DNA from: a virus
Length of the DNA stretch: 64,000 bases
Virus record (IMG/VR): IMGVR_UViG_3300033148_008025
Location: 57,455 to 121,454 of that record
Strand: one strand, 5' to 3'
Shown here: positions 1 through 64,000 of the stretch, piece by piece
Numbering within the stretch: the first letter of the stretch is position 1
How the letters are laid out: each line of letters starts with the position of its first letter
The notes under the pieces: generated by a model
The model's database searches: none
What the model was told of the DNA's origin: nothing
Seen by the model: only the letters and a program-made list of their open reading frames with translations
Position numbers and translations under genes: made by a program

Positions 1-453
1 GGGGAATCATACAGGTCATCAAAAGCCTCTATGGGCCAAAGAGGGAGAGACCTTGCAACACCAATAAGCATCGATGTCGAAAAAAAGTTTCTTCGTCCCG
101 GCGCGGCAGAGACTGGACTTGTTACCACTGGAGCGGCAAAAGCTGCGCAGATGCTTGGGTTGGAGTCATCTGCAAATTTCCTGAAAGACATAGCCAAAGA
201 CATCTTGGAGCCAACGTCATACGCCGAGCAAGCAGCCGCAGAGGCTGCAGGCATCGGAAAGCTCAAGAAAGCACAAAAGAAAGCACGCCGCGGCGCACAG
301 AATGCTGTTGGATGGGGACAACAAGAAGAGTCGATGGCGCTGATCAACAAGTCCCTGAAGCGAACACACAAGATGCTTGAAGTTCTAGAGGGACGTATCG
401 CTGGGACAGGGAAGAACCCAGGCGGAAATGCAAAGACATCGGGAGATAACTAG
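1..453 (+). CDS. C-terminal part of a tail or virion protein (5' truncated by window edge)
   Basis: The frame is open from base 1 and the first ATG (base 31) has no Shine-Dalgarno sequence, so this is most likely the last 150 codons of a gene that begins before the window. The visible part is alanine-, lysine- and glutamine-rich with a helical middle and a short hydrophilic tail ending in GGNAKTSGDN. It lies directly upstream of tail and hub genes, the usual place for the end of a tape-measure or tail-assembly gene, but no family signature is visible. Function is inferred only from position. Confidence 0.6.
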   Translation, partial: GESYRSSKASMGQRGRDLATPISIDVEKKFLRPGAAETGLVTTGAAKAAQMLGLESSANFLKDIAKDILEPTSYAEQAAAEAAGIGKLKKAQKKARRGAQNAVGWGQQEESMALINKSLKRTHKMLEVLEGRIAGTGKNPGGNAKTSGDN

Positions 454-455
454 TA

Positions 456-1370
456 ATGGCTGAAAGCAAAGGATGGGGCGAATTACCGTGGGGAGCTGGG
501 CCGTGGGGTGCTGGCATTTCAGACGGTGTTGCCCCACCAGCAATAGTTGCAGTTGACCCAGAAGAAGGTAGCTCTGGGATCGCATCAAGCACCCATGTTT
601 CCATAGGCGTTTCAGACGAGCAGGAGGTCAACGTCGACACGCTACTCCTATCCGTTGGCGGAATAACCTATGTTCGAAACGGTGTTGCCATCAACGGAGC
701 AACCATAACCGCTGCGCCAAATGAGCAGAACGGGTTCACGGCACAAGTCGACCTTCCAATAGACCTGGAGGTTGGAATTTTTCACGATGTAAACGCCATG
801 GTTGTAAACATCAGCGGCATTCGAACCATCAAGCAGTACACCTTCCAAGTCGGAGTTCAGCCGAGACTGCTTCAAGTGAAAAACCCTGCGAAAGGAATTT
901 TAATCGCGTTTTTCAATCAGGCAATGAAGCACAACGCTGACTTCCTGTCAGCTGCAAACTGGAAAGTAGATCCGGTCTCCGATGGTGCAATTCCCCTGTC
1001 CATCACAGAGGTGATTGCAAATTCAACCCAGCCAGACCAGGCAATTCTTCGATACGAAGGGGGGGGGTCAACATATAAGCTGACAACGTTCAAGCTTGTC
1101 AGCGCAAGCGGGCAACAGATCGAGCCAGGCTACGAATCGGCGCTTTTCGACATCTTATTCAAGCAGGACGAGAAGCCAAAAATCAGACTCTTTGACACCA
1201 TTTTTGGCGTAGTCGGGGTTTCACAGGGAGTGATATCCCGGAGGACGATGGATGACCATGTCGCCGGACGAGCAATTGCAACGGGAATGGATGAACAGTT
1301 TAGGCTCAGAATGCAAACCTTTGATGGGGCGCAGGGTCGAACCGGAAAACCGGGGACAAGGAGAACATAG
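456..1370 (+). CDS. Predicted tail structural protein, 304 aa
   Basis: Starts 3 bp after the preceding gene. The N-terminus is a low-complexity Gly/Trp/Pro stretch (GWGELPWGAGPWGAG), followed by a beta-rich body that looks like one or more Ig-like or adhesin-like domains (residues about 30-150, alternating V/I/T strands). A run of nine G bases at 1059-1067 encodes Gly-Gly-Gly. Its stop codon overlaps the GTG start of the next gene by one base, so the two are probably translationally coupled. It precedes the hub gene, which supports a tail or baseplate role. No named family was recognised. Confidence 0.7.
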   Translation: MAESKGWGELPWGAGPWGAGISDGVAPPAIVAVDPEEGSSGIASSTHVSIGVSDEQEVNVDTLLLSVGGITYVRNGVAINGATITAAPNEQNGFTAQVDLPIDLEVGIFHDVNAMVVNISGIRTIKQYTFQVGVQPRLLQVKNPAKGILIAFFNQAMKHNADFLSAANWKVDPVSDGAIPLSITEVIANSTQPDQAILRYEGGGSTYKLTTFKLVSASGQQIEPGYESALFDILFKQDEKPKIRLFDTIFGVVGVSQGVISRRTMDDHVAGRAIATGMDEQFRLRMQTFDGAQGRTGKPGTRRT

Positions 1371-2494
1371 TGGCCGCTCAACCAAAAGCTACTCGCAAGG
1401 AAACCCAGTCTGATCTAATCAACGACGTTAACGGCCTTGGCGGGGAGGAGATTGTTACATACAACCTCTTTCTCACAGATGCGTTTGGCGGCGGAGCGGG
1501 GCTATTGGATGTGCAAGGTCACGTATTCCAGAACGAAGGCTCGGGTGTTCCAGAAACAATAGATGGACACTCGAACGATGACTCCTATCGCAGGTCAAGG
1601 CGACTCCTCCACCGATCCACCTATAGCGATGTTGACTCTGCGGCAATTGCTCATATTCGCGAGAACTCCCTGGCCAGGCAGATTGATGAAAAGAAAGATC
1701 AGCCCGGTGTTATTCGGCTCATCAGGAGACTCAAGTCTGACGAGCTCAACGAAGCTGCCAAACAGCCAGGCCCAGTTGTTCCATGGGTAAACCTCATTCC
1801 GCCCAATACCAAATTTCTACTGGAAACCGTCCAGGAAAGCCGACAGGAGAAGGTCCAGATTATCGATACATTTGGTGAATGGGTTGCTTTCTTTTTTGGA
1901 AGAAGACCAGAGGTCTACAACTACTCTGGCACACTCATTAACTCAAGCAACCACGACTGGAAAAATGAGTTTCAATTCAACTACGACCACTTCCTTCGTG
2001 GCAGCCAGGCAGTAAAGCATCGAGCAACGATGATCCTCCAATATGACGATGTCATGGTTGAGGGATACATGCTCAATTCGAGTATTCAGATGTCTGGCGT
2101 AACCGACAAATCGGTTCCGTTTACATTTAGCCTGCTCGTGATCAATCGTTCGCAGATGAACCCACGACGACAAATGGGACTCCGCTTTCTTCGCAGTGGA
2201 CCTTCCATCGGAGAGGGGCAGTTCTACAACGATCTACAGGGTGCACTAGATCTGACAGAAAGGGACACAGATGACATGCAAACCTTCCTGCTGATGAGGG
2301 AGTATTTCTCAGGTAACTACATCCCAGCTGCCGGCAAGTTTATCCATCGAGCGAAAAACAACAACATAGAATCTGAAACGTCTGTCCAGCCTGGACAGAA
2401 AGGTGGAAGTAAGAATCCAAAGCCAGTTCCTGCAAGTTTTAGCGCTAAGACCTCTGGGTCAATCCTTGAGCGCGGTGTTACCCTGCTGGAATAA
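1370..2494 (+). CDS. Baseplate/tail-tube-end structural protein, 374 aa
   Basis: GTG start overlapping the previous TAG by one base and preceded by AAGGAG. The central region (residues about 135-260) contains a conserved-looking block with ETVQESRQEKVQIIDTF, GEWVAFFFGRRPEVY and NEFQFNYDHFLRGSQA, the style of proteins that join tail tube and baseplate in large myoviruses. It lies immediately before the hub gene and is probably co-translated with it. The N-terminal part and the Lys/Gly/Pro-rich C-terminus (residues about 335-374) look flexible. The class (tail/baseplate) is fairly sure; the exact T4 equivalent is not. Confidence 0.7.
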   Translation: MAAQPKATRKETQSDLINDVNGLGGEEIVTYNLFLTDAFGGGAGLLDVQGHVFQNEGSGVPETIDGHSNDDSYRRSRRLLHRSTYSDVDSAAIAHIRENSLARQIDEKKDQPGVIRLIRRLKSDELNEAAKQPGPVVPWVNLIPPNTKFLLETVQESRQEKVQIIDTFGEWVAFFFGRRPEVYNYSGTLINSSNHDWKNEFQFNYDHFLRGSQAVKHRATMILQYDDVMVEGYMLNSSIQMSGVTDKSVPFTFSLLVINRSQMNPRRQMGLRFLRSGPSIGEGQFYNDLQGALDLTERDTDDMQTFLLMREYFSGNYIPAAGKFIHRAKNNNIESETSVQPGQKGGSKNPKPVPASFSAKTSGSILERGVTLLE

Positions 2495-2496
2495 AC

Positions 2497-5415
2497 ATGT
2501 CTCGCCAAGGAACAGGTTCTAGAGTTGAGCTCCGTATGTACATGGAGGGGATTCTTGTCGAGAACGGACTAGCAAACGTTAGCGTTAGTGGCGACATCGG
2601 AATGCCAGCATCAGCTCAGCTCGAGCTGGTTCCAACCAACACGATAAAACACATCCTTCCAGGAACATGGATTCATGTTTTTGTGACAGATCCGTGGGAG
2701 GTTAATCCAACAGGCAATCTCGATGACTTCAAGTTGCTGTTCGAAGGTGTTGTCTCGGCTAAGGGATTCACGAAAACCGACGATGGTAGAAACTTCACAG
2801 TGCAATGCATCGCACCAGAAGTATTCTGGACCGAAGCTCGTCAGTTCTGGGTAAACCTTGCGGCTGGAAGCAGTCTCGTTGACCAAATCGTAGTGCAAAC
2901 GTCGGGAGGCAGTGGTCGCTTCGGAATGATTGGGGGGAACGCCAAGTTTGGCTACATGCAAAGCAAGCTCAAAAAAATCGAGGATGGAAGCGAGGAGCGC
3001 TTCATGGACACACTCGTGTCAGTTCTCGATGATATCGGAGGAGTCAACCCGTATTACACCAACGCAAAAAACAGAATAAGACTTACCGATCGTATTGTTA
3101 GGGGGGCCGCAGGAAAGACCGAGGAGCTGTTTCAAATATCGCTCTTCACCGACTTCCTAGAAGGCCTCGCTTCTCGAACTTCCGATCAGTCAAGCTTGCT
3201 CGAAGTGATCAACTCTCTGCTTGGTGCAATTCTCCATGAATGGGTTTCTGTTCCTGCCCCGCCATACATCAAATCTCAAGTCTTTGACCGGGACACGTTC
3301 GGAAATATCAAGCGTGGTAAAAGCACCGTAAGGAAAAATACGGGAGACGGAAAAAGAAAGAAGAAGGTCGACATCTACGACTTCAAGACTGCCCAGGACG
3401 ACATTATCGCGAGCATCATATTCAAGCCTCACATCTACACGCTATCCCCACCTACGTGCAACATCCTCTACCCCAACATGTATGATCAGATGTCATACAG
3501 CCACAACCACATGAATGAAACAACGAGGCTTCAGATGCAGCCGCAGTTGTTTTCCAGTGCTTTCAGGAAGATCTCGAAACACCTGAGGATCATGCGTCCG
3601 ACCGAACTGGAAATCTTCACCGGTCTCACTCGAGACAAGAAGGCTGGGACTAGAGGGAAACGGACACCTGATGCCAAGTACGCAGACGGAGCTGGCCAAG
3701 CTCCCGTGTTTCACGACTATGACTGGGCAACAAACGAGGAGCGAATCCGTGGAATCAAATACAACTTCATAAATCTCGCTCCGGCCCCGGGCACCCTGAC
3801 GATGACAAGTCAGGGAAAACGACAACCATCCGGAACAAGAAAAGGTGGTGCACCGAAGTACTTGCAGAACGTGGCAAGCTACGAGTACTACAAGTCAAAG
3901 TTTTCGGCCAGAGGCGCAACAGTGTCCGGCCCCTTGAACATTCGCCCCGTACCAGGGTTTTCAATCCTATTACTGGATGATTCCGCATCCCAGCAGAACA
4001 TCGTTGCATATCTTAGCGGGATTACTCATTCCATTAGCGCCGACGGGATGGCAACAACCCAGTACAGCATCAGCCTTCCAAGGCTGACCGACGAGGTGGA
4101 CTACAATCGCCCTAAGTTCAAGAAAAGCGCGACAGGTGAAAACGAAATCGATTTTGACCTATTCAGAGACGAGGAAGGCAGGTACGACTTTGCGAAGCTG
4201 TTTGACGGCGTCAATGAGCCGCCGATTCCTGAGTGGTTTGACGACGACTACAAAAACCTCCTCGACCTAGACGTGAGATATCGAGAGTGGTTTGGAACCA
4301 ATGTCGGGGTAACGCAGAACCTCTTATTTGTAGATCCGGAGCAGACGGAAAAGAATGCAATCGCAAATCAGGAGGCTGCAAGAGCAGTATACCTGGAGGA
4401 GAACGGCGTTGAGCCGGAACCAGGAGAGATACCCGACTATCCAAAATCCCTAAAAGACGACATTGTTCAATCAAACAACACGATCGGATTGAATGAGGCA
4501 GTTTTGGAACTAAACGAAAGATACACAAAGGCTCGCGGCAACGGCAGGGAGAAGGAAGAAGCTGGGGTACGAACGGCGAGAGCATTCACGAAAATCGACG
4601 AAGCGTTCAGATTCATCGGAGCTTCTCCGTTCGAATTGTCGGACCAAGCGATAGGCGAAAAGAGCAAGTCCGATCAAACCACCTTTGTGAAAAACCCGGC
4701 GTCGGAGAGGGTTATCAACTACAAGACGATGAGGCTAGACAGGTTCGTCGGAGACACTTCCCCAGGGTCTGGATATTCAGGTGTCCCAGAGGGAGAGTCC
4801 AAGGAAACAAACGATTCAAGCGGGAGCGGGGTTTCCGAGCGCATGTCTGGTGCTTTTTCAAAATTCGATACGATCGTGCACACCGGCGATAAGGCACTCA
4901 AGACAAAGGAGAGGGCTGATGCTGTAAAAGCAGAGAGTGCACCTTCATCAAGTCCGCGATATGACGGACGCCCCAGAATGTACGATTTTGAATTTCGTAT
5001 ATGGCAGGACTCAATCAAGGCTGCACAGGCAGCGGGGTTCACCATCGACGGTGAGAAGATTGCCGATTCTGCTGCCGTCGCAGACCACTATGTCAATGGA
5101 AGTAGTGGGACAATACGAGGTGCGACTGCCGAAGAGAAAGCTGCTGCTCGCGAGAGCAGGGTTGCAACAAACGCACAGAGGACTGCAGAGGAAAGCGATC
5201 GCATGTCCAAGGGGCGTCATCCTGTTCGACGAGTTCGTTCTAGGTGCCCAAACATGCCCCCCGCAAACCAGGCTCCCACCGGAGCCGGACTAGAGGAAGA
5301 GCTTGTCCTCCCGCTTCCTCAGCCGCTATCGGAAAAGCAGGTTATTAACATCAGAAGGTCTATCATCGACGCTTATCGAGACGAATTGGAGAGAACTCGT
5401 GGATTCACAGGATAG
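2497..5415 (+). CDS. Baseplate hub-like protein (gp27/gpD-like) with long C-terminal extension, 972 aa
   Basis: The N-terminal third (residues about 1-140) has the pattern of a gp27/gpD hub beta-barrel: a short polar start, VSVSGDIGMPASAQLEL, then FEGVVSAKGFTKTDDGRNFTVQC. A further barrel-like section appears around residues 480-550 (GPLNIRPVPGFSILLLDD, ITHSISADGMATTQYSISL). From about residue 550 the chain is charged and low-complexity, with Ser/Gly-rich segments at about 765-850. At 972 residues it is far longer than T4 gp27 (about 390), so the extension is unusual. In phages of this type the hub forms the ring that carries the spike. The 3' end overlaps the probable start of the sigma-factor gene by 17 bp. 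Confidence 0.7.
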   Translation: MSRQGTGSRVELRMYMEGILVENGLANVSVSGDIGMPASAQLELVPTNTIKHILPGTWIHVFVTDPWEVNPTGNLDDFKLLFEGVVSAKGFTKTDDGRNFTVQCIAPEVFWTEARQFWVNLAAGSSLVDQIVVQTSGGSGRFGMIGGNAKFGYMQSKLKKIEDGSEERFMDTLVSVLDDIGGVNPYYTNAKNRIRLTDRIVRGAAGKTEELFQISLFTDFLEGLASRTSDQSSLLEVINSLLGAILHEWVSVPAPPYIKSQVFDRDTFGNIKRGKSTVRKNTGDGKRKKKVDIYDFKTAQDDIIASIIFKPHIYTLSPPTCNILYPNMYDQMSYSHNHMNETTRLQMQPQLFSSAFRKISKHLRIMRPTELEIFTGLTRDKKAGTRGKRTPDAKYADGAGQAPVFHDYDWATNEERIRGIKYNFINLAPAPGTLTMTSQGKRQPSGTRKGGAPKYLQNVASYEYYKSKFSARGATVSGPLNIRPVPGFSILLLDDSASQQNIVAYLSGITHSISADGMATTQYSISLPRLTDEVDYNRPKFKKSATGENEIDFDLFRDEEGRYDFAKLFDGVNEPPIPEWFDDDYKNLLDLDVRYREWFGTNVGVTQNLLFVDPEQTEKNAIANQEAARAVYLEENGVEPEPGEIPDYPKSLKDDIVQSNNTIGLNEAVLELNERYTKARGNGREKEEAGVRTARAFTKIDEAFRFIGASPFELSDQAIGEKSKSDQTTFVKNPASERVINYKTMRLDRFVGDTSPGSGYSGVPEGESKETNDSSGSGVSERMSGAFSKFDTIVHTGDKALKTKERADAVKAESAPSSSPRYDGRPRMYDFEFRIWQDSIKAAQAAGFTIDGEKIADSAAVADHYVNGSSGTIRGATAEEKAAARESRVATNAQRTAEESDRMSKGRHPVRRVRSRCPNMPPANQAPTGAGLEEELVLPLPQPLSEKQVINIRRSIIDAYRDELERTRGFTG

Positions 5416-6232
5416 GCAGATTGGACTTGAAATAGAGGCTGAGCTGGAGGAGTGGCTTGACAAGGAAGCTGCTGCTCGAGGTATTGACCGAGAAGCTCTG
5501 CAGCAATCAGAGCTGGAGGCGTGGGAGCGTTGGAGTAAGGACCCCAACCAGCAAGACTTTGAGACGCTGTACCAGAGTCACCAGCCACTGTTCGAGACAA
5601 TAGGTGCTCGATACATGAAAAGCAGCAACCTTCCCACAGCTGCAATCAGATCTAGGATGACGCAGAACTACGTGAAGGCCCTCGAGGGATACGACCCAAC
5701 AAGAGGGGCGAAGCTATCGACGCATGTCATGAACACACTTCCGCATCACATTCCAAGATACATACAGAAGTATACAAACATTGGAAGAATTCCTGATGAC
5801 ATGGGTGGGATGATCGGACTACTCGAGGAGCGGAATGCTGCACTATCAGACCGCCTTGGACGATTGCCGACAAACGACGAGCTCGCTGATGACATGCTAA
5901 TGTCTGCGCGGGACTATTCCGATCAAAGGAAAAAACTCATAACACCAAAAAAGGTGGGGACGCTGAGAAGGTCTTTGCGGCTAGACTTTGTCGCAGAAGA
6001 GGCTGGCGGCGTTGCCCCAACGCATGGTGTCTCGAAGCTTGAGCAGCATGCAGTTTATTTGCATGGCTCATTGAATTCCGAGCAAAAACTAATTCTCGAA
6101 CATACCTACGAAGGGTTTGATAAGCCGATCATCCAGGACGTTGAACGACTGTCCAGGACGGTAAAGATGTCTCCTCAAAAGGTTCGTGCGATCAAGAAGC
6201 AAATCTGGAAAAAGATGGAACGGTACATGTAA
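5399..6232 (+). CDS. Sigma-70-family RNA polymerase sigma factor, phage-encoded, 277 aa
   Basis: Recognised from ordered sigma-70 regions. Residues about 53-138 resemble region 2, with DFETLYQSHQPLF, then ALEGYDPTRGAKLSTHVMNT and RYIQKYTNIGRIPDDM (the usual FDPxRGxKFSTYA and xRxP pattern). Residues about 143-168 match the region 3 start (LGRLPTNDELADDM). Residues about 223-277 resemble the region 4 helix-turn-helix (LNSEQKLILEHTYEG ... MSPQKVRAIKKQIWKKM). Start choice: GTG at 5399 has GGAGAG five bases upstream and overlaps the hub stop by 17 bp; an in-frame TTG at 5303 would overlap by 113 bp without a good ribosome site. The protein would direct promoter recognition; the natural partner is the fused polymerase at 30125-36346. 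Region 1.1 is absent. It sits between hub and baseplate genes, an unusual place for a regulator. Confidence 0.85.
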   Translation: MDSQDRQIGLEIEAELEEWLDKEAAARGIDREALQQSELEAWERWSKDPNQQDFETLYQSHQPLFETIGARYMKSSNLPTAAIRSRMTQNYVKALEGYDPTRGAKLSTHVMNTLPHHIPRYIQKYTNIGRIPDDMGGMIGLLEERNAALSDRLGRLPTNDELADDMLMSARDYSDQRKKLITPKKVGTLRRSLRLDFVAEEAGGVAPTHGVSKLEQHAVYLHGSLNSEQKLILEHTYEGFDKPIIQDVERLSRTVKMSPQKVRAIKKQIWKKMERYM

Positions 6233-6234
6233 CG

Positions 6235-8232
6235 ATGGCTGGCTCAGACGAAATAAAAGAAGCGATTGCCTGTCTCTCAAATGTCTATCCGCAGTATGTG
6301 TCAAAAACACTTGCAGATCTTACGGACCAAATTGAATCAGTAGTCCAGTCCTACACCGACCCTATGGCTGCGATCGATGATCTGAGCGTTGACTCTCTTG
6401 TTGAGAGCGTTGCCGAGTCGGCCAGCGCAGACACCTTTGGAAACCTTGAGGAGATTGCCACTGGACTACTTTCTCAATATGTAAAGAGAGATGCGTCTTC
6501 GTTTTCCGAATCTCTTCCGAAAGAGTTTTCGAACGTGACAAAAAAGGTTCAAGACATCAGGAACATGTCAGGCAGGGTGATTCAGACCGCATCTCAGATG
6601 TTGTCACTATTCCCAGACATGCCATACGTTGCTGCTCAGAAAATGTGTGAATCAATGATTCGCGTCATCGATATGAAGGTTTGCAACCTGCGGTGCCTGC
6701 GAAAGCATATCGTTCAGCTGACCAATTGCGTTTTAGTACTAGTGAATCACGTAGATGACTACCACGAGCAAACTCTGTACGAAATCACGCTTGCCTCAGA
6801 GGCCATCGACGAAGTGGAGACTGAGCTTGTAAAAAGCCAGAGACTGGACATCGACAACAACATCACCTTCGACTCACAAGCATTCGAGCGTGCTCGACAG
6901 GCTATGCTCAACGCCGTCTCCCACCTGACGCCAGAGCAAGATGGTGACAACATCCTCGCCGAGGCCGACCTGATGACTCCAGGCGGAATACAGACAACGC
7001 AGATCACAAAGTCCAACAGATCCCTCGTGACCATGGCGATCCCACAGCTTGTTAAGCTCATAGAAGTTGAATCCGCAGCAGTCAATTCTCAGATTTCGGT
7101 CATCAACTATCACGCCAATGCCCTCACAGCCGTGATCAACCAGTTTCGCATCGCAGGAAAAAGCAGTCGCGTTCAGACGATGCGAGCAAGGGCAATTACG
7201 GATATCAGAAACAAGGTTGCAAGGCTCGGATCGAGGATCGATGTTGCACTCACGAGAGGGTCGACCAGGACACTGGCGGAAGAAATGCTGTCATGGGCCT
7301 CCGGCGCCAAGACAATTGTAGCCGCAATGGATAGGGTGAAAACTCTTACCCTACAGGAAGGATCGATTGAGGGGATTGACAAGGCGTACGAACTCCAGGT
7401 GGCCCTAGAGAAGCTTCTCAACGGACTTATCTCAATCAGCGGAATAAGCTACCCCACTGCAGAGAACGGGATAGAGGACTCAACGGAGATCACTCACAGG
7501 GTTACAGCGCTTGCAAAAGGTGCCTTCAGGATTCTTGGAGATTTGGAAAACAACACAACAAGCGAAAACAGAATAGCCACCTTCCACTTGCTATCTCTCC
7601 AGACTGCCACGCTCCAGGTCAACACGATTGACGACTCGATCACTGTTGCGCTCGAGCAGCGAGCTCTCTGTGAGGAATTCGCCGCAATCAACCTGCAGGT
7701 TCGAGAACGATACGACGAACTGCTCGGGTCCATGCGACAGTTGGGCCTGGATAGAGCCGTAGACCTTCTCAGTGTTGGAAAGTTTGATGACTTCCTTTCG
7801 AGCGATCTCGATGACCTGTCGTACCTCGGTGTTGGCATTTCCTGTCTTACGCATGCGCTTGGAGCCGTCGACGACACGCAAACCCGCGGAGAACTGATTT
7901 CGATTAGAGATGAGATGATTTCCAGGCAAACAAACCAAGAGGTTGCTGCTGCCGACTCCGTAGATCAGGGGCGGGTCAGGATTTTAACTGATGTTAAATC
8001 CGAAGTTTCATCTATCCAAAAAAACGCAAAAGTCATCGAATCAATCCTCGCACAGCTTACGGGAACAGCCGACAAGCTCAATATCGACATTGACGTAGAT
8101 ATGGGGGGCACCCCAGCCTTCCTGGGCAACCTTGACTATCTGTCCGTTGGAGCAGGAGGCAGGCTCTCAGGCGGGCTTGAGGAGATATCAGAGTATGCTA
8201 ACGCCGGTGTCGTTAGCTGCAAGCCACTGTGA
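6235..8232 (+). CDS. Predicted baseplate-associated virion protein, 665 aa
   Basis: Starts 2 bp after the sigma-factor stop. The whole chain is predicted to be strongly alpha-helical, with long runs of Ser/Ala/Ile/Asp residues compatible with helical bundles or coiled coils and almost no Gly/Pro until the C-terminus (GGTPAFLGNLDYLSVGAGG, about 625-645). There is no catalytic motif or signal peptide. It lies between hub/sigma and gp25/J, which argues for a baseplate or tail role. It might also be an internal protein ejected with the DNA. No named family was recognised. Confidence 0.65.
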   Translation: MAGSDEIKEAIACLSNVYPQYVSKTLADLTDQIESVVQSYTDPMAAIDDLSVDSLVESVAESASADTFGNLEEIATGLLSQYVKRDASSFSESLPKEFSNVTKKVQDIRNMSGRVIQTASQMLSLFPDMPYVAAQKMCESMIRVIDMKVCNLRCLRKHIVQLTNCVLVLVNHVDDYHEQTLYEITLASEAIDEVETELVKSQRLDIDNNITFDSQAFERARQAMLNAVSHLTPEQDGDNILAEADLMTPGGIQTTQITKSNRSLVTMAIPQLVKLIEVESAAVNSQISVINYHANALTAVINQFRIAGKSSRVQTMRARAITDIRNKVARLGSRIDVALTRGSTRTLAEEMLSWASGAKTIVAAMDRVKTLTLQEGSIEGIDKAYELQVALEKLLNGLISISGISYPTAENGIEDSTEITHRVTALAKGAFRILGDLENNTTSENRIATFHLLSLQTATLQVNTIDDSITVALEQRALCEEFAAINLQVRERYDELLGSMRQLGLDRAVDLLSVGKFDDFLSSDLDDLSYLGVGISCLTHALGAVDDTQTRGELISIRDEMISRQTNQEVAAADSVDQGRVRILTDVKSEVSSIQKNAKVIESILAQLTGTADKLNIDIDVDMGGTPAFLGNLDYLSVGAGGRLSGGLEEISEYANAGVVSCKPL

Positions 8233-8250
8233 TAAGGTTTTCCAAGGACA

Positions 8251-8676
8251 ATGGCAGATCTGAAACTTCTTATCACTGACGAGGGTACGGGTCGATTGCG
8301 ACTCGGGATACCAAGTCCGCCAGAGTTTGTCGAAGGTATCGACCTGCTTGCTCAGATAGTAACACTTCGATATCTGAACAACGGTGGGAGGTCTATTTTT
8401 AACCCCGGAATGAATGGTGGCCTCAGGCTTTACATTGGTCAGAATTTTGACCCAGAAGACCCCTCCGAGCTGTTTGCAGATCTGAGGCTGATAACCAGTC
8501 GGATCGAACAATCAATAAAAGAAGAGCAGGTTGGCCTCAACCGGTCACCATCTGAACGGCTTCAGTCTCTAGACTTCCTGGACATCATCCCCGACGACAC
8601 GGAGCCTGAGATCGAAATCATTGTCGCAGTCGTAAACGAAGAACAACAACAGCAGCGAGCAATCGTTCCGGTGTAA
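8251..8676 (+). CDS. gp25-like baseplate wedge protein, 141 aa
   Basis: Small protein of the size expected for T4 gp25 / P2 gpW (about 130 aa), located directly before the baseplate J gene as in most myoviruses. Visible features are an N-terminal strand, the central NPGMNGGLRLYIGQNFDP segment and the helix LFADLRLITSRIEQSIKEEQ, followed by a C-terminal strand with acidic then Gln-rich residues (EIIVAVVNEEQQQQ). gp25-like proteins join wedge components to the sheath-proximal baseplate. AAGGACA lies upstream of the ATG. The next gene follows after 2 bp. Confidence 0.75.
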   Translation: MADLKLLITDEGTGRLRLGIPSPPEFVEGIDLLAQIVTLRYLNNGGRSIFNPGMNGGLRLYIGQNFDPEDPSELFADLRLITSRIEQSIKEEQVGLNRSPSERLQSLDFLDIIPDDTEPEIEIIVAVVNEEQQQQRAIVPV

Positions 8677-8678
8677 CT

Positions 8679-10742
8679 ATGGCACTCCCAGTAAAAGAAT
8701 TCATCATTGAAAGGCTTCTTGAGTTTGACTCATCCTTTGACACGGGGTCCGGTGTCCCGACAACCGGGCTACTCATTGAGCCGCTTTCTGTGATTTTGCA
8801 ACCAGTTATCGATGAGCTATCTGTAGTTCAGGCGAGTTCCTCGATCCTCACAATCCTTGAGTCTTCTGATCCCGACTCTTTCCCGGAAGACATTGTTGAC
8901 GGACTGGCATCAAATGCATTTGTCGACAGAAACCCAGGGGAGATTGGCTCCGATGTCATGCGAATTCGTTTTTTTGAGCCGCAGCAATTTGAGGCGCAAC
9001 AAGGGGTACTCATCTTCCGCGGCCCAAGCGGTCAACGGTTTACAAATTCCGAATCTTTCGTAGTGACCTCATCGGAGATGAGCCTGAACAAAGACGGGAG
9101 TCTCTACTTTGCAGACATTCCGATTGTCTCCCTCGAGGAGGGGGAGGACTTCAATGTCAGTTCTGGTGCAATCACTTCCATGGAGGCCGAACCAAGTGGA
9201 GTTGCAAACGTAACAAACCTGTTTGGAATATTAGACGGAAGAGATAGGGAAACAAACACGGAATTAATCGATCGTATCAAGGTCGCAGTAACCGTTAGGG
9301 CACTTGTTACCGGGCGCGGAATCATCGTCACCCTCACCGAGAATTTCTCCACAATTGAAGAGATTACTCCCGTAGGATTTGGCGACCCTGAGATGATGAG
9401 GGACATTGTTTACAACGTTCACATCGGTGGGAATTCCGACGTCTACGTGAAAACATCGAATTTCACATCAGGGTTCAAAGATTTTTTCGGAATAGAAGTT
9501 GATACTTCTAGGCAGAAATCCGGTTACGGAACAATCTCTCTCCCGCTCGACTCCGTTGGATACTTCCTTGGGAACTCCGGAATTGACAGGACGAACATCG
9601 CGCCAACTGTAAGGGCTATCGATGGGCTTGTTGCCTACGCAGAAACCACAGACTACATACTAGACGACACATCTGGAACTATTTTCAGAGTTCCAGCCGG
9701 GTCGATTTTTCATCGTGAGGGAATATCTGGAGTTGTAACCGACACCAAGACATTGACTCAGGTCGGTGAGTTTGCAAGTGCACGGAGAGGTATGATCTTG
9801 ACTATTGATACCCCGGCAACGGTGTCGGGGAGATACACGGTCAGGGAGTCTCCAGATGCTGACACTGTCATCATCTACGGGGAGTTCTCAGTGGGATCGG
9901 AGACTGGCGTAAACTGGAGTCTTGATGACAACCTTACCGTGTCCTACGAGTACAATCCTATCTCTATCGACATAGCTGAAGCTGCAAGGTCTGATGACCG
10001 TGAAATATTCACCATTACAGATATCCCGCTTATGTATGTTGAATCCGTAGAAGTACTTGATCCGCTGTCCGGAGAGCAGACAGGCGTAACCCTGGAACCG
10101 CTGGGTGGGTTTGGTGCAGGCGGGTTTGGAGTTGGGGGATTCGGGGTTGGCAGCGGAGCGGATTTCAAGCTTGTTGTTGTAGACCCAACCCTTCGCCACT
10201 CGTCGGAGGAAAGCAACTACATCGAGTTTGACGCTAGCTATGCTGGCTATGCACTTAGGTTGAACTACTTTTATGCTTCTGCGATTCCGCCGATCCAGGC
10301 ATTCATGGATGACAGGAACAATCAGAGTCAAACAGCATCGCTACTTGCTCGCCACCACATCCCAGTGTTTGTTGATACTCAGAAGACGATCAGCTACGAC
10401 ATCTCCGCATCGTCCGAAGCTACTGCGCTGAGCACGGAAGAGATGGTCTCGCTCATCAGCGACTATATTAACGACATCGACCAGGACGGAGACCTTGAAA
10501 TCTCCGACATCATTGATGTCATGTATGACAGCGGTGCAACCCGGGTTGACCTCGGTGCCATACAGGAAATGCGCGGGGAAATTCACAACCATGATGGCTC
10601 AATTGAATACACACTTCCTGACAGCACGGGAAGTATGGTTATTCCAGATAACGACATCGAAGACCCAACTGACAAACCACTGTCCCCGCGCATTGCTAGA
10701 TTTCGTTCTAGAACAATATCCCTTCAAAGGAACGTTGTATGA
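8679..10742 (+). CDS. Baseplate J-like wedge protein (gp6-like), 687 aa
   Basis: The J/gp6 pattern is clear: a helical N-terminus (FIIERLLEFDSSFDT, then PLSVILQPVIDELSVVQ), a region where the residue property changes to beta (GVLIFRGPSGQRFT), and the typical block GRDRETNTELIDRIKVAVTVR with a following conserved ITPVGFGDPEMMRDIVYNVHIGG. J proteins form the dimeric wedges of the baseplate periphery. The chain is longer than P2 gpJ (about 300 aa) and close to T4 gp6 (660 aa). A Gly-rich tandem (GGFGAGGFGVGGFGVG, about 473-488) interrupts the C-terminal half and is probably a flexible loop. The stop overlaps the next start as ATGA. Confidence 0.85.
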   Translation: MALPVKEFIIERLLEFDSSFDTGSGVPTTGLLIEPLSVILQPVIDELSVVQASSSILTILESSDPDSFPEDIVDGLASNAFVDRNPGEIGSDVMRIRFFEPQQFEAQQGVLIFRGPSGQRFTNSESFVVTSSEMSLNKDGSLYFADIPIVSLEEGEDFNVSSGAITSMEAEPSGVANVTNLFGILDGRDRETNTELIDRIKVAVTVRALVTGRGIIVTLTENFSTIEEITPVGFGDPEMMRDIVYNVHIGGNSDVYVKTSNFTSGFKDFFGIEVDTSRQKSGYGTISLPLDSVGYFLGNSGIDRTNIAPTVRAIDGLVAYAETTDYILDDTSGTIFRVPAGSIFHREGISGVVTDTKTLTQVGEFASARRGMILTIDTPATVSGRYTVRESPDADTVIIYGEFSVGSETGVNWSLDDNLTVSYEYNPISIDIAEAARSDDREIFTITDIPLMYVESVEVLDPLSGEQTGVTLEPLGGFGAGGFGVGGFGVGSGADFKLVVVDPTLRHSSEESNYIEFDASYAGYALRLNYFYASAIPPIQAFMDDRNNQSQTASLLARHHIPVFVDTQKTISYDISASSEATALSTEEMVSLISDYINDIDQDGDLEISDIIDVMYDSGATRVDLGAIQEMRGEIHNHDGSIEYTLPDSTGSMVIPDNDIEDPTDKPLSPRIARFRSRTISLQRNVV

Positions 10743-11041
10743 ATATGGTTAGCTTTGTTGATGAACTGATAAGGGTTGGAGTCAGCAAGGCTCTAGCAAA
10801 ACATGCTTCCTTCGTTGGAGCAGAGCCGCACGAAGGGCTCGTTGGGAGCAGTGCGTATGCTGAAGACAACGTTCTTGTTCCAAGCGACGTAGCAACTAGG
10901 ATTCCTAGAACAGCAAGCCTTCCATCAAGCATTGCAGTTGGTAGGTTGGGTGAAATTAGTCCCGCAAATGATCCGATAGATAACAGAACAGAGGGGGGAC
11001 GACGTGAGTGTCTCTTCTGCCTTCCTTTGGCGATTTCTTGA
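10739..11041 (+). CDS. Small virion protein with SFVDELIRVG motif, 100 aa
   Basis: The ATG overlaps the J stop (ATGA) and follows AAAGGAA, so it is translationally coupled. The N-terminus MNMVSFVDELIRVGVSKA is a variant of the FADELTK-type motif found at the start of several head-module proteins (53144, 57735, 50849). The rest is short, polar and without a recognisable fold. The 3' end overlaps the next gene by 38 bp. Placement between two baseplate genes is the odd point, since the other copies lie mainly in the head module. Confidence 0.6.
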   Translation: MNMVSFVDELIRVGVSKALAKHASFVGAEPHEGLVGSSAYAEDNVLVPSDVATRIPRTASLPSSIAVGRLGEISPANDPIDNRTEGGRRECLFCLPLAIS

Positions 11042-13406
11042 CGATGTATGGGACCTTCTTCCAACCAAAGACAGGAGCCTGTTTGAAAGCTACTGGTCCG
11101 GACTAATCCAGGTTGCATCAGACTTGGAGCAGAAAACCATTGAGGCCGGGCTTTCAAACGAGATTTCCACTGTTCCCGTGTTCCTTACGGATAGATGGAA
11201 TCGATACTCGATGGATGAGGAGAACACTGACACGTTTGACGCGTCTGACAGTCTTACACTTCTGGGGAGCACCCTATCTAGGATGTCAAAGGAAGCTGGT
11301 TTTTACGACACACTGAAAGTTTCACTTCCATCAGGGCAGATTGCACACGAAGAAACAATGCAATTCTTCGATCAGTCTGTCCGGCATCTTCGATACGGGA
11401 AGATTGTGAAAGGAACGATCTCCATCGTCTCTGGCGATTTCGAATATACCCAAAACAGGGACTATGCAATTAACGTTGCCGATGGGTCTATCCAGACCAT
11501 CAACTCGGGACGGATTCCGATTGATGACATCGTCACAATCCGATACCTCCACGAGGAATACACTCGAGGGCTTGACTACGAAATTGACGAGCTTAACTCT
11601 GGAGTCTACCGAACAGCCAGTACGGTCATTCCTGACGGAAAGGTAGTGACAGCAAGCTACTCATACAACAGCACAGCTACGCTTCCGTTGGAAGGTTCTT
11701 CCGCTTCCATCAAGGGCGCTGAACTCACGGACCTGTCGAAGGACTTCAGTACACTTCTTCCAAGCAGAACTCTTACCATTTCCAGTGGGCCAAACTCCGG
11801 AGAGTACTCGGTCAATTCAGTTCTCAGTACCAACAAGATACAGATTTCAACGTCGTTTCCCGTAGACCAAGAAACGGATGTAGTCTATTCGATCAACGCA
11901 TTTCCGTATGGCCTGAAAATTGACAAGCAAGTCGTATCTATTCCACTCATTCAAGACAGAGTAGATCTCCCGTCATCCGTGATGGTAGAGGGCATTGATT
12001 ACGTTTTGCGCGACGGAATTTTTTCGTGCAGAACCGCATTCAGAATAAGTGAACTTGGATCTGAGAGTACTCGGACCAGGCAAATGTGGGCCGAGGTCAC
12101 AAAGGTCGACAAGGAAACGCCGTATAGGAACTTCGGTGTACTCATAGACTTCTACCGAAAAAACTCAGACAGCTACAAGCTGGCACTGCAGGGGCTCTGG
12201 TACACGTTCTGGACCGGTTCCACGCCTGGAAACCTCGAGAGAGGGTTGCACATCCTCCTGGGCCTACCATTTGCCAGGAAAGCGGGGACGGTTACCAGGG
12301 TGGACTCAACGGCTGGGATTATCGAGATCACAGATGGGCGAGGTCAGATCATTACCTATACGATTCCGTCTGAGTTGGAGGCCGAGGTCTCGCGCGGCGA
12401 CGAAGTTTTCAGGTTCCAGCAACTAACAACTGGGGTTGAAATAGTAGACAGGAACAACTATCCAGGATTTGTTTCAAGCCATATCGGACGAGCAGGAATC
12501 CAGCGTTTTTTAACTGACAACGCAACCAGGGGGAGCGGCAGCTCTGACGAGACAAGAGCTTTGACGCTGCTTGAAAACCACCTACTGCTTCCCCAGGTAC
12601 TCGCCTCCGCAGTAACGGAAAGGGTTAACGTTTCTGAACTCACAACGTTCCTGGACAACATGAAACCCAGCTGGACTGAGTATGTGTTTTCATTCGCAGT
12701 TGAAGAGGATGAGTCTCTTCTCGCAGAAGAGGACCTCGGCCCTGTTGAGCCGGCGCTCAACCTGACAACGACAATTTCCAACAATGAGTGGAACCAGTCC
12801 TACGGGAATGGCAATTTCTCTGTTGAAAGCTCAACGGGGAAAACAATTGGAATTGGCAGCATCGCAGCCGGCAACTTTAGCGATATCTCTGGCAACTTTA
12901 TCGCAAACAATGTCAAGCCTGGGGATTTCCTTCAGATTTTCAACCAAACATTCAAGGGCTATCACCGAGTAATCGAAGTTTTCAGTCTCAACCTGCTGTC
13001 GATTGACATACCAGATTCCGACCTGGCTGAGGAGTTCTCACTTTCGTATGTCATCATCCCGAAGGAGCGTGCCGGTCTAAACCATGATTCGGTGTGCCTT
13101 GCCAGGGAGAACATAATCATGAATGGGTCAGCTTATTCAACCCCGGCTACACTGAATACAAAAACAGACATAGACTTTTCTGAGACATCTATCGAGGATG
13201 ACGATGTTCTCTCATTACTTCTGGTCGACATCGGGATCACTGGTGACGAGGTCCAGGTCATAACGGCTGCAGATGTCATCAGCCAGGAGTTTTCCGTCGG
13301 GACACCCCCTGCGGCACCTATCTCAAGAGATCACCAACTTGCCTCAACAGTGCTGAAGAGAACAGATAATAGCGGCCCAACCGTCACAGATGCGTTCGCT
13401 ATCTAA
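11004..13406 (+). CDS. Predicted baseplate/tail-fibre-attachment protein, 800 aa
   Basis: GTG start preceded by GAGGGGGG, inside the end of the previous gene. The N-terminus (residues about 1-60) is helical (FLWRFLDDVWDLLPTKDRS). The rest is mostly beta with repeated small modules, for example the strand-turn units around 240-300 (SRTLTISSGPNSGEYSVNSV) and 625-690 (AGNFSDISGNFIANNVKPGDFLQIF). A segment near 410-430 (LERGLHILLGLPFARKAGT) recurs in tail proteins that follow J genes. Most likely a large baseplate periphery or fibre-base protein. No enzymatic motif is visible. Confidence 0.65.
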   Translation: MSVSSAFLWRFLDDVWDLLPTKDRSLFESYWSGLIQVASDLEQKTIEAGLSNEISTVPVFLTDRWNRYSMDEENTDTFDASDSLTLLGSTLSRMSKEAGFYDTLKVSLPSGQIAHEETMQFFDQSVRHLRYGKIVKGTISIVSGDFEYTQNRDYAINVADGSIQTINSGRIPIDDIVTIRYLHEEYTRGLDYEIDELNSGVYRTASTVIPDGKVVTASYSYNSTATLPLEGSSASIKGAELTDLSKDFSTLLPSRTLTISSGPNSGEYSVNSVLSTNKIQISTSFPVDQETDVVYSINAFPYGLKIDKQVVSIPLIQDRVDLPSSVMVEGIDYVLRDGIFSCRTAFRISELGSESTRTRQMWAEVTKVDKETPYRNFGVLIDFYRKNSDSYKLALQGLWYTFWTGSTPGNLERGLHILLGLPFARKAGTVTRVDSTAGIIEITDGRGQIITYTIPSELEAEVSRGDEVFRFQQLTTGVEIVDRNNYPGFVSSHIGRAGIQRFLTDNATRGSGSSDETRALTLLENHLLLPQVLASAVTERVNVSELTTFLDNMKPSWTEYVFSFAVEEDESLLAEEDLGPVEPALNLTTTISNNEWNQSYGNGNFSVESSTGKTIGIGSIAAGNFSDISGNFIANNVKPGDFLQIFNQTFKGYHRVIEVFSLNLLSIDIPDSDLAEEFSLSYVIIPKERAGLNHDSVCLARENIIMNGSAYSTPATLNTKTDIDFSETSIEDDDVLSLLLVDIGITGDEVQVITAADVISQEFSVGTPPAAPISRDHQLASTVLKRTDNSGPTVTDAFAI

Positions 13407-13415
13407 ATCAACAGA

Positions 13416-13445
13416 TTGACGACCTGCCATCGGTCAAACTAGAAT
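13416..13445 (+). promoter_or_regulatory. Possible sigma-70-type promoter before the fibre genes
   Basis: TTGACG (13416-13421), an 18-base spacer and TAGAAT (13440-13445) lie in the 51-bp gap before the gene at 13458. The expected transcript start would be within a few bases of the ribosome site GAGGAGA, leaving a very short leader, which weakens the call. Confidence 0.25.
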
Positions 13446-13457
13446 CCGAGGAGAATC

Positions 13458-14096
13458 ATGCGCTTGCCCAAATTTCTTAGGTTCCTGGAGCCACAGCAAC
13501 CATCTCAGCCAGAGAGAGACAAACTCGGGGTTGCCGGACACATCACAGTCGAACGACGAGCTGGCAGTGGACCAAGTGAGGTTGTTGTTGACCAAAAAAA
13601 CTTCATTGTCGATGGCGGGCTGACAGGTGTTCGAGACCTGCTTGCAGGAGTAAACGGCGGAGGGTTCGCTGGGTCTATTTTCAGAATGGCAATTGGGGAT
13701 GGAGGCGTTCCCGCGGGAGAGCTATTCAACCCCAAACTCCCAGATTCAACCTGGCCGACTAGGACGGAGCTTTATCACGAAGTCCTAAGACATGATATTT
13801 CCGTTTTCTCCACTCCGACTGACACGTCGATTCGATTCGTTGGAAGCTTCAACTCGTCAGTAATCGACGACACCAGCTACGACCTGGCCGACAGGGTCAT
13901 CAATGAAGCATCACTCATCATCGGTGATGGAATCCTAACGATCGGTGGAGACCCGAAGCAGGTCAACAAGGATACGCCAGACGTTGTAGATGCCGACGAG
14001 CTCATGTTTTCAACAAGAACATTCAAATCTGTATCGTTCGACTCCCTGGAAGATGTCACAGTGACAATCACATGGACAATTACGATTAAATCGTAA
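13458..14096 (+). CDS. Tail-fibre/baseplate periphery protein, 212 aa
   Basis: Starts after GAGGAGA. The layout matches a widespread small tail-fibre family: a short basic N-terminus, a segment around NFIVDGGLTGVRDLLAG, then FRMAIGDGG with a following acidic region, a middle strand SIRFVGSFNSSVIDD, INEASLIIGDGI and a C-terminal block STRTFKSVSF ending TVTITWTITIKS. Such proteins sit between the baseplate and the fibres. Function is inferred from this layout and from position between the 800-aa baseplate protein and the fibres. Confidence 0.6.
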   Translation: MRLPKFLRFLEPQQPSQPERDKLGVAGHITVERRAGSGPSEVVVDQKNFIVDGGLTGVRDLLAGVNGGGFAGSIFRMAIGDGGVPAGELFNPKLPDSTWPTRTELYHEVLRHDISVFSTPTDTSIRFVGSFNSSVIDDTSYDLADRVINEASLIIGDGILTIGGDPKQVNKDTPDVVDADELMFSTRTFKSVSFDSLEDVTVTITWTITIKS

Positions 14097-14108
14097 CGGA
14101 GAATCTGC

Positions 14109-15644
14109 ATGCCAAAGCAAACATCATTCCTCAGCCTAATCCTTCCAGAAAAAAACGAGTTCGTTGACAGCTGGAATGATCCAGTTAACCAGAATTCCGA
14201 AGACATCGACTCCTGGATCGAAGACCTTTATGATTCCCTCGTTGGAACATCCTCGACTTCGACCTGGTCTTCCCTTCGAGGGAGCCATGGCAGCCTTGCT
14301 GCACGGCTAAATGTATCCATCAACAGCGATGGAACAATCAACGTTTCAAGCTCCCCAGACATACTTGATATGTCAACATCCGAGGTACGAGGGCAATTTA
14401 GCGGACCTCGAGACCGGCTGAATGACAGCGATCATCAAATGTTTGATGCTCGACAACCAGTCGCTGACGGTCGGTTTTCGCCAATGGCATCGGGCGGCCC
14501 TTCCGCAGGTTTCCCAGGGGAAGACCTTGATGCTGGAATGGCCCTACGCTCTGCCGACTTCGGCGCTTCCTCTGATTCCCCGCTCGGATCCCCGATGATG
14601 CCATCAGCTCCTGGCCTCGTCAGGGGTGGGGCCTCCAGTCTGATTACTGGCACAGCCGAACATCAAGTCACGTTTCATGCTGACACTACACCCGCAATCT
14701 TCAATATCGACGGATACATTTTCAGGATACGCGAGCAAATCCAACTAGACTACGCACTTTTATCTCCCGCCGCTGGCAACTACGTTTGGATTTTCGCAGA
14801 AAGAAATGATGCATCCTACGGAACATCTAGCTATCGATATAGCCAGGATGGTGGGTTCGCATCAAAAGATCTTCGTCGACGTCAGGAGGGAAGCGATGGT
14901 CTTACCTCTGGCTCGGTGTTCACGTCATCGTCGGCAAAGTTCACAACTGCAATTCTTGGCAAGGTAAAAGAGGGGGATACTCTCGTAATCGAAGGCGGCG
15001 ATGCTGCCGGAAGCTACGTGATTAACGCAATCGACCTGACCAGCACAGATACTAAGCTGACGGTCAAAGGAATCTTCAAGGCAGATTTGAGCGGTCTGTC
15101 TTGGCATGTACTCGACAATGCAATTCCAAATATTGGTGCTGTCGTTACCGACTCAGATCCAACTACGGAGCCACCGTTTGTTGCCGGTAGAGTCTACATT
15201 GGTCGAGCACTACACGTCGTTTCTTCCCCGCCAGACCCTGTTGTTCCGTTTGCCGACTGTGGTGTTTTTGACTCTGGCTGGCAAGCGGTTACTGCTGCAG
15301 GTATCGCTGCAAGCGGTGCTTCATACGACCATAACCTTGGGGCAATTCCAAGCAGTGTTGAAATTCAGTTTCGAGTAGATCCACAGAGCGATGCATACGA
15401 GCCGATAGTACGAAGAACTTTCGTTACAAACGTAACAGGGCTGACTGACGGAGATGCTGCAGTTGGAAGTATTTCAAACGCAGTGGTTTACATCCCGTCT
15501 ACTCAGTGGAAGTCATCGAATACAACGTTAGTCGTTTCACTCAAAAACTCATTTACCGACCCGTCGGTTGCGGAAGCGCTTTTTACCGATATTTCTGGCG
15601 CAGACCAAATAAGCGGGGAGATGCGCGTCATAGCGCGGAGATAG
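14109..15644 (+). CDS. Tail fibre-like structural protein, 511 aa
   Basis: The start resembles fibre and neck-passage proteins: FLSLILPEKNEFVDSWND followed by NQNSEDIDSWI (residues about 6-36), then a helical segment and a hydrophilic Ser/Gly/Pro-rich middle (about 85-180). The C-terminal half is beta-rich (DNAIPNIGAVVTDSDPTTEP, FVAGRVYIGRALHVV), typical for a fibre shaft or head domain. It sits between a fibre-base protein and the large beta-helix fibre. The stop is 3 bp before the next start. Confidence 0.6.
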   Translation: MPKQTSFLSLILPEKNEFVDSWNDPVNQNSEDIDSWIEDLYDSLVGTSSTSTWSSLRGSHGSLAARLNVSINSDGTINVSSSPDILDMSTSEVRGQFSGPRDRLNDSDHQMFDARQPVADGRFSPMASGGPSAGFPGEDLDAGMALRSADFGASSDSPLGSPMMPSAPGLVRGGASSLITGTAEHQVTFHADTTPAIFNIDGYIFRIREQIQLDYALLSPAAGNYVWIFAERNDASYGTSSYRYSQDGGFASKDLRRRQEGSDGLTSGSVFTSSSAKFTTAILGKVKEGDTLVIEGGDAAGSYVINAIDLTSTDTKLTVKGIFKADLSGLSWHVLDNAIPNIGAVVTDSDPTTEPPFVAGRVYIGRALHVVSSPPDPVVPFADCGVFDSGWQAVTAAGIAASGASYDHNLGAIPSSVEIQFRVDPQSDAYEPIVRRTFVTNVTGLTDGDAAVGSISNAVVYIPSTQWKSSNTTLVVSLKNSFTDPSVAEALFTDISGADQISGEMRVIARR

Positions 15645-15647
15645 TTC

Positions 15648-18600
15648 ATGGCAACGCAGGTAACAACAGCATCCAGCAAGACTGTTTCGTTCAAGTCTCC
15701 GTATACGGGATCTACGTTTCAGAAACTGGTAGAGGAACTGCTCGGTCAGGATGGATATCTTTCGGGAGGCCTGACATCCGACAACGGAGCAACAATCACC
15801 GTCGAAGCGTTTAAGTTTGTTTCTAGGGGGATCATAGGTGAATCCCTTGCAAGCTCGGCATTGGACGTTCCGACATCCTCTGAGAATTGGTACATCGTCG
15901 CTTCACTTCCAGACGATGATCCGGACTCCGGTATTGTCGTGTGGGTCACCACCAGTAGAGCCGCTGCTGCAAATGGCGTAGTTATAGCCACCAAAACTGG
16001 TGATGTCTGGAGGAACCCAGACGGCGTTGATATCAAGGCTGCGCTAGAACGTCCCACTGAGCCTGGGCCAGAATCCGGATTCACAGGAACATATCGAAAC
16101 ACCGGGGACGTTTACGACTCAGCGGATGGAACAACAGTTGTAGATCTAATTATGGCCAACAGAGGTTTGGCCGTTCACCCGCTTGGGGGGCGAAGGGTTA
16201 CAGATCCTATCGCAGGGGAAAGTGCACGACACCTAGAGTCATCTCCTGTCCCCGCTTCAATTATTGGCAATCGATCTGATCGCATTGTTCTCCGACAGAG
16301 AGAGGCGTTTTCGTCGGAGGTTGCTTATCTCGTTGGAGGGATGAGCAATGAAATCAACCAGACGATTACCGCACTTGGAACTGGTGATGGACATTCTCAT
16401 TGGCACGGGGAATCGAGTGGTGCACTTGCCGATCAGTGGATGGTCTGGGGCGACGGGTCTGACTTACACAACTACGGTCCATTTGGAAACCTAACGCTAC
16501 TTACCGGTGGAGCAACAATCGGTGAAGTAAAAATCCTAGGGCAACGCGATTCCGACGGAGCCCTTATCGTTGTCTATATCGACGGATCAGATCTCAGGAT
16601 GGTTTCATTCCATCCAACTACTGGTGCAATCGTAAATGCATCAATTGCACTAGAGGCACTTGGAAGTGTGGTTTTGAGGTTTGATGCGACGCTGGATCAG
16701 GAAGAAAAAGTTCGAGTAGTATTTGAATACGACGATGGAACATCGCCCAGTCAACAGATTTACTACGGGAAATTCAATACAGCGACAGCTTCATTCGGCG
16801 TAGCTGAAAGAACCCCTAGATATCTTGAACTGGCAAACAGCGGTTTCAATGATACCAAGCCAGAAATTCAAATATGTAGGAATGGGATTTCACACATTGT
16901 TTTCATTCGCGGAGTTGGCACTGACGAATTTGGCAGTATGCGCTATGTTCGCCTCGACCAGAACGATAATGTTTTAGATGGTCGAACGTACTCCGCTGCC
17001 ACAGAGGTTGGTACGCCAGATTCCCAGGTTGAGGTTGGCATCGGCCCGGAGGCCTACGACGACTTCGAACTGCTTTCACTTACCGTTACTCCACATGATG
17101 AGGTTTTTGCTGCTGTAGGCGTGCGACCAGTCGGCCAAACATCCCCACAAGGGCTCTTGCTATTCAGTCCAGACCTTGAAGATCGGACGGGGTATCCGTT
17201 TGTAACGATTCCCCAGTCAAGCGGTGCAGTAGAACGAGACTCTATCGGAATCACGCATGGTGACGGTGGGGAACTCTACGTATCGTCGATGCTCACTACT
17301 GATAAGATCCTGACAACCCATATCAGCCCGAAGCCGGGAATCAGTGGGGTGGCCGACTTCATTGTCGGGGAATCAAGCGGTGGCGAAGACTCTGTTGCTA
17401 ACACGTCGATTGGAATGCTTACCGTTGGATTTGGCCCAACAGGAGAGCTTATTTACGTCTACGACAAGGGAGCCAACGGGATCACAAGAGATCGACGATC
17501 GGCTATAGCCAATGTTGTCCCGAGCCTCCATCCAAACGATGTTCTGCTTCAGACGGTAAGTATCGAGCAAAGTGCTGTTGGAGCAGTAACGGAGGGGTCG
17601 GTTGAGGTTCTGCAATCTCGACAAAAAGGAACAAAGCTGCCGGTCGTCATTGGACAAGAAGGTGACTACCAGGGATACGGTTCACTGGAAAGCGCACTTG
17701 CTGCACTCAGTGAAAGCGGAGGGGGGCAGGCCATTCTTCGCGGAGGCGTACATAAAACCAATGCAGCAACCCTCGAGGTCCCGGCCAACGTCTCGCTGTC
17801 TGGGCAGCCTGGAGCCGTCGTGGATGGCTCTATCAGCGTCAAGGGGTTGGGGGTGGGAGCTGTCACTATGTTTGGCAGCGTTATGGAAAGTGCTACAGAC
17901 TTTTCCGCCTACGCCAATCCCGGTGGATGGGTCTTCCTAAGCGGAACCGGTGGGACCGGATGGCACAGGATCAGGAAGGTTCTTCGCAACCCAGCAACCG
18001 GATCCAGGGCATTGCTTGATGATGGTATTGGAGGTGTAACTCCTGTTGGAACGATTGCAGAGATTGTTGCTTCGAACATCTCTCTTGAGAACATTGCAAT
18101 CCTTGGAAACCTCACAGTTGACAGATGTAGGCAGTGCGTCTTCCGCAACATATCGCTGATATCTGACACAGCGGTGATTAGCAGCAACCTTACTTACCAG
18201 TCGCTGTTTGACAACGTCGACCTAACGCAGGCCGCTGCGAGTGGCAGTGCTCTTGTTGCTAGTAACGGTGAATACAACACCTACCAAGGCATTAGACTTT
18301 CGGACACTCGAGGACTTATTGAGATTGCCGACAGCGAACAGCACCCAACGCTGATTGCTTGCAAGGGCGACGAGTCAAATTCCGCACTCGCCATCTACGA
18401 CCTGACTGGAACCAGGACAACGCCAGCAAAGGTGATTGGATGCGAGGGGCGCTTTGCAGCAACAAACCTTGATTGGATTGTGTCCAATATTGGAAGTGTC
18501 GTTCGCTCCGGCGAAGGGCTGGGGGCCATGAGGCTTGAGGATGACGGAACCAGAGCCGCGGGTGGTGATGGTGCCATATCTCTCACGGGCGTTAGCGGAA

Positions 18601-19544
18601 ACTTCAACGGAAGCTCTCCGGGGGCTCTTACCGATTCGGTCAATGAGCGAATTAAGGCTGCAGGCGACACCATGTCTGGGAATCTGGTAATGGGTGCCAG
18701 TATTGTTACAGACGGAACAAAGCGCACACTCGGAGGTTCGTCTGGAAACGACACGGACAAGTTTGACATCCATGCAGATGACATTCACATACGAAAAGAT
18801 TTACACCTTAGGAGCAATGGTGGGGGACATGATATCTACGGACTGAACGGCTTGCCGTGGCAGGTGTTCAACCCTCATGGCGTGATTGAATCGAGGGGTC
18901 CAATACATCATGACGAATTCATGCGACCGCTGGATGCTGGTGGGGGGGGGAGTTTTTGGGTAAGTGCAACTGCTGGTGCTACGAGTCCTGGCTCTGTTCT
19001 TAGGCTACAGTGTGATACCGCGGACAATGATCTGCAGGAGGTTAGAAGCTACAACTCAGTCGACGGAACAGTTCTGCCTGGCTTTAGTACGAGCCTGAAA
19101 ATGAAGACTGCAACGACTGATAGGCTAGACCTCGTTGGCTGGCATGAGAACGTAAATGTTTTTTCTGTTCAGAGGGATACGGACATAAGCAATAACTGGT
19201 TTATAAATTTCAGAGACGGTGGCGGAACGGACCAATCAATAGATACTGGAATATCATTCGTAAGCCTGAACAATTGGATCTACTTGTCATTGCTCATGAT
19301 AGGCAGTTCTATGGTGATTTTCAGAATTGGCGATACTCAAAAGTGGGCTGGGGGGGTTGGCTTCCTCTACGAAAGCGCATCTCTTCCTGGAACGGGGACT
19401 ATTGAGCAGTCATCCAATGAATGGGATTTTCGACACAGATGCATAAACAGAGCTCCAATGGTTACTGGATCCGAAGCCCTGTATGGATTCCTTACAGTCC
19501 ACTGCAGGGACCGTCCCGATGGGGCAACCGGAAACCAGGGGTAG
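15648..19544 (+). CDS. Large tail fibre/receptor-binding protein with beta-helix, 1298 aa
   Basis: The longest fibre gene. The N-terminal half (to about residue 660) is beta-rich with repeated short strands, like a beta-propeller or repeat shaft (VYIDGSDLRMVSFHPTTGAI, SGLVVTPHDEVFAAVGV style repeats). Residues about 665-950 look like a pectin-lyase-type parallel beta-helix (YQGYGSLESALAALSESGGG, then alternating strand rungs with GGQAILRGGVHKTNAATLEV). The C-terminal 300 residues contain TMSGNLVMGASIVTDGTKR, a motif common before fibre tips, and a jelly-roll-like end. It probably binds or degrades a host surface glycan. A run of nine G bases (18942-18950) encodes Gly codons near residue 1099. 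Confidence 0.75.
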   Translation: MATQVTTASSKTVSFKSPYTGSTFQKLVEELLGQDGYLSGGLTSDNGATITVEAFKFVSRGIIGESLASSALDVPTSSENWYIVASLPDDDPDSGIVVWVTTSRAAAANGVVIATKTGDVWRNPDGVDIKAALERPTEPGPESGFTGTYRNTGDVYDSADGTTVVDLIMANRGLAVHPLGGRRVTDPIAGESARHLESSPVPASIIGNRSDRIVLRQREAFSSEVAYLVGGMSNEINQTITALGTGDGHSHWHGESSGALADQWMVWGDGSDLHNYGPFGNLTLLTGGATIGEVKILGQRDSDGALIVVYIDGSDLRMVSFHPTTGAIVNASIALEALGSVVLRFDATLDQEEKVRVVFEYDDGTSPSQQIYYGKFNTATASFGVAERTPRYLELANSGFNDTKPEIQICRNGISHIVFIRGVGTDEFGSMRYVRLDQNDNVLDGRTYSAATEVGTPDSQVEVGIGPEAYDDFELLSLTVTPHDEVFAAVGVRPVGQTSPQGLLLFSPDLEDRTGYPFVTIPQSSGAVERDSIGITHGDGGELYVSSMLTTDKILTTHISPKPGISGVADFIVGESSGGEDSVANTSIGMLTVGFGPTGELIYVYDKGANGITRDRRSAIANVVPSLHPNDVLLQTVSIEQSAVGAVTEGSVEVLQSRQKGTKLPVVIGQEGDYQGYGSLESALAALSESGGGQAILRGGVHKTNAATLEVPANVSLSGQPGAVVDGSISVKGLGVGAVTMFGSVMESATDFSAYANPGGWVFLSGTGGTGWHRIRKVLRNPATGSRALLDDGIGGVTPVGTIAEIVASNISLENIAILGNLTVDRCRQCVFRNISLISDTAVISSNLTYQSLFDNVDLTQAAASGSALVASNGEYNTYQGIRLSDTRGLIEIADSEQHPTLIACKGDESNSALAIYDLTGTRTTPAKVIGCEGRFAATNLDWIVSNIGSVVRSGEGLGAMRLEDDGTRAAGGDGAISLTGVSGNFNGSSPGALTDSVNERIKAAGDTMSGNLVMGASIVTDGTKRTLGGSSGNDTDKFDIHADDIHIRKDLHLRSNGGGHDIYGLNGLPWQVFNPHGVIESRGPIHHDEFMRPLDAGGGGSFWVSATAGATSPGSVLRLQCDTADNDLQEVRSYNSVDGTVLPGFSTSLKMKTATTDRLDLVGWHENVNVFSVQRDTDISNNWFINFRDGGGTDQSIDTGISFVSLNNWIYLSLLMIGSSMVIFRIGDTQKWAGGVGFLYESASLPGTGTIEQSSNEWDFRHRCINRAPMVTGSEALYGFLTVHCRDRPDGATGNQG

Positions 19545-19547
19545 TCG

Positions 19548-19862
19548 ATGAGCGAAGATAGAGAAGAATTCAAACTCGGTGAGGACATGAAGGCAGGGCT
19601 TGACGAAGCCGATCGCTGGGTCAAAACCGCGTCCTCCGAACTCGGTCTAGCCTACCTTGAGTATGAAGATGCTAAACTCAGATTTGAAGTGGCAAGTGGG
19701 AGGTTGAATAACCTCGGCGTTGCAACGCGCAAAGCAGAAATTCAGCGCAGCCATGTTCTGGCTAAAATGTCAGCAATGCTAAATCTTGGCCCTGGGGAAT
19801 GGGTATACGATGGCATTGATAAGCTTGTGAGAAAGGATGCTCCTGATGCAAAGTCGTCATAG
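19548..19862 (+). CDS. Small coiled-coil protein following the fibre gene, 104 aa
   Basis: Starts 3 bp after the fibre stop. Residues about 1-75 are a continuous amphipathic helix (EFKLGEDMKAGLDEADRW, YLEYEDAKLRFEVASGRL) likely to form a coiled coil; the C-terminus is short and charged. Size and position suit a fibre chaperone or accessory, but there is no family signature. Confidence 0.55.
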   Translation: MSEDREEFKLGEDMKAGLDEADRWVKTASSELGLAYLEYEDAKLRFEVASGRLNNLGVATRKAEIQRSHVLAKMSAMLNLGPGEWVYDGIDKLVRKDAPDAKSS

Positions 19863-20466
19863 TCGCGGTTCAACCGCTCGTATTTTCATGGAAATCATCA
19901 GCTCTGGGGCTGGCGTTGTCGGACTATCTCCAACTGTCGCAATCCAGCGACGAGCCGACGGCTATTGGCTACAGGGGGCAGACGGGGCATGGGTTCCAAC
20001 CAAGGTTGAAAACGCTATGACTGCAACGGATGTTGCAAACCTTCCAGGGCTCTATCATTTTGATTTTGATCAATCGCTGGACATCCTTGCCGGTTCCTCT
20101 GAGTACACCGTAAAGAAAACAAACATTGCGACCACGCCAGCCCAGGCCTACGAGGACCTCGCATTTGGCCCGATGTCAGGCGTTTCGGAGATCGGACTAT
20201 GCTCCGTACAGGGAACCGTCGCAGGCGCTCAGGGGGGACCTGTGTCAAACGTTCTGATACGAGCCACCCTTGTTCCAATCAAGGTTGATTCTCTTGCTAG
20301 GGCCGTGCAGGCGGACACGGTTGCAACGACTTACACTGATGCTCAGGGCGACTTTGATTTGCCGCTAGTCATCGGAGGTACCTTTCGGCTCGAAATCGAC
20401 GGAGTTGGGTATGATCGGCGAGTTTTGATTCCAGAACAATCGTCTGTACTGTTTTCGGATTTGTAG
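19846..20466 (+). CDS. Virion protein with carboxypeptidase-regulatory-like domain, about 206 aa
   Basis: Start choice: ATG at 19846 has GAAAGG nine bases upstream and overlaps the previous stop; ATG at 19837 would touch the ribosome site and ATG at 19888 is a third option. Residues about 15-95 are a beta-rich domain (VGLSPTVAIQRRADGYWL, LYHFDFDQSLD) of a type found in tail and fibre proteins. The C-terminal 90 residues look like a carboxypeptidase-regulatory/Ig-like fold (SVQGTVAGAQGGPVSNVLI ... YTDAQGDFDLPLVIGGTFRL). The same C-terminal domain recurs as a stand-alone gene at 21283-21582, so this is a paralogous pair around the membrane genes. Confidence 0.6.
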   Translation: MQSRHSRGSTARIFMEIISSGAGVVGLSPTVAIQRRADGYWLQGADGAWVPTKVENAMTATDVANLPGLYHFDFDQSLDILAGSSEYTVKKTNIATTPAQAYEDLAFGPMSGVSEIGLCSVQGTVAGAQGGPVSNVLIRATLVPIKVDSLARAVQADTVATTYTDAQGDFDLPLVIGGTFRLEIDGVGYDRRVLIPEQSSVLFSDL

Positions 20467-20491
20467 TTCTGCATGATACCCTTTTACGGCA

Positions 20492-20722
20492 ATGCCAGAC
20501 CAGGGAGCCACAAGTTTTATCAGGGAGTTTGGTTTCCCAATATTTGTGGTTGTCTGGTTTATGTGGCGAATGGAAAAGCGATTAGACCGCTTTCTCGAGC
20601 TTTTGACATCGTTGATGAAAGCCACAGCTTTGTTGGCAAAATCAATCGACCATATGGACTCTGACAATGTACTGCCAGCGCCGGACAGCGACGATGGCAG
20701 CCAGGACGAGGATACCGAATGA
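20492..20722 (+). CDS. Small single-span membrane protein, holin-like, 76 aa
   Basis: One transmembrane segment near the N-terminus (FGFPIFVVVWFMW) is followed by an amphipathic helix (RLDRFLELLTSLMKATALLA) and an acidic C-terminus. This is the layout of YvrJ/BhlA-type small holin-like proteins. It starts a run of three small membrane proteins. It was preferred over the overlapping frame at 20473-20664, which lacks any membrane or domain pattern. The stop overlaps the next start (ATGA). Confidence 0.55.
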   Translation: MPDQGATSFIREFGFPIFVVVWFMWRMEKRLDRFLELLTSLMKATALLAKSIDHMDSDNVLPAPDSDDGSQDEDTE

Positions 20723-20970
20723 GTGGATCGCTTCTTTCTTTTCTTGCCTGGTGCCTCATGATGTTGGCGATAATTGGAGTCATGCTATATCTTGGACGCA
20801 AATCCAGGCGACGTGACAGCAAGGTCGAAGATGTTGCATCGGAAGCACTTCCGCAAATAGGAATCATCGCAGACTCTTGTCATGAGAAGCGGTTTGGGAG
20901 TCGCCCATGTAAGGACGGCAAGGACGCATGGTATCCAGCTGCTAAAAAAAAACGATTCAAGCACGCATGA
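20719..20970 (+). CDS. Small membrane protein, 83 aa
   Basis: Coupled to the previous gene by an ATGA overlap. The N-terminal 25 residues are a transmembrane helix (SFLAWCLMMLAIIGVMLYL), followed by a basic stop-transfer (GRKSRRR) and a hydrophilic cytoplasmic or periplasmic tail ending in lysines. Possible lysis or membrane-associated virion role. No family recognised. Confidence 0.5.
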   Translation: MSGSLLSFLAWCLMMLAIIGVMLYLGRKSRRRDSKVEDVASEALPQIGIIADSCHEKRFGSRPCKDGKDAWYPAAKKKRFKHA

Positions 20971-20979
20971 AGAAAACGA

Positions 20980-21273
20980 ATGGACACGCTGTACTACATA
21001 CTCTCGGTGATCAGTGCAGCTCTGTGGATTCCGATTCTCACCAAGTTTTATAAGAGCTGGTATGCCAGGCAGAATCCAGTAAGCCTTGCAATCTGCTCAT
21101 TGATCCTCCTTATTCTCTGGATGGCGGCTGCCGGTGTCTGGATCTTCTCCAGCGACGTTAGCCAAGAGCTGATCACGGTATGTTCATCTGGGCTATCAGC
21201 CATGGTTGCGATTGTCTTCCATGTTGCATTTTACTGGTCCGATCATAGATTCACTGACTCCAGGTCTGGATAG
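20980..21273 (+). CDS. Three-span membrane protein, candidate holin, 97 aa
   Basis: Three hydrophobic helices (about residues 3-20, 37-57 and 66-86) with short polar linkers, the class I holin layout and size. It follows two other small membrane proteins, but no endolysin lies nearby. The topology pattern rather than a sequence family supports the call; a SemiSWEET-like fold or other small transporter is also possible (the LYYILSVISAALWIPILTKF start is reminiscent). Confidence 0.5.
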   Translation: MDTLYYILSVISAALWIPILTKFYKSWYARQNPVSLAICSLILLILWMAAAGVWIFSSDVSQELITVCSSGLSAMVAIVFHVAFYWSDHRFTDSRSG

Positions 21274-21282
21274 GATAGTAGA

Positions 21283-21582
21283 ATGGCAGCTCCAGCAACA
21301 TGCGATATAAGCGGGACCGTCTACCGTGGAGACGGTGTCGCCGTGGAAGGCGCTACAGTCAAGGCATCGATTCATTCAACGGCTGATGACATGGGGGGAC
21401 AGTTTGTTGACATGAATGGAATCTCTTCCAGCCCTGTCGAAGCCTTCACCGATGACACTGGTTCATTCACTATTACCCTGGCCCAGGGAGGAGTGTTTCT
21501 GCTAGAGATACCTGAGATCAGCCTCCGAAAAGAAGTCGTGGTTCCAGCTTTACCATCAGCGCTTCTCGCCGACATAGTCTAA
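21283..21582 (+). CDS. Carboxypeptidase-regulatory-like domain protein, 99 aa
   Basis: A single beta-sandwich-type domain: DISGTVYRGDGVAVEGATVK, then FTDDTGSFTITLAQGGVFLL and a C-terminal KEVVVPALPSALLADIV. It is paralogous to the C-terminal domain of the protein at 19846-20466, with the same GTV...V..V...A, TD..G.F...L..GG.F.LEI and ...ADIV/FSDL end. It may be a small decoration or fibre accessory. The stop codon lies in an A-tract that leads into a terminator. Confidence 0.55.
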   Translation: MAAPATCDISGTVYRGDGVAVEGATVKASIHSTADDMGGQFVDMNGISSSPVEAFTDDTGSFTITLAQGGVFLLEIPEISLRKEVVVPALPSALLADIV

Positions 21583-21617
21583 AAAAAAAGCAGGGTCCAC
21601 AATGGATCCTGCCTTTT
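21581..21617. terminator. Bidirectional intrinsic terminator
   Basis: Hairpin GCAGGGTCC (21590-21598), loop ACAAT, GGATCCTGC (21604-21612), with one G-T wobble. An A9 tract precedes it and CTTTT follows it, so it can stop plus-strand transcription of the fibre/membrane operon and, with a T9 run in reverse, the minus-strand gene at 21622-21957. Confidence 0.75.
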
Positions 21618-21621
21618 CTCC

Positions 21622-21957
21622 TTACTTGCGAATCAGGCTTACCGCCCACTTTGCAATAGTGAGAAGGCCGTTGGCTGCCATGCCCGCGGTCTCCTCACTC
21701 CCACCACCCTTAAATGCTGCGTCGACAAGCCCCGCGGGGGCTGCTTCCGCTGCATCGGACACTGCGCCCTTTGAGCCACTAAAGATGCTGCCAGCAGCAC
21801 CTTTGATCGCCCCCCCAGCCTTTCCAAGGGGCCCTTTCGCTGTTGCAATTGCAGCCGTTGTTGCAACGGTTGTTGCCGCCGTTGAGATGATTGGATGCTT
21901 TCCGCAAGCAGCGACCTCTTTCTCAGAGATGGTGTCAAATATGTTTCTTTTTTCCAT
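21622..21957 (-). CDS. Small Ala/Gly-rich helical protein, 111 aa
   Basis: Minus strand, convergent with the membrane-protein operon and ending at the shared terminator. AAAGGGA precedes the ATG. The N-terminus (MEKRNIFDTISEKEVAACGK) is amphipathic. The middle (about residues 25-100) is Ala/Gly/Thr-rich with hydrophobic stretches (ISTAATTVATTAAIATA, AANGLLTIAKWAVSLI), compatible with membrane association or glycine-zipper helices. Alternative frames here lack a ribosome site and a terminator in the right place. Function unknown. Confidence 0.55.
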   Translation of the reverse strand: MEKRNIFDTISEKEVAACGKHPIISTAATTVATTAAIATAKGPLGKAGGAIKGAAGSIFSGSKGAVSDAAEAAPAGLVDAAFKGGGSEETAGMAANGLLTIAKWAVSLIRK

Positions 21958-22049
21958 TGGGTTCCCTTTTCTTATGTTGGACTTGGAAGGAATAGTACTG
22001 TTTCCTCCTTACATATCTTTTGCCGGTAAAGTCTCAGTGCTATGCCTAA

Positions 22050-22088
22050 TTGACCGTTTTTGCGGGAGCATGATACCTTCACGTAAGG
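22050..22088 (+). promoter_or_regulatory. Candidate promoter upstream of the 22105 operon
   Basis: TTGACC (22050-22055), 17-base spacer, ATACCTTCACGTA (22073-22085). The same TTGACC plus ATACCTTCAAGTA arrangement occurs at 52131-52165, and TTGACC with GTACCG at 63775-63803. Located in the divergent gap 21958-22104. Confidence 0.4.
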
Positions 22089-22104
22089 TTTTAGGAGTTC
22101 ATCA

Positions 22105-23256
22105 ATGACAATTGCCGCAGCCGTTCTCGATTTTTATGACGATAGCTCGAAAGAGTTGATGACTAAGATTTCATCACCGCAAGGATTTGGTGATACACAG
22201 GTCAACGTCCTCACCCCTGAAGAAATGAGTCGTCTCCCCGACTCTGACTTCGGACTTGTGATCTTCACGAAGAGGGCTTCCGTACTTAAAAAGTACCCCG
22301 TGAACGATCCTGGAAATGCCTGGCTATCAGCTCAGTATTTCGATCAGACTCATACCAAGCTAGCATTCCCTGCAAGATTTGTTGCAGCAAAGTTCATCAA
22401 GCAAGCCTGCGATGCATACGGAGTTCCAGCATCTCCACGAGTGGAAGCCTACGCAGCTCGTGTGGAACCAGGAGAAGCACAGGAAAACGTTTTTTCCGAA
22501 GGATCAGAAAGTCGATGGATGCTTCGAAAGCTTGCCAACCAGGAGTTCCTGGAAAAACAAGCATCCGCGACCGAGGTCAATGCACTTGTCCACATGCCCG
22601 ATGAACACTTTGCACTGGTAGTACAGACCGGCGACGGGAGCGTTATTCGAAAATACGCAATGCCCGATGGCGGTCACGTCCTTAGAGCAGCTGAATACTT
22701 CGACAAGTACGCAATGGACCTAGCCCCTTCCCATCGACATCGCTTTGCGACATCGGTTCAGAATCGCGCAGAGGAATTAGACGTAGACATATCAGGGAAC
22801 ACGATGCTTTGTAAGTGGGCTGGGGAAACATGGAGTCGCCACGTTCACGCACACCTTGAGCAGCGAAAGTCCCTACTTCCTCATCCTGAGCATGAAGGGG
22901 CTCGCGGAATATTGGACAAGCTCGCAGCATCCATAGCAGAGACTACGCCATCAGATATGGCCTCGGCACTTGAAACCTTTGACGAAGCTACTGGCCTGTC
23001 AAAGTATCATGACCGAGGGCTTGCAGATCCGTACTCGAGCACAATGAACAAAGTTGCTTCATCGTGGTCAGCGGAAGTCGATGGGCAAACGATCACAGAA
23101 GCAGACCTGAGGAAAGTTGCATCGACGAAGAAGCTAGCTGGATACCTTGGGGATACTTTCACAAAGCAGTTCGCGAAAAATCCTGTCGAAATATTCGAAT
23201 CACTACCAAGTCCCGAGAAATCCATGATCAAGCAGGTCATTAACGGCGAGGCGTAG
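22105..23256 (+). CDS. Virion-associated protein with internal duplication, 383 aa
   Basis: TAGGAG precedes the ATG. Two copies of a roughly 75-residue unit are visible: residues about 37-110 (EEMSRLPDSDFGLVIFTK ... VLKKYPVNDPGNAWLSAQYF) and about 155-230 (ALVHMPDEHFALVVQTGD ... VIRKYAMPDGGHVLRAAEYF). The second half contains several KxA motifs (EKQAS, DKLAAS, NKVASS, RKVAST) like those in the head proteins. First gene of the plus-strand run leading to the portal, so a structural or internal virion role is likely. Family not recognised. Confidence 0.6.
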   Translation: MTIAAAVLDFYDDSSKELMTKISSPQGFGDTQVNVLTPEEMSRLPDSDFGLVIFTKRASVLKKYPVNDPGNAWLSAQYFDQTHTKLAFPARFVAAKFIKQACDAYGVPASPRVEAYAARVEPGEAQENVFSEGSESRWMLRKLANQEFLEKQASATEVNALVHMPDEHFALVVQTGDGSVIRKYAMPDGGHVLRAAEYFDKYAMDLAPSHRHRFATSVQNRAEELDVDISGNTMLCKWAGETWSRHVHAHLEQRKSLLPHPEHEGARGILDKLAASIAETTPSDMASALETFDEATGLSKYHDRGLADPYSSTMNKVASSWSAEVDGQTITEADLRKVASTKKLAGYLGDTFTKQFAKNPVEIFESLPSPEKSMIKQVINGEA

Positions 23257-23257
23257 T

Positions 23258-24292
23258 GTGGGAAGACATAGCATCAACAGCGCAGAGGCGGGCTTCTTTA
23301 GCTCCCTCCTCTCCGAGGGAGCGTCTATCACCAAGGAAGCCGTATCACTTGATAGTGAGACAGCGGAAGCATTGGGCGTTGCAACCGTATCCCCGAGCGT
23401 TCTCGACGAAATAGAGAACGAAGCGGAGAAAATTACACAGGAAAGCAACGCAGACGATGTTGAGCCAAAGCCTGAACCAGAAACATACAACCCATCGCCA
23501 GTAGAATTCCTACAGGAAAAAAAACCGGATCCGGAAAAGGCGAAGTCGGTCGAGCTCGACAAATACGATGGTGACGATACTCCCGCAGAGTCGTCAGATC
23601 CATCGCCTCCACTTCCGTCGAGGGAATCACACGGAAAGCTGTTTACTGACAAGCGAGCTCATCCACTACAACTCTTTGACACCCTGAATATGAGGTACAG
23701 GGAGGACTGGGCTGAGTGGGAACCAGAGACCTTGCAGTGGGCAATCCGACGAGACTTTAGCCCGCTTGGCGAGCTAAGCCTCAACAAGATTCAGGCCCTG
23801 GGCGTTGCCGGAAGAACGAATGTTCCGTGGCTTGACTGGGATATTTTCGAAAACGCCGGACTTGCCTGGAACGACACCATTCCGATCTTTGGAGCATTCC
23901 AGGCTATGACTCCAATGCAAATTGCATTTGCAGTTCACATCCTAAACTCGATCAGGAATGAAGAATTCTCTCACGAAGTTAATTCGTATATTGCTGCAAT
24001 TCTGGATGATCATGGTTTCGTTTACGCCCCGAGCGAATGGTTTGCAGGTGCCCAGAACATCCTGAGTCGCGGAAGCAAGGTCATGGGGCTTCATGGACAG
24101 GTGGAAGATGCCTGGGGCAAAATCAAAAATGTCCCCCCCGAAACAGTTGAATGGGATTACAGCAATTCGCTGGATGTTCACCTGATGAAGATGGCTGTCA
24201 TCAAGAAATACCTCGAGGGCCGGAAGCTTCTCCGGAGTAAAGTTCCCGGAGTAGTGATGGCCTCTACAACCACCGACACCCTTGTGCCATGA
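23258..24292 (+). CDS. Conserved virion-module protein, 344 aa
   Basis: GTG start 1 bp after the previous stop. The first 130 residues are acidic, Pro/Ser-rich and probably disordered. The C-terminal 210 residues form a globular helical domain with conserved-looking aromatic positions (LFDTLNMRYREDWAEWEPET, NVPWLDWDIFENAGLAWN, AFQAMTPMQIAFAVHILNSI). The domain resembles a protein seen near portal genes in other large phages, but I cannot name it. The stop overlaps the next ATG. Confidence 0.6.
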   Translation: MGRHSINSAEAGFFSSLLSEGASITKEAVSLDSETAEALGVATVSPSVLDEIENEAEKITQESNADDVEPKPEPETYNPSPVEFLQEKKPDPEKAKSVELDKYDGDDTPAESSDPSPPLPSRESHGKLFTDKRAHPLQLFDTLNMRYREDWAEWEPETLQWAIRRDFSPLGELSLNKIQALGVAGRTNVPWLDWDIFENAGLAWNDTIPIFGAFQAMTPMQIAFAVHILNSIRNEEFSHEVNSYIAAILDDHGFVYAPSEWFAGAQNILSRGSKVMGLHGQVEDAWGKIKNVPPETVEWDYSNSLDVHLMKMAVIKKYLEGRKLLRSKVPGVVMASTTTDTLVP

Positions 24293-24492
24293 TGAACAGC
24301 AAGGAAAGTGAAGAGTTTGAAAGTTCCGCCAGGGCTATTGCTGAAGAAATTTCCGCATTTAGGCGAGAATGGATCGATAGCGCAGCGGGCGACATACTCG
24401 ACGAGATGGAAGACTTAGAAAAAGAAGGCTTCGACCCTGCACGAGGCAGGGGGCGAGGCCCCAGCTGGATGAACGGAGAACAACATGAGTAA
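24289..24492 (+). CDS. Small acidic helical protein, 67 aa
   Basis: The start overlaps the previous TGA (ATGATGA), with a second ATG at 24292. Residues about 5-45 form one acidic helix (EEFESSARAIAEEISAFRRE), then a Gly/Arg-rich tail. The stop overlaps the next gene by 8 bp. The coupling on both sides supports a real gene. Function unknown. Confidence 0.5.
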   Translation: MMNSKESEEFESSARAIAEEISAFRREWIDSAAGDILDEMEDLEKEGFDPARGRGRGPSWMNGEQHE

Positions 24493-25639
24493 ACATTTTG
24501 CATATTTGATGGATGACGACAGTTCAAACTTCTTCCAGAAGCTAGCCTGCGAAGAGGCTGACAGAGACCTTCTTCCAGCAACAGCGCCATTGCCGCTGGT
24601 GGAAAAAATTGCTGCAGCCAAGGGCATTGACAAGGTTGCAGCCCGCGTTGATCGCGACATTCAGATTGTTAAAACCGCGGGAGTATCGGGACATAACTTT
24701 GGTTCCATTCGTCGTGGGCTAAATTACATCGACGGCCTGGTTCAGCGTGAACAGTTCAGCGTTGAGTCGGCTGGGACAGTTTTTGACAAGGTTGCATCCG
24801 CTGCTATCGAGCATGACCTATCCATTATCGAGCATGACCTTCGAGGTATGGTTGGCCACGAATACAATGAGTGGGTCGACAACACCGTCGCCGACATAGG
24901 ACTAGACCTGGTTAAGGCCGCCGCACTCGACAAGGAAGCTCTTATCGGAGTTGTGCGGGCATTCAAGGCGACGAAAGGACTTAGCGGAGCCTCGCGGGCA
25001 AGGGCAGTTGCAAAGGCTCCAGGACAGTCATTCAAGCAGTGGCGAACGGAAGCAGCAGTAGCCAAGCGCGGCAAGGCTGCCAAAAAGCTAAACAGGGCAA
25101 CGAGGAAGGCTCAAACATCGGTTCTTTCTAGCGCAAAAGAAATGAGGACAGCAAGGAAGATCAAAGACCCGGCTATTCAGCGAAGTGTCATGCCAGGTAT
25201 CAAGACGCAAGCTGCAAAAGATGCCGCTAAACATCAAAAGCGAATACAAAAAGCATCCGACGCTCATTCAAAGCGACAAGCCAAAGTTCAACAGCGTGAA
25301 GCCATTGAGTCTGGCCGTAAGCCTGCCGCTAAGCCGAAAGACACAAAGCAGCTCTCAGACAAGATAGAGACGGCCCAAGGCAAGATGGAGACCGGGCGTA
25401 GCCAGGCAAAGGACAAAGCTGCCGATGCCGCAAAAGGAGGAAAGCCCTCGAAAGCGGAACCTCCGAAAACAGAGCCTGGGAAGACGAAGGCAAACGCGGG
25501 CGGCGAAAAAGAGACAGGAATGCTCGATTCACTGGGCAAGCTGAGGGATAAGGGGTGGAAGAACCTCAGCCCTGCTGAAAAAAACAAGGTTCTTCAGGCA
25601 GGAGCAGGAGCCTATGTTGCCAAAGAAACGCTAACCTAG
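24485..25639 (+). CDS. Virion-module protein with basic C-terminus, 384 aa
   Basis: GGAGAACAAC precedes the ATG. The N-terminus (about 10-20, SSNFFQKLACEE) resembles the FFxKxA motifs of head proteins. Residues 30-160 are helical with KxA motifs (VEKIAAAK, DKVAAR, VKTAG, DKVASA). From about residue 185 the chain is highly basic and low-complexity (Lys/Ala/Gln/Arg), compatible with DNA or RNA contact, ending in AGAGAYVAKETLT. It lies just upstream of the portal. Possibly an internal head protein. Confidence 0.6.
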   Translation: MSKHFAYLMDDDSSNFFQKLACEEADRDLLPATAPLPLVEKIAAAKGIDKVAARVDRDIQIVKTAGVSGHNFGSIRRGLNYIDGLVQREQFSVESAGTVFDKVASAAIEHDLSIIEHDLRGMVGHEYNEWVDNTVADIGLDLVKAAALDKEALIGVVRAFKATKGLSGASRARAVAKAPGQSFKQWRTEAAVAKRGKAAKKLNRATRKAQTSVLSSAKEMRTARKIKDPAIQRSVMPGIKTQAAKDAAKHQKRIQKASDAHSKRQAKVQQREAIESGRKPAAKPKDTKQLSDKIETAQGKMETGRSQAKDKAADAAKGGKPSKAEPPKTEPGKTKANAGGEKETGMLDSLGKLRDKGWKNLSPAEKNKVLQAGAGAYVAKETLT

Positions 25640-25660
25640 TGGTAGTCTCCTCGTAGTCCA

Positions 25661-27703
25661 ATGGCAAGCACGCAATCAGGATCTTTGGATCGACGTCGGG
25701 GAACGGTATATCCATCACCGTTCTTTGATATCGCCCAGACATATATGCCGCCAACCGTGAAAGAACTTTTCCGGTGGTGTGCATATTTCTTTTACAAAGA
25801 TCCAATGATCGGCTCGGTGGTCACGAAGATCGCCGAGTACCCTGTTACGGACTTTGTCTACAACGCAAGCCAAAAACATGTTCGCGACGGGTGGAAAGAA
25901 ATCCTCGAAGACACGCTGAACATGAAACCGTTCCTCATAGAGGTCGGGCTAGACTACTTCGCATACGGCAATGCATTCATCAGTATCAACCTCCCATTTA
26001 CACGATGGATCCAGTGTCCCAGTTGTTCGAGTCTTTACAAACTGGAAGATGAATCCTTCAAGTTCTCGTTCAAAAATTTCGAGTTTCACTTCGAGTGCAA
26101 GGACTGTAAATCCAACGTAGTTGGGAAGATCGTCGACAATCCAATAAGAGATCGCACTGGAATCAATTTCGTCCGGTGGGACCCCAAGAACATAGACATT
26201 CACTACAATCCTATTACTGGAAAGTCTAAGTACCGGTACCAGATTCCAAACAAGATCAAGAAGGCAATCCACAAGGGTAGCCGTGAAATACTGGTCGACA
26301 TCCCAGAGATTTTCTTCATCGCGCTCAAGAAGAAAAGGGACATACAGCTATCAGACCAGAACCTTTTTCACTTCAAGCGTCCAACGCTCGCAGAGCAAGA
26401 CATGGGATGGGGGAAGCCACTAATCATCCATTCGATGGGAAGGATGTTCTACCTCTACGTTCTCAGAAGGGCTCAAGAGGCTATTGCCTTGCAACGCATA
26501 ATGCCAATGGAATTCATCTTCCCGCAGGCAAATGCTCAGCAAGACCCATATCAGCACGTAAATTTATCCTCTTGGCAGGGAAACATAGAGAACGAAATTC
26601 ACAAATGGAGGCAGGACCCCAATTACATCTCAATCGTTTCTGTTCCGCTCGGCTTTGAACGTCTTGGCGGTGATGGCAGAGCGCTTCTTCTTGGGCCTGA
26701 GATTGAAGTCACGAACAAGGAGATCACGGGTGGAATGGGAGTTCCGTTAGAATTCGTATTCGGAGGGCTGTCTTGGTCCGGATCCAGTGTTTCGCTACGA
26801 ACACTGGAAAACCACTTCCTGATGTATCGCCGACTTCTTCTTCGATTTGTAAACTGGTCAAAAAATCGAATCAGGCTGTACCTTGGACTTCCCGATATCG
26901 ACATTGGATTCACAGAATTCAAGATGGCTGATGACGTTCAGCGAAAACAAATTGTCATCCAGCTTAACGCTGCCAATAAAATCTCAGACCATACCATGCT
27001 CACAGAACTTGGATTTGATTACGACGATGAGCAGGAGATGATAGAGAAAGAGACCGATCAGCGAAACCAGATTCAGGCGATGACGATGAAGGCTCAGGCA
27101 GAAGCACAGGGTGAGTCATCCATCGTCTCCGCAAAGTATCAGGCAAGAGCGCAGGAAACTTTCCAGGAAGCACAGGGGGCGATCTCTGGCGGGCAACCTG
27201 GGCAAACAGAGCAAGCGCAGGCGCAGGTATCAGAAGGCCAGGAGCAGAACCCTGAAGAGGGCGGAGGGCAGCCTCGGCAACAACAAGGCGAACAACAACA
27301 GCCTCAGGACGGGCAACAGCAGATAACGCAAATCCCAACTTCTGCACAAGGAATCGGAAAGTCCGAGGATCAGTCCATGGCTGCACAAGCCGCTGCACAG
27401 GGTGCTGCACAGGGCCAGGCTGCCGTCGAGGGACAGGCTGGCACTCAAGCTGGCGGGACTTCTACGGACGTCAAAGACGCCGCGGGGCAGGCAAAGGAGT
27501 GGGCCAACATAATCGCCAAGAAGCCACCAGAGGAGCAGGCAAAGATTCTCGCAGAAATGGACAGAAAGTTGCCAGCCATGACAAGGCTGGTGAAACAACT
27601 TCTTGCGCAAATGGCTCCCGGAGAGACCTCGGGAGATGCCGCAAAGAAAATGAAGCCCCTTCCACAGAAGGCCCCACCCAGGCGTAACCAGGGGGTCATC
27701 TAA
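25661..27703 (+). CDS. Portal protein with inserted zinc ribbon, 680 aa
   Basis: The central body has portal features: a helical stem region and EITGGMGVPLEFVFGGLSWSG, SLRTLENHFLMYRRLLLRFV, as in SPP1-type portals of large phages. Position upstream of structural genes and length (portals are 450-700 aa) agree. A zinc-ribbon-like insertion lies at residues 119-149 (C119, C122, C146, C149). From about residue 475 the chain is very Gln/Ala/Gly-rich (QQQGEQQQPQDGQQQ), probably the disordered interior tail. The portal forms the dodecameric DNA channel at one capsid vertex. The stop overlaps the next ATG (TAATG). Confidence 0.75.
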   Translation: MASTQSGSLDRRRGTVYPSPFFDIAQTYMPPTVKELFRWCAYFFYKDPMIGSVVTKIAEYPVTDFVYNASQKHVRDGWKEILEDTLNMKPFLIEVGLDYFAYGNAFISINLPFTRWIQCPSCSSLYKLEDESFKFSFKNFEFHFECKDCKSNVVGKIVDNPIRDRTGINFVRWDPKNIDIHYNPITGKSKYRYQIPNKIKKAIHKGSREILVDIPEIFFIALKKKRDIQLSDQNLFHFKRPTLAEQDMGWGKPLIIHSMGRMFYLYVLRRAQEAIALQRIMPMEFIFPQANAQQDPYQHVNLSSWQGNIENEIHKWRQDPNYISIVSVPLGFERLGGDGRALLLGPEIEVTNKEITGGMGVPLEFVFGGLSWSGSSVSLRTLENHFLMYRRLLLRFVNWSKNRIRLYLGLPDIDIGFTEFKMADDVQRKQIVIQLNAANKISDHTMLTELGFDYDDEQEMIEKETDQRNQIQAMTMKAQAEAQGESSIVSAKYQARAQETFQEAQGAISGGQPGQTEQAQAQVSEGQEQNPEEGGGQPRQQQGEQQQPQDGQQQITQIPTSAQGIGKSEDQSMAAQAAAQGAAQGQAAVEGQAGTQAGGTSTDVKDAAGQAKEWANIIAKKPPEEQAKILAEMDRKLPAMTRLVKQLLAQMAPGETSGDAAKKMKPLPQKAPPRRNQGVI

Positions 27704-28050
27704 TGGCTAAGGCTACCCCTGTTCCGTTCGGAGGAAACTCCACCGACCACGGTGAGTTTCATTCTGAAAAATTCAACATCTTCGAAGAAGAGGATATGGT
27801 GCAATACTCAGCTCTTCGAACCAAAGCAAATGACGCTTCCTCCGGGGTTGTCATAGAACAAATCCGAGAGTACACACGAAAGACTACTGAACGAGAAGGT
27901 AGCGGTGAAGACGTGTCTGTCATCACAACAGAAGACATCTACCTGGTAGTGCAGTATTGGAAAAAGAAACCGAAACGGAAAAATGGAGAATCTGATGATG
28001 AAATCAACAAAGCAAAAAAAAGCTGGTCGACTGAGCGCACTACGAGTTAG
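27703..28050 (+). CDS. Small protein following the portal, 115 aa
   Basis: TAATG overlap with the portal stop. The N-terminus is polar, the middle (about 35-90) helical and charged, with one beta-type stretch VITTEDIYLVVQYW; the C-terminus is lysine-rich. The 3' end overlaps the next gene by 56 bp. A head-neck accessory is possible from position only. Confidence 0.5.
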   Translation: MAKATPVPFGGNSTDHGEFHSEKFNIFEEEDMVQYSALRTKANDASSGVVIEQIREYTRKTTEREGSGEDVSVITTEDIYLVVQYWKKKPKRKNGESDDEINKAKKSWSTERTTS

Positions 28051-28645
28051 CGCACTCGCAGTTTTTGCAACACTTGCAATCGGAGTTTCAACTCCAGTGT
28101 TCGCACAACAATTTGACGCAGGCGAAGTTTCCGCTGAGCTGGCAATTGCAAGCGACGCAATGCCAGCCCCCGCCGTATCACTGGAGGTAGCCTCTCTGGT
28201 CACACCAGGCCCAGAGCTACCCACCTCGGAAGATCAGGCGGATGCGCGAACCTCCCTTGATAAACTCAGTAGCGAACTTCTGAACATCTTGGTTCCAACA
28301 TTTGTCTTGCTCATCGGAGCGCTGGCAACGGCACTACTGAATTGGACCCGAAAGCGTTTCAAGCTCGATGTTAGCGACAGGCAAATTTACCATTGGTCCA
28401 CAATCGCAGAAATGGCAGGAGACAGGGCTGCAGAGTGGGCGCGAAACAAAGCAAAAGACCTGACTGAAGGAGAAACTGTGCCTGGCCCAGAACTTCTAGA
28501 GGTAGCTGCAAACTGGGGCATTGACTATGGGATTGCTCAAGGACTCCCGGAAATTGGTCGAAGAAAATTCGAAGGCTTAGTTGAGAGCCAGCTTCACGTC
28601 AAACGTATCAGTCTTATCGCCGACATCCAGGTAGATGAAAGCTGA
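27995..28645 (+). CDS. Signal-peptide membrane protein, holin-LLH-like, 216 aa
   Basis: Start choice: the ATG pair at 27995/27998 is six to nine bases after GGAG; the earlier ATG at 27983 lacks a ribosome site. A basic N-terminus and hydrophobic segment (ALAVFATLAIGVSTPVFA) form a signal peptide with an AxA-type cleavage site before QQFDAGE. A transmembrane helix follows at about residues 95-115 (LLNILVPTFVLLIGALATALL), then a helical soluble domain (residues 120-216) like the LLH holin family (NWTRKRFKLDVSDRQIYHW, AAEWARNKAKD). It likely acts in the envelope during lysis. A signal peptide on a holin-type protein is unusual and could mean a different envelope function. Confidence 0.55.
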   Translation: MMKSTKQKKAGRLSALRVSALAVFATLAIGVSTPVFAQQFDAGEVSAELAIASDAMPAPAVSLEVASLVTPGPELPTSEDQADARTSLDKLSSELLNILVPTFVLLIGALATALLNWTRKRFKLDVSDRQIYHWSTIAEMAGDRAAEWARNKAKDLTEGETVPGPELLEVAANWGIDYGIAQGLPEIGRRKFEGLVESQLHVKRISLIADIQVDES

Positions 28646-29072
28646 ACAACCAGCACCCGATCCCGCGAAGCTCCTAAAGGAGATCAAAGATTTTCTTGTC
28701 AAAAAAAGTGAGCCGTCGACTAACTCGGGTGGCCGCAGAAGCAAGTCATGGCTCTGGGCGATTATCATCCCACTGATCGTTATTGCTGGGATTGCGGTAT
28801 ATTCCTGGACCGCTTTTCGGCGGAATCGGGAGCTTGCCAAACTTCGCCATGAAAAGTTTAAGCTAGACTTCAGAAAAGAACAGGTCGAACTGTTCGTCGA
28901 ATTCAACAAAAACTCATCAAAAATCGAAGAAGCAGGCAGAGAGCTTGCCCTGTCCAGGGATAGGGTAAGAAGCATCGACGCGGACATCTCAGCTCTGGAG
29001 AAAAAACATGAAGCAGATCTTGCTGCTATTGACAGTATTCGCTCTTGGGACGAAGCCGACATACGCAGATAA
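28635..29072 (+). CDS. Single-span coiled-coil membrane protein, inner-membrane spanin-like, 145 aa
   Basis: About 35 cytoplasmic residues, one transmembrane helix (WLWAIIIPLIVIAGIAVYSW, about 40-59), then a long charged coiled coil to the C-terminus (RELAKLRHEKFKLDFRKEQV, ELALSRDRVRSIDADISALE). This N-in/C-out topology with a coiled coil is that of Rz-type inner-membrane spanins. The start overlaps the previous gene by 11 bp, and the 3' end overlaps the next gene by 65 bp in another frame, as in many Rz/Rz1 pairs. Confidence 0.5.
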   Translation: MKAEQPAPDPAKLLKEIKDFLVKKSEPSTNSGGRRSKSWLWAIIIPLIVIAGIAVYSWTAFRRNRELAKLRHEKFKLDFRKEQVELFVEFNKNSSKIEEAGRELALSRDRVRSIDADISALEKKHEADLAAIDSIRSWDEADIRR

Positions 29073-29472
29073 TACAAAGCCGGCTGCGGGGCTAACCGTT
29101 ATTCCCGACTGTACACTGAAGAAAATCGGCAACGAAGTCTTCTGCGTTCACTCACTCGAGGAGTGGAAAAAAGTGATGAAGGCCGACCTTGAAATTGTCT
29201 ATCTTCGTGAACAGCTAAAAAATTACGAAAGACGCTCTGCCGCTCTGACCCAGCAGGTGAGACTGCTTACAGGCCAGAGGGATGTGTACGCTGAAAGCCA
29301 GGGGCTGATCCTGGGCAGGAATGAAGACATCTCGAATCGGCTCATTGAGATGAATCGAAAGTATGAAAATGAGAGAGCCAAGCCGTCCTTCGGCCCTCCC
29401 GTTGCATGGACAATTTCTGCAGTATCTGCCTCTATTCTTGCCGGGTTTATACTCAAAGAACAAATGGACTAA
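29008..29472 (+). CDS. Exported coiled-coil protein with C-terminal anchor, 154 aa
   Basis: The gene begins inside the previous one. An N-terminal signal peptide (ILLLLTVFALGTKPTYA, predicted cut before DN) is followed by a small domain with two Cys (PDCTLKKIGNEVFC), a long coiled coil (residues 55-125) and a C-terminal hydrophobic helix (VAWTISAVSASILAGFIL). It has no lipobox, so it is not a classical Rz1 lipoprotein. With the preceding gene it may form an envelope-spanning lysis or membrane complex. Confidence 0.5.
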   Translation: MKQILLLLTVFALGTKPTYADNTKPAAGLTVIPDCTLKKIGNEVFCVHSLEEWKKVMKADLEIVYLREQLKNYERRSAALTQQVRLLTGQRDVYAESQGLILGRNEDISNRLIEMNRKYENERAKPSFGPPVAWTISAVSASILAGFILKEQMD

Positions 29473-30002
29473 CAGGGGTAGCGGTCGAGCACGCTTCTTT
29501 GCTGTGACGGCACTCCTTGGGGCTGAGACGGGTAGTGCGGTGGTGGAGCTCCCAGTGGTATCCCGTAGCCCGCCGGACCCTGCTGGGGCTGCTGATGCTG
29601 CTGGCTAGGGGGGAACCCAAGTGGTGAGCTTCTAGCATGGTTTGGCATAGACGGATTTCCTGTCATTGTGCCAAGTGCTGCTATTGGGAGAATCGGTAAT
29701 CCGCTTCCTTCCCACTTTCCTAGGAAGTGTTGGTAAACCATGGACCCTGCCGCGAGCATGAATGCCCAGGCGCAGGCCGCGAAAAATGTTCGCATCCCAC
29801 TGCCAACAGGTGTCTGATTGACGGCCCCTGTGGTGGGGGGGACAAGCCCAGAATTATCTGTGATAAATCCTGAGGCTGGGACTGCAGCGGCTGCAACTGC
29901 AAGAAAACCCAGGTCTGACAGTGTTGGCCCTTTCTTCTTTGCTGTAACTCTTCGCTTTTTGGTGGGGAAGCTGTTCTTTGCTAGAACGATGTAACAAATC
30001 AT
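29469..30002 (-). CDS. Membrane-associated Pro-rich protein, 177 aa
   Basis: Minus strand, with its stop overlapping the stop of the plus-strand gene (CTAA). AGGAAAA precedes the ATG. A basic N-terminus is followed by two hydrophobic segments (about 31-47, LGFLAVAAAAVPASGFI, and 72-90, FFAACAWAFMLAAGSMVY). The C-terminal 65 residues are Pro/Gln/Gly-rich and disordered. It is a single gene opposing the surrounding operons. Function unknown. Confidence 0.5.
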   Translation of the reverse strand: MICYIVLAKNSFPTKKRRVTAKKKGPTLSDLGFLAVAAAAVPASGFITDNSGLVPPTTGAVNQTPVGSGMRTFFAACAWAFMLAAGSMVYQHFLGKWEGSGLPILPIAALGTMTGNPSMPNHARSSPLGFPPSQQHQQPQQGPAGYGIPLGAPPPHYPSQPQGVPSQQRSVLDRYPC

Positions 30003-30047
30003 TGATTTTCCTATTAGCGGTAGTCGGCGGTTTAATCTTGGTACTAT

Positions 30048-30066
30048 TTTCTACGTCTTGTAGAAA
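30048..30066. promoter_or_regulatory. Perfect 7-bp inverted repeat in the divergent region upstream of the RNA polymerase gene
   Basis: TTTCTAC-GTCTT-GTAGAAA lies between the minus-strand gene at 30002 and the polymerase start at 30125. It has no T-run, so an operator or an RNA hairpin is more likely than a terminator. On the minus strand it is followed directly by ATAGTACC, a box also found upstream of the SSB gene. Confidence 0.45.
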
Positions 30067-30093
30067 CGTGGTGGGCGTAATTCATCCTTGATG

Positions 30094-30102
30094 CCCTTAT
30101 GC
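30094..30102. repeat. CCTTATGCC box, copy 1
   Basis: Nine-base sequence identical at 38153-38161 and 51412-51420; a related TTATGCC is at 61931-61937. All lie at gene boundaries. Here it is 22 bp before the ATG of the RNA polymerase gene. Confidence 0.4.
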
Positions 30103-30124
30103 CAAGACAATGTAGGTGCCGACT

Positions 30125-33100
30125 ATGGAAAGCTTCGATTACCAGGACCAGTTCAACAGGGTTAAGAAGGATGTTATTGCATCCGTGACCAAGGCTCTCG
30201 ATATCCAATCTGCTGGTGCAAACCGCAAAATGGTTGTCCATAAAGTATGGATCGATGACAACAAAAACCCAGCAGACTGGGAGTCTCAAAAGCAGGCCGT
30301 ACGAAAAGATAAGACTTGGGGAGTACCTGTCTATGCAACCGTTGATCTCATTGACCGAAAGACCGGAGCGGTTCTTTCCTCTGAGGAAAGGATCAAGGTA
30401 GCCACACTTCCGAGGCCCACGAACCTCGGGAGTTTCATCATCGACGGAAAACACTATCAGGTTCAGTCTCAGCTTCGCCGCAAACCTGGTGTCTACACCG
30501 TTCAGAAGCGAAACAAACAACTCAAGACTGAGGTGAACATCCAGAAGCGCCCATTTGATATCGATATGGATCCGGAAACTCAGATCTTCAAAATGAAGAA
30601 AGCGGGTTCCGACCAGGCGTTTGCCTTGTATCCGATTCTCTCTAGGCTTGGAATCTCAGATGTGGCAATGGCTCGAAGATGGGGCAAAGACGTTCTCGAG
30701 GCAAACAAATCAATCAAGCCGAAGAACGCCGAGGTCTCAGTAAGAAAGGCTGCGTTGTTCTTTACTGGAAGCAACTTTGATTCTGCCGAGGACGCAGCAA
30801 ATGCAATAAAGGAGTACTTTCAGGATACCGAAATAAAGCCAGAGGTGACCAAGTCAACCCTCGGAAAAGCGTATACGAAGGTTACGCCCGACCTCTTGCT
30901 AAGAGGATCAGAAGAGCTTCTTCGGGCAAACAGGGGAGAGCGCGAAGCGGATGACAGGCAAGCTCTTGAGTTCAAGAAAGTTCTCGGAATGAGCGACCTG
31001 ATGAGAGAGAGAATGCTCCAAAGCGATGGGCAACTAGCTGGTGCCATGTCCAAAGTAAGAGGCGGAATCTCCAGGAAAATCAACAACCGAAAGAAACCTG
31101 TCTCGGAAATCTCCAAACTCATAAAGACGAACGAGTTCACGCCGTTCTTCAACTCTTTTTTTAGCCAATCTTCGCTATCAAACATCACAGACCAAACTAA
31201 TCCGATCACCATGCTGAACGGAACCGCCAAGATCACCGTACTCGGGGAAGGGGGGGTAATGGATGCCACCAGAGTTCGAGGCGAAGAGAGAGCTGTACAC
31301 CCATCTCAGATGGGATTTATAGATCCGATCCATACGCCCGACTCTGGAAACATTGGACTGGTAATGAACCTTCCACTTGGAGTCACCAAGAATGGGGAGA
31401 ATCTACAAACAAAGGTGATAGATCCGATAACTAAAAAAATCAGATCGATTACCCCGAGTGAAGCAAGAAACATGGTCGTAGCTTTCCCGGATCAGTATTC
31501 AAAGAAGACTGGAAAGTTCCTGGGAGACAAAGTCAGAGCATTTGTGAATGGGCAATTTGAGAACGTGTCGCCAGACAGGGTTGATGTCGTTCTTGCTAGC
31601 CCAAAGCAAGCATTCTCAATTGCATCAAATACCATCCCGTTCCTTCCTGCGGCACAGGGCGTTAGAGCGCAGATGGCAACCAAGATGCTTGAGCAGGCAA
31701 TTCCTCTCTCGGAAAGAGAAGCTCCTTTGGTCCAGGTTGGACTTGGTAGAAGCACTATCGAGAAAAGCATAGGAGAGGGGTTCTCTGTCCAGGCGCTGGA
31801 CGACGGAATCATAGAGAAAGTCGAAGACGGCAAGATCACGATAAAGACCAAGGATGGAAAGGTGGAGCAAAAACTCTACACGAATATCCCGCTAAACAAA
31901 AAAGCGTTTCTGACGTCAACCTCGACAGTCAAAGAGGGGGATGCCGTCAAAAAGGGAGACGTTATCGCTGACTCGAATTTCACGAAAGATGGTCAGCTTG
32001 CACTTGGAACAAACCTTCGAGCAGCCTACATCCCATACAAGGGATACAACTTCGAAGATGGAATTGTAATCACTGAGAGCGCGGCAAAAAAACTTACCAG
32101 CGAGCACATGAACGAGTTTGCATCATCCATAGAAAAAGGAATGGAGGTCTCACTTAAAGACTACATGGCATGGAAGGGTGGGGGGCTCGACCTCAGCCAG
32201 CGACGAAAACTTGACAAGGATGGGGTCATCAAAATTGGCGAAACTGTTCACAAGGGCGATGCACTTTGGGTCGGAACAAGGGAGAATAAGTATGACCCAG
32301 ACTATATCGCAGCCAAGAAAATGAATCCCAACCAAGATCCTAAGAAGGCCTACAGGGAGGAGTGGACAAAGGATGGGTTAGGGGAAGTTGTCGACGTAGT
32401 CAAAAGCAACGGTAAGATCAAGGTTTACGTGAAGTCTAAGGAGGCTGCGGTCATAGGTGATAAGCTCACAAATCGTCACGGCGGAAAAGGAATTGTAACC
32501 AAAATTATCCCGGACGGAGAAGCACCTTATACAGCAGACGGAAGAGCTGTCGATATCCTGCTCAACCCTCACGGCGTCGTGAGCAGAATCAATCCTTCCC
32601 AGATCCTCGAAACAGCAGCAGCCAAAATTGCCGACCTCGAAGGCAAGCCGTATGTTGTCGAAAACTTTTCCGGCGAAAATTACACGGAGTCTGTAACGAA
32701 AGCTGTCAAGAAGGCAGGCATCTCAGATACTGAAACCCTGTATGACCCGCACACAAAGAAAGCACTCGGTGATGTTCTTGTTGGCCCCCAGTACACCCTG
32801 AAGCTTTCAAAGCAGGCAACGTCTCAGTTCTCTGCACGCTCTGAGGGGAAGTACGATGCAGATCTTGCTCCGCTCAAGGGTGGAGAAGATGGTGCAAAAG
32901 CCCTCGACATGTTGACGTTCTACTCGATGCTTTCGCATGGCGCTCGTTCAAACATTAGGGAGATGGCAACATACAAAGCAACCGAGAACAAAGAGTTCTG
33001 GCGATGGGTCGAGAGAGGGGCCTCGTCCGGAATGATTACGCCTCCGCCAGAACCAACTCTTGCATACAAGAAGTTCGAAGCCTACATGAAGGGCGCCGGT

Positions 33101-36100
33101 GTCAACATGGAACGACGTGGGTCAAAGATGGTGCTTGGGCCAATGACCGACGAGATGACAGACAAGATCAGTAATGGGAAAGTTCGAGATGCAACATTCC
33201 TTCGAGCGAAAGATCTGAAGTACGAGCGCGGCGGACTGATGGATCCAAACATATTCGGCCAAGGCGACAAGTGGGGACACATCGAACTTGCCGAATCCAT
33301 TCCAAATCCAGTCTTTGAAAAACCAATCAAAGTACTCACCGGCATAGATGACAGAACATTCAAGGCAGTGGTCAAAGGCGAAAGATTCTTAGACCCTAAA
33401 ACCAATGAGTGGAATGAAAAGAAAGGGCTTACTGGTGGCGAAGCCATCTCTCATTTACTGAAGCAGGTTGACGTAGATAAAGAAATTGCCATCTGGACAG
33501 ACAAAGCAAAAGGAGCGGCCTACAAAAAAAGGAAGGACGGGACTCGAACGGAGGACGAACTGAACACTGCCAATAAAAGGCTTCGCTATCTTCATGCCCT
33601 CAAGAAACTAAACATGTCCCCGGACAAGGCTTACATCCAAAAGAAAATTCCAGTTGTCCCAACGCAGTTTAGGAAGATCATCGAAATGGAGGGAGGCAAC
33701 CTCTCCAACGCCGGACTCAACTCTCTGTACCGAGATGTTGGTTTGATTAGCGACCAGCTCAAGTGGCAGAAAACCGTCGACTACATGCCCGAGTCCGTAA
33801 AGGCGGAGCTTAGGGAGAATCTGTACGGAAGTGTGAAGGCCGTAGCTGGACTCGGAGAGCAGGTGAGGCGAGGAGGAAGTCAGAAAGCTGACAAGCGTCC
33901 AAGGGGCATCATCGAACAACTAAAAGGAAAGAAAGCAAAAGAAGGGTTCTTTCAGCGGAAGGTTTTGCGCAGAACGCAGAACCTCGTCGGGAGAGGAACG
34001 ATCATTCCAGATCCGAAGCTCGGGGTTGACGAGGTCGGCCTCCCGAAAGAAATGTCCTGGACACTGTTCGAGAAGTTTGTAACTCGACGCCTAGTCAATA
34101 GTGGGTACAAACCGAATGATGCAATCGAGGCAGTAAACAATCGAACCCCTGCAGCACTATCTGCCCTGCAAGCGGAGATGGAAAGCAGGCCGGTAATGCT
34201 CAACAGGGCACCGTCACTCCATAAGTTCTCTATCCAATCGTTCAAACCAAGAATGGTCGATGGAAAAGCGATCAAGATCCCTCCACTCATTGTCGGAGGC
34301 TTCAACGCCGACTTCGATGGAGACGCAATGACTGTGCACGTTCCAGTACTCAGCGACTCAGTGGCCGAGGCTAAGAAGATGCTCCCATCTAGGAACCTGT
34401 ACAGTCCCGGAACTGGCGACATCATGATCAAACCCCAGAATGAAGCCGCCCTAGGGCTGTATCAGATGTCAATCGATCCAAAGCTCAAGGGGAAGATCTT
34501 AGAAGAACTTCCCGAGAAGACCAGAGCCAAATTCGAAAACCGTCCACTCGATAAGAAGGGGCTTGGAGATCTGATGAAGAGCCTCGCAATCGAAAGTCCG
34601 GATGGGCATGGTGCGGTTGTCGACAAGCTCAAGCTTATGGGTGACGACCACACATACAAGACTGGATTCACAGTCAGCCTGAAAGACTTGTCCCCGGTTC
34701 TTCCTGAGAGGAATGCAATATTCGCAAGAACGAAAAAAGACCTAGCGGGAATTGATACTAAAACCAGGAAAGGAAGAGAGGAAGCATCTGCTTTAATTTC
34801 CGCCGCAGACAAAGAACTGGAAGCCGTCTTAGCCAGTCGCCTCGATGAGCAAGGAAACAGTTTTCGACTAATGGTGAGATCTGGCGCTCGAGGGAACATG
34901 CAGCAGCTCAAGCAGATCCTATCTGCTCCGTTTGCCGTTCCAGACCATAGGGGGCAAGTGCTGGCAGAACCGATTACAACATCCTTTGCCGAAGGGCTGC
35001 CATTCTCGGATTACTGGAACACGCTATATGGGGCGAGGGCTGTTGCAACGGATAAGCAACTCCAAACCCAATTGCCGGGGGCATTCAACAAAGACATCAT
35101 GGCCTCTTCCGTTACCAACGTGATCTCCGGCGCGGATTGTGGGGTTAATCGAGGAGTGAAGATTTCACTCAAGAGTAAAATCGATGACGCAGAAGATCGT
35201 TACCTGGCCAAGGACATAAGTGTTGGCGGAACAGTTGTTGCCAGAGCGGGAACGCTTATGAGTACTGGACTGCTCAACACGCTGCGAGACCGAAAAGTCG
35301 ACAACGTGGAAGTTCGCTCTCCACTCACCTGTAATAAGCCGAAGGGTACATGCGCAAAATGCTTTGGACTCAACGAGAGTGGAAATCTATCTCAGATTGG
35401 GGACAACATTGGAGCTACCGCCGGCCAGGCTCTGTCTGAACCATTGACCCAGATGACACTGAGAACCTTCCACCAGGGAGGTGTTGCTGGAGGGCGAGGT
35501 GTTGTGAGCGGATACGACAAAATCGACAAGCTCTTTAAGATGCCAAAGATCAAAAGAGGAAAAGCCACCCTTGCCAAAAGTGATGGAGTCATTGAAAGCG
35601 TAAAAAATGCACCTGGTCGAACAGGGAAAAACATCAAAATCAGTGGCTATAGAAAAACTCATTTTGTTGAAAACGATCTGTGGAACAGCAACAAAGCTCG
35701 CGTTGGGAAGAATGTTTTCAAGGGGGACATCCTCTCCGACGGACTTGTTCAGCCACAGGAACTCGTCGAATTAAAAGGAATGCAGAGTGCACAAGAATAC
35801 CTTGTCGATGAGATTCAAGATGCCTACGGATCTCAGGGAGTGAAGCTGAAAAGAAAGACTGTAGAAACAGTAATCAGGGCAGTTGCGAACACCACAAAGA
35901 TCCACGACGCAGGCGACAGCAACTTCCTCATCGGCGATGTTGCACCATGGACGGTTGTGGAGGATTACAACCGGAGATCTCTAGGTAAAAAAGGACTCGA
36001 TGAGATTATCGGACTTGCCCTCAAAGAGGACGTTCCTGGCATCAGAAAGAATACGATTATCTCCGAGAAAATTCGAAGCACGCTGGAGCGCATGGGCAAA

Positions 36101-36346
36101 TCGGAAGTTGAGGTGGGACCGCGTCCAATCGGGCACGAGCCGTTCCTGAAGGGGATTGAGCAGATTCCAATGTTGCGCAAAGACTGGATGAGCCAGATGG
36201 GATACCGGAACATAGAAAAGGCGATCACTGAGGGTGCTGCTACTCTTTCAGAGTCCGACATCCACGGGTATGCGCCGGTCCCAGCATTTGCCTACGGAGC
36301 CGAATTTGGGCTACCTGGCGGAGGAAAAGAGGAGGGAAGTTACTAA
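30125..36346 (+). CDS. Single-chain RNA polymerase: fused beta and beta' subunits, 2073 aa
   Basis: Multisubunit-type DNA-dependent RNA polymerase in one polypeptide (about 228 kDa). Beta part: GSFIIDGKHYQVQSQLRRKP (about 102-121), Rif-pocket region (345-380), GYNFEDGIVITE (about 640-652) and GDKLTNRHGGKG (778-789) with the following LLNPHGVVSRINPSQILE. Beta' part begins near residue 1010: KVRDATFLRAKDLKYERGG, then NIFGQGDKWGHIELAE, LVGRGTII, the catalytic NADFDGDAM (1394-1402; D1396, D1398, D1400), bridge-helix region GARAVATDKQLQTQ, the second zinc site C1672, C1736, C1743, C1746, and trigger-loop QMTLRTFHQGG. The beta' N-terminal zinc ribbon is absent: six residues stand where bacteria have about 45. 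Start: ATG 30125 with AGGTG upstream; GTG 30116 is less likely. No alpha or omega is seen. Probable partner: the sigma factor at 5399. Confidence 0.95.
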   Translation: MESFDYQDQFNRVKKDVIASVTKALDIQSAGANRKMVVHKVWIDDNKNPADWESQKQAVRKDKTWGVPVYATVDLIDRKTGAVLSSEERIKVATLPRPTNLGSFIIDGKHYQVQSQLRRKPGVYTVQKRNKQLKTEVNIQKRPFDIDMDPETQIFKMKKAGSDQAFALYPILSRLGISDVAMARRWGKDVLEANKSIKPKNAEVSVRKAALFFTGSNFDSAEDAANAIKEYFQDTEIKPEVTKSTLGKAYTKVTPDLLLRGSEELLRANRGEREADDRQALEFKKVLGMSDLMRERMLQSDGQLAGAMSKVRGGISRKINNRKKPVSEISKLIKTNEFTPFFNSFFSQSSLSNITDQTNPITMLNGTAKITVLGEGGVMDATRVRGEERAVHPSQMGFIDPIHTPDSGNIGLVMNLPLGVTKNGENLQTKVIDPITKKIRSITPSEARNMVVAFPDQYSKKTGKFLGDKVRAFVNGQFENVSPDRVDVVLASPKQAFSIASNTIPFLPAAQGVRAQMATKMLEQAIPLSEREAPLVQVGLGRSTIEKSIGEGFSVQALDDGIIEKVEDGKITIKTKDGKVEQKLYTNIPLNKKAFLTSTSTVKEGDAVKKGDVIADSNFTKDGQLALGTNLRAAYIPYKGYNFEDGIVITESAAKKLTSEHMNEFASSIEKGMEVSLKDYMAWKGGGLDLSQRRKLDKDGVIKIGETVHKGDALWVGTRENKYDPDYIAAKKMNPNQDPKKAYREEWTKDGLGEVVDVVKSNGKIKVYVKSKEAAVIGDKLTNRHGGKGIVTKIIPDGEAPYTADGRAVDILLNPHGVVSRINPSQILETAAAKIADLEGKPYVVENFSGENYTESVTKAVKKAGISDTETLYDPHTKKALGDVLVGPQYTLKLSKQATSQFSARSEGKYDADLAPLKGGEDGAKALDMLTFYSMLSHGARSNIREMATYKATENKEFWRWVERGASSGMITPPPEPTLAYKKFEAYMKGAGVNMERRGSKMVLGPMTDEMTDKISNGKVRDATFLRAKDLKYERGGLMDPNIFGQGDKWGHIELAESIPNPVFEKPIKVLTGIDDRTFKAVVKGERFLDPKTNEWNEKKGLTGGEAISHLLKQVDVDKEIAIWTDKAKGAAYKKRKDGTRTEDELNTANKRLRYLHALKKLNMSPDKAYIQKKIPVVPTQFRKIIEMEGGNLSNAGLNSLYRDVGLISDQLKWQKTVDYMPESVKAELRENLYGSVKAVAGLGEQVRRGGSQKADKRPRGIIEQLKGKKAKEGFFQRKVLRRTQNLVGRGTIIPDPKLGVDEVGLPKEMSWTLFEKFVTRRLVNSGYKPNDAIEAVNNRTPAALSALQAEMESRPVMLNRAPSLHKFSIQSFKPRMVDGKAIKIPPLIVGGFNADFDGDAMTVHVPVLSDSVAEAKKMLPSRNLYSPGTGDIMIKPQNEAALGLYQMSIDPKLKGKILEELPEKTRAKFENRPLDKKGLGDLMKSLAIESPDGHGAVVDKLKLMGDDHTYKTGFTVSLKDLSPVLPERNAIFARTKKDLAGIDTKTRKGREEASALISAADKELEAVLASRLDEQGNSFRLMVRSGARGNMQQLKQILSAPFAVPDHRGQVLAEPITTSFAEGLPFSDYWNTLYGARAVATDKQLQTQLPGAFNKDIMASSVTNVISGADCGVNRGVKISLKSKIDDAEDRYLAKDISVGGTVVARAGTLMSTGLLNTLRDRKVDNVEVRSPLTCNKPKGTCAKCFGLNESGNLSQIGDNIGATAGQALSEPLTQMTLRTFHQGGVAGGRGVVSGYDKIDKLFKMPKIKRGKATLAKSDGVIESVKNAPGRTGKNIKISGYRKTHFVENDLWNSNKARVGKNVFKGDILSDGLVQPQELVELKGMQSAQEYLVDEIQDAYGSQGVKLKRKTVETVIRAVANTTKIHDAGDSNFLIGDVAPWTVVEDYNRRSLGKKGLDEIIGLALKEDVPGIRKNTIISEKIRSTLERMGKSEVEVGPRPIGHEPFLKGIEQIPMLRKDWMSQMGYRNIEKAITEGAATLSESDIHGYAPVPAFAYGAEFGLPGGGKEEGSY

Positions 36347-36675
36347 TGGACGAAATAAGAAAACTGGCTGAGAGTTCACTGCAGGAGGCTGTGAGCATAG
36401 CTAGGCTCGCGGGGGGCGCCGGGATGAGGATTAAGCTTGGAGCTGCCCTACCCAAGCTCCCGAGTGCTGCGCAGCAGCTTAGGGCTACTGCGAGCTCCTC
36501 TTGGAGGATGGGAGCCTCGCCGCCAAAGCCGAAGTCTATGCGTCCAAACGGACGCATAGGAGATCCGGCTAGGACCAGGTCGCCAGCCAAGCCTCCAAGC
36601 AAGAAGGCATTTTACCGAGACATGGTTCTCGGAATGGACCCGAGTTATGGCAACCGTATGGCTGTCAAAGGCTAA
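36346..36675 (+). CDS. Small protein coupled to the RNA polymerase gene, 109 aa
   Basis: The ATG overlaps the polymerase stop (TAATG), so it is translationally coupled. The first 50 residues are helical (DEIRKLAESSLQEAVSIARL), followed by a Pro/Lys/Arg/Ser-rich basic stretch and an end FYRDMVLGMDPSYGNRM. It could be a polymerase accessory because of the coupling, but nothing resembles alpha, omega or a known transcription factor. The stop lies in the hairpin shared with the opposing gene. Confidence 0.5.
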   Translation: MDEIRKLAESSLQEAVSIARLAGGAGMRIKLGAALPKLPSAAQQLRATASSSWRMGASPPKPKSMRPNGRIGDPARTRSPAKPPSKKAFYRDMVLGMDPSYGNRMAVKG

Positions 36676-36685
36676 AAAAATTAGC
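36671..36685. terminator. Short convergent hairpin between polymerase operon and minus-strand genes
   Basis: GCTAA-AAAAA-TTAGC, containing the stop codons of both converging genes. The stem is only 5 bp and there is no further T-run, so termination is likely weak. Confidence 0.35.
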
Positions 36686-37184
36686 TTGGTGGCAGTAGGT
36701 AGCCTACGCAAGCATCGTCAGCACCCTTCGTTCCCATCTCAACACACGAAAGTTCACTATTGGTGTCGCTGTCATCTGGAGCCGTAACAAACCATCGACA
36801 ACCCCTGCACTTCGGAACAGAGCCTGAGCACACTGATTGTCGATAGTCGTCTGACATGTTCGCCTTACCATCTCCTCGCAAGAAATATTCTCGTAGTCTT
36901 TCTCGAGCCTGTGGTTCTAGGTCCTTCATGTCCATCCGGTTGATTATTAGATAATCCCTGAAATTCCGTAAATTCCTTTTGGGAATATCAATCCCGTGAT
37001 GTTTTAGAATACGGGCAAGTTTGACCAGACTCCCCGTCTCAGTACTTCTCCTGATAATCTTCGCAAGACTAGCATCTTGCTCTGCAGTTATTTGAAGTCG
37101 AGTTTCCACTGACTTCGAAATCTTTTCATCGAAGTCATGCAGCATCTTTTCCTGAGAAGAGGTGGAACCGTCTGGCTGTTTCAT
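36681..37184 (-). CDS. Cysteine-cluster protein, 167 aa
   Basis: The last gene of the minus-strand SSB cluster. Residues about 1-110 are helical and charged (VETRLQITAEQDASLAKII, LARILKHHGIDIPKRNLRNF). The C-terminal 60 residues hold a cysteine cluster: C118 and the CRGC pair, then SCVEMGTKGADDACVGY, a likely metal-binding or Fe-S site. Association with SSB suggests a nucleic-acid or regulatory role. Family not recognised. Confidence 0.55.
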   Translation of the reverse strand: MKQPDGSTSSQEKMLHDFDEKISKSVETRLQITAEQDASLAKIIRRSTETGSLVKLARILKHHGIDIPKRNLRNFRDYLIINRMDMKDLEPQARERLREYFLRGDGKANMSDDYRQSVCSGSVPKCRGCRWFVTAPDDSDTNSELSCVEMGTKGADDACVGYLLPPS

Positions 37185-37194
37185 AGCTGAGATG

Positions 37195-37674
37195 CTACCT
37201 CAGAACAAGCTCCGCGTACTCAATCAGATCGTCTTTGGACATCTGTCGAACTCGCTCCAACTCGTTGTGAAGTGAAGCCCGTGGACACCTTTCAATCAGG
37301 TGCCATGAGCTTGCTATCGAACCCAGCAGGCTGCTGGAATCGCAATCGCGCCCAACTAGCATGTCTTCAAATCCGTAGGCACCAACAAAGTGCTCAACAT
37401 CATCAAAGTCTACGCCTGCCGATTCTATTTTCTTGTTTACCATCGAGTGCATCTCGAAGGTGTGCTCGTCTTCACTGGCAACCCTAAGCATCGCAAGACA
37501 CTTAGGGGCCAGATCCCACGGAACACACCCAGAAAACACACCGTTGCTTCCCTCGAGAACGAACTTAACACCATCGCTCCCGACGAACATTTTTCCTCGC
37601 GGACATTCTGCATCCGCCTTGGACTTACTGAGGACTGTAAACGCAATCATTGTTTGTGGAACCTCTGTTTGCAT
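37195..37674 (-). CDS. Hypothetical protein next to SSB, 159 aa
   Basis: Start choice: the ATG at 37674 begins five bases after the SSB stop; a longer form from 37770 would overlap SSB by 90 bp. The N-terminal half is beta-rich (MIAFTVLSKSKADAECPRGK, VGSDGVKFVLEGSNG), the C-terminal half helical and acidic (AGVDFDDVEHFVGAYGFED, RVRQMSKDDLIEYAELVLR). No motif recognised. Confidence 0.5.
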   Translation of the reverse strand: MQTEVPQTMIAFTVLSKSKADAECPRGKMFVGSDGVKFVLEGSNGVFSGCVPWDLAPKCLAMLRVASEDEHTFEMHSMVNKKIESAGVDFDDVEHFVGAYGFEDMLVGRDCDSSSLLGSIASSWHLIERCPRASLHNELERVRQMSKDDLIEYAELVLR

Positions 37675-37678
37675 TTTT

Positions 37679-38101
37679 CTAGAATGGGATATCGGAATCA
37701 CTACTACCACCACCGAAGTCTGGTGGAGGCCCATCATTGCGACTGGATGAATCCGATCTACTTTCTCCATCTTTCTTGCCTGGGATAAAGGCCCAGCTTG
37801 TGCATACAGTTTCAGTGGAATATCTCTTGTTTCCGTCCTTGTCCTCCCAGGAGCGAGTCTGCGTTTTCCCTTCTAGGTAGATGCCGTCTCCCTTCTTGAA
37901 AAACTTGGCGATGGTCTCGCCACTCTTCCCCCAACAAACAATCCGATGCCACTCGGTTCGCTCCTGCTTTTCCCCTTCTTTATCTTTCCACTCATCCGAT
38001 GTCGCCACCGAGAAGTTGGTTACGGAACTCTCCCCGATTTGCCTCGTCTCTGGGTCCTGCCCAAGACGACCCATTACGATATGTTTGTTAATACCTGACA
38101 T
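37679..38101 (-). CDS. ssb: Single-stranded DNA-binding protein, 140 aa
   Basis: The OB-fold SSB pattern is clear: NKHIVMGRLGQDPETRQIG, ATSDEWKDKEGEKQERTEWH, RIVCWGKSGETIAKFFKKGD, GIYLEGKTQTRSW. A Ser/Gly/Asp-rich linker leads to the acidic tip DSDIPF, the element that recruits partner proteins in bacterial SSB. Start: ATG 38101 (MSGINKH) fits the family length; an upstream ATG at 38149 adds 16 basic residues with no SSB similarity. It heads a three-gene minus-strand operon with the promoter region at 38102-38196, inside the otherwise late region. Confidence 0.9.
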   Translation of the reverse strand: MSGINKHIVMGRLGQDPETRQIGESSVTNFSVATSDEWKDKEGEKQERTEWHRIVCWGKSGETIAKFFKKGDGIYLEGKTQTRSWEDKDGNKRYSTETVCTSWAFIPGKKDGESRSDSSSRNDGPPPDFGGGSSDSDIPF

Positions 38102-38196
38102 TGTTCTGCATTTCTTTCCCCGGACAATCGACCGGATTTTCTTGTTCATTAACCTTATGCCACTGAACGAGACGTGCTTAAGGTACTATCCAACAC
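38102..38196. promoter_or_regulatory. Divergent regulatory region between SSB operon and spike operon
   Basis: Contains CCTTATGCC (38153-38161) and, on the minus strand, GATAGTACCTTAAGCAC (about 38192-38176). The TACCTT core resembles the ATACCTTCA boxes at 22073 and 52153, and ATAGTACC also occurs in the divergent region before the polymerase gene. No classical -35/-10 pair is clear. Confidence 0.4.
38153..38161. repeat. CCTTATGCC box, copy 2
   Basis: Identical to copies at 30094-30102 and 51412-51420. Here 35 bp before the GTG start of the spike gene and within the leader region of the SSB gene on the other strand. Confidence 0.4.
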
Positions 38197-39165
38197 GTGC
38201 TGGATATCTTTGGCAACAACCCGCTTGCGAACAAAATTCTAATTGGAATTCTCGGGGAAGAGAAGGATGGTAGGCCGGGCATTTACGCATTTGGGTCGAC
38301 GGACGGATACCCTCTTCCAGATGTCCAGATCTTAAGCCAGGATGCATCCATCGATGGTTCAGGAGAGGTCACTCGCCCTCGAGCTGGCTCTCCGTGTGTA
38401 GTTGCTGTCAGCAACGATGGTGGGCAGGGATACGTAATCGGATTCATTCAGGTACCAGAGTTTGACGAGGACGGTGACGATGATCCATCTGTTGGTAACC
38501 CCAACGAAAACACTGTTGCGGGTGACAAGGTTTACAAGACCGCAGGGGGAGCATCGCTGATTCTCAAGCGAGGGGGTACGGTAATCGTCGAAGGAGGAAG
38601 TGGCGTCGGTGTAATCCTGAACCCGCTAAACAGAACGCTTTCTATGCGGTGTACCAATTATCAGTCGTCTGCAGATGGGTACCGTTCTGCTATGGGAAGA
38701 AAGGAGAGGGGTTCCACGGAACCCGAGACACTCCACGTTGAAGACTTCTCTTCCCAGGTCGGAGCAAGCTTCGATCGGCTCAGGATTGAGCACGGAACTC
38801 TTTCGTCCAATGCGAGACGACAACTATCACTTTCTGCTGTAACAATTGCTTCAAGCAAAGAGACGGGCATCATCAAAACCCGGGAGACATACTACAACAA
38901 TGGCTCATGGGTTGGAGAGGGACCCAAGTATCAGTGGGGCGGGTCTGGCGCTGACGAACCAGCGGTTCTGGGCAATGCACTTGTCGAGGCCATGGAGGAA
39001 CTCATGGACATCATCAGAGATCTCAAGGTGAATACTGCATGGGGTCCATCAACACCCCCCCTGCCCACGACCCTGGCAGCCCTGAATCAACTAAAAAGCA
39101 AGCTATCTGGTAATATTCTCTCGACTTTCCTATTATTCACAAAGGATCCTCCCTCGCTTGGATAG
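38197..39165 (+). CDS. Baseplate spike-like protein, 322 aa
   Basis: GTG start. The N-terminal region (about 20-90) looks like the OB-fold of gpV/gp5-type spikes (GRPGIYAFGSTDGYPLPDV, PRAGSPCVVAVSNDGGQGY). It is followed by a short beta-repeat section typical of a spike shaft (DKVYKTAGGASLILKRGGTV, VEGGSGVGVILNPLNRTL). The C-terminal 60 residues are helical (ALVEAMEELMDIIRDLKVN). It probably sits at the tail tip on the hub. Unusual: it is separated from the hub gene by 33 kb. Confidence 0.65.
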   Translation: MLDIFGNNPLANKILIGILGEEKDGRPGIYAFGSTDGYPLPDVQILSQDASIDGSGEVTRPRAGSPCVVAVSNDGGQGYVIGFIQVPEFDEDGDDDPSVGNPNENTVAGDKVYKTAGGASLILKRGGTVIVEGGSGVGVILNPLNRTLSMRCTNYQSSADGYRSAMGRKERGSTEPETLHVEDFSSQVGASFDRLRIEHGTLSSNARRQLSLSAVTIASSKETGIIKTRETYYNNGSWVGEGPKYQWGGSGADEPAVLGNALVEAMEELMDIIRDLKVNTAWGPSTPPLPTTLAALNQLKSKLSGNILSTFLLFTKDPPSLG

Positions 39166-39171
39166 TAATTA

Positions 39172-39624
39172 ATGCCCCTAACGCCACAGATTCTGCAGCT
39201 TGCGCAAGGGTTTTCGATACTCTTCGACCCAGAGCTAGCACCAGCGACCACCGAGGACTCGGCGCGTCAATGGGCAAAGGCCTATACAAACTGGGTCGTT
39301 GCGGGTGGAGTAGGAGCAGCAAAGGCCAAGGAGTCCGTCCTTGCCGCAGCACTTACGGTAGCCTTTAACCCCGAGCTCGCAGGGGCGGGACCAGGCCTTC
39401 TTACAAAAGCGTTAAGCAGCTTCTGGATGGGCCTTCCAGTACCAGAGCAACTTTCTATCGTAGTAGCAGTAATTCCAACCGGATCAGTTAATAGTTCACA
39501 ACCAGACAACGCAACGCCAGAGCAGCAAGCCCAGGGCTTGGCTCAAGTAATCTCAGCATTTACACTTGGAGCAGTTAAGGTTCAGCTCACCGCGCCGCCG
39601 AATACAGTTCTACCGCTGATCTAG
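39172..39624 (+). CDS. Conserved small structural protein, 150 aa
   Basis: Six bp after the spike stop. Helical, Ala-rich, with SARQWAKAYTNWVVAGGVG and LLTKALSSFWMGLPVPEQ. Similar WA.AY...FW-type proteins occur next to spike genes in other phages. Probably a tail or baseplate component, function unnamed. Confidence 0.55.
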   Translation: MPLTPQILQLAQGFSILFDPELAPATTEDSARQWAKAYTNWVVAGGVGAAKAKESVLAAALTVAFNPELAGAGPGLLTKALSSFWMGLPVPEQLSIVVAVIPTGSVNSSQPDNATPEQQAQGLAQVISAFTLGAVKVQLTAPPNTVLPLI

Positions 39625-39633
39625 GAGAACCCA

Positions 39634-41826
39634 ATGGATAACCTCTTTTCAGAAGACCCACAATTTAGACGAGTCCAATACAAGAAGCTTTCTGACAACG
39701 TCAGGGAGTGGCAGCAAGAAATTGCAGCTATCGTTGCAGAAAAACTTCCAACAAATATGGGGCTTACCGTCGAAGTAGTCTTTCAGACCGTAGACGACGA
39801 AAAGGGATACGCCACCGGATCGGCTATAGCCAAAGACTCGAGCAATTCCAGGCAAGTTGGAATCCCCGTCATTGTCAAATCGTGGCACCTGGCGCCGATC
39901 GACCTCTTCTTTCGAGAAGGAAAACTCCACTTCCTCACCGATGACAACCTGGCGAAAGTGTTCTTCCACAACAGTGCTGGAACGGGTATTGCTCCGCGAG
40001 CTAAGCCTCCAATGATGGCAGATGATAGTTTCGCTGAAATGAGAAATCCCCCTCTTGGGGGGAAGTACTCTTACTCATCTCCTATCTCAGCCATCGAACT
40101 CATCGGTGGAACGATTGGCGCTGAAGACATTCAGATACTCAAAGAGGCCCTCGCCAAAAACCCAGATGTCCTCTCGGGATTCCACCGAAGGAAAACTGTC
40201 TCCGTACTTGAGAAGTATGCAGAAGAAGCTCCGAAGCCAAGTGAACAAGACAGGCTCAACAAGGAGCGAACACTCGGCGTTTTCACGGTAAAAAAAGACT
40301 CCCCGAATGAGTACCGCCTGTACTCAAGCAATGATCAGGTTTTCGATCCAGTCATGGTGTCCACGGATAGGCAGGGCCTGAAGAACTTCCTGGATATGCG
40401 CAAGGCAGAGCTGTGGGACTACGAAAGCGACCCGCTTAGCTCAATTGATCAATGCGGGCACTTCACGGTTAAGCCTCCCAGGAGCCCATACGGGGAAGAG
40501 GTTGATGGCCCGGCTGGCGATGCAGCACTCGGAAAGCATCGGAGTCCATGGGTGTTCGATCCACTCCAAGATGATCGGCTCGTGAAGACAATCGAGAAGT
40601 TCGGTCGTTACGGTGTTCGAGATAGCGATGGAGTGCTTGCGAAGGGATGGGTTCTTCCCAACGTTGTTGATTTCAACGGAAGTTCTCGTCCCATAAAGCT
40701 CTTCCTTGGCAAGGCTCTGGCTTCCATGCAGGGAAGAATTGCAGGCATCCCGCTGAATGACGATGCCGATGTGTCGCTAAAGGCGGATAGCCCAGATACC
40801 GGAAAGACCGGCGTTCTTGTTTATCGAGACGGAGAGCGAATTCTTTCAACCGTTCCATTTCAGGTTACAGCCGTAACGGTTTATAAGAACCTTCGAAGTC
40901 TTAGTGTAACTGATTACAAGGGGACTCCAGCAAATCTGATTCTTTCGCCAAACGTGAATGGCATCGTCAAGCTGACCGACAATAAAAACTCTGAACTCGG
41001 TCCACTTCTTGGTCCAGGTGCGAACTATATCGTCTCGGCTAAAATGTTCTTTGTTCGAATGCCTCGACTCTGTGCTGTCTCGCAGAACCCAGAGGACTTC
41101 AAGAAGATTGCACTCTCTGAGTTTGATTTGAATCCCGTTAAGATTGCCATGGCTAATGGCCAGTACGTTTTTCGAGGCGGACAGGTAGGAAAGTACAGCG
41201 GTGCTGCAAGGCAGGGGATGGCGGAAGCTGCTCACAGTGTCAAAACTGCAAGCTTTGACTACCAGTCCCTTCCTCGCTACCAAGCCGAGTTTCTGTTGGC
41301 AAGCTGGGGGCTTCCCATGGACAAAACCGCGGAAGTCTTGGATGGAGTTAAAAGTAGAATTGGTTTAGAGGTTCACCACTTGAACTTCCCTCCAGTCAGC
41401 GGAGAAGAAAAGACTGCATCCGGTAAAATCGAGTTACGTAAGTATGCTCACTCTCTTCGAGCTCCGATTGGAGACCTCTTGAAGCTTGCTGCCAGCATCG
41501 ATGATGCCCAAGCTGTTGACTCTATCCTCTCGCTAGGGTTCATTAACGATGAGAATATCAATCGTTTTGCCTCCGCGTCATCGATGCTCTGGGAAACGAG
41601 CAACATGCTTGCCAAACTACTTCTTGCCTCCAGGCTTGGAATGAACGATATCCCCGAAGAGGCGTGCCGGTCTGCACTGTCCCATCTTCAGAAAGTCATC
41701 GATGGCCTTCGTCGCTTGAAAATGAAAGGTGAGCAAGAAACCAAAACTGCCTCACCGATGAGTTTTCAAAACAACGTTGGCGGTCGACTCATGTCGTCTA
41801 CGGCAACTTTCGGATTTGTTCGATGA
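39634..41826 (+). CDS. Large virion-module protein with C-terminal KxA motifs, 730 aa
   Basis: GGAGAACCC precedes the ATG. The N-terminal 500 residues are mixed alpha/beta with repeated short domains (VRYGVRDSDGVLAKGWVLPN-type segment at about 330-350, GERILSTVPFQVTAVTVYKN at about 400-420). The last 230 residues are helical and rich in KxA motifs (SVKTASFD, DKTAEV, EKTASG, LKLAAS, TKTASPMSF). It lies between spike genes and the terminase operon. Unnamed; a neck or internal head protein is possible. Confidence 0.6.
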   Translation: MDNLFSEDPQFRRVQYKKLSDNVREWQQEIAAIVAEKLPTNMGLTVEVVFQTVDDEKGYATGSAIAKDSSNSRQVGIPVIVKSWHLAPIDLFFREGKLHFLTDDNLAKVFFHNSAGTGIAPRAKPPMMADDSFAEMRNPPLGGKYSYSSPISAIELIGGTIGAEDIQILKEALAKNPDVLSGFHRRKTVSVLEKYAEEAPKPSEQDRLNKERTLGVFTVKKDSPNEYRLYSSNDQVFDPVMVSTDRQGLKNFLDMRKAELWDYESDPLSSIDQCGHFTVKPPRSPYGEEVDGPAGDAALGKHRSPWVFDPLQDDRLVKTIEKFGRYGVRDSDGVLAKGWVLPNVVDFNGSSRPIKLFLGKALASMQGRIAGIPLNDDADVSLKADSPDTGKTGVLVYRDGERILSTVPFQVTAVTVYKNLRSLSVTDYKGTPANLILSPNVNGIVKLTDNKNSELGPLLGPGANYIVSAKMFFVRMPRLCAVSQNPEDFKKIALSEFDLNPVKIAMANGQYVFRGGQVGKYSGAARQGMAEAAHSVKTASFDYQSLPRYQAEFLLASWGLPMDKTAEVLDGVKSRIGLEVHHLNFPPVSGEEKTASGKIELRKYAHSLRAPIGDLLKLAASIDDAQAVDSILSLGFINDENINRFASASSMLWETSNMLAKLLLASRLGMNDIPEEACRSALSHLQKVIDGLRRLKMKGEQETKTASPMSFQNNVGGRLMSSTATFGFVR

Positions 41827-41829
41827 CAC

Positions 41830-42714
41830 GTGCGATACCCATACGAGCGATTCATTAGGTTTCTCGTATCCCGCAAGCTTGATCCAAGTGACACGCTGAA
41901 CGGGTACGGGCTTCCACACGTGGGTCCGATGTGGACAAGCGATTGCCGCCACGAACTTCGAAAAACAGCTCCATCTGCGATCGTCAACTACATTGATTCC
42001 AAGAACGATCATCTTACGTTTAAGAATGGTGTCCTGGAGTGGGCGGAAGACGAGGGCTTTAGGGAGCTCTGGGATGCCCAACCCGAATTCAGCGGAAAGA
42101 CTGATGCAAAGTTAGACACTGCGCATCTCATTTTCATGAACCCTCACTCAAGGGCTCTGACTGGGATGATGATTCTCTCCAAGGCCTCAGACGATGAAAT
42201 ATGTCTGATGGTCAAAGAGAAGCTCGGCCTCGAGCTAGACGAAGAGGGCTTAGGTATATACTGCGATATCTTCTGGGATGTAGACATCCTCGGCAGAGAG
42301 GGGTGGGAAGCTTTTCTTTCTGAGATAAAAACGAAGGAGGAGAGGCACTACCTCGCACTAGGACTCGGGGCACTGTCACTCGACGAATGTCGCAATACAG
42401 CAGGACTCGGGACGCATCTTGACCTCGACATGATGCTTCACGCTGTTTTGTCAGAGTCCTTCTTCAAGCTGAGAGCTGCTTACAACCACCCAAACCCTGA
42501 AGCTGCGAACATTGAGATGTGGCATAGCCATTGGCAGAGAGCGTGGGATAGAGCAGAGAAAAGACGGAGAGAAGAAGACGGGGAAAATCCAATTGCAAGT
42601 GGCGACTTCGAAGCCCTCTTTTCGATTCGAACAACAAAATCCGAACATGTGTCACTCACTGACCTCAAAGGACACATGTCGACAGGCGCAGAAATCGCAA
42701 AAGAGAAGGGTTGA
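41830..42714 (+). CDS. Protein immediately upstream of the large terminase, 294 aa
   Basis: GTG start; the stop overlaps the terminase ATG (TGATG), so the two are translationally coupled. Helical and charged throughout, with FIRFLVSRKLDPSDTLNGYG at the start and HSHWQRAWDRAEKRRREEDG near residues 235-255. Position fits a small terminase subunit, but it is longer than usual and no helix-turn-helix is obvious. It could also be an adaptor for packaging. Confidence 0.5.
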   Translation: MRYPYERFIRFLVSRKLDPSDTLNGYGLPHVGPMWTSDCRHELRKTAPSAIVNYIDSKNDHLTFKNGVLEWAEDEGFRELWDAQPEFSGKTDAKLDTAHLIFMNPHSRALTGMMILSKASDDEICLMVKEKLGLELDEEGLGIYCDIFWDVDILGREGWEAFLSEIKTKEERHYLALGLGALSLDECRNTAGLGTHLDLDMMLHAVLSESFFKLRAAYNHPNPEAANIEMWHSHWQRAWDRAEKRRREEDGENPIASGDFEALFSIRTTKSEHVSLTDLKGHMSTGAEIAKEKG

Positions 42715-44492
42715 TGGAACAAGTAGAAGAGAAAGAAGAAGCTCTTGATAGCTACGACTCGGATCCGTTTGACTTTACGGAGTTTCAGGAGCGACCAGCG
42801 ATGCGGAAACACATCGACTGGAAGCATGCGGGTGACTGGGCACCAACACTAAAATCATTCACAAAGAAAGGGCGTACAAAACCTTCCTTCGGTGGTCGTG
42901 TAAGTGATATCGCACAGGCGGTTCTTTACCATCTCGGGCGACCACTCCGCCTTGACAATCATGCATTCATGCTCCCAGTCTTCAACGACCAAGATCCGAG
43001 GCTGGTTCTTAAGTGTTCGCGACAGGTTGCGAAATCAACAACCATTTGCAATCTACAACTGATTGAATCGATCATCACTCCACACTGGAGAAGCCTCTAT
43101 GTCTCACCGTCTGCACTGCAGACGAGGCAATACTCCAACGAGAAACTTCGTCCTACAATCTACGACTCACCGTTTGTGAAGGGTGGTTTTGCTGGGAAAG
43201 GGGTCACTGACCAGGTTTTTGAGAAAACCTTACTCAACGGTTCATACATGTTCCTGCGATACGCATTCCTCACTGCAGCCCGAGCTCGAGGTATCCCTGC
43301 TAGCCGCGTGTTTTTTGATGAAGCCCAAGACCTCCTGAAAGACAATATCAAGGTTATCTCACAGTCGCTCTCGGCATCACGCCTTGCTGCAGGTGTTGAG
43401 GGGCGGGAGATGATTGCAGGAACACCCCTGACTTTCGCCAACACGCTAGAAGAGTATTGGCAGTGGTCGACCCAGAACGAGTGGCTAGTCCCTTGCGACT
43501 GCAAGGCACCTCGATATTGGAATATGATCGGCCCGACAAACATCGGAAAAAAAGGGCTGATCTGCTCAAGCAAAAACTGCGGAAAGCCACTCAATGCCGC
43601 AGCGGGGCAATGGGTTTCATTTCAGCCCGGCGAGCACTATGTTGGATACCACATCTCCCAACTCATGGTTCCGTGGAAACAGGAACCAGACGCATGGAGT
43701 GCTGAGATCGTACTTCCATTCGACAAGTGGCCAGAATCAAAGTTCAACAATGAAATTCTGGGGCTATCCTACGACAACGCATCATCCCCTGTTACGAGGA
43801 TGGACCTACAGGCAAATTGCTATCCGCAGCAAGAAATACCAAACAAGAACACAAGAAAGTTCGTCTGGCAGAAAGGCCCTGCACAGGCAGGGCTAAGGGT
43901 GTTTGCAGGTATTGACTGGGGAGAAGGTCGAGAAGAAGGCGCGGTTGAAGGTGGGGTCAAGAGGTTCGCGTCATGGACCGTGCTAACTCTGGGCGGATAT
44001 GTTGGCGACAAGTTTTGGCCATTCGCCATGAAGCGATACGTGGGCAAGGATGTTGATCCAGAGATAATCATCCCAGACGTTCTGCACCTATGCGGATACT
44101 GGAACGTCGAAGTTGTGGGGGCTGACTGGGGGCACGGCTGGGGAATGAATAGCCGGATCATGAAGGCAATCGGAAAGCCTCGGGTGATGCAATTCGCTTA
44201 TTCGTCCAATCTTGGTGAGAAAAAAAGATGGGACGCAAATGCCTACAAGTTCATCATCAACCGCAACTCAGCCCTTGTGAATGTCTTTTCGAGCATCAAG
44301 CAAGGGAAATACGTTTTCCCCGAATGGGAGGAATTTGAACCATTCGGAAAAGATATCCTGGCAGAGTATGTGGAGTACAATGAGCGAACTCGAACAATGA
44401 AGTACGACCATCCGATAGATCAGCCAGACGATGCCCTGCACAGTCTTGTGTATTGCAAACTTGCGGCTGACATCACTCTTGGAAAGTTCTAA
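42714..44492 (+). CDS. terL: Terminase large subunit, 592 aa
   Basis: Packaging motor with ATPase and nuclease. Walker A is CSRQVAKST (101-109), the SRQxxKST form of TerL. Walker B and catalytic Glu: VFFDEAQD (199-206). A GpA-like zinc insertion follows (CDCKAPRYW ... CSSKNCGKP, about 261-290). Nuclease acidic residues: AGIDWG (D401), GADWGHGWG (D471) and PDDALHS (D572, D573). Start: ATG 42714 with AGAGAAGGG upstream; TTG 42711 is one codon earlier. It would cut and pump DNA at the portal. It is 15 kb from the portal gene, with the polymerase between them. Confidence 0.92.
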   Translation: MEQVEEKEEALDSYDSDPFDFTEFQERPAMRKHIDWKHAGDWAPTLKSFTKKGRTKPSFGGRVSDIAQAVLYHLGRPLRLDNHAFMLPVFNDQDPRLVLKCSRQVAKSTTICNLQLIESIITPHWRSLYVSPSALQTRQYSNEKLRPTIYDSPFVKGGFAGKGVTDQVFEKTLLNGSYMFLRYAFLTAARARGIPASRVFFDEAQDLLKDNIKVISQSLSASRLAAGVEGREMIAGTPLTFANTLEEYWQWSTQNEWLVPCDCKAPRYWNMIGPTNIGKKGLICSSKNCGKPLNAAAGQWVSFQPGEHYVGYHISQLMVPWKQEPDAWSAEIVLPFDKWPESKFNNEILGLSYDNASSPVTRMDLQANCYPQQEIPNKNTRKFVWQKGPAQAGLRVFAGIDWGEGREEGAVEGGVKRFASWTVLTLGGYVGDKFWPFAMKRYVGKDVDPEIIIPDVLHLCGYWNVEVVGADWGHGWGMNSRIMKAIGKPRVMQFAYSSNLGEKKRWDANAYKFIINRNSALVNVFSSIKQGKYVFPEWEEFEPFGKDILAEYVEYNERTRTMKYDHPIDQPDDALHSLVYCKLAADITLGKF

Positions 44493-44878
44493 TGGCTCTC
44501 GGGTTTCGCACGATGGAACAGCGGATCTCCGTTGGAAACGATTTCAACGGAACAGTTCCGCCTGGTGACATGTCGCGAGCGGACAGCCTTGAGCTGTATC
44601 CAATAAGTGTCTCTGGCGGAAGGTTTGACTTCAGCCTCGACGCTCCGGTTTTCGTTAGGTCAGTGGAAATACACCTTGGTGGACAGAGTGCTTGGACGCT
44701 TCACAAGTTGGATGTGAACAACAGAGAACTCCTGCTCATGCGAGGTACCGATGAAACAGATTTCATGTCAACCCTGTCGGAATCATTCATTATGACAGCC
44801 AGGCAGGTGCTATTACTTCGAACCACTGGTGCCACCGCGGAACTTCTTTGCAGGATAACCATCCAGTCTCCAGTATGA
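44492..44878 (+). CDS. Small beta-rich structural protein, 128 aa
   Basis: TAATG overlap with the terminase stop. Mostly beta (YPISVSGGRFDFSLDAPVFV, VRSVEIHLGGQSAWTLHKLD, ELLCRITIQSPV), compatible with a small jelly-roll or tail/neck component. No family recognised. Confidence 0.5.
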   Translation: MALGFRTMEQRISVGNDFNGTVPPGDMSRADSLELYPISVSGGRFDFSLDAPVFVRSVEIHLGGQSAWTLHKLDVNNRELLLMRGTDETDFMSTLSESFIMTARQVLLLRTTGATAELLCRITIQSPV

Positions 44879-44881
44879 TCC

Positions 44882-45148
44882 ATGGCATATCGCGACGGAA
44901 TATCTGATTGCTCGCTCAATTCAGGCGGTGGAGGTGGCGGCGGAACGTCATTCCTGGAGCTTCCCGATGAGCTCGATGACAGCTCCGACCCATACTTCTA
45001 CTTTGGATGGGAGAATGTTGATGGTGGCTGGCTGATTCGCAGGCAAGAGCGGAATACTTCAGTGTCACTGGATGCAACCGTGTTGAATAACTCATCGTAT
45101 GCCAATCTTGCAGCTGCCTGGATCGACCGAGCCGTCTTGGTGTACTAA
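44882..45148 (+). CDS. Small structural protein, 88 aa
   Basis: Begins 3 bp after the previous stop. A Gly6 run near residue 20 (SGGGGGGGT) is followed by an acidic segment and a C-terminal part (YFYFGWENVDGGWLIRRQER, LAAAWIDRAVLVY) that looks globular. Probably a tail or fibre accessory. Unnamed. Confidence 0.5.
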   Translation: MAYRDGISDCSLNSGGGGGGGTSFLELPDELDDSSDPYFYFGWENVDGGWLIRRQERNTSVSLDATVLNNSSYANLAAAWIDRAVLVY

Positions 45149-45175
45149 TAGTGGTGAACTACTCAAGGAGACACC

Positions 45176-45700
45176 ATGGCCAAGCAAACATTTACACTCT
45201 GGGATAACGAACTCTTTACTGCACTGGACGCAGGGGTTGATGGCGATGGCACGTTCGACCTTGCTATTAGCGAAGAGCAGTCAAATTCGGTGTCGCTACG
45301 ATCACTTAAACTCATTATGCAGTATAGGAGCATTGCGCCTCCCGCCGAAGATGCGCAGGGGAACACGCAATATCAATCATTCGGACTGGACTGCCTAGTG
45401 GAGGGTGACTTTGGGGGAAGCTGGGTTCCCGTCGCATATCAGTTCACACCATTCAATCGTCCAAGCCGGGGCGAGACTCGCATCATCCAGCTTCAACCAA
45501 GCATAGCCGGATTCGATGCTGGGGTTGATGACATCATGTATGTTGGGGACTCGACAATTGCCAGGGTCTCGCGCCAGCAAGGAGTCCTTCCCGACTCAAA
45601 GTTCCGAGTTCGTATCCGTCTGACAGAGCGAGGTTTCGGTAGCGCAAACGCGTTCGAAAGCATCCTCTTGAGTGGCATGGGAGAGGCTTTCGATGTCTAA
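45176..45700 (+). CDS. Beta-rich structural protein, 174 aa
   Basis: AAGGAG precedes the ATG. The chain is a beta-sandwich type (SLRSLKLIMQYRSIAPPAED, YQSFGLDCLVEGDFGGSW, RFVRVRIRLTERGF-like end). Its position between terminase and tail-type proteins suggests a neck or tail part. No family recognised. Confidence 0.5.
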   Translation: MAKQTFTLWDNELFTALDAGVDGDGTFDLAISEEQSNSVSLRSLKLIMQYRSIAPPAEDAQGNTQYQSFGLDCLVEGDFGGSWVPVAYQFTPFNRPSRGETRIIQLQPSIAGFDAGVDDIMYVGDSTIARVSRQQGVLPDSKFRVRIRLTERGFGSANAFESILLSGMGEAFDV

Positions 45701-45914
45701 GTTGACAGCCAGAGCAACAAAAGGTGCTTGCCCGTACTGCGGGGAATCTGCGCTACAGAAGTCGGTTGGCAATAGGCCTCGACCAGACGAGATTGCAATG
45801 CAGTGTTCGAACGTTGAATGTCTGCGATACTGTACGAGCACCAACGGGCAATTCTACCCGCACGACGACCCTGCTGATGCGTCGTCAGCTATCGCAAAAG
45901 TCGTTCAATACTGA
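45693..45914 (+). CDS. Zinc-ribbon protein, 73 aa
   Basis: Start: ATG 45693 with GGGAGAGG upstream, overlapping the previous stop by 8 bp; a GTG at 45672 is less likely. Two cysteine pairs are visible, CPYC (about 13-16) and CSNVEC (about 37-42), separated by a basic, Pro-containing loop, a compact zinc-ribbon layout. It may bind nucleic acid or mediate protein contacts. Unnamed. Confidence 0.55.
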   Translation: MSKLTARATKGACPYCGESALQKSVGNRPRPDEIAMQCSNVECLRYCTSTNGQFYPHDDPADASSAIAKVVQY

Positions 45915-45945
45915 GCGCAACAAACAAATAACGGAAATCTGAAAC

Positions 45946-47571
45946 ATGGCAGTCGTAGCGGTAGCAGCGGACAGTTCACGCTATGACTCCATGGACACCG
46001 ACGACAATACTACAAACATCGGCGGTGGTACGGCCGAGGGCGTAGAGGAAGACATCACGTATCAAAACAACCTTTCCATATCGAGAAAGGTTACTGCGCA
46101 CGGGTTCTACACGACGACCAGCGCAGCCAGAAATCTTACTGCTGCTGGCCGCAAAACATGGATTGCGAAGGGTTGGCTCACCAACTACGGCTCACTGGCT
46201 ACCCCCGGAAACAAGGCTGAGGTACGGGTTGGATCCGGCACTGCCGATTACTACAACTACATTTTCGGGTCATCCACTGTGGAGTATCCAGCCAAAGGCG
46301 GCTGGGTAATCATGGCCATCGATCCATCCATTGCTTCACACAGAAGTGGTACCGTTGGCTCTCCAGCTCTCTCGGCATGTGACTACTTTGCCGCGTATGC
46401 AGATTGCTCAACATCTCGGTCTCCCAATCTCGTCATGGACGCAATCGACGTTCACCACGGGCACTACATTACCGGTGGAACGTCTACGGACCCCGATGGC
46501 ACGTTTGCAGATATGCTTGCAGACGATGAAGGGGATGTTGTCAATGGCAGGATCGGAGCAATAACAAGCATCGGTGACACCATCCTAGCGCTTGGCCGTC
46601 TAATCATCGGTGCGACATCATCGAGTGGCACGCTTACGTCTACCGCCACAGAATTTACCTCGGTCGGAGAATCGGTAGTATTCCCGGACCACTGGGCAGC
46701 AGCGGGGTTCTCGGGACTTACGGTAGACCTAGGTATTGCTGGCACTACGGTAAAGTGGACACGAGGTTCCTTCAAGTCGGAGGGAACGTCAGCCGGCGAA
46801 GATACTCGTGCAGTGCTCGACGTCGTCAATACGACATCAACACTCGGTCTAATTGTAGATCTGTGTTCATTCGTTGCACTCGCCAGCGTCAACCTGAACA
46901 CAAAATGCTCCTTCACAAACTGCACCTTTACGGCATGCGGGCAAATAGATACCGGCGGAACTAGCACTCTGCCTGGCAGCGATCTTTCTGGAGTCTCCGT
47001 AATAGGATCAACGGCAACCAGCGCTGTTCTCTGGAACACAAACCATGACCCAGTCACAGAATTCACAAACATGTCGTTTGTGTCCCCTGGAACCGGACAT
47101 GCGATGGAGTTCGGCTCCAACACTCCCTCGACTATTGAACTGATCGGCCACGACTATGGAAGCGACTATGCCGCCACCGACGGATCGACAGGTAATGAAG
47201 TTGTTTTCAATAATAGCGGCAAGCACCTCACGATCAATGTGACGAACGGAGCTACACCGACCATCATGAACGGCTCCGGTGCTTCAACGACAGTCAACAA
47301 CCCAGTCACACTGACGCTGACGGGGATTGATACAGCAGCCCGAGTAGTAGTTGTCAGCGACCCATCTGGCGCCAGAACTGTGCTTGCAGACGGATTCCCC
47401 AACGGATCAGGCGAGTTTGCCTATGCCTATAACTACACATCAGACACTCCAGTGGACATCGGCATCTATGGCATTGATAATGAGGTAGTTGAGTTCCTCG
47501 ACACCTTGACCAACTCTAGCAGGACCTTCCCTGTTCCCCAATCATCCGACCCCTTCTACAACAATCCGTAA
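45946..47571 (+). CDS. Beta-helix-like structural protein, 541 aa
   Basis: Thr/Ser/Gly-rich beta protein. Residues about 290-430 contain short strand-turn repeats typical of a beta-helix (VDLCSFVALASVNLNTKCSF, NTSSVIGSTATSAVLW-type rungs); the C-terminus is an Ig-like end (DTAARVVVVSDPSGARTVLA). The N-terminus carries an asp-rich segment. A fibre or tail surface role is likely. It is followed 32 bp later by another large beta-rich protein. Confidence 0.6.
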   Translation: MAVVAVAADSSRYDSMDTDDNTTNIGGGTAEGVEEDITYQNNLSISRKVTAHGFYTTTSAARNLTAAGRKTWIAKGWLTNYGSLATPGNKAEVRVGSGTADYYNYIFGSSTVEYPAKGGWVIMAIDPSIASHRSGTVGSPALSACDYFAAYADCSTSRSPNLVMDAIDVHHGHYITGGTSTDPDGTFADMLADDEGDVVNGRIGAITSIGDTILALGRLIIGATSSSGTLTSTATEFTSVGESVVFPDHWAAAGFSGLTVDLGIAGTTVKWTRGSFKSEGTSAGEDTRAVLDVVNTTSTLGLIVDLCSFVALASVNLNTKCSFTNCTFTACGQIDTGGTSTLPGSDLSGVSVIGSTATSAVLWNTNHDPVTEFTNMSFVSPGTGHAMEFGSNTPSTIELIGHDYGSDYAATDGSTGNEVVFNNSGKHLTINVTNGATPTIMNGSGASTTVNNPVTLTLTGIDTAARVVVVSDPSGARTVLADGFPNGSGEFAYAYNYTSDTPVDIGIYGIDNEVVEFLDTLTNSSRTFPVPQSSDPFYNNP

Positions 47572-47603
47572 CAGTCTTTGCTGTCTAAGAAAGAAACATC
47601 ACC

Positions 47604-49448
47604 ATGGCTAAAATCGTAGATCCAGACCAGCTCAATCAAGCAACCGAGGTTGTTTTTGACACTGGCGCAAAGACCTATCAGCTTCTTGTTGCAGGAAACC
47701 TCGATGACAACTCGCCGGGCAAATCATCCGGAGTGACCATGCAGGCATTCTATTCTTTCTCTAAAGAAGAATGGCTTGCCACGGCCGCGCTCCGGCGCTT
47801 CCGCTTTCCAATTGATCCTATTTTCGAAGCAAAATTTAACATCGTCAACGGGTGGGCTCCAGCCGACCAACAAACGCGAGATCTTAAGCGAGACGGCGGA
47901 TGGCAAGAGCAGATCAGCGGGGCAGAATTCGCATGTCTAATCTCCCTTGGTTCAGGGATTGGATCAGCTGATGCTTCTTATCTTCAGCAGGTCATCGGCT
48001 TTGCCTCGGCAACCACGGCGCTAGACAAAACCGGAGACATCAACGAGCCGTTTCAAATCTTTGATGGTGGCTCGAATGACTATCGCGACTTTTTGAAGGC
48101 ATTCCTACGCATCCAAGGAAAGAGCATTGCCGAGGGTAACCTCTTGGTCGACCAGGATTTGTCAGCTCTTACGTATCAGGCATACAGGATGCCGCTATCC
48201 AACTTGGCCGATGCGAAAATCACTGCATCAGATGGAACGATTGATGGCAATGCTCCGTACACTAGCATGTCGATTAACTTCATCAAGGGGTCTGGATTTA
48301 CGACATTTGCTGATGCAACTGTATATGCAGCTGGTGCTGTTGTCCTGGATGCCAGCATCCAGGCGAGTGGTAGTTCGAACGGTACATGGTGGTTTACACC
48401 TGGCGGGGGAACATCCAGTGGCGCAAACACTGGCGTCGATACAAACATAACTGACTGGGAAAGCTATGCAGGGGAAGAGCAGATTGGAACCGAGTGGTTC
48501 GCATTCAATGTGATTCTTCTTGGAAATGCTGCAACCGTAGAGCAAGTTTACGAGAATGAGCGACGCCAGCTACGACAAGTGGGAGATGTCAACGACGATA
48601 CTCTTGGTGGTCCAAATCAGGACGCATATGGCACTGTAAATGGGGAGATTTCAAAAATCCTTCTTGGGTTTGTCGGAGATGAACTCCAGACCAAGCCTGG
48701 TGTCCTGGTTCGAAACTTTGACTCCAATGACACGAACTCGATTCGGATGTTCGACATCACGGTTGACGGCGGGGGGCTGGATATCGAAGACAGTCCGCTA
48801 ACGACAACTGCGCGTACATTCCCATTCGTATCTGCAGGGGAGATGGTATTCAGCGAAAACGTTGTTGGCGAGCCCGACGGGGACACGATCTACGACATGT
48901 ACTTCCAGTATACCAAGCGTGTAACAAATAATGATATTGCAATGACAACAGCGTCAACCAATACTGGAACGCTCACGTCTGGCTCTTCCGAACTGGGACA
49001 TCTTAGCCTGGATGACTACATTGCCATCAGCGGTTTTGCCACAAACGCAGTCAACAACGGCATCTTCAGGGTTACTGGTACCCCAACTTCCGCTGCTGTC
49101 GACATTGAGAAGATCTACAATGTAGCTGACACGCTTATAGATGAAACTGCTGGCGATTCGGTAAACGTTGACAGTAATCCTGTTAACACACCGGATGCTA
49201 TCCTGGTCAAGGATGACACAGGCACTGATATTACTGGGCAGGTTACAGCCTCCGCTGTCGGGTTTACTTTTGACTACGATAACAACATCCAAGGTGGGCG
49301 AGCGGCGGTTGAAGATGCTCCAATCGAGATCCATGCTCAGGGCAAAGAGGACTCAAAGGTCCAATATGCCCAGTTTACGATCACCAGAAGTACAGGACTT
49401 TCTTTCCCTGTGAACCTTGGCGATGACCTTGTGTATTTGAACCCATAG
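47604..49448 (+). CDS. Tail/fibre structural protein, 614 aa
   Basis: The N-terminal half (residues about 1-210) has a distinctive conserved block (AFYSFSKEEWLATAALRRFR, FQIFDGGSNDYRDFLKAFLR, GNLLVDQDLSALTYQAYRMP). The C-terminal half holds a tail-type beta repeat (GHLSLDDYIAISGFATNAVN then NGIFRVTGTPTSAAVDIE). Probably a major tail or fibre component. No sheath signature is seen here, and no sheath or tube gene was recognised elsewhere in the window. Confidence 0.6.
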   Translation: MAKIVDPDQLNQATEVVFDTGAKTYQLLVAGNLDDNSPGKSSGVTMQAFYSFSKEEWLATAALRRFRFPIDPIFEAKFNIVNGWAPADQQTRDLKRDGGWQEQISGAEFACLISLGSGIGSADASYLQQVIGFASATTALDKTGDINEPFQIFDGGSNDYRDFLKAFLRIQGKSIAEGNLLVDQDLSALTYQAYRMPLSNLADAKITASDGTIDGNAPYTSMSINFIKGSGFTTFADATVYAAGAVVLDASIQASGSSNGTWWFTPGGGTSSGANTGVDTNITDWESYAGEEQIGTEWFAFNVILLGNAATVEQVYENERRQLRQVGDVNDDTLGGPNQDAYGTVNGEISKILLGFVGDELQTKPGVLVRNFDSNDTNSIRMFDITVDGGGLDIEDSPLTTTARTFPFVSAGEMVFSENVVGEPDGDTIYDMYFQYTKRVTNNDIAMTTASTNTGTLTSGSSELGHLSLDDYIAISGFATNAVNNGIFRVTGTPTSAAVDIEKIYNVADTLIDETAGDSVNVDSNPVNTPDAILVKDDTGTDITGQVTASAVGFTFDYDNNIQGGRAAVEDAPIEIHAQGKEDSKVQYAQFTITRSTGLSFPVNLGDDLVYLNP

Positions 49449-49464
49449 GGAATAGGCTAGCCAT

Positions 49465-49926
49465 ATGGCTAATACTCGAAAAGTTGAAATGCTTACCGCA
49501 GAGCAGTATCGAAAAATCGAAACTGCTGTGCAGAAAGAAGCGAAAAGGCGCCCTGATAAAAAGGGTGAAACTTGGCGCATCAAAAAACTCAACCGATACT
49601 GGTGCTTTCGTCTCCAAAATGAAGCACAGGGCGGATGCGTTGCGGATGATCCATCGAAGCCCCCGGAGCAGCGACCGCCGGAGGGCTTCAAAGAGGAGAT
49701 GGAGTCCACATTGGGGTTTACCGAGTGGGCGGATTTCGCTGACATATGGGATCTACATCCAGCCAGGCCTAATGAAATTGTTCACCGAACAGTCTCCGTG
49801 TGGCATGAGCATGAAGCACGGATGCGTGCCCTTGTCCCAGTTCTTCCTGTTATCAAGAAAAGCGATTCCCGAGGGGATAGGGTAATAAAAAGAGCCGCCT
49901 TGCAGCTTTTGAGTACCAAGGAGTGA
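49465..49926 (+). CDS. Small charged protein, 153 aa
   Basis: Starts 16 bp after the preceding stop. Helical N-terminus (LTAEQYRKIETAVQKEAKRR), basic middle, then Trp/Pro-rich C-terminal part (GFTEWADFADIWDLHPARPN). Located between tail-type proteins; unnamed. Confidence 0.5.
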   Translation: MANTRKVEMLTAEQYRKIETAVQKEAKRRPDKKGETWRIKKLNRYWCFRLQNEAQGGCVADDPSKPPEQRPPEGFKEEMESTLGFTEWADFADIWDLHPARPNEIVHRTVSVWHEHEARMRALVPVLPVIKKSDSRGDRVIKRAALQLLSTKE

Positions 49927-49929
49927 TCT

Positions 49930-50442
49930 TTGGCTCTTCGGGCTATAGCCGATCCAGTCACCAGGATCATTCAGCTATTGGATGCTCCTGTCGGTGGGCT
50001 GTCTGATATCAGTGTCCCTTACGACCTGTATAGTAGGCTCAAGGATGATTGGCACTCTACCCCAAATCTAAGAAAGCTTCACTTCTGCTTCAGCACGGAA
50101 GGTGGTACGACGGTAACTCCAGTCAAGAAGTCTGGAGCCTATTTCTTTCTGCGCAACGATCTGGGGTGGAGGCTTCGACCATACGATGCCAACCAAGAGT
50201 TAACGATCGACGGAATGCTTTACCCCTCGGACATTTCAATTCCGATGATCTTAACTCCTGCAGGCAGAACTATCATCATCTTCAACGAGCGCTCCAACCT
50301 TGCTCAGAGCGTGCAGGCTGAAACGGATTCGGCTGCAGTTGCAAACGCTGTCAGAGCTGAGCTTGCTCCAGAGCTCGCAGACATTGCAGTCACAGTCGAC
50401 CACGCCAGGGCTGCAAACGCTCAGACGAAAATAATTCCCTAG
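49930..50442 (+). CDS. Conserved phage structural protein, 170 aa
   Basis: TTG start with AAGGAG upstream. The central section matches a widespread phage structural layout: VPYDLYSRLKDDW, a beta stretch ending SGAYFFLRNDLGWRLRPYDA, NQELTIDGMLYPSD, and TIIIFNERSNLAQSVQ, followed by a C-terminal helix. Such proteins lie among tail or neck genes. I cannot give the family name. The stop overlaps that of the opposing gene (CTAG). Confidence 0.6.
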   Translation: MALRAIADPVTRIIQLLDAPVGGLSDISVPYDLYSRLKDDWHSTPNLRKLHFCFSTEGGTTVTPVKKSGAYFFLRNDLGWRLRPYDANQELTIDGMLYPSDISIPMILTPAGRTIIIFNERSNLAQSVQAETDSAAVANAVRAELAPELADIAVTVDHARAANAQTKIIP

Positions 50443-50849
50443 CGCTTATTGCTTTTCTCTTCGATTTTGTCGAACAGTGCTCTGGTGAGAGAGCCAGTTA
50501 GCGCACCCTGTGTTCCAAGGCCTGCAAGCTCAGACTTGGTTGTCAGCGGATCTTTCTTGGACAGGAGGCTGATAGATTTCGTCCCCTTCGGTCGGGCTAC
50601 ATTTTTGATGACCCTTGTCATCCCACGTCCGCTCAGCACTGCAGCGGGGATTGCCATGGCACCGAGAAGACTTGAAGCAAGGTAGTTCCTCTTCCTCTTT
50701 CGCCGTGCTTCTGGAATTTTGCGAATGATGCTGTCGGCACTATTCTCAGCCTTCATCTTGATTTTTGCAGACTCGAGAACGTCGTTAGACCCACTCGATG
50801 CACTCAGTTTTGTAAGCTCATCCGCGAAGCCTGACATCATTGGAGTCAT
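50439..50849 (-). CDS. Motif-bearing head-type protein on the minus strand, 136 aa
   Basis: The N-terminus MTPMMSGFADELTKLSAS carries the shared FADELTK motif. The remainder is basic and helical (IRKIPEARRKRKRNYLASS), with an Ala/Gly-rich hydrophobic segment (LGAMAIPAAVLSG). The ribosome site is weak and the exact ATG is uncertain. It stands on the opposite strand from the other motif proteins. Confidence 0.55.
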   Translation of the reverse strand: MTPMMSGFADELTKLSASSGSNDVLESAKIKMKAENSADSIIRKIPEARRKRKRNYLASSLLGAMAIPAAVLSGRGMTRVIKNVARPKGTKSISLLSKKDPLTTKSELAGLGTQGALTGSLTRALFDKIEEKSNKR

Positions 50850-50871
50850 TGCTTCAGTCTAACCGATGACT

Positions 50872-50911
50872 AAAAAAAAGAAAACTACGCCAGGGGATTG
50901 CTCCCCCGGCG
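50872..50911 (-). terminator. Intrinsic terminator of the minus-strand gene at 50917
   Basis: Read on the minus strand: CGCCGGGGG, loop AGCAAT, CCCCTGGCG (one mismatch) at 50911-50888, then a T-rich run opposite the plus-strand A-tract at 50872-50884. It directly follows the stop at 50917. Confidence 0.75.
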
Positions 50912-50916
50912 CAAGA

Positions 50917-51339
50917 CTAGATCATATTTGCGACTTTCAATTTGAGCAGCACCACAAGGTTTTCGACCTCCTCAACTCTGTTAAATGCCGTCATGGATTC
51001 CGCATCAAAACGATGATGGGCCTTTTTCCTGACGACATCTAGTCCCATCAACTCGCCGAGCTCAACTTCTGCCATTGCGGCTATGGCGCCTGCCAAGGCC
51101 TTTCTTGCTGCCTCGGCTTGGTTGGTTGCTAGCTCGACAATTCCTGTAATCGCAGTGCAGCGACCACGGATTACTCCAAGGTCAACATTCTCAATCTTGA
51201 TTCCATCTACATTCGCATTTGCAATAACCGCAATGGCATGCACTACGTCTATCTTTTTCTGGGCTTCTTCCTGAATAGAAAGCAGTTTTAAGTCTGCTTT
51301 CTCAATCTTGATACCAATACTGTCGATGACTTCTTCCAT
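50917..51339 (-). CDS. Helical hypothetical protein, 140 aa
   Basis: Start: ATG 51339 has AAGGAG six bases upstream; the longer form from 51387 lacks one. Entirely helical with regular heptads (IDSIGIKIEKADLKLLSIQE, EAARKALAGAIAAMAEVELG), likely a coiled coil. First gene of the terminator-ended minus-strand unit; unnamed. Confidence 0.55.
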   Translation of the reverse strand: MEEVIDSIGIKIEKADLKLLSIQEEAQKKIDVVHAIAVIANANVDGIKIENVDLGVIRGRCTAITGIVELATNQAEAARKALAGAIAAMAEVELGELMGLDVVRKKAHHRFDAESMTAFNRVEEVENLVVLLKLKVANMI

Positions 51340-51411
51340 CTTGGACTCCTTTGTTATGGCTAAGAAGGTTGGGGTGTCGAACCCCATACCCGTCCTTTGC
51401 CTTCTTGAAGT

Positions 51412-51420
51412 CCTTATGCC
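51412..51420. repeat. CCTTATGCC box, copy 3
   Basis: Identical to copies at 30094 and 38153. It overlaps the stop of the gene at 51414-52097 and lies 72 bp upstream of the start at 51339 on the minus strand. Confidence 0.4.
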
Positions 51421-52097
51421 TTATTACGCCACGAGACCTTTATCTCAAGTGGGTGTGCAATAATCCCTTGCCCATTCACCCCCTCTGCAAATAAATCCAT
51501 CAGCCCAATGAAGGCTTCCTCGGCCTTGGCTGCATCGGACCAGCTTGCGCCAAATGCAATCATATTTTCGTCCATGAAGAATGGGTCACCATTCCGACTT
51601 GCTTCCAGAAGAACAGGTGCCTTTAGGTGCCATCGCTTGAATTGCTTGCTGCCACCCCAGTAGTCGATAACTTTGAAAGCTGGTCCAATCGGAGTTTCCC
51701 CACTGGTAGCAATCTTGCCATCTTCTACGGCATACCCCATTGCTCGCATCCTCTCTATGTCAATGCCCTTGCTGGCGCCCATGACAACGGAAGCCAGTGC
51801 TCCGCCGGATGGAACTATAGACCTGTCAAACACTAGGTGAACAACTGTCTCAAGAGGCCTGTCTGGAACAGTACGCAAGAGCCCGTCCACTTCCCGTGCG
51901 GCCTTCATACCAAGGATTGCCGGCTGGGGCGGGGAAGCTTCTATCTGCGCCGCAGAGGCTGTCAGCTGCTTCCAAATGGATGTCTGGTCATACTTCGCCG
52001 TGGACAGCTCTACCGGAGGCTCAGTTCTTTGCACTGGTTCTCCACTTGCGACCAAATGCGCGCTAATATCACTTCCACAGTTCGGACAGAATTTCAT
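51414..52097 (-). CDS. Zinc-ribbon-start hypothetical protein, 227 aa
   Basis: Start: ATG 52097 preceded by AAGGAG; a longer frame to 52205 has no ribosome site and would run into the divergent promoter region. It begins MKFCPNCGSDIS, half of a zinc ribbon (a CxxC pair only), then a Pro/Glu-rich linker and a mixed alpha/beta domain (LVFDRSIVPSGGALASVVMG, AFKVIDYWGGSKQFKRWHLK). Unnamed. Confidence 0.5.
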   Translation of the reverse strand: MKFCPNCGSDISAHLVASGEPVQRTEPPVELSTAKYDQTSIWKQLTASAAQIEASPPQPAILGMKAAREVDGLLRTVPDRPLETVVHLVFDRSIVPSGGALASVVMGASKGIDIERMRAMGYAVEDGKIATSGETPIGPAFKVIDYWGGSKQFKRWHLKAPVLLEASRNGDPFFMDENMIAFGASWSDAAKAEEAFIGLMDLFAEGVNGQGIIAHPLEIKVSWRNKA

Positions 52098-52190
52098 ACA
52101 AGTTTCTCCTTCAGGTGTATTTCCGCTCGCTTGACCTGATTTTTGATAGCTTATACCTTCAAGTAGAACACTTGGAAGCAGGGAACCAAC
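52098..52190. promoter_or_regulatory. Divergent regulatory region before the head module
   Basis: Contains TTGACC (52131-52136), a 16-base spacer and ATACCTTCAAGTA (52153-52165), nearly the same box as at 22073-22085. It would drive the plus-strand head module from 52191. Confidence 0.45.
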
Positions 52191-53144
52191 ATGAGTACAA
52201 ACCATTTTGCCTTCGTCACATCTGATTCAGCACCCGGACAAACGAAGGTGGCCGCTGATCGGCTGGAGCTCCTTGGACAAATTGCAGCAAAGCACTATCT
52301 CGAAGATCGGGTACCACTCAACACCTCCATCAAAAAGATGGCACAGGAAAACGATTTGAATCACAACCAGATTCAAAGGATCTGCGAGATGGCAAACATC
52401 TCAACACATAAGGGGCTTTGGGCCAAAACCGCACAAAAAGAGAGTGTCGCCTTCGACCTGGCCGATGCCAGAAACATTGCAACAGTTTCTCCAAGCCCAA
52501 GCAAGGACGAAGATGAGAGCGAGTGTGGGTGTTCCTCGGCATCATCTCCATCGTCCGTAGACTCAGATTACATGGCACCACCGAAAGGGATCCCACTTCC
52601 TGGCCCATCGATAATGTCAATGATGGGCGCAGATCCATCTAAGGTTCACAACGGACTGAGTTCCGAGCCTGAGTCGAAGAAAATCATCATCATTCTTCAA
52701 AAGAAAGCGAGTGAAAGAAAAACTCTTGCAGACTCAATCCTCTACAAAGGGATGGAACTAGAAACACTTGAGAAAAAAGCCTATCAAACTGTAAAGCAAA
52801 CAGTTCTCGGCGGATCATCTTTTTCACAAGTATTCAAGGCAGCAGTAGGAGCGGGACTTGGCAAGATTGCCAATGAGAAATTACCGGAATATCAGGACAG
52901 ACTTATAGAAGAAACACACGGCGAGACTCGTAATCGCCTTGTGAAGTGTGCGATCCACAAGGCGCCGGAAGATTTGATTAGCTCCAACCTGGGCAACATG
53001 GTGGTCATCAACGGAGCCCACCCAGTGATAGTTTCTCTGGATACGGTTCAGAGGAAAACCGGCGAAATCAAAAATGGAATCAGCAACCTTCTTCGCATCG
53101 ACGATGAAGTGAAGATTTACCAACAGCGTCTAAGGGAGCTGTAG
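52191..53144 (+). CDS. First head-module protein, 317 aa
   Basis: The N-terminal 70 residues contain a possible DNA-binding helix pair (LNTSIKKMAQENDLNHNQIQ, RICEMANISTHKG). A Ser/Asp-rich disordered stretch follows (about 95-130). The C-terminal half is alpha/beta (AVGAGLGKIANEKLPEYQDR, LGNMVVINGAHPVIVSL). It opens the head operon after the divergent region. The protein could be a DNA-associated internal protein. The stop overlaps the next GTG. Confidence 0.55.
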   Translation: MSTNHFAFVTSDSAPGQTKVAADRLELLGQIAAKHYLEDRVPLNTSIKKMAQENDLNHNQIQRICEMANISTHKGLWAKTAQKESVAFDLADARNIATVSPSPSKDEDESECGCSSASSPSSVDSDYMAPPKGIPLPGPSIMSMMGADPSKVHNGLSSEPESKKIIIILQKKASERKTLADSILYKGMELETLEKKAYQTVKQTVLGGSSFSQVFKAAVGAGLGKIANEKLPEYQDRLIEETHGETRNRLVKCAIHKAPEDLISSNLGNMVVINGAHPVIVSLDTVQRKTGEIKNGISNLLRIDDEVKIYQQRLREL

Positions 53145-53497
53145 TGAATAACGTACTAAACGGATTCGCCTCTGAACTAACCAAGGTTGCCCTAGCCAAA
53201 GGGCTTGGAAGGGTTGGTAAGTTCATGATGAAACACCCTGTAGCTGGAATCATGGTTCCAATAATTGGAGCCACATCTATTGCAGCGGGAACGCAGGCGT
53301 ATAAAAGTGGGAAATCTGGGGGGCGAGGGCGCTATCTGAAAGCGTCACCTCGAGGGGCTAGCAAGTCTGCATACACCAACTACCACGGGCTTATGAAGCA
53401 CAGGGCTTCCAAAAAAGACATCAAAAAAATTACAGGGAAATATCGGGAAAGCGCATTTTCACGACGTGGCCCCTCTTCCAAATCTAAGAAAGCATAG
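53144..53497 (+). CDS. Motif-bearing basic membrane-active-type protein, 117 aa
   Basis: GTG start overlapping the previous stop. Begins MNNVLNGFASELTKVALAKG, the shared motif. A hydrophobic stretch (VAGIMVPIIGATSIAAG, about 38-54) is followed by a very basic Gly/Lys/Arg C-terminus. The combination suggests an internal head protein that contacts membrane or DNA during ejection; this is inference. Confidence 0.55.
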   Translation: MNNVLNGFASELTKVALAKGLGRVGKFMMKHPVAGIMVPIIGATSIAAGTQAYKSGKSGGRGRYLKASPRGASKSAYTNYHGLMKHRASKKDIKKITGKYRESAFSRRGPSSKSKKA

Positions 53498-53499
53498 TC

Positions 53500-54207
53500 A
53501 TGAATTCACTCCACCTTCTTGTCGAATGTCACCGCCGCGGATACCTATCAAAGGAAGCTGCAGACAGCGTTGCCGAAGTTCGCGAGCGACTGATCATGGG
53601 CGCCCTAAAGAAAGAGGCAAAGGAATTTGTCGAGGCGCTTTCCTCGCGCGAGTTTGACAAAGAAGCATCTTCTATTGGATCTTCTATTGGATCTAAAATC
53701 GTATCTAAATACAGGTCGGCCAAGAGCGGGATTGAAGGATTGGCAACCAGCGACGGACTCTGGGAAAGGTCTGTCCGAAACCTTGCACTTCTAACGGGAA
53801 TGGGAGCAGCTGTTGGGGCAGGTGGCGCTGGTGTAGATGCATTTCTGTCACATCGGAAGGATACCCAGACTAGGAAGAGGATTGAGAGGTCCTATCCTCA
53901 AATGTTCAAGCTTGAGCCAGATTTGAACGAACATGACAAGTCCACAATCAGTCGGAACTTTCAGGTTCTAGCAACATACGCTCCTTCCATTGCAGCAAAT
54001 CCTGTCGTTGCTGCAACATGGTCTCTCGAAAAAGCCATTCGTGGACGAATTGAGCCACTTGAAATCAAGAGCCTTGCTGAAACACAGACAGCGATCGACA
54101 GGGCATCAGAGCGTGAACACTTCATTGCTACGCCGGCAGCTAGGAACATCATGGGCATAGCGACATCGTCGCTCGGCAAGATTGAACCTCTCAAGGATGC
54201 AATCTAG
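53500..54207 (+). CDS. Head-module protein with hydrophobic helix, 235 aa
   Basis: Starts 2 bp after the previous stop. Helical, with KxA-type motifs early (LSKEAADS, FDKEASSIG) and a direct SSIGSSIGS repeat near residue 55. A hydrophobic stretch (ALLTGMGAAVGAGGAGVDAF, about 98-117) could span a membrane. C-terminal half: VLATYAPSIAANPVVAATW. Unnamed. Confidence 0.55.
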   Translation: MNSLHLLVECHRRGYLSKEAADSVAEVRERLIMGALKKEAKEFVEALSSREFDKEASSIGSSIGSKIVSKYRSAKSGIEGLATSDGLWERSVRNLALLTGMGAAVGAGGAGVDAFLSHRKDTQTRKRIERSYPQMFKLEPDLNEHDKSTISRNFQVLATYAPSIAANPVVAATWSLEKAIRGRIEPLEIKSLAETQTAIDRASEREHFIATPAARNIMGIATSSLGKIEPLKDAI

Positions 54208-54216
54208 GAACGCACG

Positions 54217-55662
54217 GTGGCAAGAGACCCTCTTAGCTTCTTCGTAAATGAGAAGGTGGCGAGCCTGAGTGCGCCTGAGACGCCTGTTGATGAGTTTCAT
54301 CGTATCCCGGCTCGTCCCTCCGACCAGAGTATTGATCCCGGAGAACGTGCCCTAGCTGGCCTTGCCGCTGTAACAGGATCGCTCATTTCCAAGATTGTCC
54401 CATGGGCCACCGAGATTGCTGTCAGCAATCAATTCTCGAAAGGAGAGAAAGCTTTTCCGCGTCCTGGGGGGATTGGTCCCGTATCAACTATTGGTGAATT
54501 CCTAACCCAAGATTCTGCCCCACCCAAGTCGAGAATAATGGGCTTGTTCGATGTTACCGGACGATCACCCAGCAAGGAGGAATGGCATTCGACAGGAATG
54601 ACCAGCCAGCGAATCAATTTTGGACACAGGTTGAAGGAAATTGAGGACATCGCAGACTCCTTTATCGACAAACACAGGTTGAAAGAAAAAGGGGTGAAAC
54701 TACATTTTCGGCAAGGACCGATAAGTGGAACGGTTACAGGATCGTATTCTCCTTCCACCAAAAAAGTACACATTCCATACACCGGAAAAGAGGCAGTACT
54801 TCATGAGCTCGGGCATGCAGCCGACTACACAACGAGGATTGGAAAAATTCGCTCACACGTAGGGCCCGCCATCAAAAAGAGTGTTCTCGTTGCCTTGCCG
54901 ATCGCACTAGCCGCAGGTGACCAAGTTAAAGAAATAATCCCTGGAACAATAGATGATAGGGCCATCGAGTTCATGCAGGACAATGCTCCAGCAATCATGG
55001 GGGCGACGCTTGCTGCAACTGTTATTTATCCAGAAGCAAAAGCAACCATGCTTGCAGTAAGGCATGTTGCCGAGAAAGAAGGCCCAATCGCTGCTAGGGC
55101 TATGATGAAAAAACTCGGCCCAGCGTTGGGAAGCTATGTCATCGGGGCCATACCGGCAATCATAGGAATGTCACTTGCACGCAAATATATGCGTGAAGCC
55201 CGGGAAGAGAAGGCTGAGCTCATCGACGAAATTGAAAAAATTGGTTCAGTCGTAGATGTATTCGTCCATCACGGCAAGGACATCTCACACGTTGCTAAGG
55301 GCATCGCAAGAGGCACTGCTGAGCTCATGTCAAAACCTGGAACAATGAAAAACATCGCCAGGGCGGCCAAGGAAGTAGGTACTTCCCCGGAGTTTGTACA
55401 TGGTGCGATAGTGAGTGCTGTTCCCGCGGCCCTTGGTGCCCTCTATATGTACGGAACTCCTAGCGGTGATATTGCACGAAAGAGAATGCACAAAAGACAG
55501 ATCCAGAAGCTTCCGCACAGCATGGTTGGTAATCAGACGATGGCAACTGAGAGCTGGAGAGAAGAGCACCCGCTGCGATTTGCTGGAATTGTAGCTCTGG
55601 GCACAGCCATGGCTGGGGGAATCATGACGAAATTCATAAGAGACTTGGCTCCGATCCTATGA
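54217..55662 (+). CDS. HExxH metallopeptidase-like protein with membrane helices, 481 aa
   Basis: GTG start. Zinc-peptidase motif HELGHA at 196-201 (H196, E197, H200), in EAVLHELGHAADYTT, preceded by a beta region (ISGTVTGSYSPSTKKVHIPY). The following 250 residues hold several hydrophobic helices (SVLVALPIALAAGD, NAPAIMGATLAATVIY, LGSYVIGAIPAIIGMSL, VSAVPAALGALYMYG). The N-terminus SFFVNEKVASLSA resembles the head-protein motifs. A peptidase with membrane segments inside the head module could act on the host envelope. The stop overlaps the next ATG (ATGA). Confidence 0.6.
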   Translation: MARDPLSFFVNEKVASLSAPETPVDEFHRIPARPSDQSIDPGERALAGLAAVTGSLISKIVPWATEIAVSNQFSKGEKAFPRPGGIGPVSTIGEFLTQDSAPPKSRIMGLFDVTGRSPSKEEWHSTGMTSQRINFGHRLKEIEDIADSFIDKHRLKEKGVKLHFRQGPISGTVTGSYSPSTKKVHIPYTGKEAVLHELGHAADYTTRIGKIRSHVGPAIKKSVLVALPIALAAGDQVKEIIPGTIDDRAIEFMQDNAPAIMGATLAATVIYPEAKATMLAVRHVAEKEGPIAARAMMKKLGPALGSYVIGAIPAIIGMSLARKYMREAREEKAELIDEIEKIGSVVDVFVHHGKDISHVAKGIARGTAELMSKPGTMKNIARAAKEVGTSPEFVHGAIVSAVPAALGALYMYGTPSGDIARKRMHKRQIQKLPHSMVGNQTMATESWREEHPLRFAGIVALGTAMAGGIMTKFIRDLAPIL

Positions 55663-56477
55663 CCAAAGTTCGCGGCATAGCCCTAGTTGGGGGATGGACG
55701 CCAGAGGAGAAGAAGGTAATTCCCGAAATCCTGGGTCCCATGCCAGACGCCTGGCTCAAGGACAACCCGTTCATTTCTCGCATCATACGAAAACCCACTC
55801 TTCTCAATGCGCCCAAAACGGCGCCAGGCCATTCAAAGTATGAACCGCAGAACAGGTCAATTGTCGTATTCGACAAGGGCGTGTATCATGACGGAAAGAT
55901 AGACCTGGAGCAGTTTCGGCGCTCTGTCTGCCACGAGCTGGCACATGCAATCCTTGAACTACACCCAAAACTCCTGTCAAAGTGGACTATCGCCACAAAG
56001 AACGACGACTACGTTGATGACTACGCAAAGACCAGCCCAGAAGAAGATTTCGCCGACACCTTTTCTGAATTCTTCATTGATCCAAAAAAAACACGTAGTG
56101 TTGTCCCAAGGAAGGCAAACTTCGTGCAAAAGCTTCTATCCCTGTCTAGGGGTGGAGAGGAAAAAATAGCCATGTTCAATATCGCATCATTCGCCGACGA
56201 GCTCACAAAGACCGCCATCTCCGGATCTGCCCTGAAGGACATGCTGTCGAAAGCTGTTCGTTCTCCCGCAACAAAGGGCGTAGGCCTCGCAGGAGCAGGA
56301 GCAGGAGGCGGTGCCATCGTCGGTCATGAGATGGGCGAAGGAACGGGACTCAAGCAGGGGCGCAAGAATGTTCGGACGGTTGCCGTGCAAGCACGCAAGA
56401 TTGGACGCAGGGAAGGTGTCATGATGTATCATCAAGCTCTGCAGAAGTCACTGCGCTCTCGAGGGCAACAACGATAG
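55659..56477 (+). CDS. HExxH metallopeptidase-like protein fused to a FADELTK-motif domain, 272 aa
   Basis: Residues about 1-140 form a small zinc-peptidase-like domain: HELAHA at 92-97 (H92, E93, H96) and a downstream SPEEDFADTFSEFF segment where the third ligand would sit. From residue 172 a second part begins MFNIASFADELTKTAISG with a Gly/Ala-rich stretch and a basic C-terminus. A ribosome-site-like GGAGAGG lies 11 bases before the ATG at 56172, so the second part may also be made on its own. It is the second of two adjacent HExxH proteins. Confidence 0.6.
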   Translation: MTKVRGIALVGGWTPEEKKVIPEILGPMPDAWLKDNPFISRIIRKPTLLNAPKTAPGHSKYEPQNRSIVVFDKGVYHDGKIDLEQFRRSVCHELAHAILELHPKLLSKWTIATKNDDYVDDYAKTSPEEDFADTFSEFFIDPKKTRSVVPRKANFVQKLLSLSRGGEEKIAMFNIASFADELTKTAISGSALKDMLSKAVRSPATKGVGLAGAGAGGGAIVGHEMGEGTGLKQGRKNVRTVAVQARKIGRREGVMMYHQALQKSLRSRGQQR

Positions 56478-56490
56478 ACGGGAAACTCCC

Positions 56491-57342
56491 ATGGTGAAAA
56501 AAAACGCATCAGGCCTCTTCTTCGAAAAGAGAGCTCAGTCAAGTTCTGGGAAATTCTTTAGCCAGATGCCAGGGCGTGAAACTGGTGAATTTTTCGGCAA
56601 ACAGGCAACGACCGCGTTGCCACAGCCATCACCCACAACACCGTCAAAGCCACCGGTTGACAAGATCAACATCGGAGCAACAGGTGGTCCTACTGGCGGC
56701 CAAGGATACCGCGGAGAGGGCATGAGTGGAGGGATGTATGGGTGTGGAACTGGAGAAAAGACAGCCTCTAGAACCCCGAATGAATGGTCTCACGAAACAG
56801 ATCTTCCTAACGGCTTCCATCGTCCCGCAAAAGATCAACCAGAAGACCTCGAGGCTGGCGGCGAAAGATTCTTCGATTCAGAAGTGGAAGGTCCAAGCTA
56901 TCGATCATCAGATGGAATGCGCCATGGGGTCAAAGAAGGAGGAAGCATGCACATGCGTCCTGGCTCTGGACATCAGATAGGCAAGCATGCATCGCAAGCC
57001 CCTCGGTTCCTGGGGACGTCATTCGCCAAAGAAGCTGGTTATGGGTCAGAATTCAAGTCAAGCCTGGGCAAAGCCAAGGATGAATTCGTGTCCAGCCTGG
57101 GCAAAGCAAAAGAAGAAGCCGGCGAAGAAGCATCTGGCGCACTGCACTCTATAACCAAGAGTCCTCTTGCGGCAGCTGCAATTACCGGACTAGCCGGTGC
57201 GGCTTTGCTCCGCGGAGGCAGGAGGGGTTACAAAACCCTCAAGGGTGCAATCAAAAAAACTCCTGCAAAAAAAGCCCCGGAGTCGCTAAAAGACAAAGCA
57301 AGAAGTAAAGTCCAGGAACTCGTTGGCAAAATCACTCAATAA
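56491..57342 (+). CDS. Gly/Ser-rich head-module protein, 283 aa
   Basis: Starts MVKKNASGLFFEKRAQ; three FFxKxA-like elements appear early (LFFEKRAQ, EFFGKQAT, TSFAKEAG near 175). The middle is Gly/Pro/Ser-rich and disordered. Residues 190-235 contain two copies of SSLGKAK (SSLGKAKDEFVSSLGKAKEE). A hydrophobic helix (PLAAAAITGLAGAALLRGG) and a basic C-terminus follow. Probably an internal head protein. Unnamed. Confidence 0.55.
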   Translation: MVKKNASGLFFEKRAQSSSGKFFSQMPGRETGEFFGKQATTALPQPSPTTPSKPPVDKINIGATGGPTGGQGYRGEGMSGGMYGCGTGEKTASRTPNEWSHETDLPNGFHRPAKDQPEDLEAGGERFFDSEVEGPSYRSSDGMRHGVKEGGSMHMRPGSGHQIGKHASQAPRFLGTSFAKEAGYGSEFKSSLGKAKDEFVSSLGKAKEEAGEEASGALHSITKSPLAAAAITGLAGAALLRGGRRGYKTLKGAIKKTPAKKAPESLKDKARSKVQELVGKITQ

Positions 57343-57356
57343 CCAGGAACACAAAA

Positions 57357-57725
57357 ATGGAAAATCTTACTGACGTATACCAACAAATCGCAGCTGCAGA
57401 TGCTGGGAAACTCGAGAAGCAAGCTGCGGTGATCAAAGTAGCCGAAGAGGAAGATGCTGCCGGCCGCATCATGGCTCGTGGCTTTGCCGACGAACTGACC
57501 AAAATTGCCGGCGACGACGCAGGATACGGACAAGATCCGTCGATGGCGAAAACAAAGCTTCCTACCCCCCCGAAGGTAGGCGGAACGGTCAAAGCTCCAG
57601 ACTTCAAAGTCGGAGGAGGAGCCACCGGTCCAGGCCCAGGTTTGGCTGGTCGACCAATTAAAGCTCCGCCTGTGAAAGCTGAGCCAGAAAAGGTCAAGCT
57701 GAAGCGTCCAGGCGGTCGCCAGTAA
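57357..57725 (+). CDS. Short head protein with tandem assembly motifs, 122 aa
   Basis: Contains the two-part module also seen at 60238 and 61005: ENLTDVYQQIAAADAGKLEK then, near residue 35, AAGRIMARGFADELTKIAGD. The rest is Pro/Gly/Lys-rich and probably disordered. It is one of three paralogs of this module in the window. Role inferred: scaffold-like or head-targeted protein. Confidence 0.6.
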   Translation: MENLTDVYQQIAAADAGKLEKQAAVIKVAEEEDAAGRIMARGFADELTKIAGDDAGYGQDPSMAKTKLPTPPKVGGTVKAPDFKVGGGATGPGPGLAGRPIKAPPVKAEPEKVKLKRPGGRQ

Positions 57726-57734
57726 ACACCTGTC

Positions 57735-58418
57735 ATGAACAACCTCCTCCAAGGCTTCGCTGACGAGTTGACCAAGGTCGGCTTCAAACTCAAAGCGAAC
57801 AAATCTACGGGCCCAGCAGGAAATGCTGGCGCCCCAAGTCCCATGGGATATGGCCGCGTTGCTGCGCCAAAACCATTGGGCTCAGGAGGAGGTCCAACCA
57901 GTGCTGGGCTAACTGGCATAGGGCGGCAGCAAATGAATTTTTCTGCAAAACAGAAAAAGCCCAAATATGTCTCCGCTGGAACCCAGAAATTTGCTCCAGC
58001 AAAACCACCCGAAGTTCAGAAAAATAAGAAGGGTGGGGGGCGGAGAAAGCGGGGGGCAAAAAAAGACCTCGGACCAGCGTGGGAAACCGGAGCACAGCGA
58101 CTGAATAGGAGAGTAGGCGAACAGCGAAGTGCCACGAAGGCAAAGGGGAGGACCGATTCTGAGTGGTTTCAAAAGCAAACACCCAAAGCCGGCGGCAAGC
58201 CAACAGTAAAGTCAACGTCGGACCAAGCCCGATATAGTAAGTTGAAGGCAAAGGGCAATACCGGCAGGTGGGCGGCTGCCCATGGAAAGCCAATACGGTC
58301 CACTGGAACAACCCTCAGTCCATCCGCAAAAGCTCGACAGGCTCGACTAAGCCAATCTGCCAACAAGGCAAGGGCTATCGTCACGAAGCCGAACCTAAAA
58401 GGACTCATGAGACAGTAG
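57735..58418 (+). CDS. Highly basic head protein with FADELTK motif, 227 aa
   Basis: Starts MNNLLQGFADELTKVGFK. The remaining 200 residues are dominated by Lys, Arg, Gly, Ala, Pro and Ser with almost no acidic residues (RRKRGAKK, KAKGRTDSEWFQKQT), low-complexity and disordered. A DNA-condensing or internal packaging protein is a reasonable inference. The protease gene follows at once: its ATG is the codon directly after this stop. Confidence 0.55.
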   Translation: MNNLLQGFADELTKVGFKLKANKSTGPAGNAGAPSPMGYGRVAAPKPLGSGGGPTSAGLTGIGRQQMNFSAKQKKPKYVSAGTQKFAPAKPPEVQKNKKGGGRRKRGAKKDLGPAWETGAQRLNRRVGEQRSATKAKGRTDSEWFQKQTPKAGGKPTVKSTSDQARYSKLKAKGNTGRWAAAHGKPIRSTGTTLSPSAKARQARLSQSANKARAIVTKPNLKGLMRQ

Positions 58419-60236
58419 ATGTACAAGCTTCTAACATTCTCCGGATACGACAATCGAACCGGACCTCACATCTTTCCGATTGAGGCAGATGTCGATAAAA
58501 GCATTGGGCATATCAAAATGGCCCGAGAGCTTCCTGCGTCAATCGAGCAGTACATTCGAAATTCAAAACCCGTAAAAGGGAAGACACAGCTACTCATCGA
58601 TGCGATGGGGGCAGGCGAATTTTACGGATCAAACGTGAATGGAGACTTCTTCCCAGAAGAGGCTTTGCGTCACGAAGGTCCAGACTACGGATACAGAACA
58701 TTCATGATGTATGCGTATCCGTTTAAGCATCACGTCAACAAGGATCCTGCTCGAGCCTACGGTGACAAAGTCGTTCTTTCGTCATACGACCCGAAGATGC
58801 ATCGAGTTCTTCTTATCGTTCGTGTCGACGACGCAAAGTGCCAAGACATTCTTGGAGATCTGGACGACGGAACCTACTGGGACGTCAGCATGGGATGCCG
58901 AGTCCCATGGGACGAGTGCTCAATCTGTCACAACCGAGCAAAAAACCGAGCGGAGTACTGCACACACCTTCGCTATCAGATGAACAAGATCCTACAAGAC
59001 GGGAAAAGAGTTTTTGCATACAACCGTCTTCCAAAATTCTTCGATATCAGTTTTGTCACAATCGGCGCAGAGAAGGCATCTCACATTCTGAAAAAGGTCG
59101 CACACACAGGCCGAGCGGAAGAACTTGTCTTAAGCTCCGACGCTGGAGAGCACTATTATTCAAAGCTGGCAGACGTAGAGAAGGCTGCTGAGCAAAGCAA
59201 GCGAGCGGAAATCGAAAAAGAAGTCCCTTCCCAGCCAGCGGCGAACATCCAACCAGCAACACCGGCTGACAAGGCAAAGGTGGAAGGTTTTCTCGGCGCT
59301 GCTGGCGCACTGAAGTCCTGCGAACGTCCGATCCCGAATCAGACTCTAGATCGGATGGCACAACACCCGATGAGGGATATCTTCACAACGCTTGCAACGC
59401 TTGGAGTCGACCTGCGACCCAATGAATTCCAACGAATCGTTCTCATGAAGCAGGGTGCCGCTAAGCTGGCCAGCGCACTTGAACAACACAGGCTTGTTTT
59501 TGATGAAACGAAACCAGCGACATCTATCCCCAAATGGGCAATGGATTTCAAAAAAATAAATCATGGCGCTATCAATGAAAAGGTAGCGATGATCATCCAG
59601 CCATGGCTCAAAGAGCGGTCCTGCTATCCAGACATTCTCCAAAAAAGAATCGGTCGAATGGAGAAGCAAGCAGAGCTTGATTTCAAGTACGACAGCGATA
59701 GCCAGTGGCATCCGATGACCGATGACCAAAAGCGTGAAGCATCTGGAATGCACGGGTTAGTGCCCGCAAGCGCAGCTTTAGCTGCAGGCTTCATGGTTTT
59801 CAGAAAGATTTTTCCTGGGCTACAGACTACTGGCCCAGCGCCAATCCGCGCCATAGCAAAACACCCATGGCTCCTTCCCATGCTGATTGGGGCCGGCGTT
59901 GGGGCATCTGTTGGGATGCAAACAATGAACGCTCCCATGCCTCTAACAAAAGAGGGAGGTGTTGCTAGACTTGACGCTAAAAAAGTAGGGGCCTACCATG
60001 GTGCCAATGGCGCAAGTGAAAACACATCAAGTCCACTCCATCATGGGATGATCACACTTGCCTATGTCTACTCTAATACCACCCAGAACAAGCAACGCGG
60101 ACAATACGATCAGCTGATCACTCAACGACCTGAGCTTGCAAAACTAAGCAAAGTTGCAAACCATCAAACTCGCCACTCATCGCAAGATGTAAAAATTGCT
60201 GATTCAATTCGGCGAACAGAAAGCAAAAGGAAATAA
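58419..60236 (+). CDS. Prohead protease-like protein (S78-like) with long C-terminal extension, 605 aa
   Basis: The first 215 residues resemble HK97-type prohead serine proteases: GSNVNGDFFPEEAL, the candidate catalytic His in FKHHVNKDPARAYG (H104 or H105) and the candidate catalytic Ser in DVSMGCRVPWDE (S157), with a C-x2-C plus C pattern around 164-180. It is placed before scaffold, decoration and capsid genes as expected. The family is usually about 200 aa, so the remaining 390 residues are extra: KxA motifs (LKKVAH, EKVAMI, EKQAEL) and two hydrophobic helices (SAALAAGFMVFRKIF, LLPMLIGAGVGASVGMQT). The extension may be scaffold-like and self-cleaved. Confidence 0.7.
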   Translation: MYKLLTFSGYDNRTGPHIFPIEADVDKSIGHIKMARELPASIEQYIRNSKPVKGKTQLLIDAMGAGEFYGSNVNGDFFPEEALRHEGPDYGYRTFMMYAYPFKHHVNKDPARAYGDKVVLSSYDPKMHRVLLIVRVDDAKCQDILGDLDDGTYWDVSMGCRVPWDECSICHNRAKNRAEYCTHLRYQMNKILQDGKRVFAYNRLPKFFDISFVTIGAEKASHILKKVAHTGRAEELVLSSDAGEHYYSKLADVEKAAEQSKRAEIEKEVPSQPAANIQPATPADKAKVEGFLGAAGALKSCERPIPNQTLDRMAQHPMRDIFTTLATLGVDLRPNEFQRIVLMKQGAAKLASALEQHRLVFDETKPATSIPKWAMDFKKINHGAINEKVAMIIQPWLKERSCYPDILQKRIGRMEKQAELDFKYDSDSQWHPMTDDQKREASGMHGLVPASAALAAGFMVFRKIFPGLQTTGPAPIRAIAKHPWLLPMLIGAGVGASVGMQTMNAPMPLTKEGGVARLDAKKVGAYHGANGASENTSSPLHHGMITLAYVYSNTTQNKQRGQYDQLITQRPELAKLSKVANHQTRHSSQDVKIADSIRRTESKRK

Positions 60237-60237
60237 C

Positions 60238-60957
60238 ATGCCCTCTCTCGACGACCTCATGAGCAAATTTGCATCAGACGAATCAGCTACAGAAAATTTC
60301 GCAGTCCCCGGCGACGCCGTTGTCCCGGATTTTAACCCCGTCGACGACGGACAACTCAAGACAGCCTCTGAAGGAAACCAGGAAATGCGCTCACTCACCG
60401 ACATCTATATGGCAATCGCTGACAACGACCTCGAGAAGCAAGCTGCTGCTGCTGCTCATATCCCCGAAGAAAACTACGACGATGTAGACTTCGCAAAGAT
60501 CGCAGGTGATCTTGCTTCCGCCGAAGCAGCCGATCTTGCAATCCAGGATGAGCATAGCGGCGATGGTGCGGACATGGTCAAAGTTGCAGCAGAGTACGAC
60601 TCTGCCGGCCGCATCATGGCTCGTGGCTTTTATGATGAGTTCATGAAGCTTGCTGGTGCAATGGATACTGACGTATCCTCAAATCAGATGACGGAATCAC
60701 CATCCGCTTCATCTACCCCAGCCTTCGGTGACCGAGGACTGCCAACTGTTCCTACGAACTTTGCTGGCAACGAAGCCCACGATGGTCAAATCGAAACAGC
60801 AGGCCAAGCTGGTAAGCAGGTTTACAGCGACGTGCTCAAGCCAAGCAAAAGCATCTCTGCTGGCCAGGGAACCGGGGACGACCCCGAAGCTGCAGCAGTT
60901 AGCCTTGGTGGCGGTTCTCCCGCAGGATTCGCAACTGTGAAAGACCTTACGGCCTAG
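60238..60957 (+). CDS. Scaffold-like protein with tandem assembly motifs, 239 aa
   Basis: Start: ATG 60238 with AAAAGGAA, one base after the protease stop; the frame extends upstream to 60196 without a ribosome site. Acidic, with KxA motifs. Contains MRSLTDIYMAIADNDLEKQA (about 50-68), then SAGRIMARGFYDEFMKLAGA (about 122-141), the same two-part module as at 57357 and 61005. Position between protease and decoration/capsid genes suits a scaffold. The stop lies in a hairpin. Confidence 0.65.
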   Translation: MPSLDDLMSKFASDESATENFAVPGDAVVPDFNPVDDGQLKTASEGNQEMRSLTDIYMAIADNDLEKQAAAAAHIPEENYDDVDFAKIAGDLASAEAADLAIQDEHSGDGADMVKVAAEYDSAGRIMARGFYDEFMKLAGAMDTDVSSNQMTESPSASSTPAFGDRGLPTVPTNFAGNEAHDGQIETAGQAGKQVYSDVLKPSKSISAGQGTGDDPEAAAVSLGGGSPAGFATVKDLTA

Positions 60958-60968
60958 GCTGTAAGGTC
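60943..60968 (+). terminator. Stop-codon-spanning hairpin
   Basis: GACCTTACGGC (60943-60953), loop CTAG, GCTGTAAGGTC (60958-60968): an 11-bp stem with one G-T wobble that contains the stop codon of the scaffold-like gene. No T-run follows, so it may be an attenuator, RNA stabiliser or processing site rather than a terminator. Confidence 0.5.
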
Positions 60969-61004
60969 TCTCATTCATCGCAAACCCCCAAAAGGAGAAC
61001 TGAC

Positions 61005-61424
61005 ATGGATTCACTGAAATCTGTATACAACGCCATCACAGAGCAAGACTTCGAGAAAGCTGCTCAGGCTGAGGTTGTTGAGCATTACGGCCAATCATTC
61101 GCAGAGGCCGACCCCGAAATGCTCAAGCAAGCTGCTGACTACGACTACATCGGACGCATTGTTGCCCACAATGTTTTCTCCGATCTCATCAAAGAAGCAA
61201 TGGATGAGGCTATGCCTGATGCTTCCGAAGACGAGAAGAAGAAGGAAGCCGATAAAGTCATCGCAAAAGCAAAGGGCGAAGCCCCTGCTGAAGATGAAAA
61301 AAAGGACAAGAAGGACGAAAAAGAGGAGGAGTCTGAGAAGACTGCTGCTTATCGTCAAGCCGTCCTTGAGCGAATGTACTCAGATCCTGGGTATGTTCAG
61401 GCGCTCATCGCCAAGCATTACTAG
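61005..61424 (+). CDS. Scaffold-like protein with tandem assembly motifs, 139 aa
   Basis: AAAGGAGAA precedes the ATG. Two-part module: MDSLKSVYNAITEQDFEKAA at the start, then YDYIGRIVAHNVFSDLIKEA (about 46-65). A strongly acidic and lysine-rich tail follows (EDEKKDKKDEKEEE, about 97-112), typical of scaffolds. Third paralog of the module with 57357 and 60238. Confidence 0.6.
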   Translation: MDSLKSVYNAITEQDFEKAAQAEVVEHYGQSFAEADPEMLKQAADYDYIGRIVAHNVFSDLIKEAMDEAMPDASEDEKKKEADKVIAKAKGEAPAEDEKKDKKDEKEEESEKTAAYRQAVLERMYSDPGYVQALIAKHY

Positions 61425-61447
61425 AAGTCACTTCTCACCTCGAGGTT

Positions 61448-61888
61448 ATGATGGGTTATTCTCTTGATGAGCTTCTTGATGCCACCGGCATTAACGAGCT
61501 CGACGGATCACAACTGCGAAAAACCGCTGCTTCCAGTGAGCAGTGTGATTTTTCAAAACTTGCCGAACGCTGCCGGGAGGCAGCTGATGCAACTCCTTCT
61601 GAAGTTGAGCAATCAGACCACAGGGAGCTTGTTGAAAAAACTGCAGCCATTGCCGTCATCGAGAAAACCCTCTCAGAGATTGGCTCTATTGTGGGTGCTC
61701 CACTCCAGAAGACTGCTGCCGCCAGAAAAACAGGTTTTGGCCGGGCAGCGTTCATCAAATCGGCGCTTGAAGCTGGGCACGACCCGGAGAACATTGCAAA
61801 GTTCCTAGAGAAGAAAAAAAAGGACGAGGAAGAGGAGGAAGAAGAAAAGGCTTCTAAGAAGAAGACTTCCTCCTCGATCGTTTCCTAG
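61448..61888 (+). CDS. Head-module protein with KxA repeats and acidic tail, 146 aa
   Basis: Begins MMGYSLDELLDATGINELDG (a second ATG follows). Repeated KTA-type elements occur (LRKTAASS, VEKTAAIA, LQKTAAAR, FIKSALEAG). The C-terminus is Lys/Glu-rich (KKKKDEEEEEEEKASKKK). A scaffold or head-completion role is inferred from the context. It ends just before a T-rich stretch. Confidence 0.55.
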   Translation: MMGYSLDELLDATGINELDGSQLRKTAASSEQCDFSKLAERCREAADATPSEVEQSDHRELVEKTAAIAVIEKTLSEIGSIVGAPLQKTAAARKTGFGRAAFIKSALEAGHDPENIAKFLEKKKKDEEEEEEEKASKKKTSSSIVS

Positions 61889-61889
61889 C

Positions 61890-61918
61890 TTTTCTGGGAA
61901 AGTTTTATTTTTTTTGAC
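61890..61918 (+). terminator. Possible weak intrinsic terminator
   Basis: A short CTTT...AAAG stem (about 4 bp) is followed by TTTTATTTTTTTT (61906-61918) right after the stop at 61888. The stem is short, so termination is uncertain, but a promoter-like sequence follows at once. Confidence 0.35.
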
Positions 61919-61924
61919 GCCAAG

Positions 61925-61952
61925 TTGACGTTATGCCGGCCAAGCGTACGAT
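61925..61952 (+). promoter_or_regulatory. Candidate sigma-70-type promoter before the capsid operon
   Basis: TTGACG (61925-61930), 16-base spacer, TACGAT (61947-61952), 14 bp before the ATG at 61967. The spacer includes TTATGCC, part of the CCTTATGCC box. Together with the T-run upstream this would separate the capsid operon from the scaffold operon. Confidence 0.45.
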
Positions 61953-61966
61953 GGGACAAAGACAAC

Positions 61967-62284
61967 ATGTCTAACAAAACCACAAAAAGTGCAAGCCAAC
62001 ACGGTGAGCTTTTAAAGGAAGCCGCTGCTGCACTCGATGTTGCGCAAAAACGTGACGATGCCGTCAAGCTCGCATTCGAGATGGTCGAACGCGGAAAAAT
62101 CCCAACATTCCAAGACCACAGTCAGTTCATGGATAAAGTTGCAGAACTGATGTCCAAAGACCTGAGAGTGGTTGAAGAAGCCCTTGAAATGGATTCCTCC
62201 ATGGCCGATTTTGGCAAGGTTGCGTCCGAAGGTGGGACTCCCACCGATGCCCATTCGACCTTCTTTCACAATTTGGCCGACTAA
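61967..62284 (+). CDS. Small head protein, 105 aa
   Basis: Start: ATG 61967; an upstream TTG at 61925 is the promoter-like TTGACG and not a likely start. Helical (EAAAALDVAQKRDDAVKLAF, DKVAELMSKDLRVVEEALEM), with a SSMADFGKVASEGG element near residue 86 that resembles the shared head motif. Located directly before the decoration protein. Confidence 0.55.
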   Translation: MSNKTTKSASQHGELLKEAAAALDVAQKRDDAVKLAFEMVERGKIPTFQDHSQFMDKVAELMSKDLRVVEEALEMDSSMADFGKVASEGGTPTDAHSTFFHNLAD

Positions 62285-62306
62285 CCGTTCTTGAAGGAGA
62301 ACAAAT

Positions 62307-62819
62307 ATGACATTCCCAGTACCCAAAGATGTTCGCGGAACCCGCAATTTCGAAATTATTCTCGGAACAGACGAAATGCTCCGCCAGTCCAAGGGCCTCT
62401 CCGATGAGGCTGCAGACGTTGACCAAGGTGAGTGGATGAAACCATTTGCCAGTGATGGCACCAAAGTCGCAAAAATCGTTGTTGCAGACGACATTGATGC
62501 TCCAGCCCTTGGCGCAAAAGCTTCGTGGACCGCATATCGCCAAAACGACCTAAGTAATGGACAAACCGATGCCCTTGCAACAAAGTCTTGCGATGTCCTA
62601 TCTGGTAACTACCAGGCAAAGACAAAGCTCTACAATACTGGCTCAGGCGTCCTGGACCCAGGCAATTTGCTTGTAGCAGTATTTGACGCAACCCTCGACG
62701 GCGGACACCTCGACGCTGTCAACCCAGCCACCGCAACCGTTCGCCAGCTTCAAGCCGTAGTTGGACGCATCATCGATGTTGCCAATGGTCAACTCCACTA
62801 CGAGGCCCCTGGACTCTAG
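62307..62819 (+). CDS. Capsid decoration/stabilisation-like protein, 170 aa
   Basis: GAAGGAGAA precedes the ATG. Beta-rich body (VAKIVVADDIDAPALGAKAS, YQAKTKLYNTGSGVLDPGNL, VVGRIIDVANGQLHYEAPGL) of a type found directly upstream of capsid genes. A head-stabilising trimer is the likely role. No exact family name is claimed. Confidence 0.6.
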   Translation: MTFPVPKDVRGTRNFEIILGTDEMLRQSKGLSDEAADVDQGEWMKPFASDGTKVAKIVVADDIDAPALGAKASWTAYRQNDLSNGQTDALATKSCDVLSGNYQAKTKLYNTGSGVLDPGNLLVAVFDATLDGGHLDAVNPATATVRQLQAVVGRIIDVANGQLHYEAPGL

Positions 62820-62866
62820 CCTCTAGCTAGAATTCACCCAGCCAAGCCCTTCACAGGAGAAAAGAC

Positions 62867-63760
62867 ATGGAACAAATCGACGCAGGTACCTTCAACAATC
62901 TCTTCATCACAAAGCTCGACACGGCCGATGGCCTCGAGAAAGCTGCCCAAGCCGGCGGTGCTTTCGTTCGCGAGCGTTTGCGAGAAGTCTCATTTGCTCG
63001 CAGCATCGTGCCCCCCGAGTATCTCACCAAGGCCGACTGCCAGCGCTCTGTCAATCATGACACGCTGGTCAAAATCGTGGACATCGAGCCGCAGTCCAGT
63101 GCTGCTGCTGTCAACTTCCGCGGAAAAGCCTACGAGCGATACATCGAGGGTGATCGCTACGAGATCCCATTCTTCAAGATTGAATCAGAGAAGTTCAAGA
63201 AGAATGAGGCTGAGCTCTTGGCCTACGACTTCCCCGTCACCAAGGTGATTGAGGAGAACTCGGTCAAGGACATCCAGAAGATCGAGGACGGAAAGTTCAT
63301 CGAGTTCACGGACGCAGTCATCGCTGCCAACGGCAAAGACATTGCCCCTGCTGCTGCAGGTCCAGCAACGTCTGAGAATCTTGTGAGGCTATTCAAGGCT
63401 CTTGATACTGACGAACTTGCCGTCGGTACCATCTTGATGCACAAGTCCGACTGGGACGACTTCATGACCCAGGACGGTGCCGTCATCGGTTCACCACTGG
63501 CTTCGGAAATCCTGGTCAACGGCTACAAGTACAACACCATTCTTGGTCACAAACTTGTCGTCACCATCAAGTCGTCCATTGTTCCCCCAGGAACGATGTA
63601 TGTCTTCACGGACCCCAAGTATCTCGGAAACTTCTACATCCTCAACGATACGAAGTTCTACATCGAGAAGCGCGGCGACATGGTCAGCTGGCAGACTTGG
63701 GAGTACATCGGAATGGGATACGGAAACCTCCGTGCCTGCGCCAAGATGACTCTTACCTAG
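62867..63760 (+). CDS. Major capsid protein, HK97-fold type, 297 aa
   Basis: AGGAGA precedes the ATG. The order of elements fits a HK97-fold capsid protein of large phages: an N-terminal helix (GTFNNLFITKLDTADGLEKA), the SIVPPEYLTKADCQRSVNHD block, an E-loop-like YIEGDRYEIPFFKIESEKFK, spine helix NSVKDIQKIEDGKFIEF, then SLASEILVNGY-type and DPKYLGNFYILNDTK segments in the A domain. The N-terminus has EKAAQAGG, a possible processing site. It forms the icosahedral shell around the scaffold. Confidence 0.85.
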   Translation: MEQIDAGTFNNLFITKLDTADGLEKAAQAGGAFVRERLREVSFARSIVPPEYLTKADCQRSVNHDTLVKIVDIEPQSSAAAVNFRGKAYERYIEGDRYEIPFFKIESEKFKKNEAELLAYDFPVTKVIEENSVKDIQKIEDGKFIEFTDAVIAANGKDIAPAAAGPATSENLVRLFKALDTDELAVGTILMHKSDWDDFMTQDGAVIGSPLASEILVNGYKYNTILGHKLVVTIKSSIVPPGTMYVFTDPKYLGNFYILNDTKFYIEKRGDMVSWQTWEYIGMGYGNLRACAKMTLT

Positions 63761-63763
63761 TCA

Positions 63764-63811
63764 CAGGCTAGGCCTTGACCTAGACTCGACCTAGGGCGTA
63801 CCGTTTCACTC
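63764..63811 (+). promoter_or_regulatory. Intergenic element after the capsid gene
   Basis: CTAGG-CCTTGA-CCTAG inverted repeat (63768-63783) overlaps TTGACC (63775-63780), which is followed after 17 bases by GTACCG (63798-63803). The direct repeat GACCTAG...GACCTAG lies within. It resembles the TTGACC/[A]TACC boxes at 22050 and 52131, so it may be a promoter for the last gene or a processing hairpin. Confidence 0.35.
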
Positions 63812-64000
63812 ATGAAATATAGAGCCACAAATACTTCCCCGTCCTGCAAAAAAGGCGCTCACGCCATCTTCTTTACGGAGGTGGGGAAGTTGTTAAAGCC
63901 CGGTGAGGTCCTCCTTGCCAATAAGCTTGATCCGGACAAGTTTCAAAAAGCTGAACTCGGTATCCTGAAAATCGAAGAAGGTGCATTTGTCAAAGTAGAA
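63812..64000 (+). CDS. Start of a small gene after the capsid gene (3' truncated)
   Basis: ATG at 63812, open through the last base of the window (63 codons seen). The protein begins MKYRATNTSPSCKKGAHAIF and continues in a mix of polar and hydrophobic residues without a motif. Position directly downstream of the capsid gene suggests a head-completion protein, but the 3' end is missing. Confidence 0.5.
   Translation, partial: MKYRATNTSPSCKKGAHAIFFTEVGKLLKPGEVLLANKLDPDKFQKAELGILKIEEGAFVKVE

Follow-up and report, generated by a model that had tools for sequence, protein, structure and literature searches.

A sigma-70-family factor encoded between baseplate genes is the probable partner of a single-chain phage RNA polymerase

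The window analyzed here, a stretch of 64,000 nucleotides from IMG/VR virus record IMGVR_UViG_3300033148_008025 (positions 57,455 to 121,454), encodes a true sigma-70-family factor between baseplate genes, an identity far beyond chance. The same phage encodes a single-chain beta-beta' RNA polymerase, and comparison with related phages suggests that the sigma factor is probably packaged in the virion, dedicated to this polymerase and used to start early transcription on entry. Coordinates of the features discussed are collected in Table 1.

Table 1. Features of the sigma gene, its neighbors, the polymerase gene and the promoter-like elements in the window
Feature	Position	Strand	Remarks
Sigma-70-family factor	5399..6232	+	277 aa, GTG start, TAA ending at 6232
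Ribosome-binding site GGAGA	5388..5392	+	6 nt before the GTG of the sigma gene; from the sequence
Sigma region 2	5495..5785	+	residues 33-129; modeled fold agrees with solved sigma-2 domains
Family signature YDPTRGAKLSTHVMN (region 2.3/2.4)	5690..5734	+	host sigma-70 tryptophan pair replaced
Sigma region 3	5837..5920	+	residues 147-174; Pfam Sigma70_r3 in 12/12 family members
Sigma region 4 helix-turn-helix	6032..6229	+	residues 212-277; modeled fold agrees with sigma region 4
Hub-type structural gene, 972 aa	2497..5415	+	homologue of Arash gp8 'cell wall hydrolase, structural protein'
665-aa gene directly downstream of sigma	6235..8232	+	kept mainly in closest relatives
141-aa conserved baseplate-region gene	8251..8676	+	Arash gp12 homologue
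Baseplate wedge, Baseplate_J	8679..10742	+	domain/profile matches and neighbor comparison
Single-chain beta-beta' RNA polymerase, 2076 aa	30116..36346	+	profile matches, alignment
beta' clamp-helices segment	33665..33886, approximate	+	aligned to E. coli RpoC 248-320
Catalytic NADFDGD motif	34304..34324, approximate codon limits	+	polymerase alignment
GGCATAAG promoter-like element	30096..30103	-	before minus-strand gene 29469-30002
GGCATAAG promoter-like element	38154..38161	-	before minus-strand gene 37679-38149
GGCATAAG promoter-like element	51413..51420	-	before minus-strand gene 50917-51387
GGTATAAG match, weaker case	52150..52157	-	start region of minus-strand ORF 51414-52205

The original prediction, made from the sequence alone, had placed a sigma-70-family factor at 5399-6232 inside the baseplate region, and the open frame, the start and the neighboring genes all agree with it. 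The predicted 17-bp overlap with the hub ORF, which ends at 5415, and the good ribosome site 6 nt ahead of the start codon were likewise found. The choice of the GTG start is supported by the relatives, since the N-termini in L178 ('VDSQ..') and L189 ('MDSP..') line up with it.

The product was matched by the NCBIfam models TIGR02997 (E=7.5e-11) and RpoD_Cterm (1.2e-9), both of which cover region 2, and by PHROG 351 (RNA polymerase sigma factor; 6e-9). A phmmer comparison with solved structures aligned residues 57-273, equivalent to regions 2 to 4, with SigA (6.7e-7); the alignment extends through region 4.2, and region 4 is conserved in relatives. A profile built from 12 family members matched SigA at 8e-18, and sigma factors occupied its list of matches. 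Pfam domains gave a less clear picture: Sigma70_r3 stayed sub-threshold in the window sigma (4.9e-4; 20.6 bits, cut-off 25.3) but was found in all 12 family members (best 5.6e-10), Sigma70_r2 fell under threshold for the window sigma as a single sequence, and a Pfam region-2 search of the whole record gave no match. Comparison with sigma-70 region profiles, proposed along with the prediction, thus identifies the protein through the longer models, with Pfam alone staying below threshold; the Pfam region-2 result therefore indicates that Pfam is too strict here, and is not evidence of a false sigma. An AlphaFold model of moderate confidence (mean pLDDT 73, pTM 0.45) has two well-predicted ends, and these are the parts that match known folds: residues 33-129 superimpose on solved sigma-2 domains with 2.0-2.4 Å over 92-95 residues, and residues 206-277 on sigma region 4 with 1.9 Å over 65-66 residues. 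The large overall rmsd of the model is what flexible domain positions would give. Taken together, the two longer profiles, the SigA alignment and the modeled folds bear out regions 2, 3 and 4 in the predicted order. The E. coli -10 recognition residues W433/W434, Q437 and T440 are replaced by N, T, H and P, and the protein is therefore not classed with the group-1 (housekeeping, RpoD-type) sigma factors. Membership of the sigma-70 family is unaffected by these replacements, since alternative members of the family vary at the same positions.

A position between hub and wedge genes had been regarded as rare for a phage sigma factor; in this lineage it turned out to be the rule. The nearest annotated relatives of the sigma factor are Gp10 of Salmonella phage Arash and gene 0011 of Vibrio phage D69 (with D148 and D181), and the fused polymerase of the window has its best long matches in the same phages. 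In both Arash and D69 the sigma gene follows a hub-type cell wall hydrolase gene and lies ahead of baseplate genes. The order hub - sigma - X - 141aa - Baseplate_J wedge is found in these two phages and in many IMG/VR contigs, and iterated neighbor comparison extended it to 374aa - hub - sigma - X - 141aa - Baseplate_J wedge - 800aa in Arash, D69, L014, L019, L020, L023, L189, L195 and others. One small gene sometimes separates hub from sigma in relatives, and the order is looser in some more distant records. Its location between hub and wedge, the presence of a homologue in the Arash virion and the changes in the canonical promoter-contact residues would also fit a former sigma factor that has lost its role in transcription and now serves in the baseplate or is ejected. 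We regard such an exaptation as highly improbable: regions 2, 3 and 4 are all kept across very divergent members, and L180, L190 and L192 lose the tight gene context yet keep both the sigma factor and the polymerase.

The putative partner was identified by the profiles rpoC_TIGR (2.5e-151) and rpoB (2.5e-102), and the record also carries the tailed-phage markers portal, terminase and baseplate wedge; the window phage thus shares with mReC phages recognizable beta and beta' in a tailed-phage genome. An unsplit chain of more than 1950 aa is found in 72 of the 81 polymerases examined (80 relatives plus that of the window). In Arash and D69 the chain is interrupted within beta', close to where cyanobacterial rpoC1 and rpoC2 are separated. 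The window polymerase has kept the NADFDGD motif, lost the beta' zinc ribbon and shortened the flap, and no alpha subunit (PF01193) was found in the eight records searched. The beta' clamp helices are the docking site of sigma region 2. A segment clearly homologous to the E. coli clamp helices is conserved in the window polymerase, with the contact residues Q406/E407 not evident, and this conservation makes binding of the sigma factor plausible.

Sigma and polymerase also occur in the same phages. Viral contigs scanned with the window sigma as a single sequence yielded no relatives, and a four-sequence profile found 15 in IMG/VR. The polymerase is present in all 12 sigma-bearing records of at least 100 kb and in 13 of the 14 of at least 69 kb; the exception, G015, is a 73-kb fragment whose sigma is the same as that of G001, which has the polymerase. 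Of ten records chosen for their polymerase and at least 150 kb long, nine carry the sigma factor, the exception being G046; even a larger profile did not detect it in G046, nor in 138 kb of G033. Jumbo phages with recognizable sigma homologues usually lack a polymerase of their own and are thought to use the host core (PMC7598289), and the window sigma could, like other phage sigma factors, bind the host core polymerase. This is decidedly unlikely, given that the sigma family is found almost only alongside the phage polymerase, that the two are packaged together in Arash and that this type of polymerase keeps the sigma-docking clamp. A pairing of the sigma factor with the fused polymerase is instead supported by their presence in the same phages, the gene order, the co-packaging in Arash and the conserved docking site. 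The two-part phage holoenzyme of the original prediction thus appears to be the right idea, a conclusion that is well supported but indirect.

The Arash publication provides a view of the virion of a cultured relative. Mass spectrometry detected the polymerase more than any other protein, with 128 unique peptides for beta (Gp206) and 40 for beta' (Gp216), and the sigma factor Gp10 with 24 unique peptides and 100% coverage; the list comprises 116 proteins including metabolic enzymes, and the authors raise possible carry-over (PMC10585845). Peptide density, the number of unique peptides relative to protein length, was calculated for 38 proteins of this list, a subset chosen to cover core virion components and clear cases of metabolic enzymes. 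Gp10, with 10.3 peptides per 100 aa, ranks at the top of these 38, next to 9.8 for the capsid, 8.4 for beta and 6.6 for beta', and values of 0.2-0.7 were obtained for ligase, two helicases and primase (DNA primase, 0.2). Simple carry-over of Gp10 is argued against by a peptide density that matches core virion proteins. Arash encodes a second sigma factor, Gp196 (TIGR02997 2e-22), which is absent from the virion protein list (PMC10585845). Homologues of Gp196 were found in ten other records (E below 1e-20), and none was found in the incomplete 121-kb record of the window phage. The virion sigma was noticed by the Arash authors; its placement, the promoter element described below and the missing second sigma are not discussed in the passages of their paper on which this analysis draws (PMC10585845).

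A promoter-like element, G[GT][CT]ATAAG, occurs across the lineage, mostly on the strand opposite the sigma and structural genes. Words of this kind also stand out in a count of 7-mers without prior choice, in which early-strand words outside ORFs were compared for strand bias. GGTATAA is the most strand-biased early-strand 7-mer in Arash (28:1) and G029 (26:0), GGCATAA is near the top in the window phage (8:0), and TTATAAG heads the list in D69 (19:0). In Arash, GGTATAA is followed by a loose TAAaGTGTAA and lies just upstream of many minus-strand start codons. Outside ORF cores, the early strands of six genomes contain 67 copies of GGYATAAG, compared with 4.7 +/- 3.9 when about 400 permuted motifs were counted. 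A few Arash sites were doubled in this count through overlapping pieces (the 7-mer and strand-ratio counts were corrected for this); the only permuted motif that came near it contains GGTATAAG itself. The corresponding structural-strand 7-mer list was set aside as mostly a mirror image of the early-strand list, and an apparently palindromic pattern in G000 (GGCATAAGG/CCTTATGCC) was rejected as one minus-strand site set viewed from both strands.

G[GT][CT]ATAAG sites are distributed between the strand opposite the sigma gene and the sigma-gene strand as 12:0 in the window phage, 34:2 in Arash, 28:7 in D69, 40:1 in G029, 18:7 in G011, 3:0 in G024, 13:1 in G052, 27:10 in G050 and 9:1 in G057, a bias seen in nine of ten sigma-bearing phages, with G040 (2:6) as the exception. 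In the two records without a detected sigma factor, the ratios are 8:6 (G046) and 8:0 (G033). A link between the sigma family and the element is suggestive, not proven, because G040 is unbiased despite its sigma factor and G033 is biased without a detected one; another sigma factor or the host polymerase could read the element. Host sigma-70 strongly favors T at the last position of the -10 element, and GGCATAAG has none there, which makes a host promoter less likely. A clear -35 element was not seen.

The sigma gene lies on the structural-gene strand, and the structural genes of Arash have an upstream element of their own, of TAAAATA type, read by eye and reminiscent of T4 late promoters. Both observations would suit a factor that is made late and redirects the phage polymerase to structural genes, its presence in the virion reflecting tight binding to the polymerase. 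We consider such a late-gene role unlikely, as a sigma of the Gp196 type, encoded by Arash and ten related records and off the Arash virion list, is a better late candidate, and the peptide density of Gp10, on a par with the core components of the particle, points to a function at entry. The original prediction had described the sigma as a late protein, and this holds for its synthesis, judging from the strand of its gene, but probably not for its action: packaged together with the polymerase, the sigma in all likelihood works when the next infection begins. The second sigma factor of Arash could serve later genes.

The combined results suggest a model of transcription in this phage lineage in which the packaged sigma is dedicated to the phage polymerase. 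The sigma would be produced late in infection, along with the structural proteins, and enter the virion together with the single-chain beta-beta' polymerase. On injection, the two would constitute a holoenzyme without alpha, and this enzyme would initiate early transcription from the -10-type elements G[GT][CT]ATAAG (GGCATAAG in the window phage), on the strand opposite that of the structural genes. A second sigma factor may later redirect the same core polymerase. Binding of sigma to polymerase, packaging in the window phage and the identity of the sigma factor that reads the motif are the steps that we infer. The broader proposal of a viral sigma cascade, in which an injected alpha-less beta-beta' core with its sigma would recognize a phage-specific -10 element across distant phages and later be switched by a second sigma that is not packaged, we rate as credible but slightly short of probable.

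Several known systems share parts of this arrangement. T4 gp55 and the SPO1-type factors are, like the window sigma, phage-encoded members of the sigma family; they act on the host core polymerase, whereas the window phage has a polymerase of its own. The virion RNA polymerases of N4 and phiKZ are packaged for early genes, as proposed here, but the N4 enzyme has a single subunit and that of phiKZ several chains, and we know of no sigma factor for the phiKZ virion polymerase. AR9 gp226 and phiKZ gp68 are promoter-specificity subunits on a viral alpha-less polymerase, the role proposed for the window sigma. They belong to non-virion enzymes and are sigma-like mainly by structure (PMC9209446, PMC13282480), with vanishing sequence similarity to sigma factors, and gp226 is without the helix-turn-helix region 4 (PMC9209446). 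The window sigma, unlike gp226 and gp68, is recognizable from sequence as a sigma-70 factor with region 4, and has a relative in the Arash virion. Phages of the phiKZ/AR9 type also have two polymerase sets, each of four or more polypeptides, compared with one single-chain polymerase in the incomplete record of the window phage. The mReC phages (Weinheimer and Aylward 2020, PMC7481178) are tailed and have recognizable beta and beta', as does the window phage; neither sigma factor nor promoter occurs in the main text of that paper, in which these polymerases were described (PMC7481178).

Reviews describe polymerase-encoding jumbo phages as lacking sigma homologues and sigma-bearing ones as probably relying on the host core (PMC7598289, PMC13282480). 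The lineage described here combines its own polymerase with a clear sigma factor in a largely fixed arrangement, and in one cultured member both proteins have been detected in the virion; the lineage may offer a minimal bacterial-type holoenzyme without alpha, and possibly a sigma switch on a viral core. The closest known system is Arash (OQ632216), which shares with the window phage a homologous sigma (Gp10), its placement between the hub-type hydrolase and wedge genes, and a beta-beta' polymerase (Gp206/Gp216). The two sigma factors are about 21-24% identical, the polymerase of Arash is divided in two within beta' (1525 + 606 aa) whereas that of the window is a single chain, and Arash has a second sigma, Gp196, which was not found in the incomplete 121-kb record of the window phage. 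The window phage is uncultured, but sigma and polymerase have been found in Arash virions, which suggests that phages of this kind deliver their transcription machinery into the cell ready for use. Arash, in a laboratory Salmonella strain, is a directly testable system for how these viruses gained independence from host transcription.

Bacterial RpoC possesses an N-terminal zinc ribbon in beta', whereas this ribbon is missing from all phage polymerases aligned, namely the single-chain beta-beta' enzyme of the window (30116-36346) and its relatives; the second zinc cysteines are mostly retained. The polymerases of two related phages carry insertions, one of 407 aa in the trigger-loop region (L102, nt 6440-7660) and one of 474 aa interrupting the catalytic NADFDGD motif (L142, nt 5081-6502). 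Both start with Cys and end with His-Asn, at or adjacent to the junction, and are probable inteins. In a further related record, IMGVR_UViG_3300030044_000016 (L001/G001), polymerase matches are scattered across several frames (502 + 1679 + 787 aa), suggesting additional splits or insertions. Polymerases with 27-31% identity to that of the window are encoded by MT836236 and MT838503, short, unannotated gut phage records from human fecal samples.

A second sigma-70 factor is found in related phages, including Salmonella phage Arash (L200), where it is absent from the virion protein list. All 12 sites of the promoter-like element GGYATAAG in the 121-kb record lie on the minus strand.

Second sigma-70 factors and promoter-like elements
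Feature	Location	Strand
Second sigma-70 factor (Arash gp196)	L200 45656-46693	
Second sigma-70 factor	G054 7856-8530	
Second sigma-70 factor	G011 10687-11127	
Second sigma-70 factor	G008 146393-146782	
GGCATAAG promoter-like element	window 30096-30103	minus
GGCATAAG promoter-like element	window 38154-38161	minus
GGCATAAG promoter-like element	window 51413-51420	minus
TAAAATA element, examples	upstream of Arash gp185, gp188, gp212, gp216, gp218, gp241	structural

Structural genes of Arash are preceded on their own strand, by ~30-40 nt, by a TAAAATA element that resembles T4-type late promoters.

Follow-up and report, generated by a model that had tools for sequence, protein, structure and literature searches.

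The RNA polymerase gene and its neighborhood

The window studied here, a stretch of 64,000 nucleotides from an IMG/VR virus record (IMGVR_UViG_3300033148_008025), carries on its plus strand a gene for a single-chain beta-beta' RNA polymerase core of 2,073 aa (P0001; 30125–36346), recognized from its open frame, Pfam, phmmer searches of PDB sequences, and AlphaFold2 models. As the initial annotation had proposed, the frame is uninterrupted, running from an ATG at 30125 to the stop at 36346 with no internal stops; an in-frame GTG lies upstream of this ATG, at 30116. Pfam domains occur in the order Rpb2_3, Rpb2_6, and then Rpb1_1, 2, 4, and 5, all above curated cut-offs (E = 7e-53 for Rpb2_6, 9e-26 for Rpb1_2, and 4e-25 for Rpb1_5), and phmmer matches bacterial beta' in the PDB at E~1e-103. 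The beta portion (approximately residues 1–1015; 30125–33169, plus strand), delimited by the models and the junction alignment, ends in a stretch that aligns to the beta C-terminus and passes directly (...NGKVRDATFLRAKDLKYERGGLMDPNIFG-QGDKWGHIEL...), through no linker recognizable in the alignment, into the beta' portion (approximately residues 1016–2073; 33170–36343, plus strand), from which the N-terminal zinc-binding domain (zinc ribbon) of beta' is absent.

All of the beta and beta' motifs first quoted for this protein were found again: GSFIIDG at residue 102, NFEDGIVI at 642, GDKLTNRHGGKG at 778, NADFDGD at 1394, LTC...CAKC at 1734–1746, and MTLRTFH at 1777. In an alignment of 64 members, two active-site lysines of the beta double-psi barrel, K780 and K788, within GDKLTNRHGGKG (32462–32488, plus strand), and the three catalytic Mg-binding aspartates D1396, D1398, and D1400 of NADFDGD (34304–34324, plus strand) are present in every sequence. 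The second zinc site (C1672, C1736, C1743, and C1746; 35138–35362, plus strand) keeps its four cysteines in 61 of the 64 and is lost in the other three. The trigger loop and its helices (residues 1762–1805, with MTLRTFH; 35408–35539, plus strand), seen in both model and alignment, retain H1783 in 63 of 64 members, and residue 1780 is R, as here, or K in 49 of 64. The alignment thus confirms that the Asp triad, the second zinc site, and the trigger loop are intact in P0001. A predicted bridge helix of 36 residues (1627–1662; 35003–35110, plus strand) aligns to bacterial beta'.

Modeled with AlphaFold2, the beta portion (pLDDT 85) matches bacterial RpoB chains at E~1e-70 with TMq 0.73 in Foldseek, and the beta' portion (pLDDT 89, pTM 0.85) matches a bacterial RpoC at E=5e-66 with TMq 0.81. 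Both halves, each bearing a double-psi beta-barrel, are therefore predicted to fold as RpoB and RpoC, and the objection of a missing barrel, which the initial annotation had raised against itself, falls away. P0001 combines the features of a two-barrel RNA polymerase, namely the DxDxD triad, two beta-barrel lysines, the beta/beta' fold, a bridge helix, and a trigger loop; judged by these residues and models, it is very likely to be catalytically active. Positions corresponding to the rifampicin contacts Q513, H526, R529, and S531 of Escherichia coli are N, G, K, and T in the alignment, and from these substitutions the purified enzyme is predicted to be insensitive to rifampicin in vitro.

The genes around P0001 are those of a tailed phage. 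A portal protein gene lies a short distance upstream (25661–27703, plus strand; 30% identity to the portal of Salmonella phage Arash, E=2e-91, and a PHROG portal match), and farther along the same strand are genes for the terminase large subunit (42711–44492; phrog_675, E=4e-47; Arash terminase, E=3e-53) and the major capsid protein (62867–63760; phrog_2522, E=1e-17; 32% identity to the Arash MCP, E=3e-49). The RNA polymerase gene also sits beside an annotated portal gene in Arash and beside a portal-homologous gene in Vibrio phage D69, so that its setting in a structural region is not the peculiarity it was first taken for.

A sigma70-like factor (P0008; 5303–6232, plus strand, with an uncertain TTG start) was identified by phmmer, Pfam, and its homologs. 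Its residues 89–305 match a solved SigA in one stretch (E=7e-7, phmmer), with similarity over sigma70 regions 2–4, and the Pfam match to sigma region 3 (E=8e-4) falls under the cut-off. Homologs occur in 15 of 19 records >100 kb, including Arash gp10 (E=3e-15), with which P0008 is syntenic; the gene immediately before it (2497–5415, plus strand) encodes a homolog of the Arash gp8 cell-wall hydrolase/virion protein (E=2e-5). A small ORF at 28635–29072 with a weak sigma-4 match was rejected as a coiled coil. We found no RpoA (alpha) in the record or in 30 relatives by a search that detected 13 of 14 controls; at 121 kb the record may fall short of the full genome, and an alpha gene could lie beyond its ends. 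The "complete core" of the initial annotation thus holds for beta and beta', both near-complete apart from the beta' zinc domain, and not for alpha. That annotation had overlooked the missing zinc ribbon, the absent alpha, and the phage's own sigma factor.

Fused and split relatives

At least 63 non-identical homologs of P0001, each a single frame, occur in IMG/VR contigs at 33–62% identity. They were recovered by an alignment-based scan; a protein-only scan yielded one relative. Among the nearest homologs, the full fusion is seen more often than any other arrangement, and the earlier view that such a fusion is unusual in a phage is not supported: the phage that encodes P0001 belongs to a large, little-described group with the same enzyme. 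In our literature search, no paper reported in explicit terms a phage protein of this type, with beta and beta' fully fused. A scan of genome contigs returned only three loci, all in MAG contigs, and for this reason no firm host can be named.

In a sister set that includes Arash and D69, beta is fused to the N-terminal part of beta' (beta-beta'N) and the C-terminal part (beta'C) is separate. The break falls at profile positions ~506–511 in every split member (Arash, D69, L072, L092, and others), corresponding to 34478–34535 (plus strand) in P0001, where the chain is intact; none of the loci found has its break at the point that separates beta from beta' in cells. One locus (L168) was omitted for its broken beta frame, and phage-collection records labeled Staphylococcus, Enterococcus, Acinetobacter, and Salmonella were judged to be bacterial rpoBC and served as outgroups only. 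In a tree of 34 taxa, which was built without Helicobacter or Wolbachia sequences, the phage enzymes form a long-stemmed monophyletic clade with 100% support, apart from bacterial RNA polymerases and nearest to Bacteria.

A probable virion-borne polymerase and its candidate promoter

Evidence from particles comes from Arash, whose RNA polymerase, a related enzyme of two chains, shares only ~30% identity with P0001. Gp206 (beta-beta'N) is the most-detected protein of the Arash virion proteome, with 3,516 spectra, more than any structural protein; Gp216 (beta'C) contributes 1,210 spectra and the sigma factor Gp010 467, at 100% coverage, and gp196, the other annotated sigma, is missing from the virion table (PMC10585845). 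By analogy, P0001 is likely to be packaged in the particles of its own phage.

A candidate promoter emerged from strand-biased 8-mers. The top such word of the window record is GGCATAAG, with 11 copies to 0 in favor of the strand opposite the RNA polymerase gene, and the same word leads in a sister record (G001, 9:0). In Arash the top word is GGTATAAG (30:1), and 24 of its 30 copies fall in the 60 nt ahead of an ORF start, compared with 8% of sites chosen at random; GGYATAAG has a ratio of 16:0 in another relative (G004), is balanced or absent in a further one (G008), and is weak in D69. In the window record, five of 12 copies are ≤60 nt from an ATG ORF start (random, 10%), and copies often directly precede minus-strand genes. 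The signal consists of exact, strand-restricted copies across the whole record; when one mismatch is allowed, the window alone shows no overall enrichment (eight found, 10.8 expected). Three candidate early-promoter elements, GGCATAAGG, lie on the minus strand of the window: at 30095–30103, between a divergent gene (29469–30002, minus strand) and the RNA polymerase gene; at 38153–38161; and at 51412–51420, 33 nt before a minus-strand gene (50917–51387). We infer that motifs of this type are promoters of the phage enzyme.

We consider it probable that P0001 is a virion-packaged, alpha-less, single-chain beta-beta' core that works with the phage's own sigma factor to transcribe early genes. Beta and beta' in one polypeptide would form the catalytic core of a DNA-dependent RNA polymerase and, because the halves are already joined in one chain, an alpha dimer would not be needed to unite them. 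We infer that P0008 pairs with this core. The resulting minimal holoenzyme of beta-beta' and sigma would be packed in the virion, enter the cell along with the DNA, and initiate minus-strand early and middle genes at GGCATAAGG-type promoters directly ahead of ribosome-binding sites. A broader account has, in our view, about an even chance: that a widespread lineage of tailed phages, predating the divergence among its ~33%-identical members, carries a virion-borne, self-sufficient, alpha-less beta-beta' plus sigma with an early, lineage-specific GGYATAAG promoter, and that the fusion is ancestral, with beta'C secondarily split off in one branch.

It is unlikely, by comparison, that the active single-chain enzyme is made only after infection and serves middle or late genes, like the phiKZ nvRNAP, leaving early genes to the host polymerase. 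The position of the gene among plus-strand structural genes would suit such a role, and GGTATAAG of Arash looks like an extended -10 element, which means that host sigma70 could perhaps read the motif in some phages; however, the motif has G at sigma70's conserved -7 T position. Several proteins detected in Arash virions are metabolic enzymes, and its authors allow that abundant enzymes in virions may be carry-over (PMC10585845), but Gp206 tops the structural proteins in spectra and is accompanied by the syntenic sigma, with gp196 absent. The very high signal in Arash particles and the adjoining portal gene could also fit a structural or ejection protein that has kept the RNA polymerase fold and lost transcription. 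This is very improbable given five catalytic residues invariant in 64 of 64 sequences at 33–62% identity, the near-invariant trigger-loop histidine (63/64), and the co-occurring sigma factor. Some phage records do carry bacterial rpoBC contamination, yet an artefact of that kind, or an assembly chimera, is already refuted here: the same single frame recurs in 63 non-identical homologs on other, independent contigs, which excludes an assembly fusion, phage genes flank it, and its clade stands apart from bacterial enzymes with 100% support.

A different question is whether P0001 belongs to the published mReC clade (Weinheimer and Aylward 2020), whose fused proteins would then have been described as beta and beta' subunits, with only the noticing of the fusion being new. 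This is compatible with the virion-borne reading, and we judge it quite possible, at somewhat less than even odds. The 97 mReC contigs came partly from IMG/VR, through profiles for beta and for beta', both of which a single fused protein could match (PMC7481178). Like the mReC enzymes, P0001 is a tailed-phage beta/beta' that matches the Pfam equivalents of both profiles, aligns with cellular RNA polymerases, carries NADFDGD (NADxDGD), and falls in a distinct clade (monophyly 100%) nearest to Bacteria. PF03237, the terminase (TerL) family of mReC, gives weak matches in 16 of 44 records of the P0001 family (E<=1e-3; nine above the cut-off, none in the window record). However, every MCP detected in mReC is PF07068 (PMC7481178), which is absent from all 44 records, including the window record, and present in the control phages Carin-5, YerA41, and Rhizobium TM30, each of which encodes beta' (and beta, where located) in a separate gene. 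The mReC paper describes two subunits and never terms its enzymes fused, yet comments on the crAssphage fusion (PMC7481178).

The virion-borne reading would make P0001 a bacterial-type RNA polymerase cut down to one core chain and one sigma, without alpha, which could be a minimal two-barrel model enzyme and a single-gene in vitro tool. A gene known mostly from metagenomes is now tied to published virion proteomics, the motif offers a concrete, testable promoter sequence, and, with a well-alignable enzyme on a long branch of its own closest to Bacteria, how phages came by or retained a cellular-type RNA polymerase becomes testable.

Comparison with known polymerases

The closest described enzymes are those of Arash (gp206 plus gp216) and of Vibrio phages D69, D148, and D181, which are homologous over nearly the full length at ~30% identity, join beta to the N-terminal half of beta', and share a gene beside the portal, a genomic sigma factor, and no alpha. 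Unlike P0001, they have beta'C as a separate chain of ~600 aa and a less canonical trigger loop (MILGTKH in Arash); in D181 the beta-beta'N gene has a further interruption, beside a homing endonuclease gene. The vRNAP and nvRNAP of the phiKZ/AR9 type are likewise two-barrel phage enzymes without alpha; they also have no omega, and their virion form is injected, but their beta and beta' are each divided among several highly diverged chains (PMC7598289), in contrast to the single 2,073-aa frame here. The single-chain two-barrel enzymes of crAss-like phi14:2 (gp66) and Thermus phage P23-45, some of them virion-packaged, are also highly diverged (PMC10770324), whereas P0001 keeps a near-whole bacterial beta/beta' architecture at 26–30% identity. 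Crass-like and YonO enzymes go undetected by cellular beta/beta' profiles, and P0001 gives strong Pfam Rpb1 and Rpb2 matches. Helicobacter-type fusions are cellular enzymes that work with alpha. Their rpoB-rpoC gene likewise joins the beta C-terminus to the beta' N-terminus in one ORF (PMC9696931), a likeness of architecture only: P0001 lacks the beta' zinc-binding domain, and we found no close sequence relation. Where the phage relatives are split, the break lies ~14–24 residues upstream of the start of cyanobacterial and plastid RpoC2, recalling the RpoC1-RpoC2 split; unlike RpoC1, the phage beta'N is joined to beta, and the two breaks apparently arose independently.

A single-frame beta-beta' polymerase

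The single beta-beta' frame described in the initial annotation was confirmed at window 30125-36346 (plus strand), where 2,073 codons and a stop form an open frame along which Pfam beta domains are followed by beta' domains, every match lying above its curated cut-off. The protein aligns at ~26-28% with Salmonella RpoB and RpoC, most of the length being covered. The end of beta passes directly into the start of beta' with no recognisable linker in the alignment, and the beta' N-terminal zinc-binding domain is missing at this junction. An assembly accident within the 121,454-bp record (of which the window is positions 57455-121454) was ruled out as the source of the fusion because many independent contigs carry homologous frames of ~2,020-2,200 aa.

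The catalytic Asp triad, second zinc site, and trigger loop, which had been called intact, were compared across 64 aligned members: the triad (D1396/D1398/D1400) and the active-site lysines K780 and K788 are invariant (64/64), the trigger-loop His is present in 63, and the second zinc site keeps all four of its cysteines in 61. One relative with 58% identity to the window protein (L009, 8873-15250) lacks these cysteines (LTDPTPHGISAKS), so zinc at this site seems dispensable in some members. Structure prediction, suggested earlier as a check, returned the bacterial folds when AlphaFold2 was run on the two halves as separate models, which address each fold on its own rather than their mutual packing. 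Residues 1-1050 (mean pLDDT 85, pTM 0.77) match bacterial RpoB lengthwise (E ~1e-70, TM 0.73), and residues 960-2073 (mean pLDDT 89, pTM 0.85) match RpoC lengthwise (E 5e-66, TM 0.81). Catalysis by the fused enzyme is very likely. Four changes at rifampicin-contact positions were seen in the alignment, and the enzyme is therefore predicted to be insensitive to this drug.

Gene arrangements and phylogeny of the family

A profile-based scan of IMG/VR recovered at least 413 relatives and retained the best 80; a second scan used the C-half of beta' as query. Among 115 classified loci, which are a similarity-ranked sample rather than a census and a few of which share one contig, the whole enzyme occupies one frame in 77; the initial interpretation is supported at the molecular level, but the rarity implied by calling the fusion "unusual" is not. 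In 28 of the 115, some further broken, beta with the N-part of beta' is accompanied by a separate beta' C-part, and in none is the cellular beta | beta' boundary the break point. All two-chain members examined break at one and the same profile position, which lies a few residues N-terminal to the start of cyanobacterial RpoC2.

Intein or homing-endonuclease domains lie inside the RNAP in those frames of 2,500-3,260 aa that were scanned (L076, 9032-18808; L037, 9032-16549; LAGLIDADG, homing-endonuclease, or intein domains) and in both chains of locus L003 (9926-14938 and 18621-20981; Intein_splicing, LAGLIDADG, and Hint domains), where one intein directly follows the catalytic ADFDGD motif and the other sits within the trigger loop. 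Frames at L032, L056, and L085 are likewise long. In Vibrio phage D181 (L006, 2827-8395), the gene for beta and the N-part of beta' is interrupted beside a homing endonuclease gene; it is intact in the related phage D69. A phage-type chain of this kind (L142, 6939-11414; 1,491 aa) also occurs in a contig of a Thermoguttaceae MAG from goat duodenum, a planctomycete genome that holds its own RpoB; the contig belongs either to a prophage or to a phage that was binned wrongly.

A 34-taxon tree built from both halves, with an archaeal root, recovers the phage family as monophyletic (100%) and places it nearest to Bacteria on a long stem; long-branch effects and a simple model limit how deep a claim can be drawn from it. 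The separate phylogenies proposed earlier, one of beta alone and one of beta' alone, agree on this placement and so give no hint that the two halves had distinct origins. The split members group as a single clade in the joint (86%) and beta' (63%) trees, although not in the beta-only tree, and on this grouping the fused state is probably ancestral.

Sigma factor, candidate promoter, and probable virion carriage

The window phage is shown by its portal, terminase, capsid, and baseplate genes to be tailed and a distant relative of the myovirus Salmonella phage Arash. The RNAP gene follows a short distance after the portal gene, an arrangement shared with Arash and, as judged by homology, with D69. 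A divergent sigma70-like factor (5303-6232, plus strand), overlooked in the initial annotation, overlaps the 3' end of the upstream virion-protein gene; its product matches solved SigA over residues 89-305 (phmmer, E=7e-7). Of 19 related records >100 kb, 15 encode a homologue and Pfam adds one more; the Arash homologue, gp10, is likewise placed after a hydrolase gene. RpoA was not detected in the window record or 30 relatives, whereas control genomes were positive. Outside the window, G000 encodes an SNF2-type helicase (50176-52116, minus strand) homologous to those of Arash and D69; in phiKZ-type phages, helicases of this kind are found alongside RNAP (PMC7824862).

A motif noticed by eye in upstream regions was then ranked blind by a strand-biased 8-mer search. 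GGCATAAG ranked top in the window record (11 copies on the strand opposite the RNAP gene, none on the other) and its sister G001 (9:0), as did GGTATAAG in Arash (30:1); GGYATAAG was biased in G004 (16:0) and GGCATAAG in G012 (7:1), the signal was weak in D69, and the search in G008 was negative. Copies lie ≤60 nt before an ORF start in 24/30 cases in Arash (8% of random sites), 6/9 in G001 (7%), and 5/12 in the window record (10%). In the window group, CWC upstream and RAAG behind the motif are common to the copies, which often lie directly before a ribosome-binding site. The strand-restricted GGCATAAG(G) sites (30095-30103, 38153-38161, and 51412-51420, minus strand, and eight more in the part of the record that precedes the window) often precede minus-strand genes. 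The motif is a candidate early promoter, and Arash and G004 conserve it in the form GGYATAAG. The sigma70 consensus has T at the last -10 position, from which the G of the motif departs. We infer that the fused RNAP uses this motif; pairing of the phage sigma with this promoter is plausible, the balance tipping slightly in favor. Of other strand-biased 8-mers, TTTTTTAG ranks second on the minus strand of the whole 121-kb record and first in D69, and CTTTTTAG ranks high in Arash; both are possibly parts of terminators.

In the Arash virion, Gp206 (beta with the N-part of beta') is the most-detected protein (3,516 spectra), accompanied by Gp216 (the beta' C-part; 1,210 spectra) and the sigma Gp010 (467 spectra, full coverage); gp196, the other annotated sigma, is absent from the virion table, and the authors leave undecided whether the detected RNAP chains and sigma are injected or carried over (PMC10585845). 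Packaging of the fused RNAP is likely. In the best-supported model, a single-chain core would assemble without alpha, pair with the phage sigma, travel in the virion, and transcribe the minus-strand genes, which gene order suggests are early.

Relation to known phage polymerases

We found no description of a full bacterial-like beta-beta' phage fusion in the open-access papers searched. The family may overlap with the multimeric RNAP-encoding Caudovirales (mReC), compared here by their published description. That description assigns them beta and beta' subunits, and their reported capsid family PF07068 (PMC7481178), present in Carin-5, YerA41, and Rhizobium TM30, is absent from all 44 records of the fused/split family. 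The single-chain RNAPs of crAss-like phages and P23-45 (PMC10770324) are far more diverged than the fused enzyme, and the phiKZ-type enzymes (PMC7598289) are split, the opposite arrangement to the fusion described here.

Follow-up and report, generated by a model that had tools for sequence, protein, structure and literature searches.

A shared N-terminal peptide as a likely capsid-targeting propeptide in a clade of large tailed phages

Tagged genes in and around the head module

The window analysed is a 64,000-nucleotide stretch (positions 57,455 to 121,454) of the IMG/VR virus record IMGVR_UViG_3300033148_008025; coordinates below refer to the window, and features lie on the plus strand unless stated otherwise. 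A six-frame scan of the window located the motif at seven places only, each in a plausible ORF. All eight sites listed by the sequence-only reading are present where it placed them, one of them (NVFSDLIKEA, in the ORF starting at 61005) being a variant without the E. The motif is N-terminal in four of the ORFs, with the F at residue 6–8, and internal in the other four.

The N-terminal copies are FADELTKLS (residues 8–16; 50802–50828, minus strand) of a 136-aa ORF (50439–50849, minus strand), with tagged orthologues in relatives G001, G003, G005 and G006; FASELTKVA (53165–53191) of a 117-aa ORF (53144–53497), with tagged orthologues in G001, G002, G005 and G006; FADELTKVG (57756–57782) of a basic 227-aa ORF (57735–58418); and MNMVSFVDELIRVG (tag DNA 10754–10780) of a 100-aa ORF in the tail module (10739–11041). 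The last had been set aside as an outlier, but is probably a real tag, since relative G003 has a tagged orthologue with MNLLSFVDELVKVG (E 5e-8). The internal copies are at residue 178 of ORF 55659–56477, residue 43 of a small scaffold-like ORF (57357–57725; GRIMARGFADELTKIA, 57483–57509), residue 131 of the ORF at 60238 and residue 58 of the ORF at 61005. The copy in ORF 55659–56477 (FADELTKTA, 56190–56216) is C-terminal of an HExxH metalloprotease-like domain and directly follows an EKIA site (EEKIA-MFNIASFADELTKTA); the same EKxA-M-tag order is seen again in G001, G002, G003, G005 and G006.

Four more N-terminally tagged genes lie upstream of the window (G000, record coordinates 33792, 35030, 37126 and 47891). 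The motif marks many head-module proteins, as claimed, but is not confined to that module, tagged genes being scattered outside it as well. The 142 proteins predicted from the 121-kb record contain 10 matches to FxDE[L/F]xK, against 0.067 expected from 2000 residue shuffles (at most 2 in any one); seven of the matches fall within the first 30 residues, versus 0.011 by shuffling. Synonymous codons differ between the copies at most positions, so that recent DNA duplication of the tag is ruled out.

The prohead protease, scaffold-like proteins and capsid protein

The 605-aa prohead protease (58419–60236) consists of a catalytic domain at about residues 45–230 and a long C-terminal region bearing LxKxA sites. 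It was assigned through PHROG, tblastn and fold; Pfam gave no match for it or for the scaffold-like proteins. When its model was compared with 998 chains, T4 gp21 (5jbl, Z 9.7) and the VZV protease (Z 8.7) ranked first; Z-scores against herpesvirus assemblins were 6–8.7, with a sequence identity of about 10%. Foldseek alone also placed gp21 at rank 1, weakly (E 0.099). As modelled, the ORF has the gp21/assemblin-type prohead protease fold. His105 and Ser157, candidates for the catalytic His and Ser, are invariant in 20 protease sequences, including those of phage G, Arash and D69. The gene is upstream of the capsid gene and beside the scaffold-like genes, an order kept in the relatives, Arash, D69 and phage G, and an LxKxA site is found just N-terminal to the protease domain in most of the proteases, including those of Arash, D69 and phage G.

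The scaffold-like proteins contain several LxKxA sites each, and those adjoining the protease have an F..E[LF].K.A core in a conserved segment. The first (60238–60957) contains five sites and the segment AGRIMARGFYDEFMKLA (motif DNA 60628–60654); the second, acidic protein (61005–61424) contains three, including the variant VFSDLIKEA (61173–61199). The scaffold-like protein model is of low confidence (pLDDT 48) and is helical at residues 110–148, motif included. Downstream are two small head-module proteins, a scaffold or core candidate with five sites (61451–61888) and one with three (61967–62284), followed by the major capsid protein (297 aa, 62867–63760). Its single LxKxA site, GLEKAA↓QAGG (arrow, inferred cut) at residues 23–27 (DNA 62933–62947), lies just before the N-arm and is kept in relatives down to about 31% identity. 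Further sites occur in head-module proteins of 317 aa (52191–53144; six) and 283 aa (56491–57342; five of LxKxA type), and in portal-region proteins of 383 aa (22105–23256; ten) and 384 aa (24485–25639; seven, within the first 150 residues). The probable portal protein (25805–27703), with a weak PHROG match, has VTKIA at residues 6–10.

The LxKxA core

The end of the tag coincides with a general core, [L/M/I]-E-K-[T/V/I]-A with S, A or E as the next residue. K-x-A ranks first for over-representation among residue pairs in the head module of this genome, as it does for the structural genes of both Arash and D69; in phage G it ranks second. In the head module of the record [LIFMV]xKxA gives 37 occurrences versus 9.2, while the reversed, R-for-K, E-for-K and K-shifted variants show no head-module enrichment and xKxxA is only weakly enriched. 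In each of the 14 genomes compared, LxKxA is enriched 3.2- to 5.3-fold (about fourfold) just upstream of the capsid gene; far from that gene the ratio is about 1. Outside the selected positions the flanks favor L or M at −2 and E at −1 (z 18), and the A tends to be followed by S (z 14); these z-scores are pooled, with orthologues counted repeatedly. In Arash, 58 annotated virion or head proteins contain 71 sites, and 80 other proteins with the same summed length contain 18; an N-terminal LxKxA site is absent from most of its scattered "structural" proteins.

Cleavage inside FADE, resembling the AxE sites of phiKZ, was also considered and is not favored: the second position is unconstrained (F[AVITSGFYLC]DE), and K-x-A is retained where that E is missing, as in VFSDLIKEA.

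Tagged proteins in environmental phages

FxDELxKIA was found at 132 or more sites in IMG/VR, 84 of them N-terminal among the matches listed, compared with 4 of 76 in a reversed-codon control. Pooling these matches with gene calls gave at least 128 unique tagged proteins, which, stripped of the tag, fall into at least 87 unrelated clusters; in most the F is at residue 8–10. In a joint alignment of 83 tagged proteins, nearly the only conserved columns are M1 and the F, D, E, L and K of the tag. Among these large tailed phages, which form one clade, the same peptide heads dozens of otherwise unrelated proteins. The consensus of this peptide is M-x(3-9)-[A/G/S]-F-x-D-E-L-x-K-[I/L/V/T]-[A/G/S], roughly AFxDELxKIA; MNNLLQGFADELTKVG is an intact form.

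Among the matches listed, the protease profile was found in 40 of 48 tag contigs versus 0 of 45 control contigs, and the capsid protein in 40 of the 48. The co-occurrence of tag and protease stems partly from common descent, because both belong to one clade. The full FxDEL tag was not found in the scanned regions of the isolated relatives Arash and D69, where LxKxA sites are present.

Most tagged proteins have no recognizable domain. Those identified on the others are an inorganic pyrophosphatase (InPase) domain with KTSC, SNF2 helicases, papain-like C92 amidases, a GNAT, MazG and a Zn-peptidase, and these proteins look like injected cargo. The InPase protein (G000 35030–37129) matches KTSC with E 9.5e-14 and InPase with E 1.3e-29. 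InPase is tagged here; in L020, L021 and L026 it is fused to the protease ORF, with LxKxA sites nearby. Tagging and fusion to the protease would be two routes to the same place.

Proposed function and alternatives

The reading we consider well supported, though short of established, is that the tag serves as a propeptide for capsid targeting, written in a sequence code of its own and cut by the phage prohead protease. Packaging and cleavage are both inferred, without virion proteomics or cleavage data for any tagged protein. The sequence-only reading had suggested a capsid-targeting or scaffold-binding tag, perhaps cut by the protease at 58419. All computational tests run favor such a tag with a link to that protease: the ORF is modelled with the prohead-protease fold, the tag end matches the head-module motif, the tag shares contigs with the protease and the capsid protein, and the F..E[LF].K.A core recurs in the scaffold-like proteins. 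Packaging and cleavage themselves stay inferred. The FxDEL and LxKxA parts of the tag are best treated as separate signals.

According to this proposal, the FxDEL helix would let newly made tagged proteins join the core of scaffold as the prohead grows; the tag probably mimics a scaffold packing element, because its segment recurs in the scaffold-like proteins encoded next to the protease. After completion of the shell, the protease, activated by a cut at its own N-terminal site, would cut at LxKxA, probably between the A and the next residue. The scaffold would thereby be broken up, the capsid protein trimmed after about residue 27 and the cargo released from the tag. The freed helicase, pyrophosphatase, amidases, acetyltransferase and peptidases may then be kept in the head and injected with the DNA.

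The tag could instead be a docking helix for scaffold or shell only, which brings cargo in but is not removed, LxKxA serving as part of the docking surface. In 46 tags not pre-selected on their last residue, conservation is higher at F (45), E (46), L (42) and K (43) than at the last position (A 27, G 13, S 6), which fits docking, as does the presence of the tag segment within scaffold-like proteins. Because only 27 of the 46 end in A, either the protease accepts A, G or S, or FxDEL is selected for binding, with cleavage secondary. However, docking alone does not account for LxKxA sites without FxDEL, which occur near the start of the capsid protein, in the protease and in numerous head proteins, or for the strong preference for S after the A, and the prohead-protease fold implies that processing occurs. 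We regard docking alone as improbable.

It is less plausible still that the tag is merely a strong protease recognition site on ordinary head proteins, without a targeting role. It does end in the same core as many internal sites, but it reaches far past this core (small residue-F-x-D-E) at a fixed place near the start, is found on enzymes directed at the host whose genes lie far from those of the head, and would not need a shared 15-residue N-terminus for cleavage alone. The scattering of some tagged genes outside the head module might suggest that the tag sends proteins elsewhere, for instance into a compartment built by the phage or to a partner in the host, with no tie to heads; this is very unlikely given that both segment and core cluster in the scaffold, protease and capsid genes and that InPase is either tagged or joined to the prohead protease. 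Chance, or amphipathic helices rich in the K and A abundant in the head proteins of these phages, can practically be dismissed: the signal does not reappear with shuffled sequences, a reversed motif, swapped residues or altered spacing, which rules out a composition artefact, and the reversed-codon scan has no N-terminal excess.

Comparison with known systems and significance

The propeptide reading has close parallels. In T4, a capsid-targeting sequence (CTS), a short N-terminal peptide on core proteins, targets them to the prohead core and is removed by the prohead protease (PMC5694885, PMC9958956). The T4 CTS of the internal proteins and Alt, processed by gp21, is likewise an N-terminal peptide of 10–20 residues, the same enzyme cuts scaffold and capsid proteins, and gp21 self-cleaves its N-terminus. 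In contrast, the code here is AFxDELxKIA with an LxKxA↓S core, dozens of unrelated proteins across a clade bear it rather than a few, and the segment also lies inside scaffold-like proteins; the two are claimed only to work alike, not to be homologous. The N-terminal 30 residues of P1 DarB, an injected anti-restriction protein, carry a reporter into the capsid (PMC9024508), which is also an N-terminal packaging signal, but one described for the DarB protein. SPN3US and phiKZ (protease gp245) have head proteins with N-terminal propeptides containing many cleavage sites (PMC10052503, PMC5694885); these are mostly 111–254 residues long and cut after E, whereas those here are about 15–27 residues with K-x-A.

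Iyer et al. (2017, PMC5512222) predicted capsid packaging for polyvalent phage proteins, which one tagged protein resembles in having KTSC and inorganic pyrophosphatase domains; a search of that paper by terms only found no mention of a packaging tag common to them. In the literature searched, there was no occurrence of DELEKIA, DELTKIA, DELQKIA or DELVKIA, and no mention of Salmonella phage Arash by name.

Herpesvirus assemblin cuts the scaffold between Ala and Ser, and it has in common with the phage protease the modelled fold and the Ala/Ser cut inferred here. Neither a K two residues before the A nor a cargo tag is known for assemblin. We lean, with less confidence than for the propeptide itself, towards a portable, clade-wide loading code: new injected effectors are gained by acquiring a scaffold-copying AFxDELxKIA start, one herpesvirus-like protease cutting at A↓S both dismantles the scaffold and frees the cargo, and the contents of the head can be listed from sequence.

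A compact tag with its protease could become a protein-loading tool, like the T4 CTS. The packed and injected proteins of large phages are mostly unknown, and uncultured phages are beyond the reach of mass spectrometry; a readable tag would make the cargo of their heads predictable by sequence search. For the phage G/Arash supergroup, which has cultured members, a cutting rule of the prohead protease is predicted. Cargo is predicted in many environmental phages; here it comprises helicases, amidases, a polyvalent protein with pyrophosphatase and numerous proteins whose function is unknown. The tag also flags candidate anti-defence and host-takeover proteins.

Tag copies in the phage and its relatives

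All motif copies listed by the sequence-only reading were found where it had placed them. Among 142 predicted proteins of the whole virus record (121,454 bases, of which the window covers 57455–121454), the pattern FxDE[L/F]xK occurs 10 times versus 0.067 expected from residue shuffles, and seven times within the first 30 residues (0.011 expected). Genes were called in this analysis, and start positions may be wrong by a few codons. The copies use unlike synonymous codons, which indicates that the tag peptide (approximately AFxDELxKIA) is maintained by selection at the protein level and rules out recent copying as its source. Beyond the window, four more genes have an N-terminal tag (record positions 33792, 35030, 37126 and 47891). 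The first three follow one another on the plus strand, flanked by minus-strand genes (G000:C1:33792-37806, locus L038), and are a possible cargo operon. In ORF 55659–56477, the tag is internal, directly behind an EKxA site and a methionine, as it is in five relatives, an arrangement that would fit a fusion of two proteins or use of an internal start. The adjoining head-module ORF 54217–55662 and this ORF, also of the head module, contain metalloprotease-like HExxH motifs (HELGHAADYTT, HELAHAILELH) that are kept in relatives; neither ORF has a Pfam or PHROG match.

The motif also recurs in relatives: across 14 further contigs, numerous proteins carry this peptide at their N-terminus. IMG/VR was scanned for DNA that encodes FxDELxKIA, with a reversed-codon pattern as control, and at least 120 stretches were returned; among the matches listed, 84 of 132 sites are no more than 25 codons from a start, versus 4 of 76 for the control. 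The earlier remark that the rest of each protein differs holds at this larger scale: at least 128 unique tagged proteins, pooled, fall into 87 clusters when the tag is excluded (65 singletons), and when 83 tagged proteins are aligned together, hardly any conservation is seen outside the tag. In the pooled set, the tag phenylalanine is mostly at residue 8–10 and is preceded by A, G or S in 94% of proteins, and the D, E, L and K are almost invariant; the IMG/VR subset was pre-selected on F, D, E, L, K, I and A. The final residue of the 46 tags not selected at their end is A (27), G (13) or S (6).

Capsid protein and prohead protease

The capsid protein (62867–63760) and the protease (58419–60236) have relatives in Salmonella phage Arash and Vibrio phages D69, D148 and D181, and more distant ones in Bacillus phage G. 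Related capsid proteins (42–93% identity) were found at 33 IMG/VR loci. In the genome collection, the only sequences tied to an organism are MAG contigs with labels such as Acidobacteriota and Deltaproteobacteria, without host assignment; the sole host hint is a contig binned as Acidobacteriota (L313, JAUWSP010000021.1), whose capsid protein is 90% identical to that of the window.

The proposed protease at 58419 is supported by an AlphaFold model of its domain (17 sequences, pLDDT 73, pTM 0.68), whose best structural match is the T4 prohead protease gp21 (Z 9.7, 129 residues, 3.1 Å), followed by the varicella-zoster protease (Z 8.7) and other herpesvirus assemblins. Foldseek alone also ranks gp21 first, weakly (E 0.099). 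Residues H105 and S157 do not vary among the aligned proteases. Published work likewise anticipates a head peptidase of the SH or XkdF type in the phage G group (PMC7824862). Intein-like inserts (Hint, Intein_splicing, LAGLIDADG) interrupt three related prohead protease genes (L013:3656-6547, L021:66-6158 and L035:3871-6723), an unusual place for inteins.

The protease profile matched 40 of 48 tag-bearing contigs versus 0 of 45 reversed-pattern control contigs, and the capsid profile likewise matched 40 of 48. Several tag contigs without either profile carry the motif deep in a protein, as for chance matches. Since the clade shares many of its genes by descent, this co-occurrence indicates clade restriction, not a direct functional link.

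The LxKxA core motif and its placement

With no motif chosen beforehand, K-x-A comes out as the most over-represented residue pair of this phage's head module (70 vs 42). It also ranks first among the structural genes of Arash (46 vs 21) and of D69 (56 vs 26), and second in phage G (61 vs 34). After masking of the tag copies, the head module contains 37 matches to [LIFMV]xKxA versus 9.2 in shuffles; the reversed, R-for-K, E-for-K and xxKxA forms are not enriched there, and xKxxA only weakly. In each of the 14 genomes compared, LxKxA is enriched 3.2- to 5.3-fold within 13 kb upstream of the capsid gene, and is not enriched in genes more than 60 kb from it, where available. Flanking positions not used for selection favor L, M or I two before the lysine, E one before it (177 vs 50), T, V or I after it, and S right after the alanine (138 vs 45); these preferences are missing in genes distant from the head module. 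The pooled flank counts include orthologues, so that z-scores overstate independence; the per-genome test was unpooled. Protease sites typically show such preferences on either side of a single bond, and from sequence alone we read the motif as a putative site, [L/M/I]-E-K-[T/V/I]-A-S, with the cut inferred after the alanine.

In the capsid protein, a KxA site at residues 23–27 lies just ahead of the conserved N-arm. It is kept in all IMG/VR relatives (LEKAA, KEKIA) and is LVKEA/LTKEA in Arash/D69, with A27 invariant in the alignment; the phage G capsid protein lacks this site. In most proteases, [F/L]xK[T/S/V/Q]A directly precedes the catalytic domain (GLTKQAA in Arash, GLEKSAA in D69, GLVKTAA in phage G; HIKMA in the window's own clade); T4 gp21 likewise cleaves its own N-terminus (PMC9958956). 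Each scaffold-like ORF between the protease and capsid genes contains 3–5 LxKxA sites. Three of the scaffold-like proteins near the protease share a segment, GRIMARGF..E..K.A or GRI.AHNVFSD.IKEA, which the tag resembles and which occurs in distant relatives as EADFLGRVMAHAYTQELQKIA. Beyond the head block, in the portal region and further, proteins 22105–23256, 24485–25639 and 39634–41826 contain 10, 7 and 6 LxKxA sites respectively, and are candidate protease substrates.

Predicted cargo

Domains on tagged proteins include KTSC with inorganic pyrophosphatase (InPase), C92 papain-like amidases (4), SNF2/ResIII helicases (2–3), GNAT, glyoxalase, MazG, NlpC/P60 and a zinc peptidase. In one tagged helicase, the domain match begins at residue 20, immediately behind the tag. 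The InPase domain is on a tagged protein in this phage and C-terminal in the protease ORF, with LxKxA sites nearby, in three relatives (L020:2741-6073, L021:66-6158 and L026:3193-6531). InPase cargo may reach the prohead by protease fusion or by tag, and the fused ORF could be a polyprotein that carries cargo of its own.

In Arash, 58 annotated virion/head proteins contain 71 LxKxA sites versus 18 in 80 others of equal total length, and 11 of the 58 versus 2 of the 80 have N-terminal sites (p 0.002). The Arash "structural protein" labels are scattered over the genome and suggest virion proteomics, their source being unstated. The FxDEL tag was not found in Arash, as far as scanned.

Proposed loading mechanism

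The tag, its modularity and the core motif with its placement are directly observed, and the protease fold rests on a predicted model. Most likely, the FxDEL helix of the tag would insert cargo into the scaffold core, and the prohead protease would then cut at LxKxA; cleavage would dissolve the scaffold, trim the capsid protein, activate the protease itself and free the cargo for injection. Packaging, cleavage, cut position and injection are inferred. The tag would work like the T4 capsid-targeting sequence (PMC5694885, PMC9958956) and the P1 DarB signal (PMC9024508), with no homology claimed.

The main tag strings did not occur in the literature searched, and no such tag came up when jumbo-phage and polyvalent-protein papers were searched by term. 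Capsid-targeting propeptides as a kind are already known; what appears to be new is the code of this tag, its occurrence on dozens of protein families and the K-x-A rule for the protease of the phage G/Arash supergroup.
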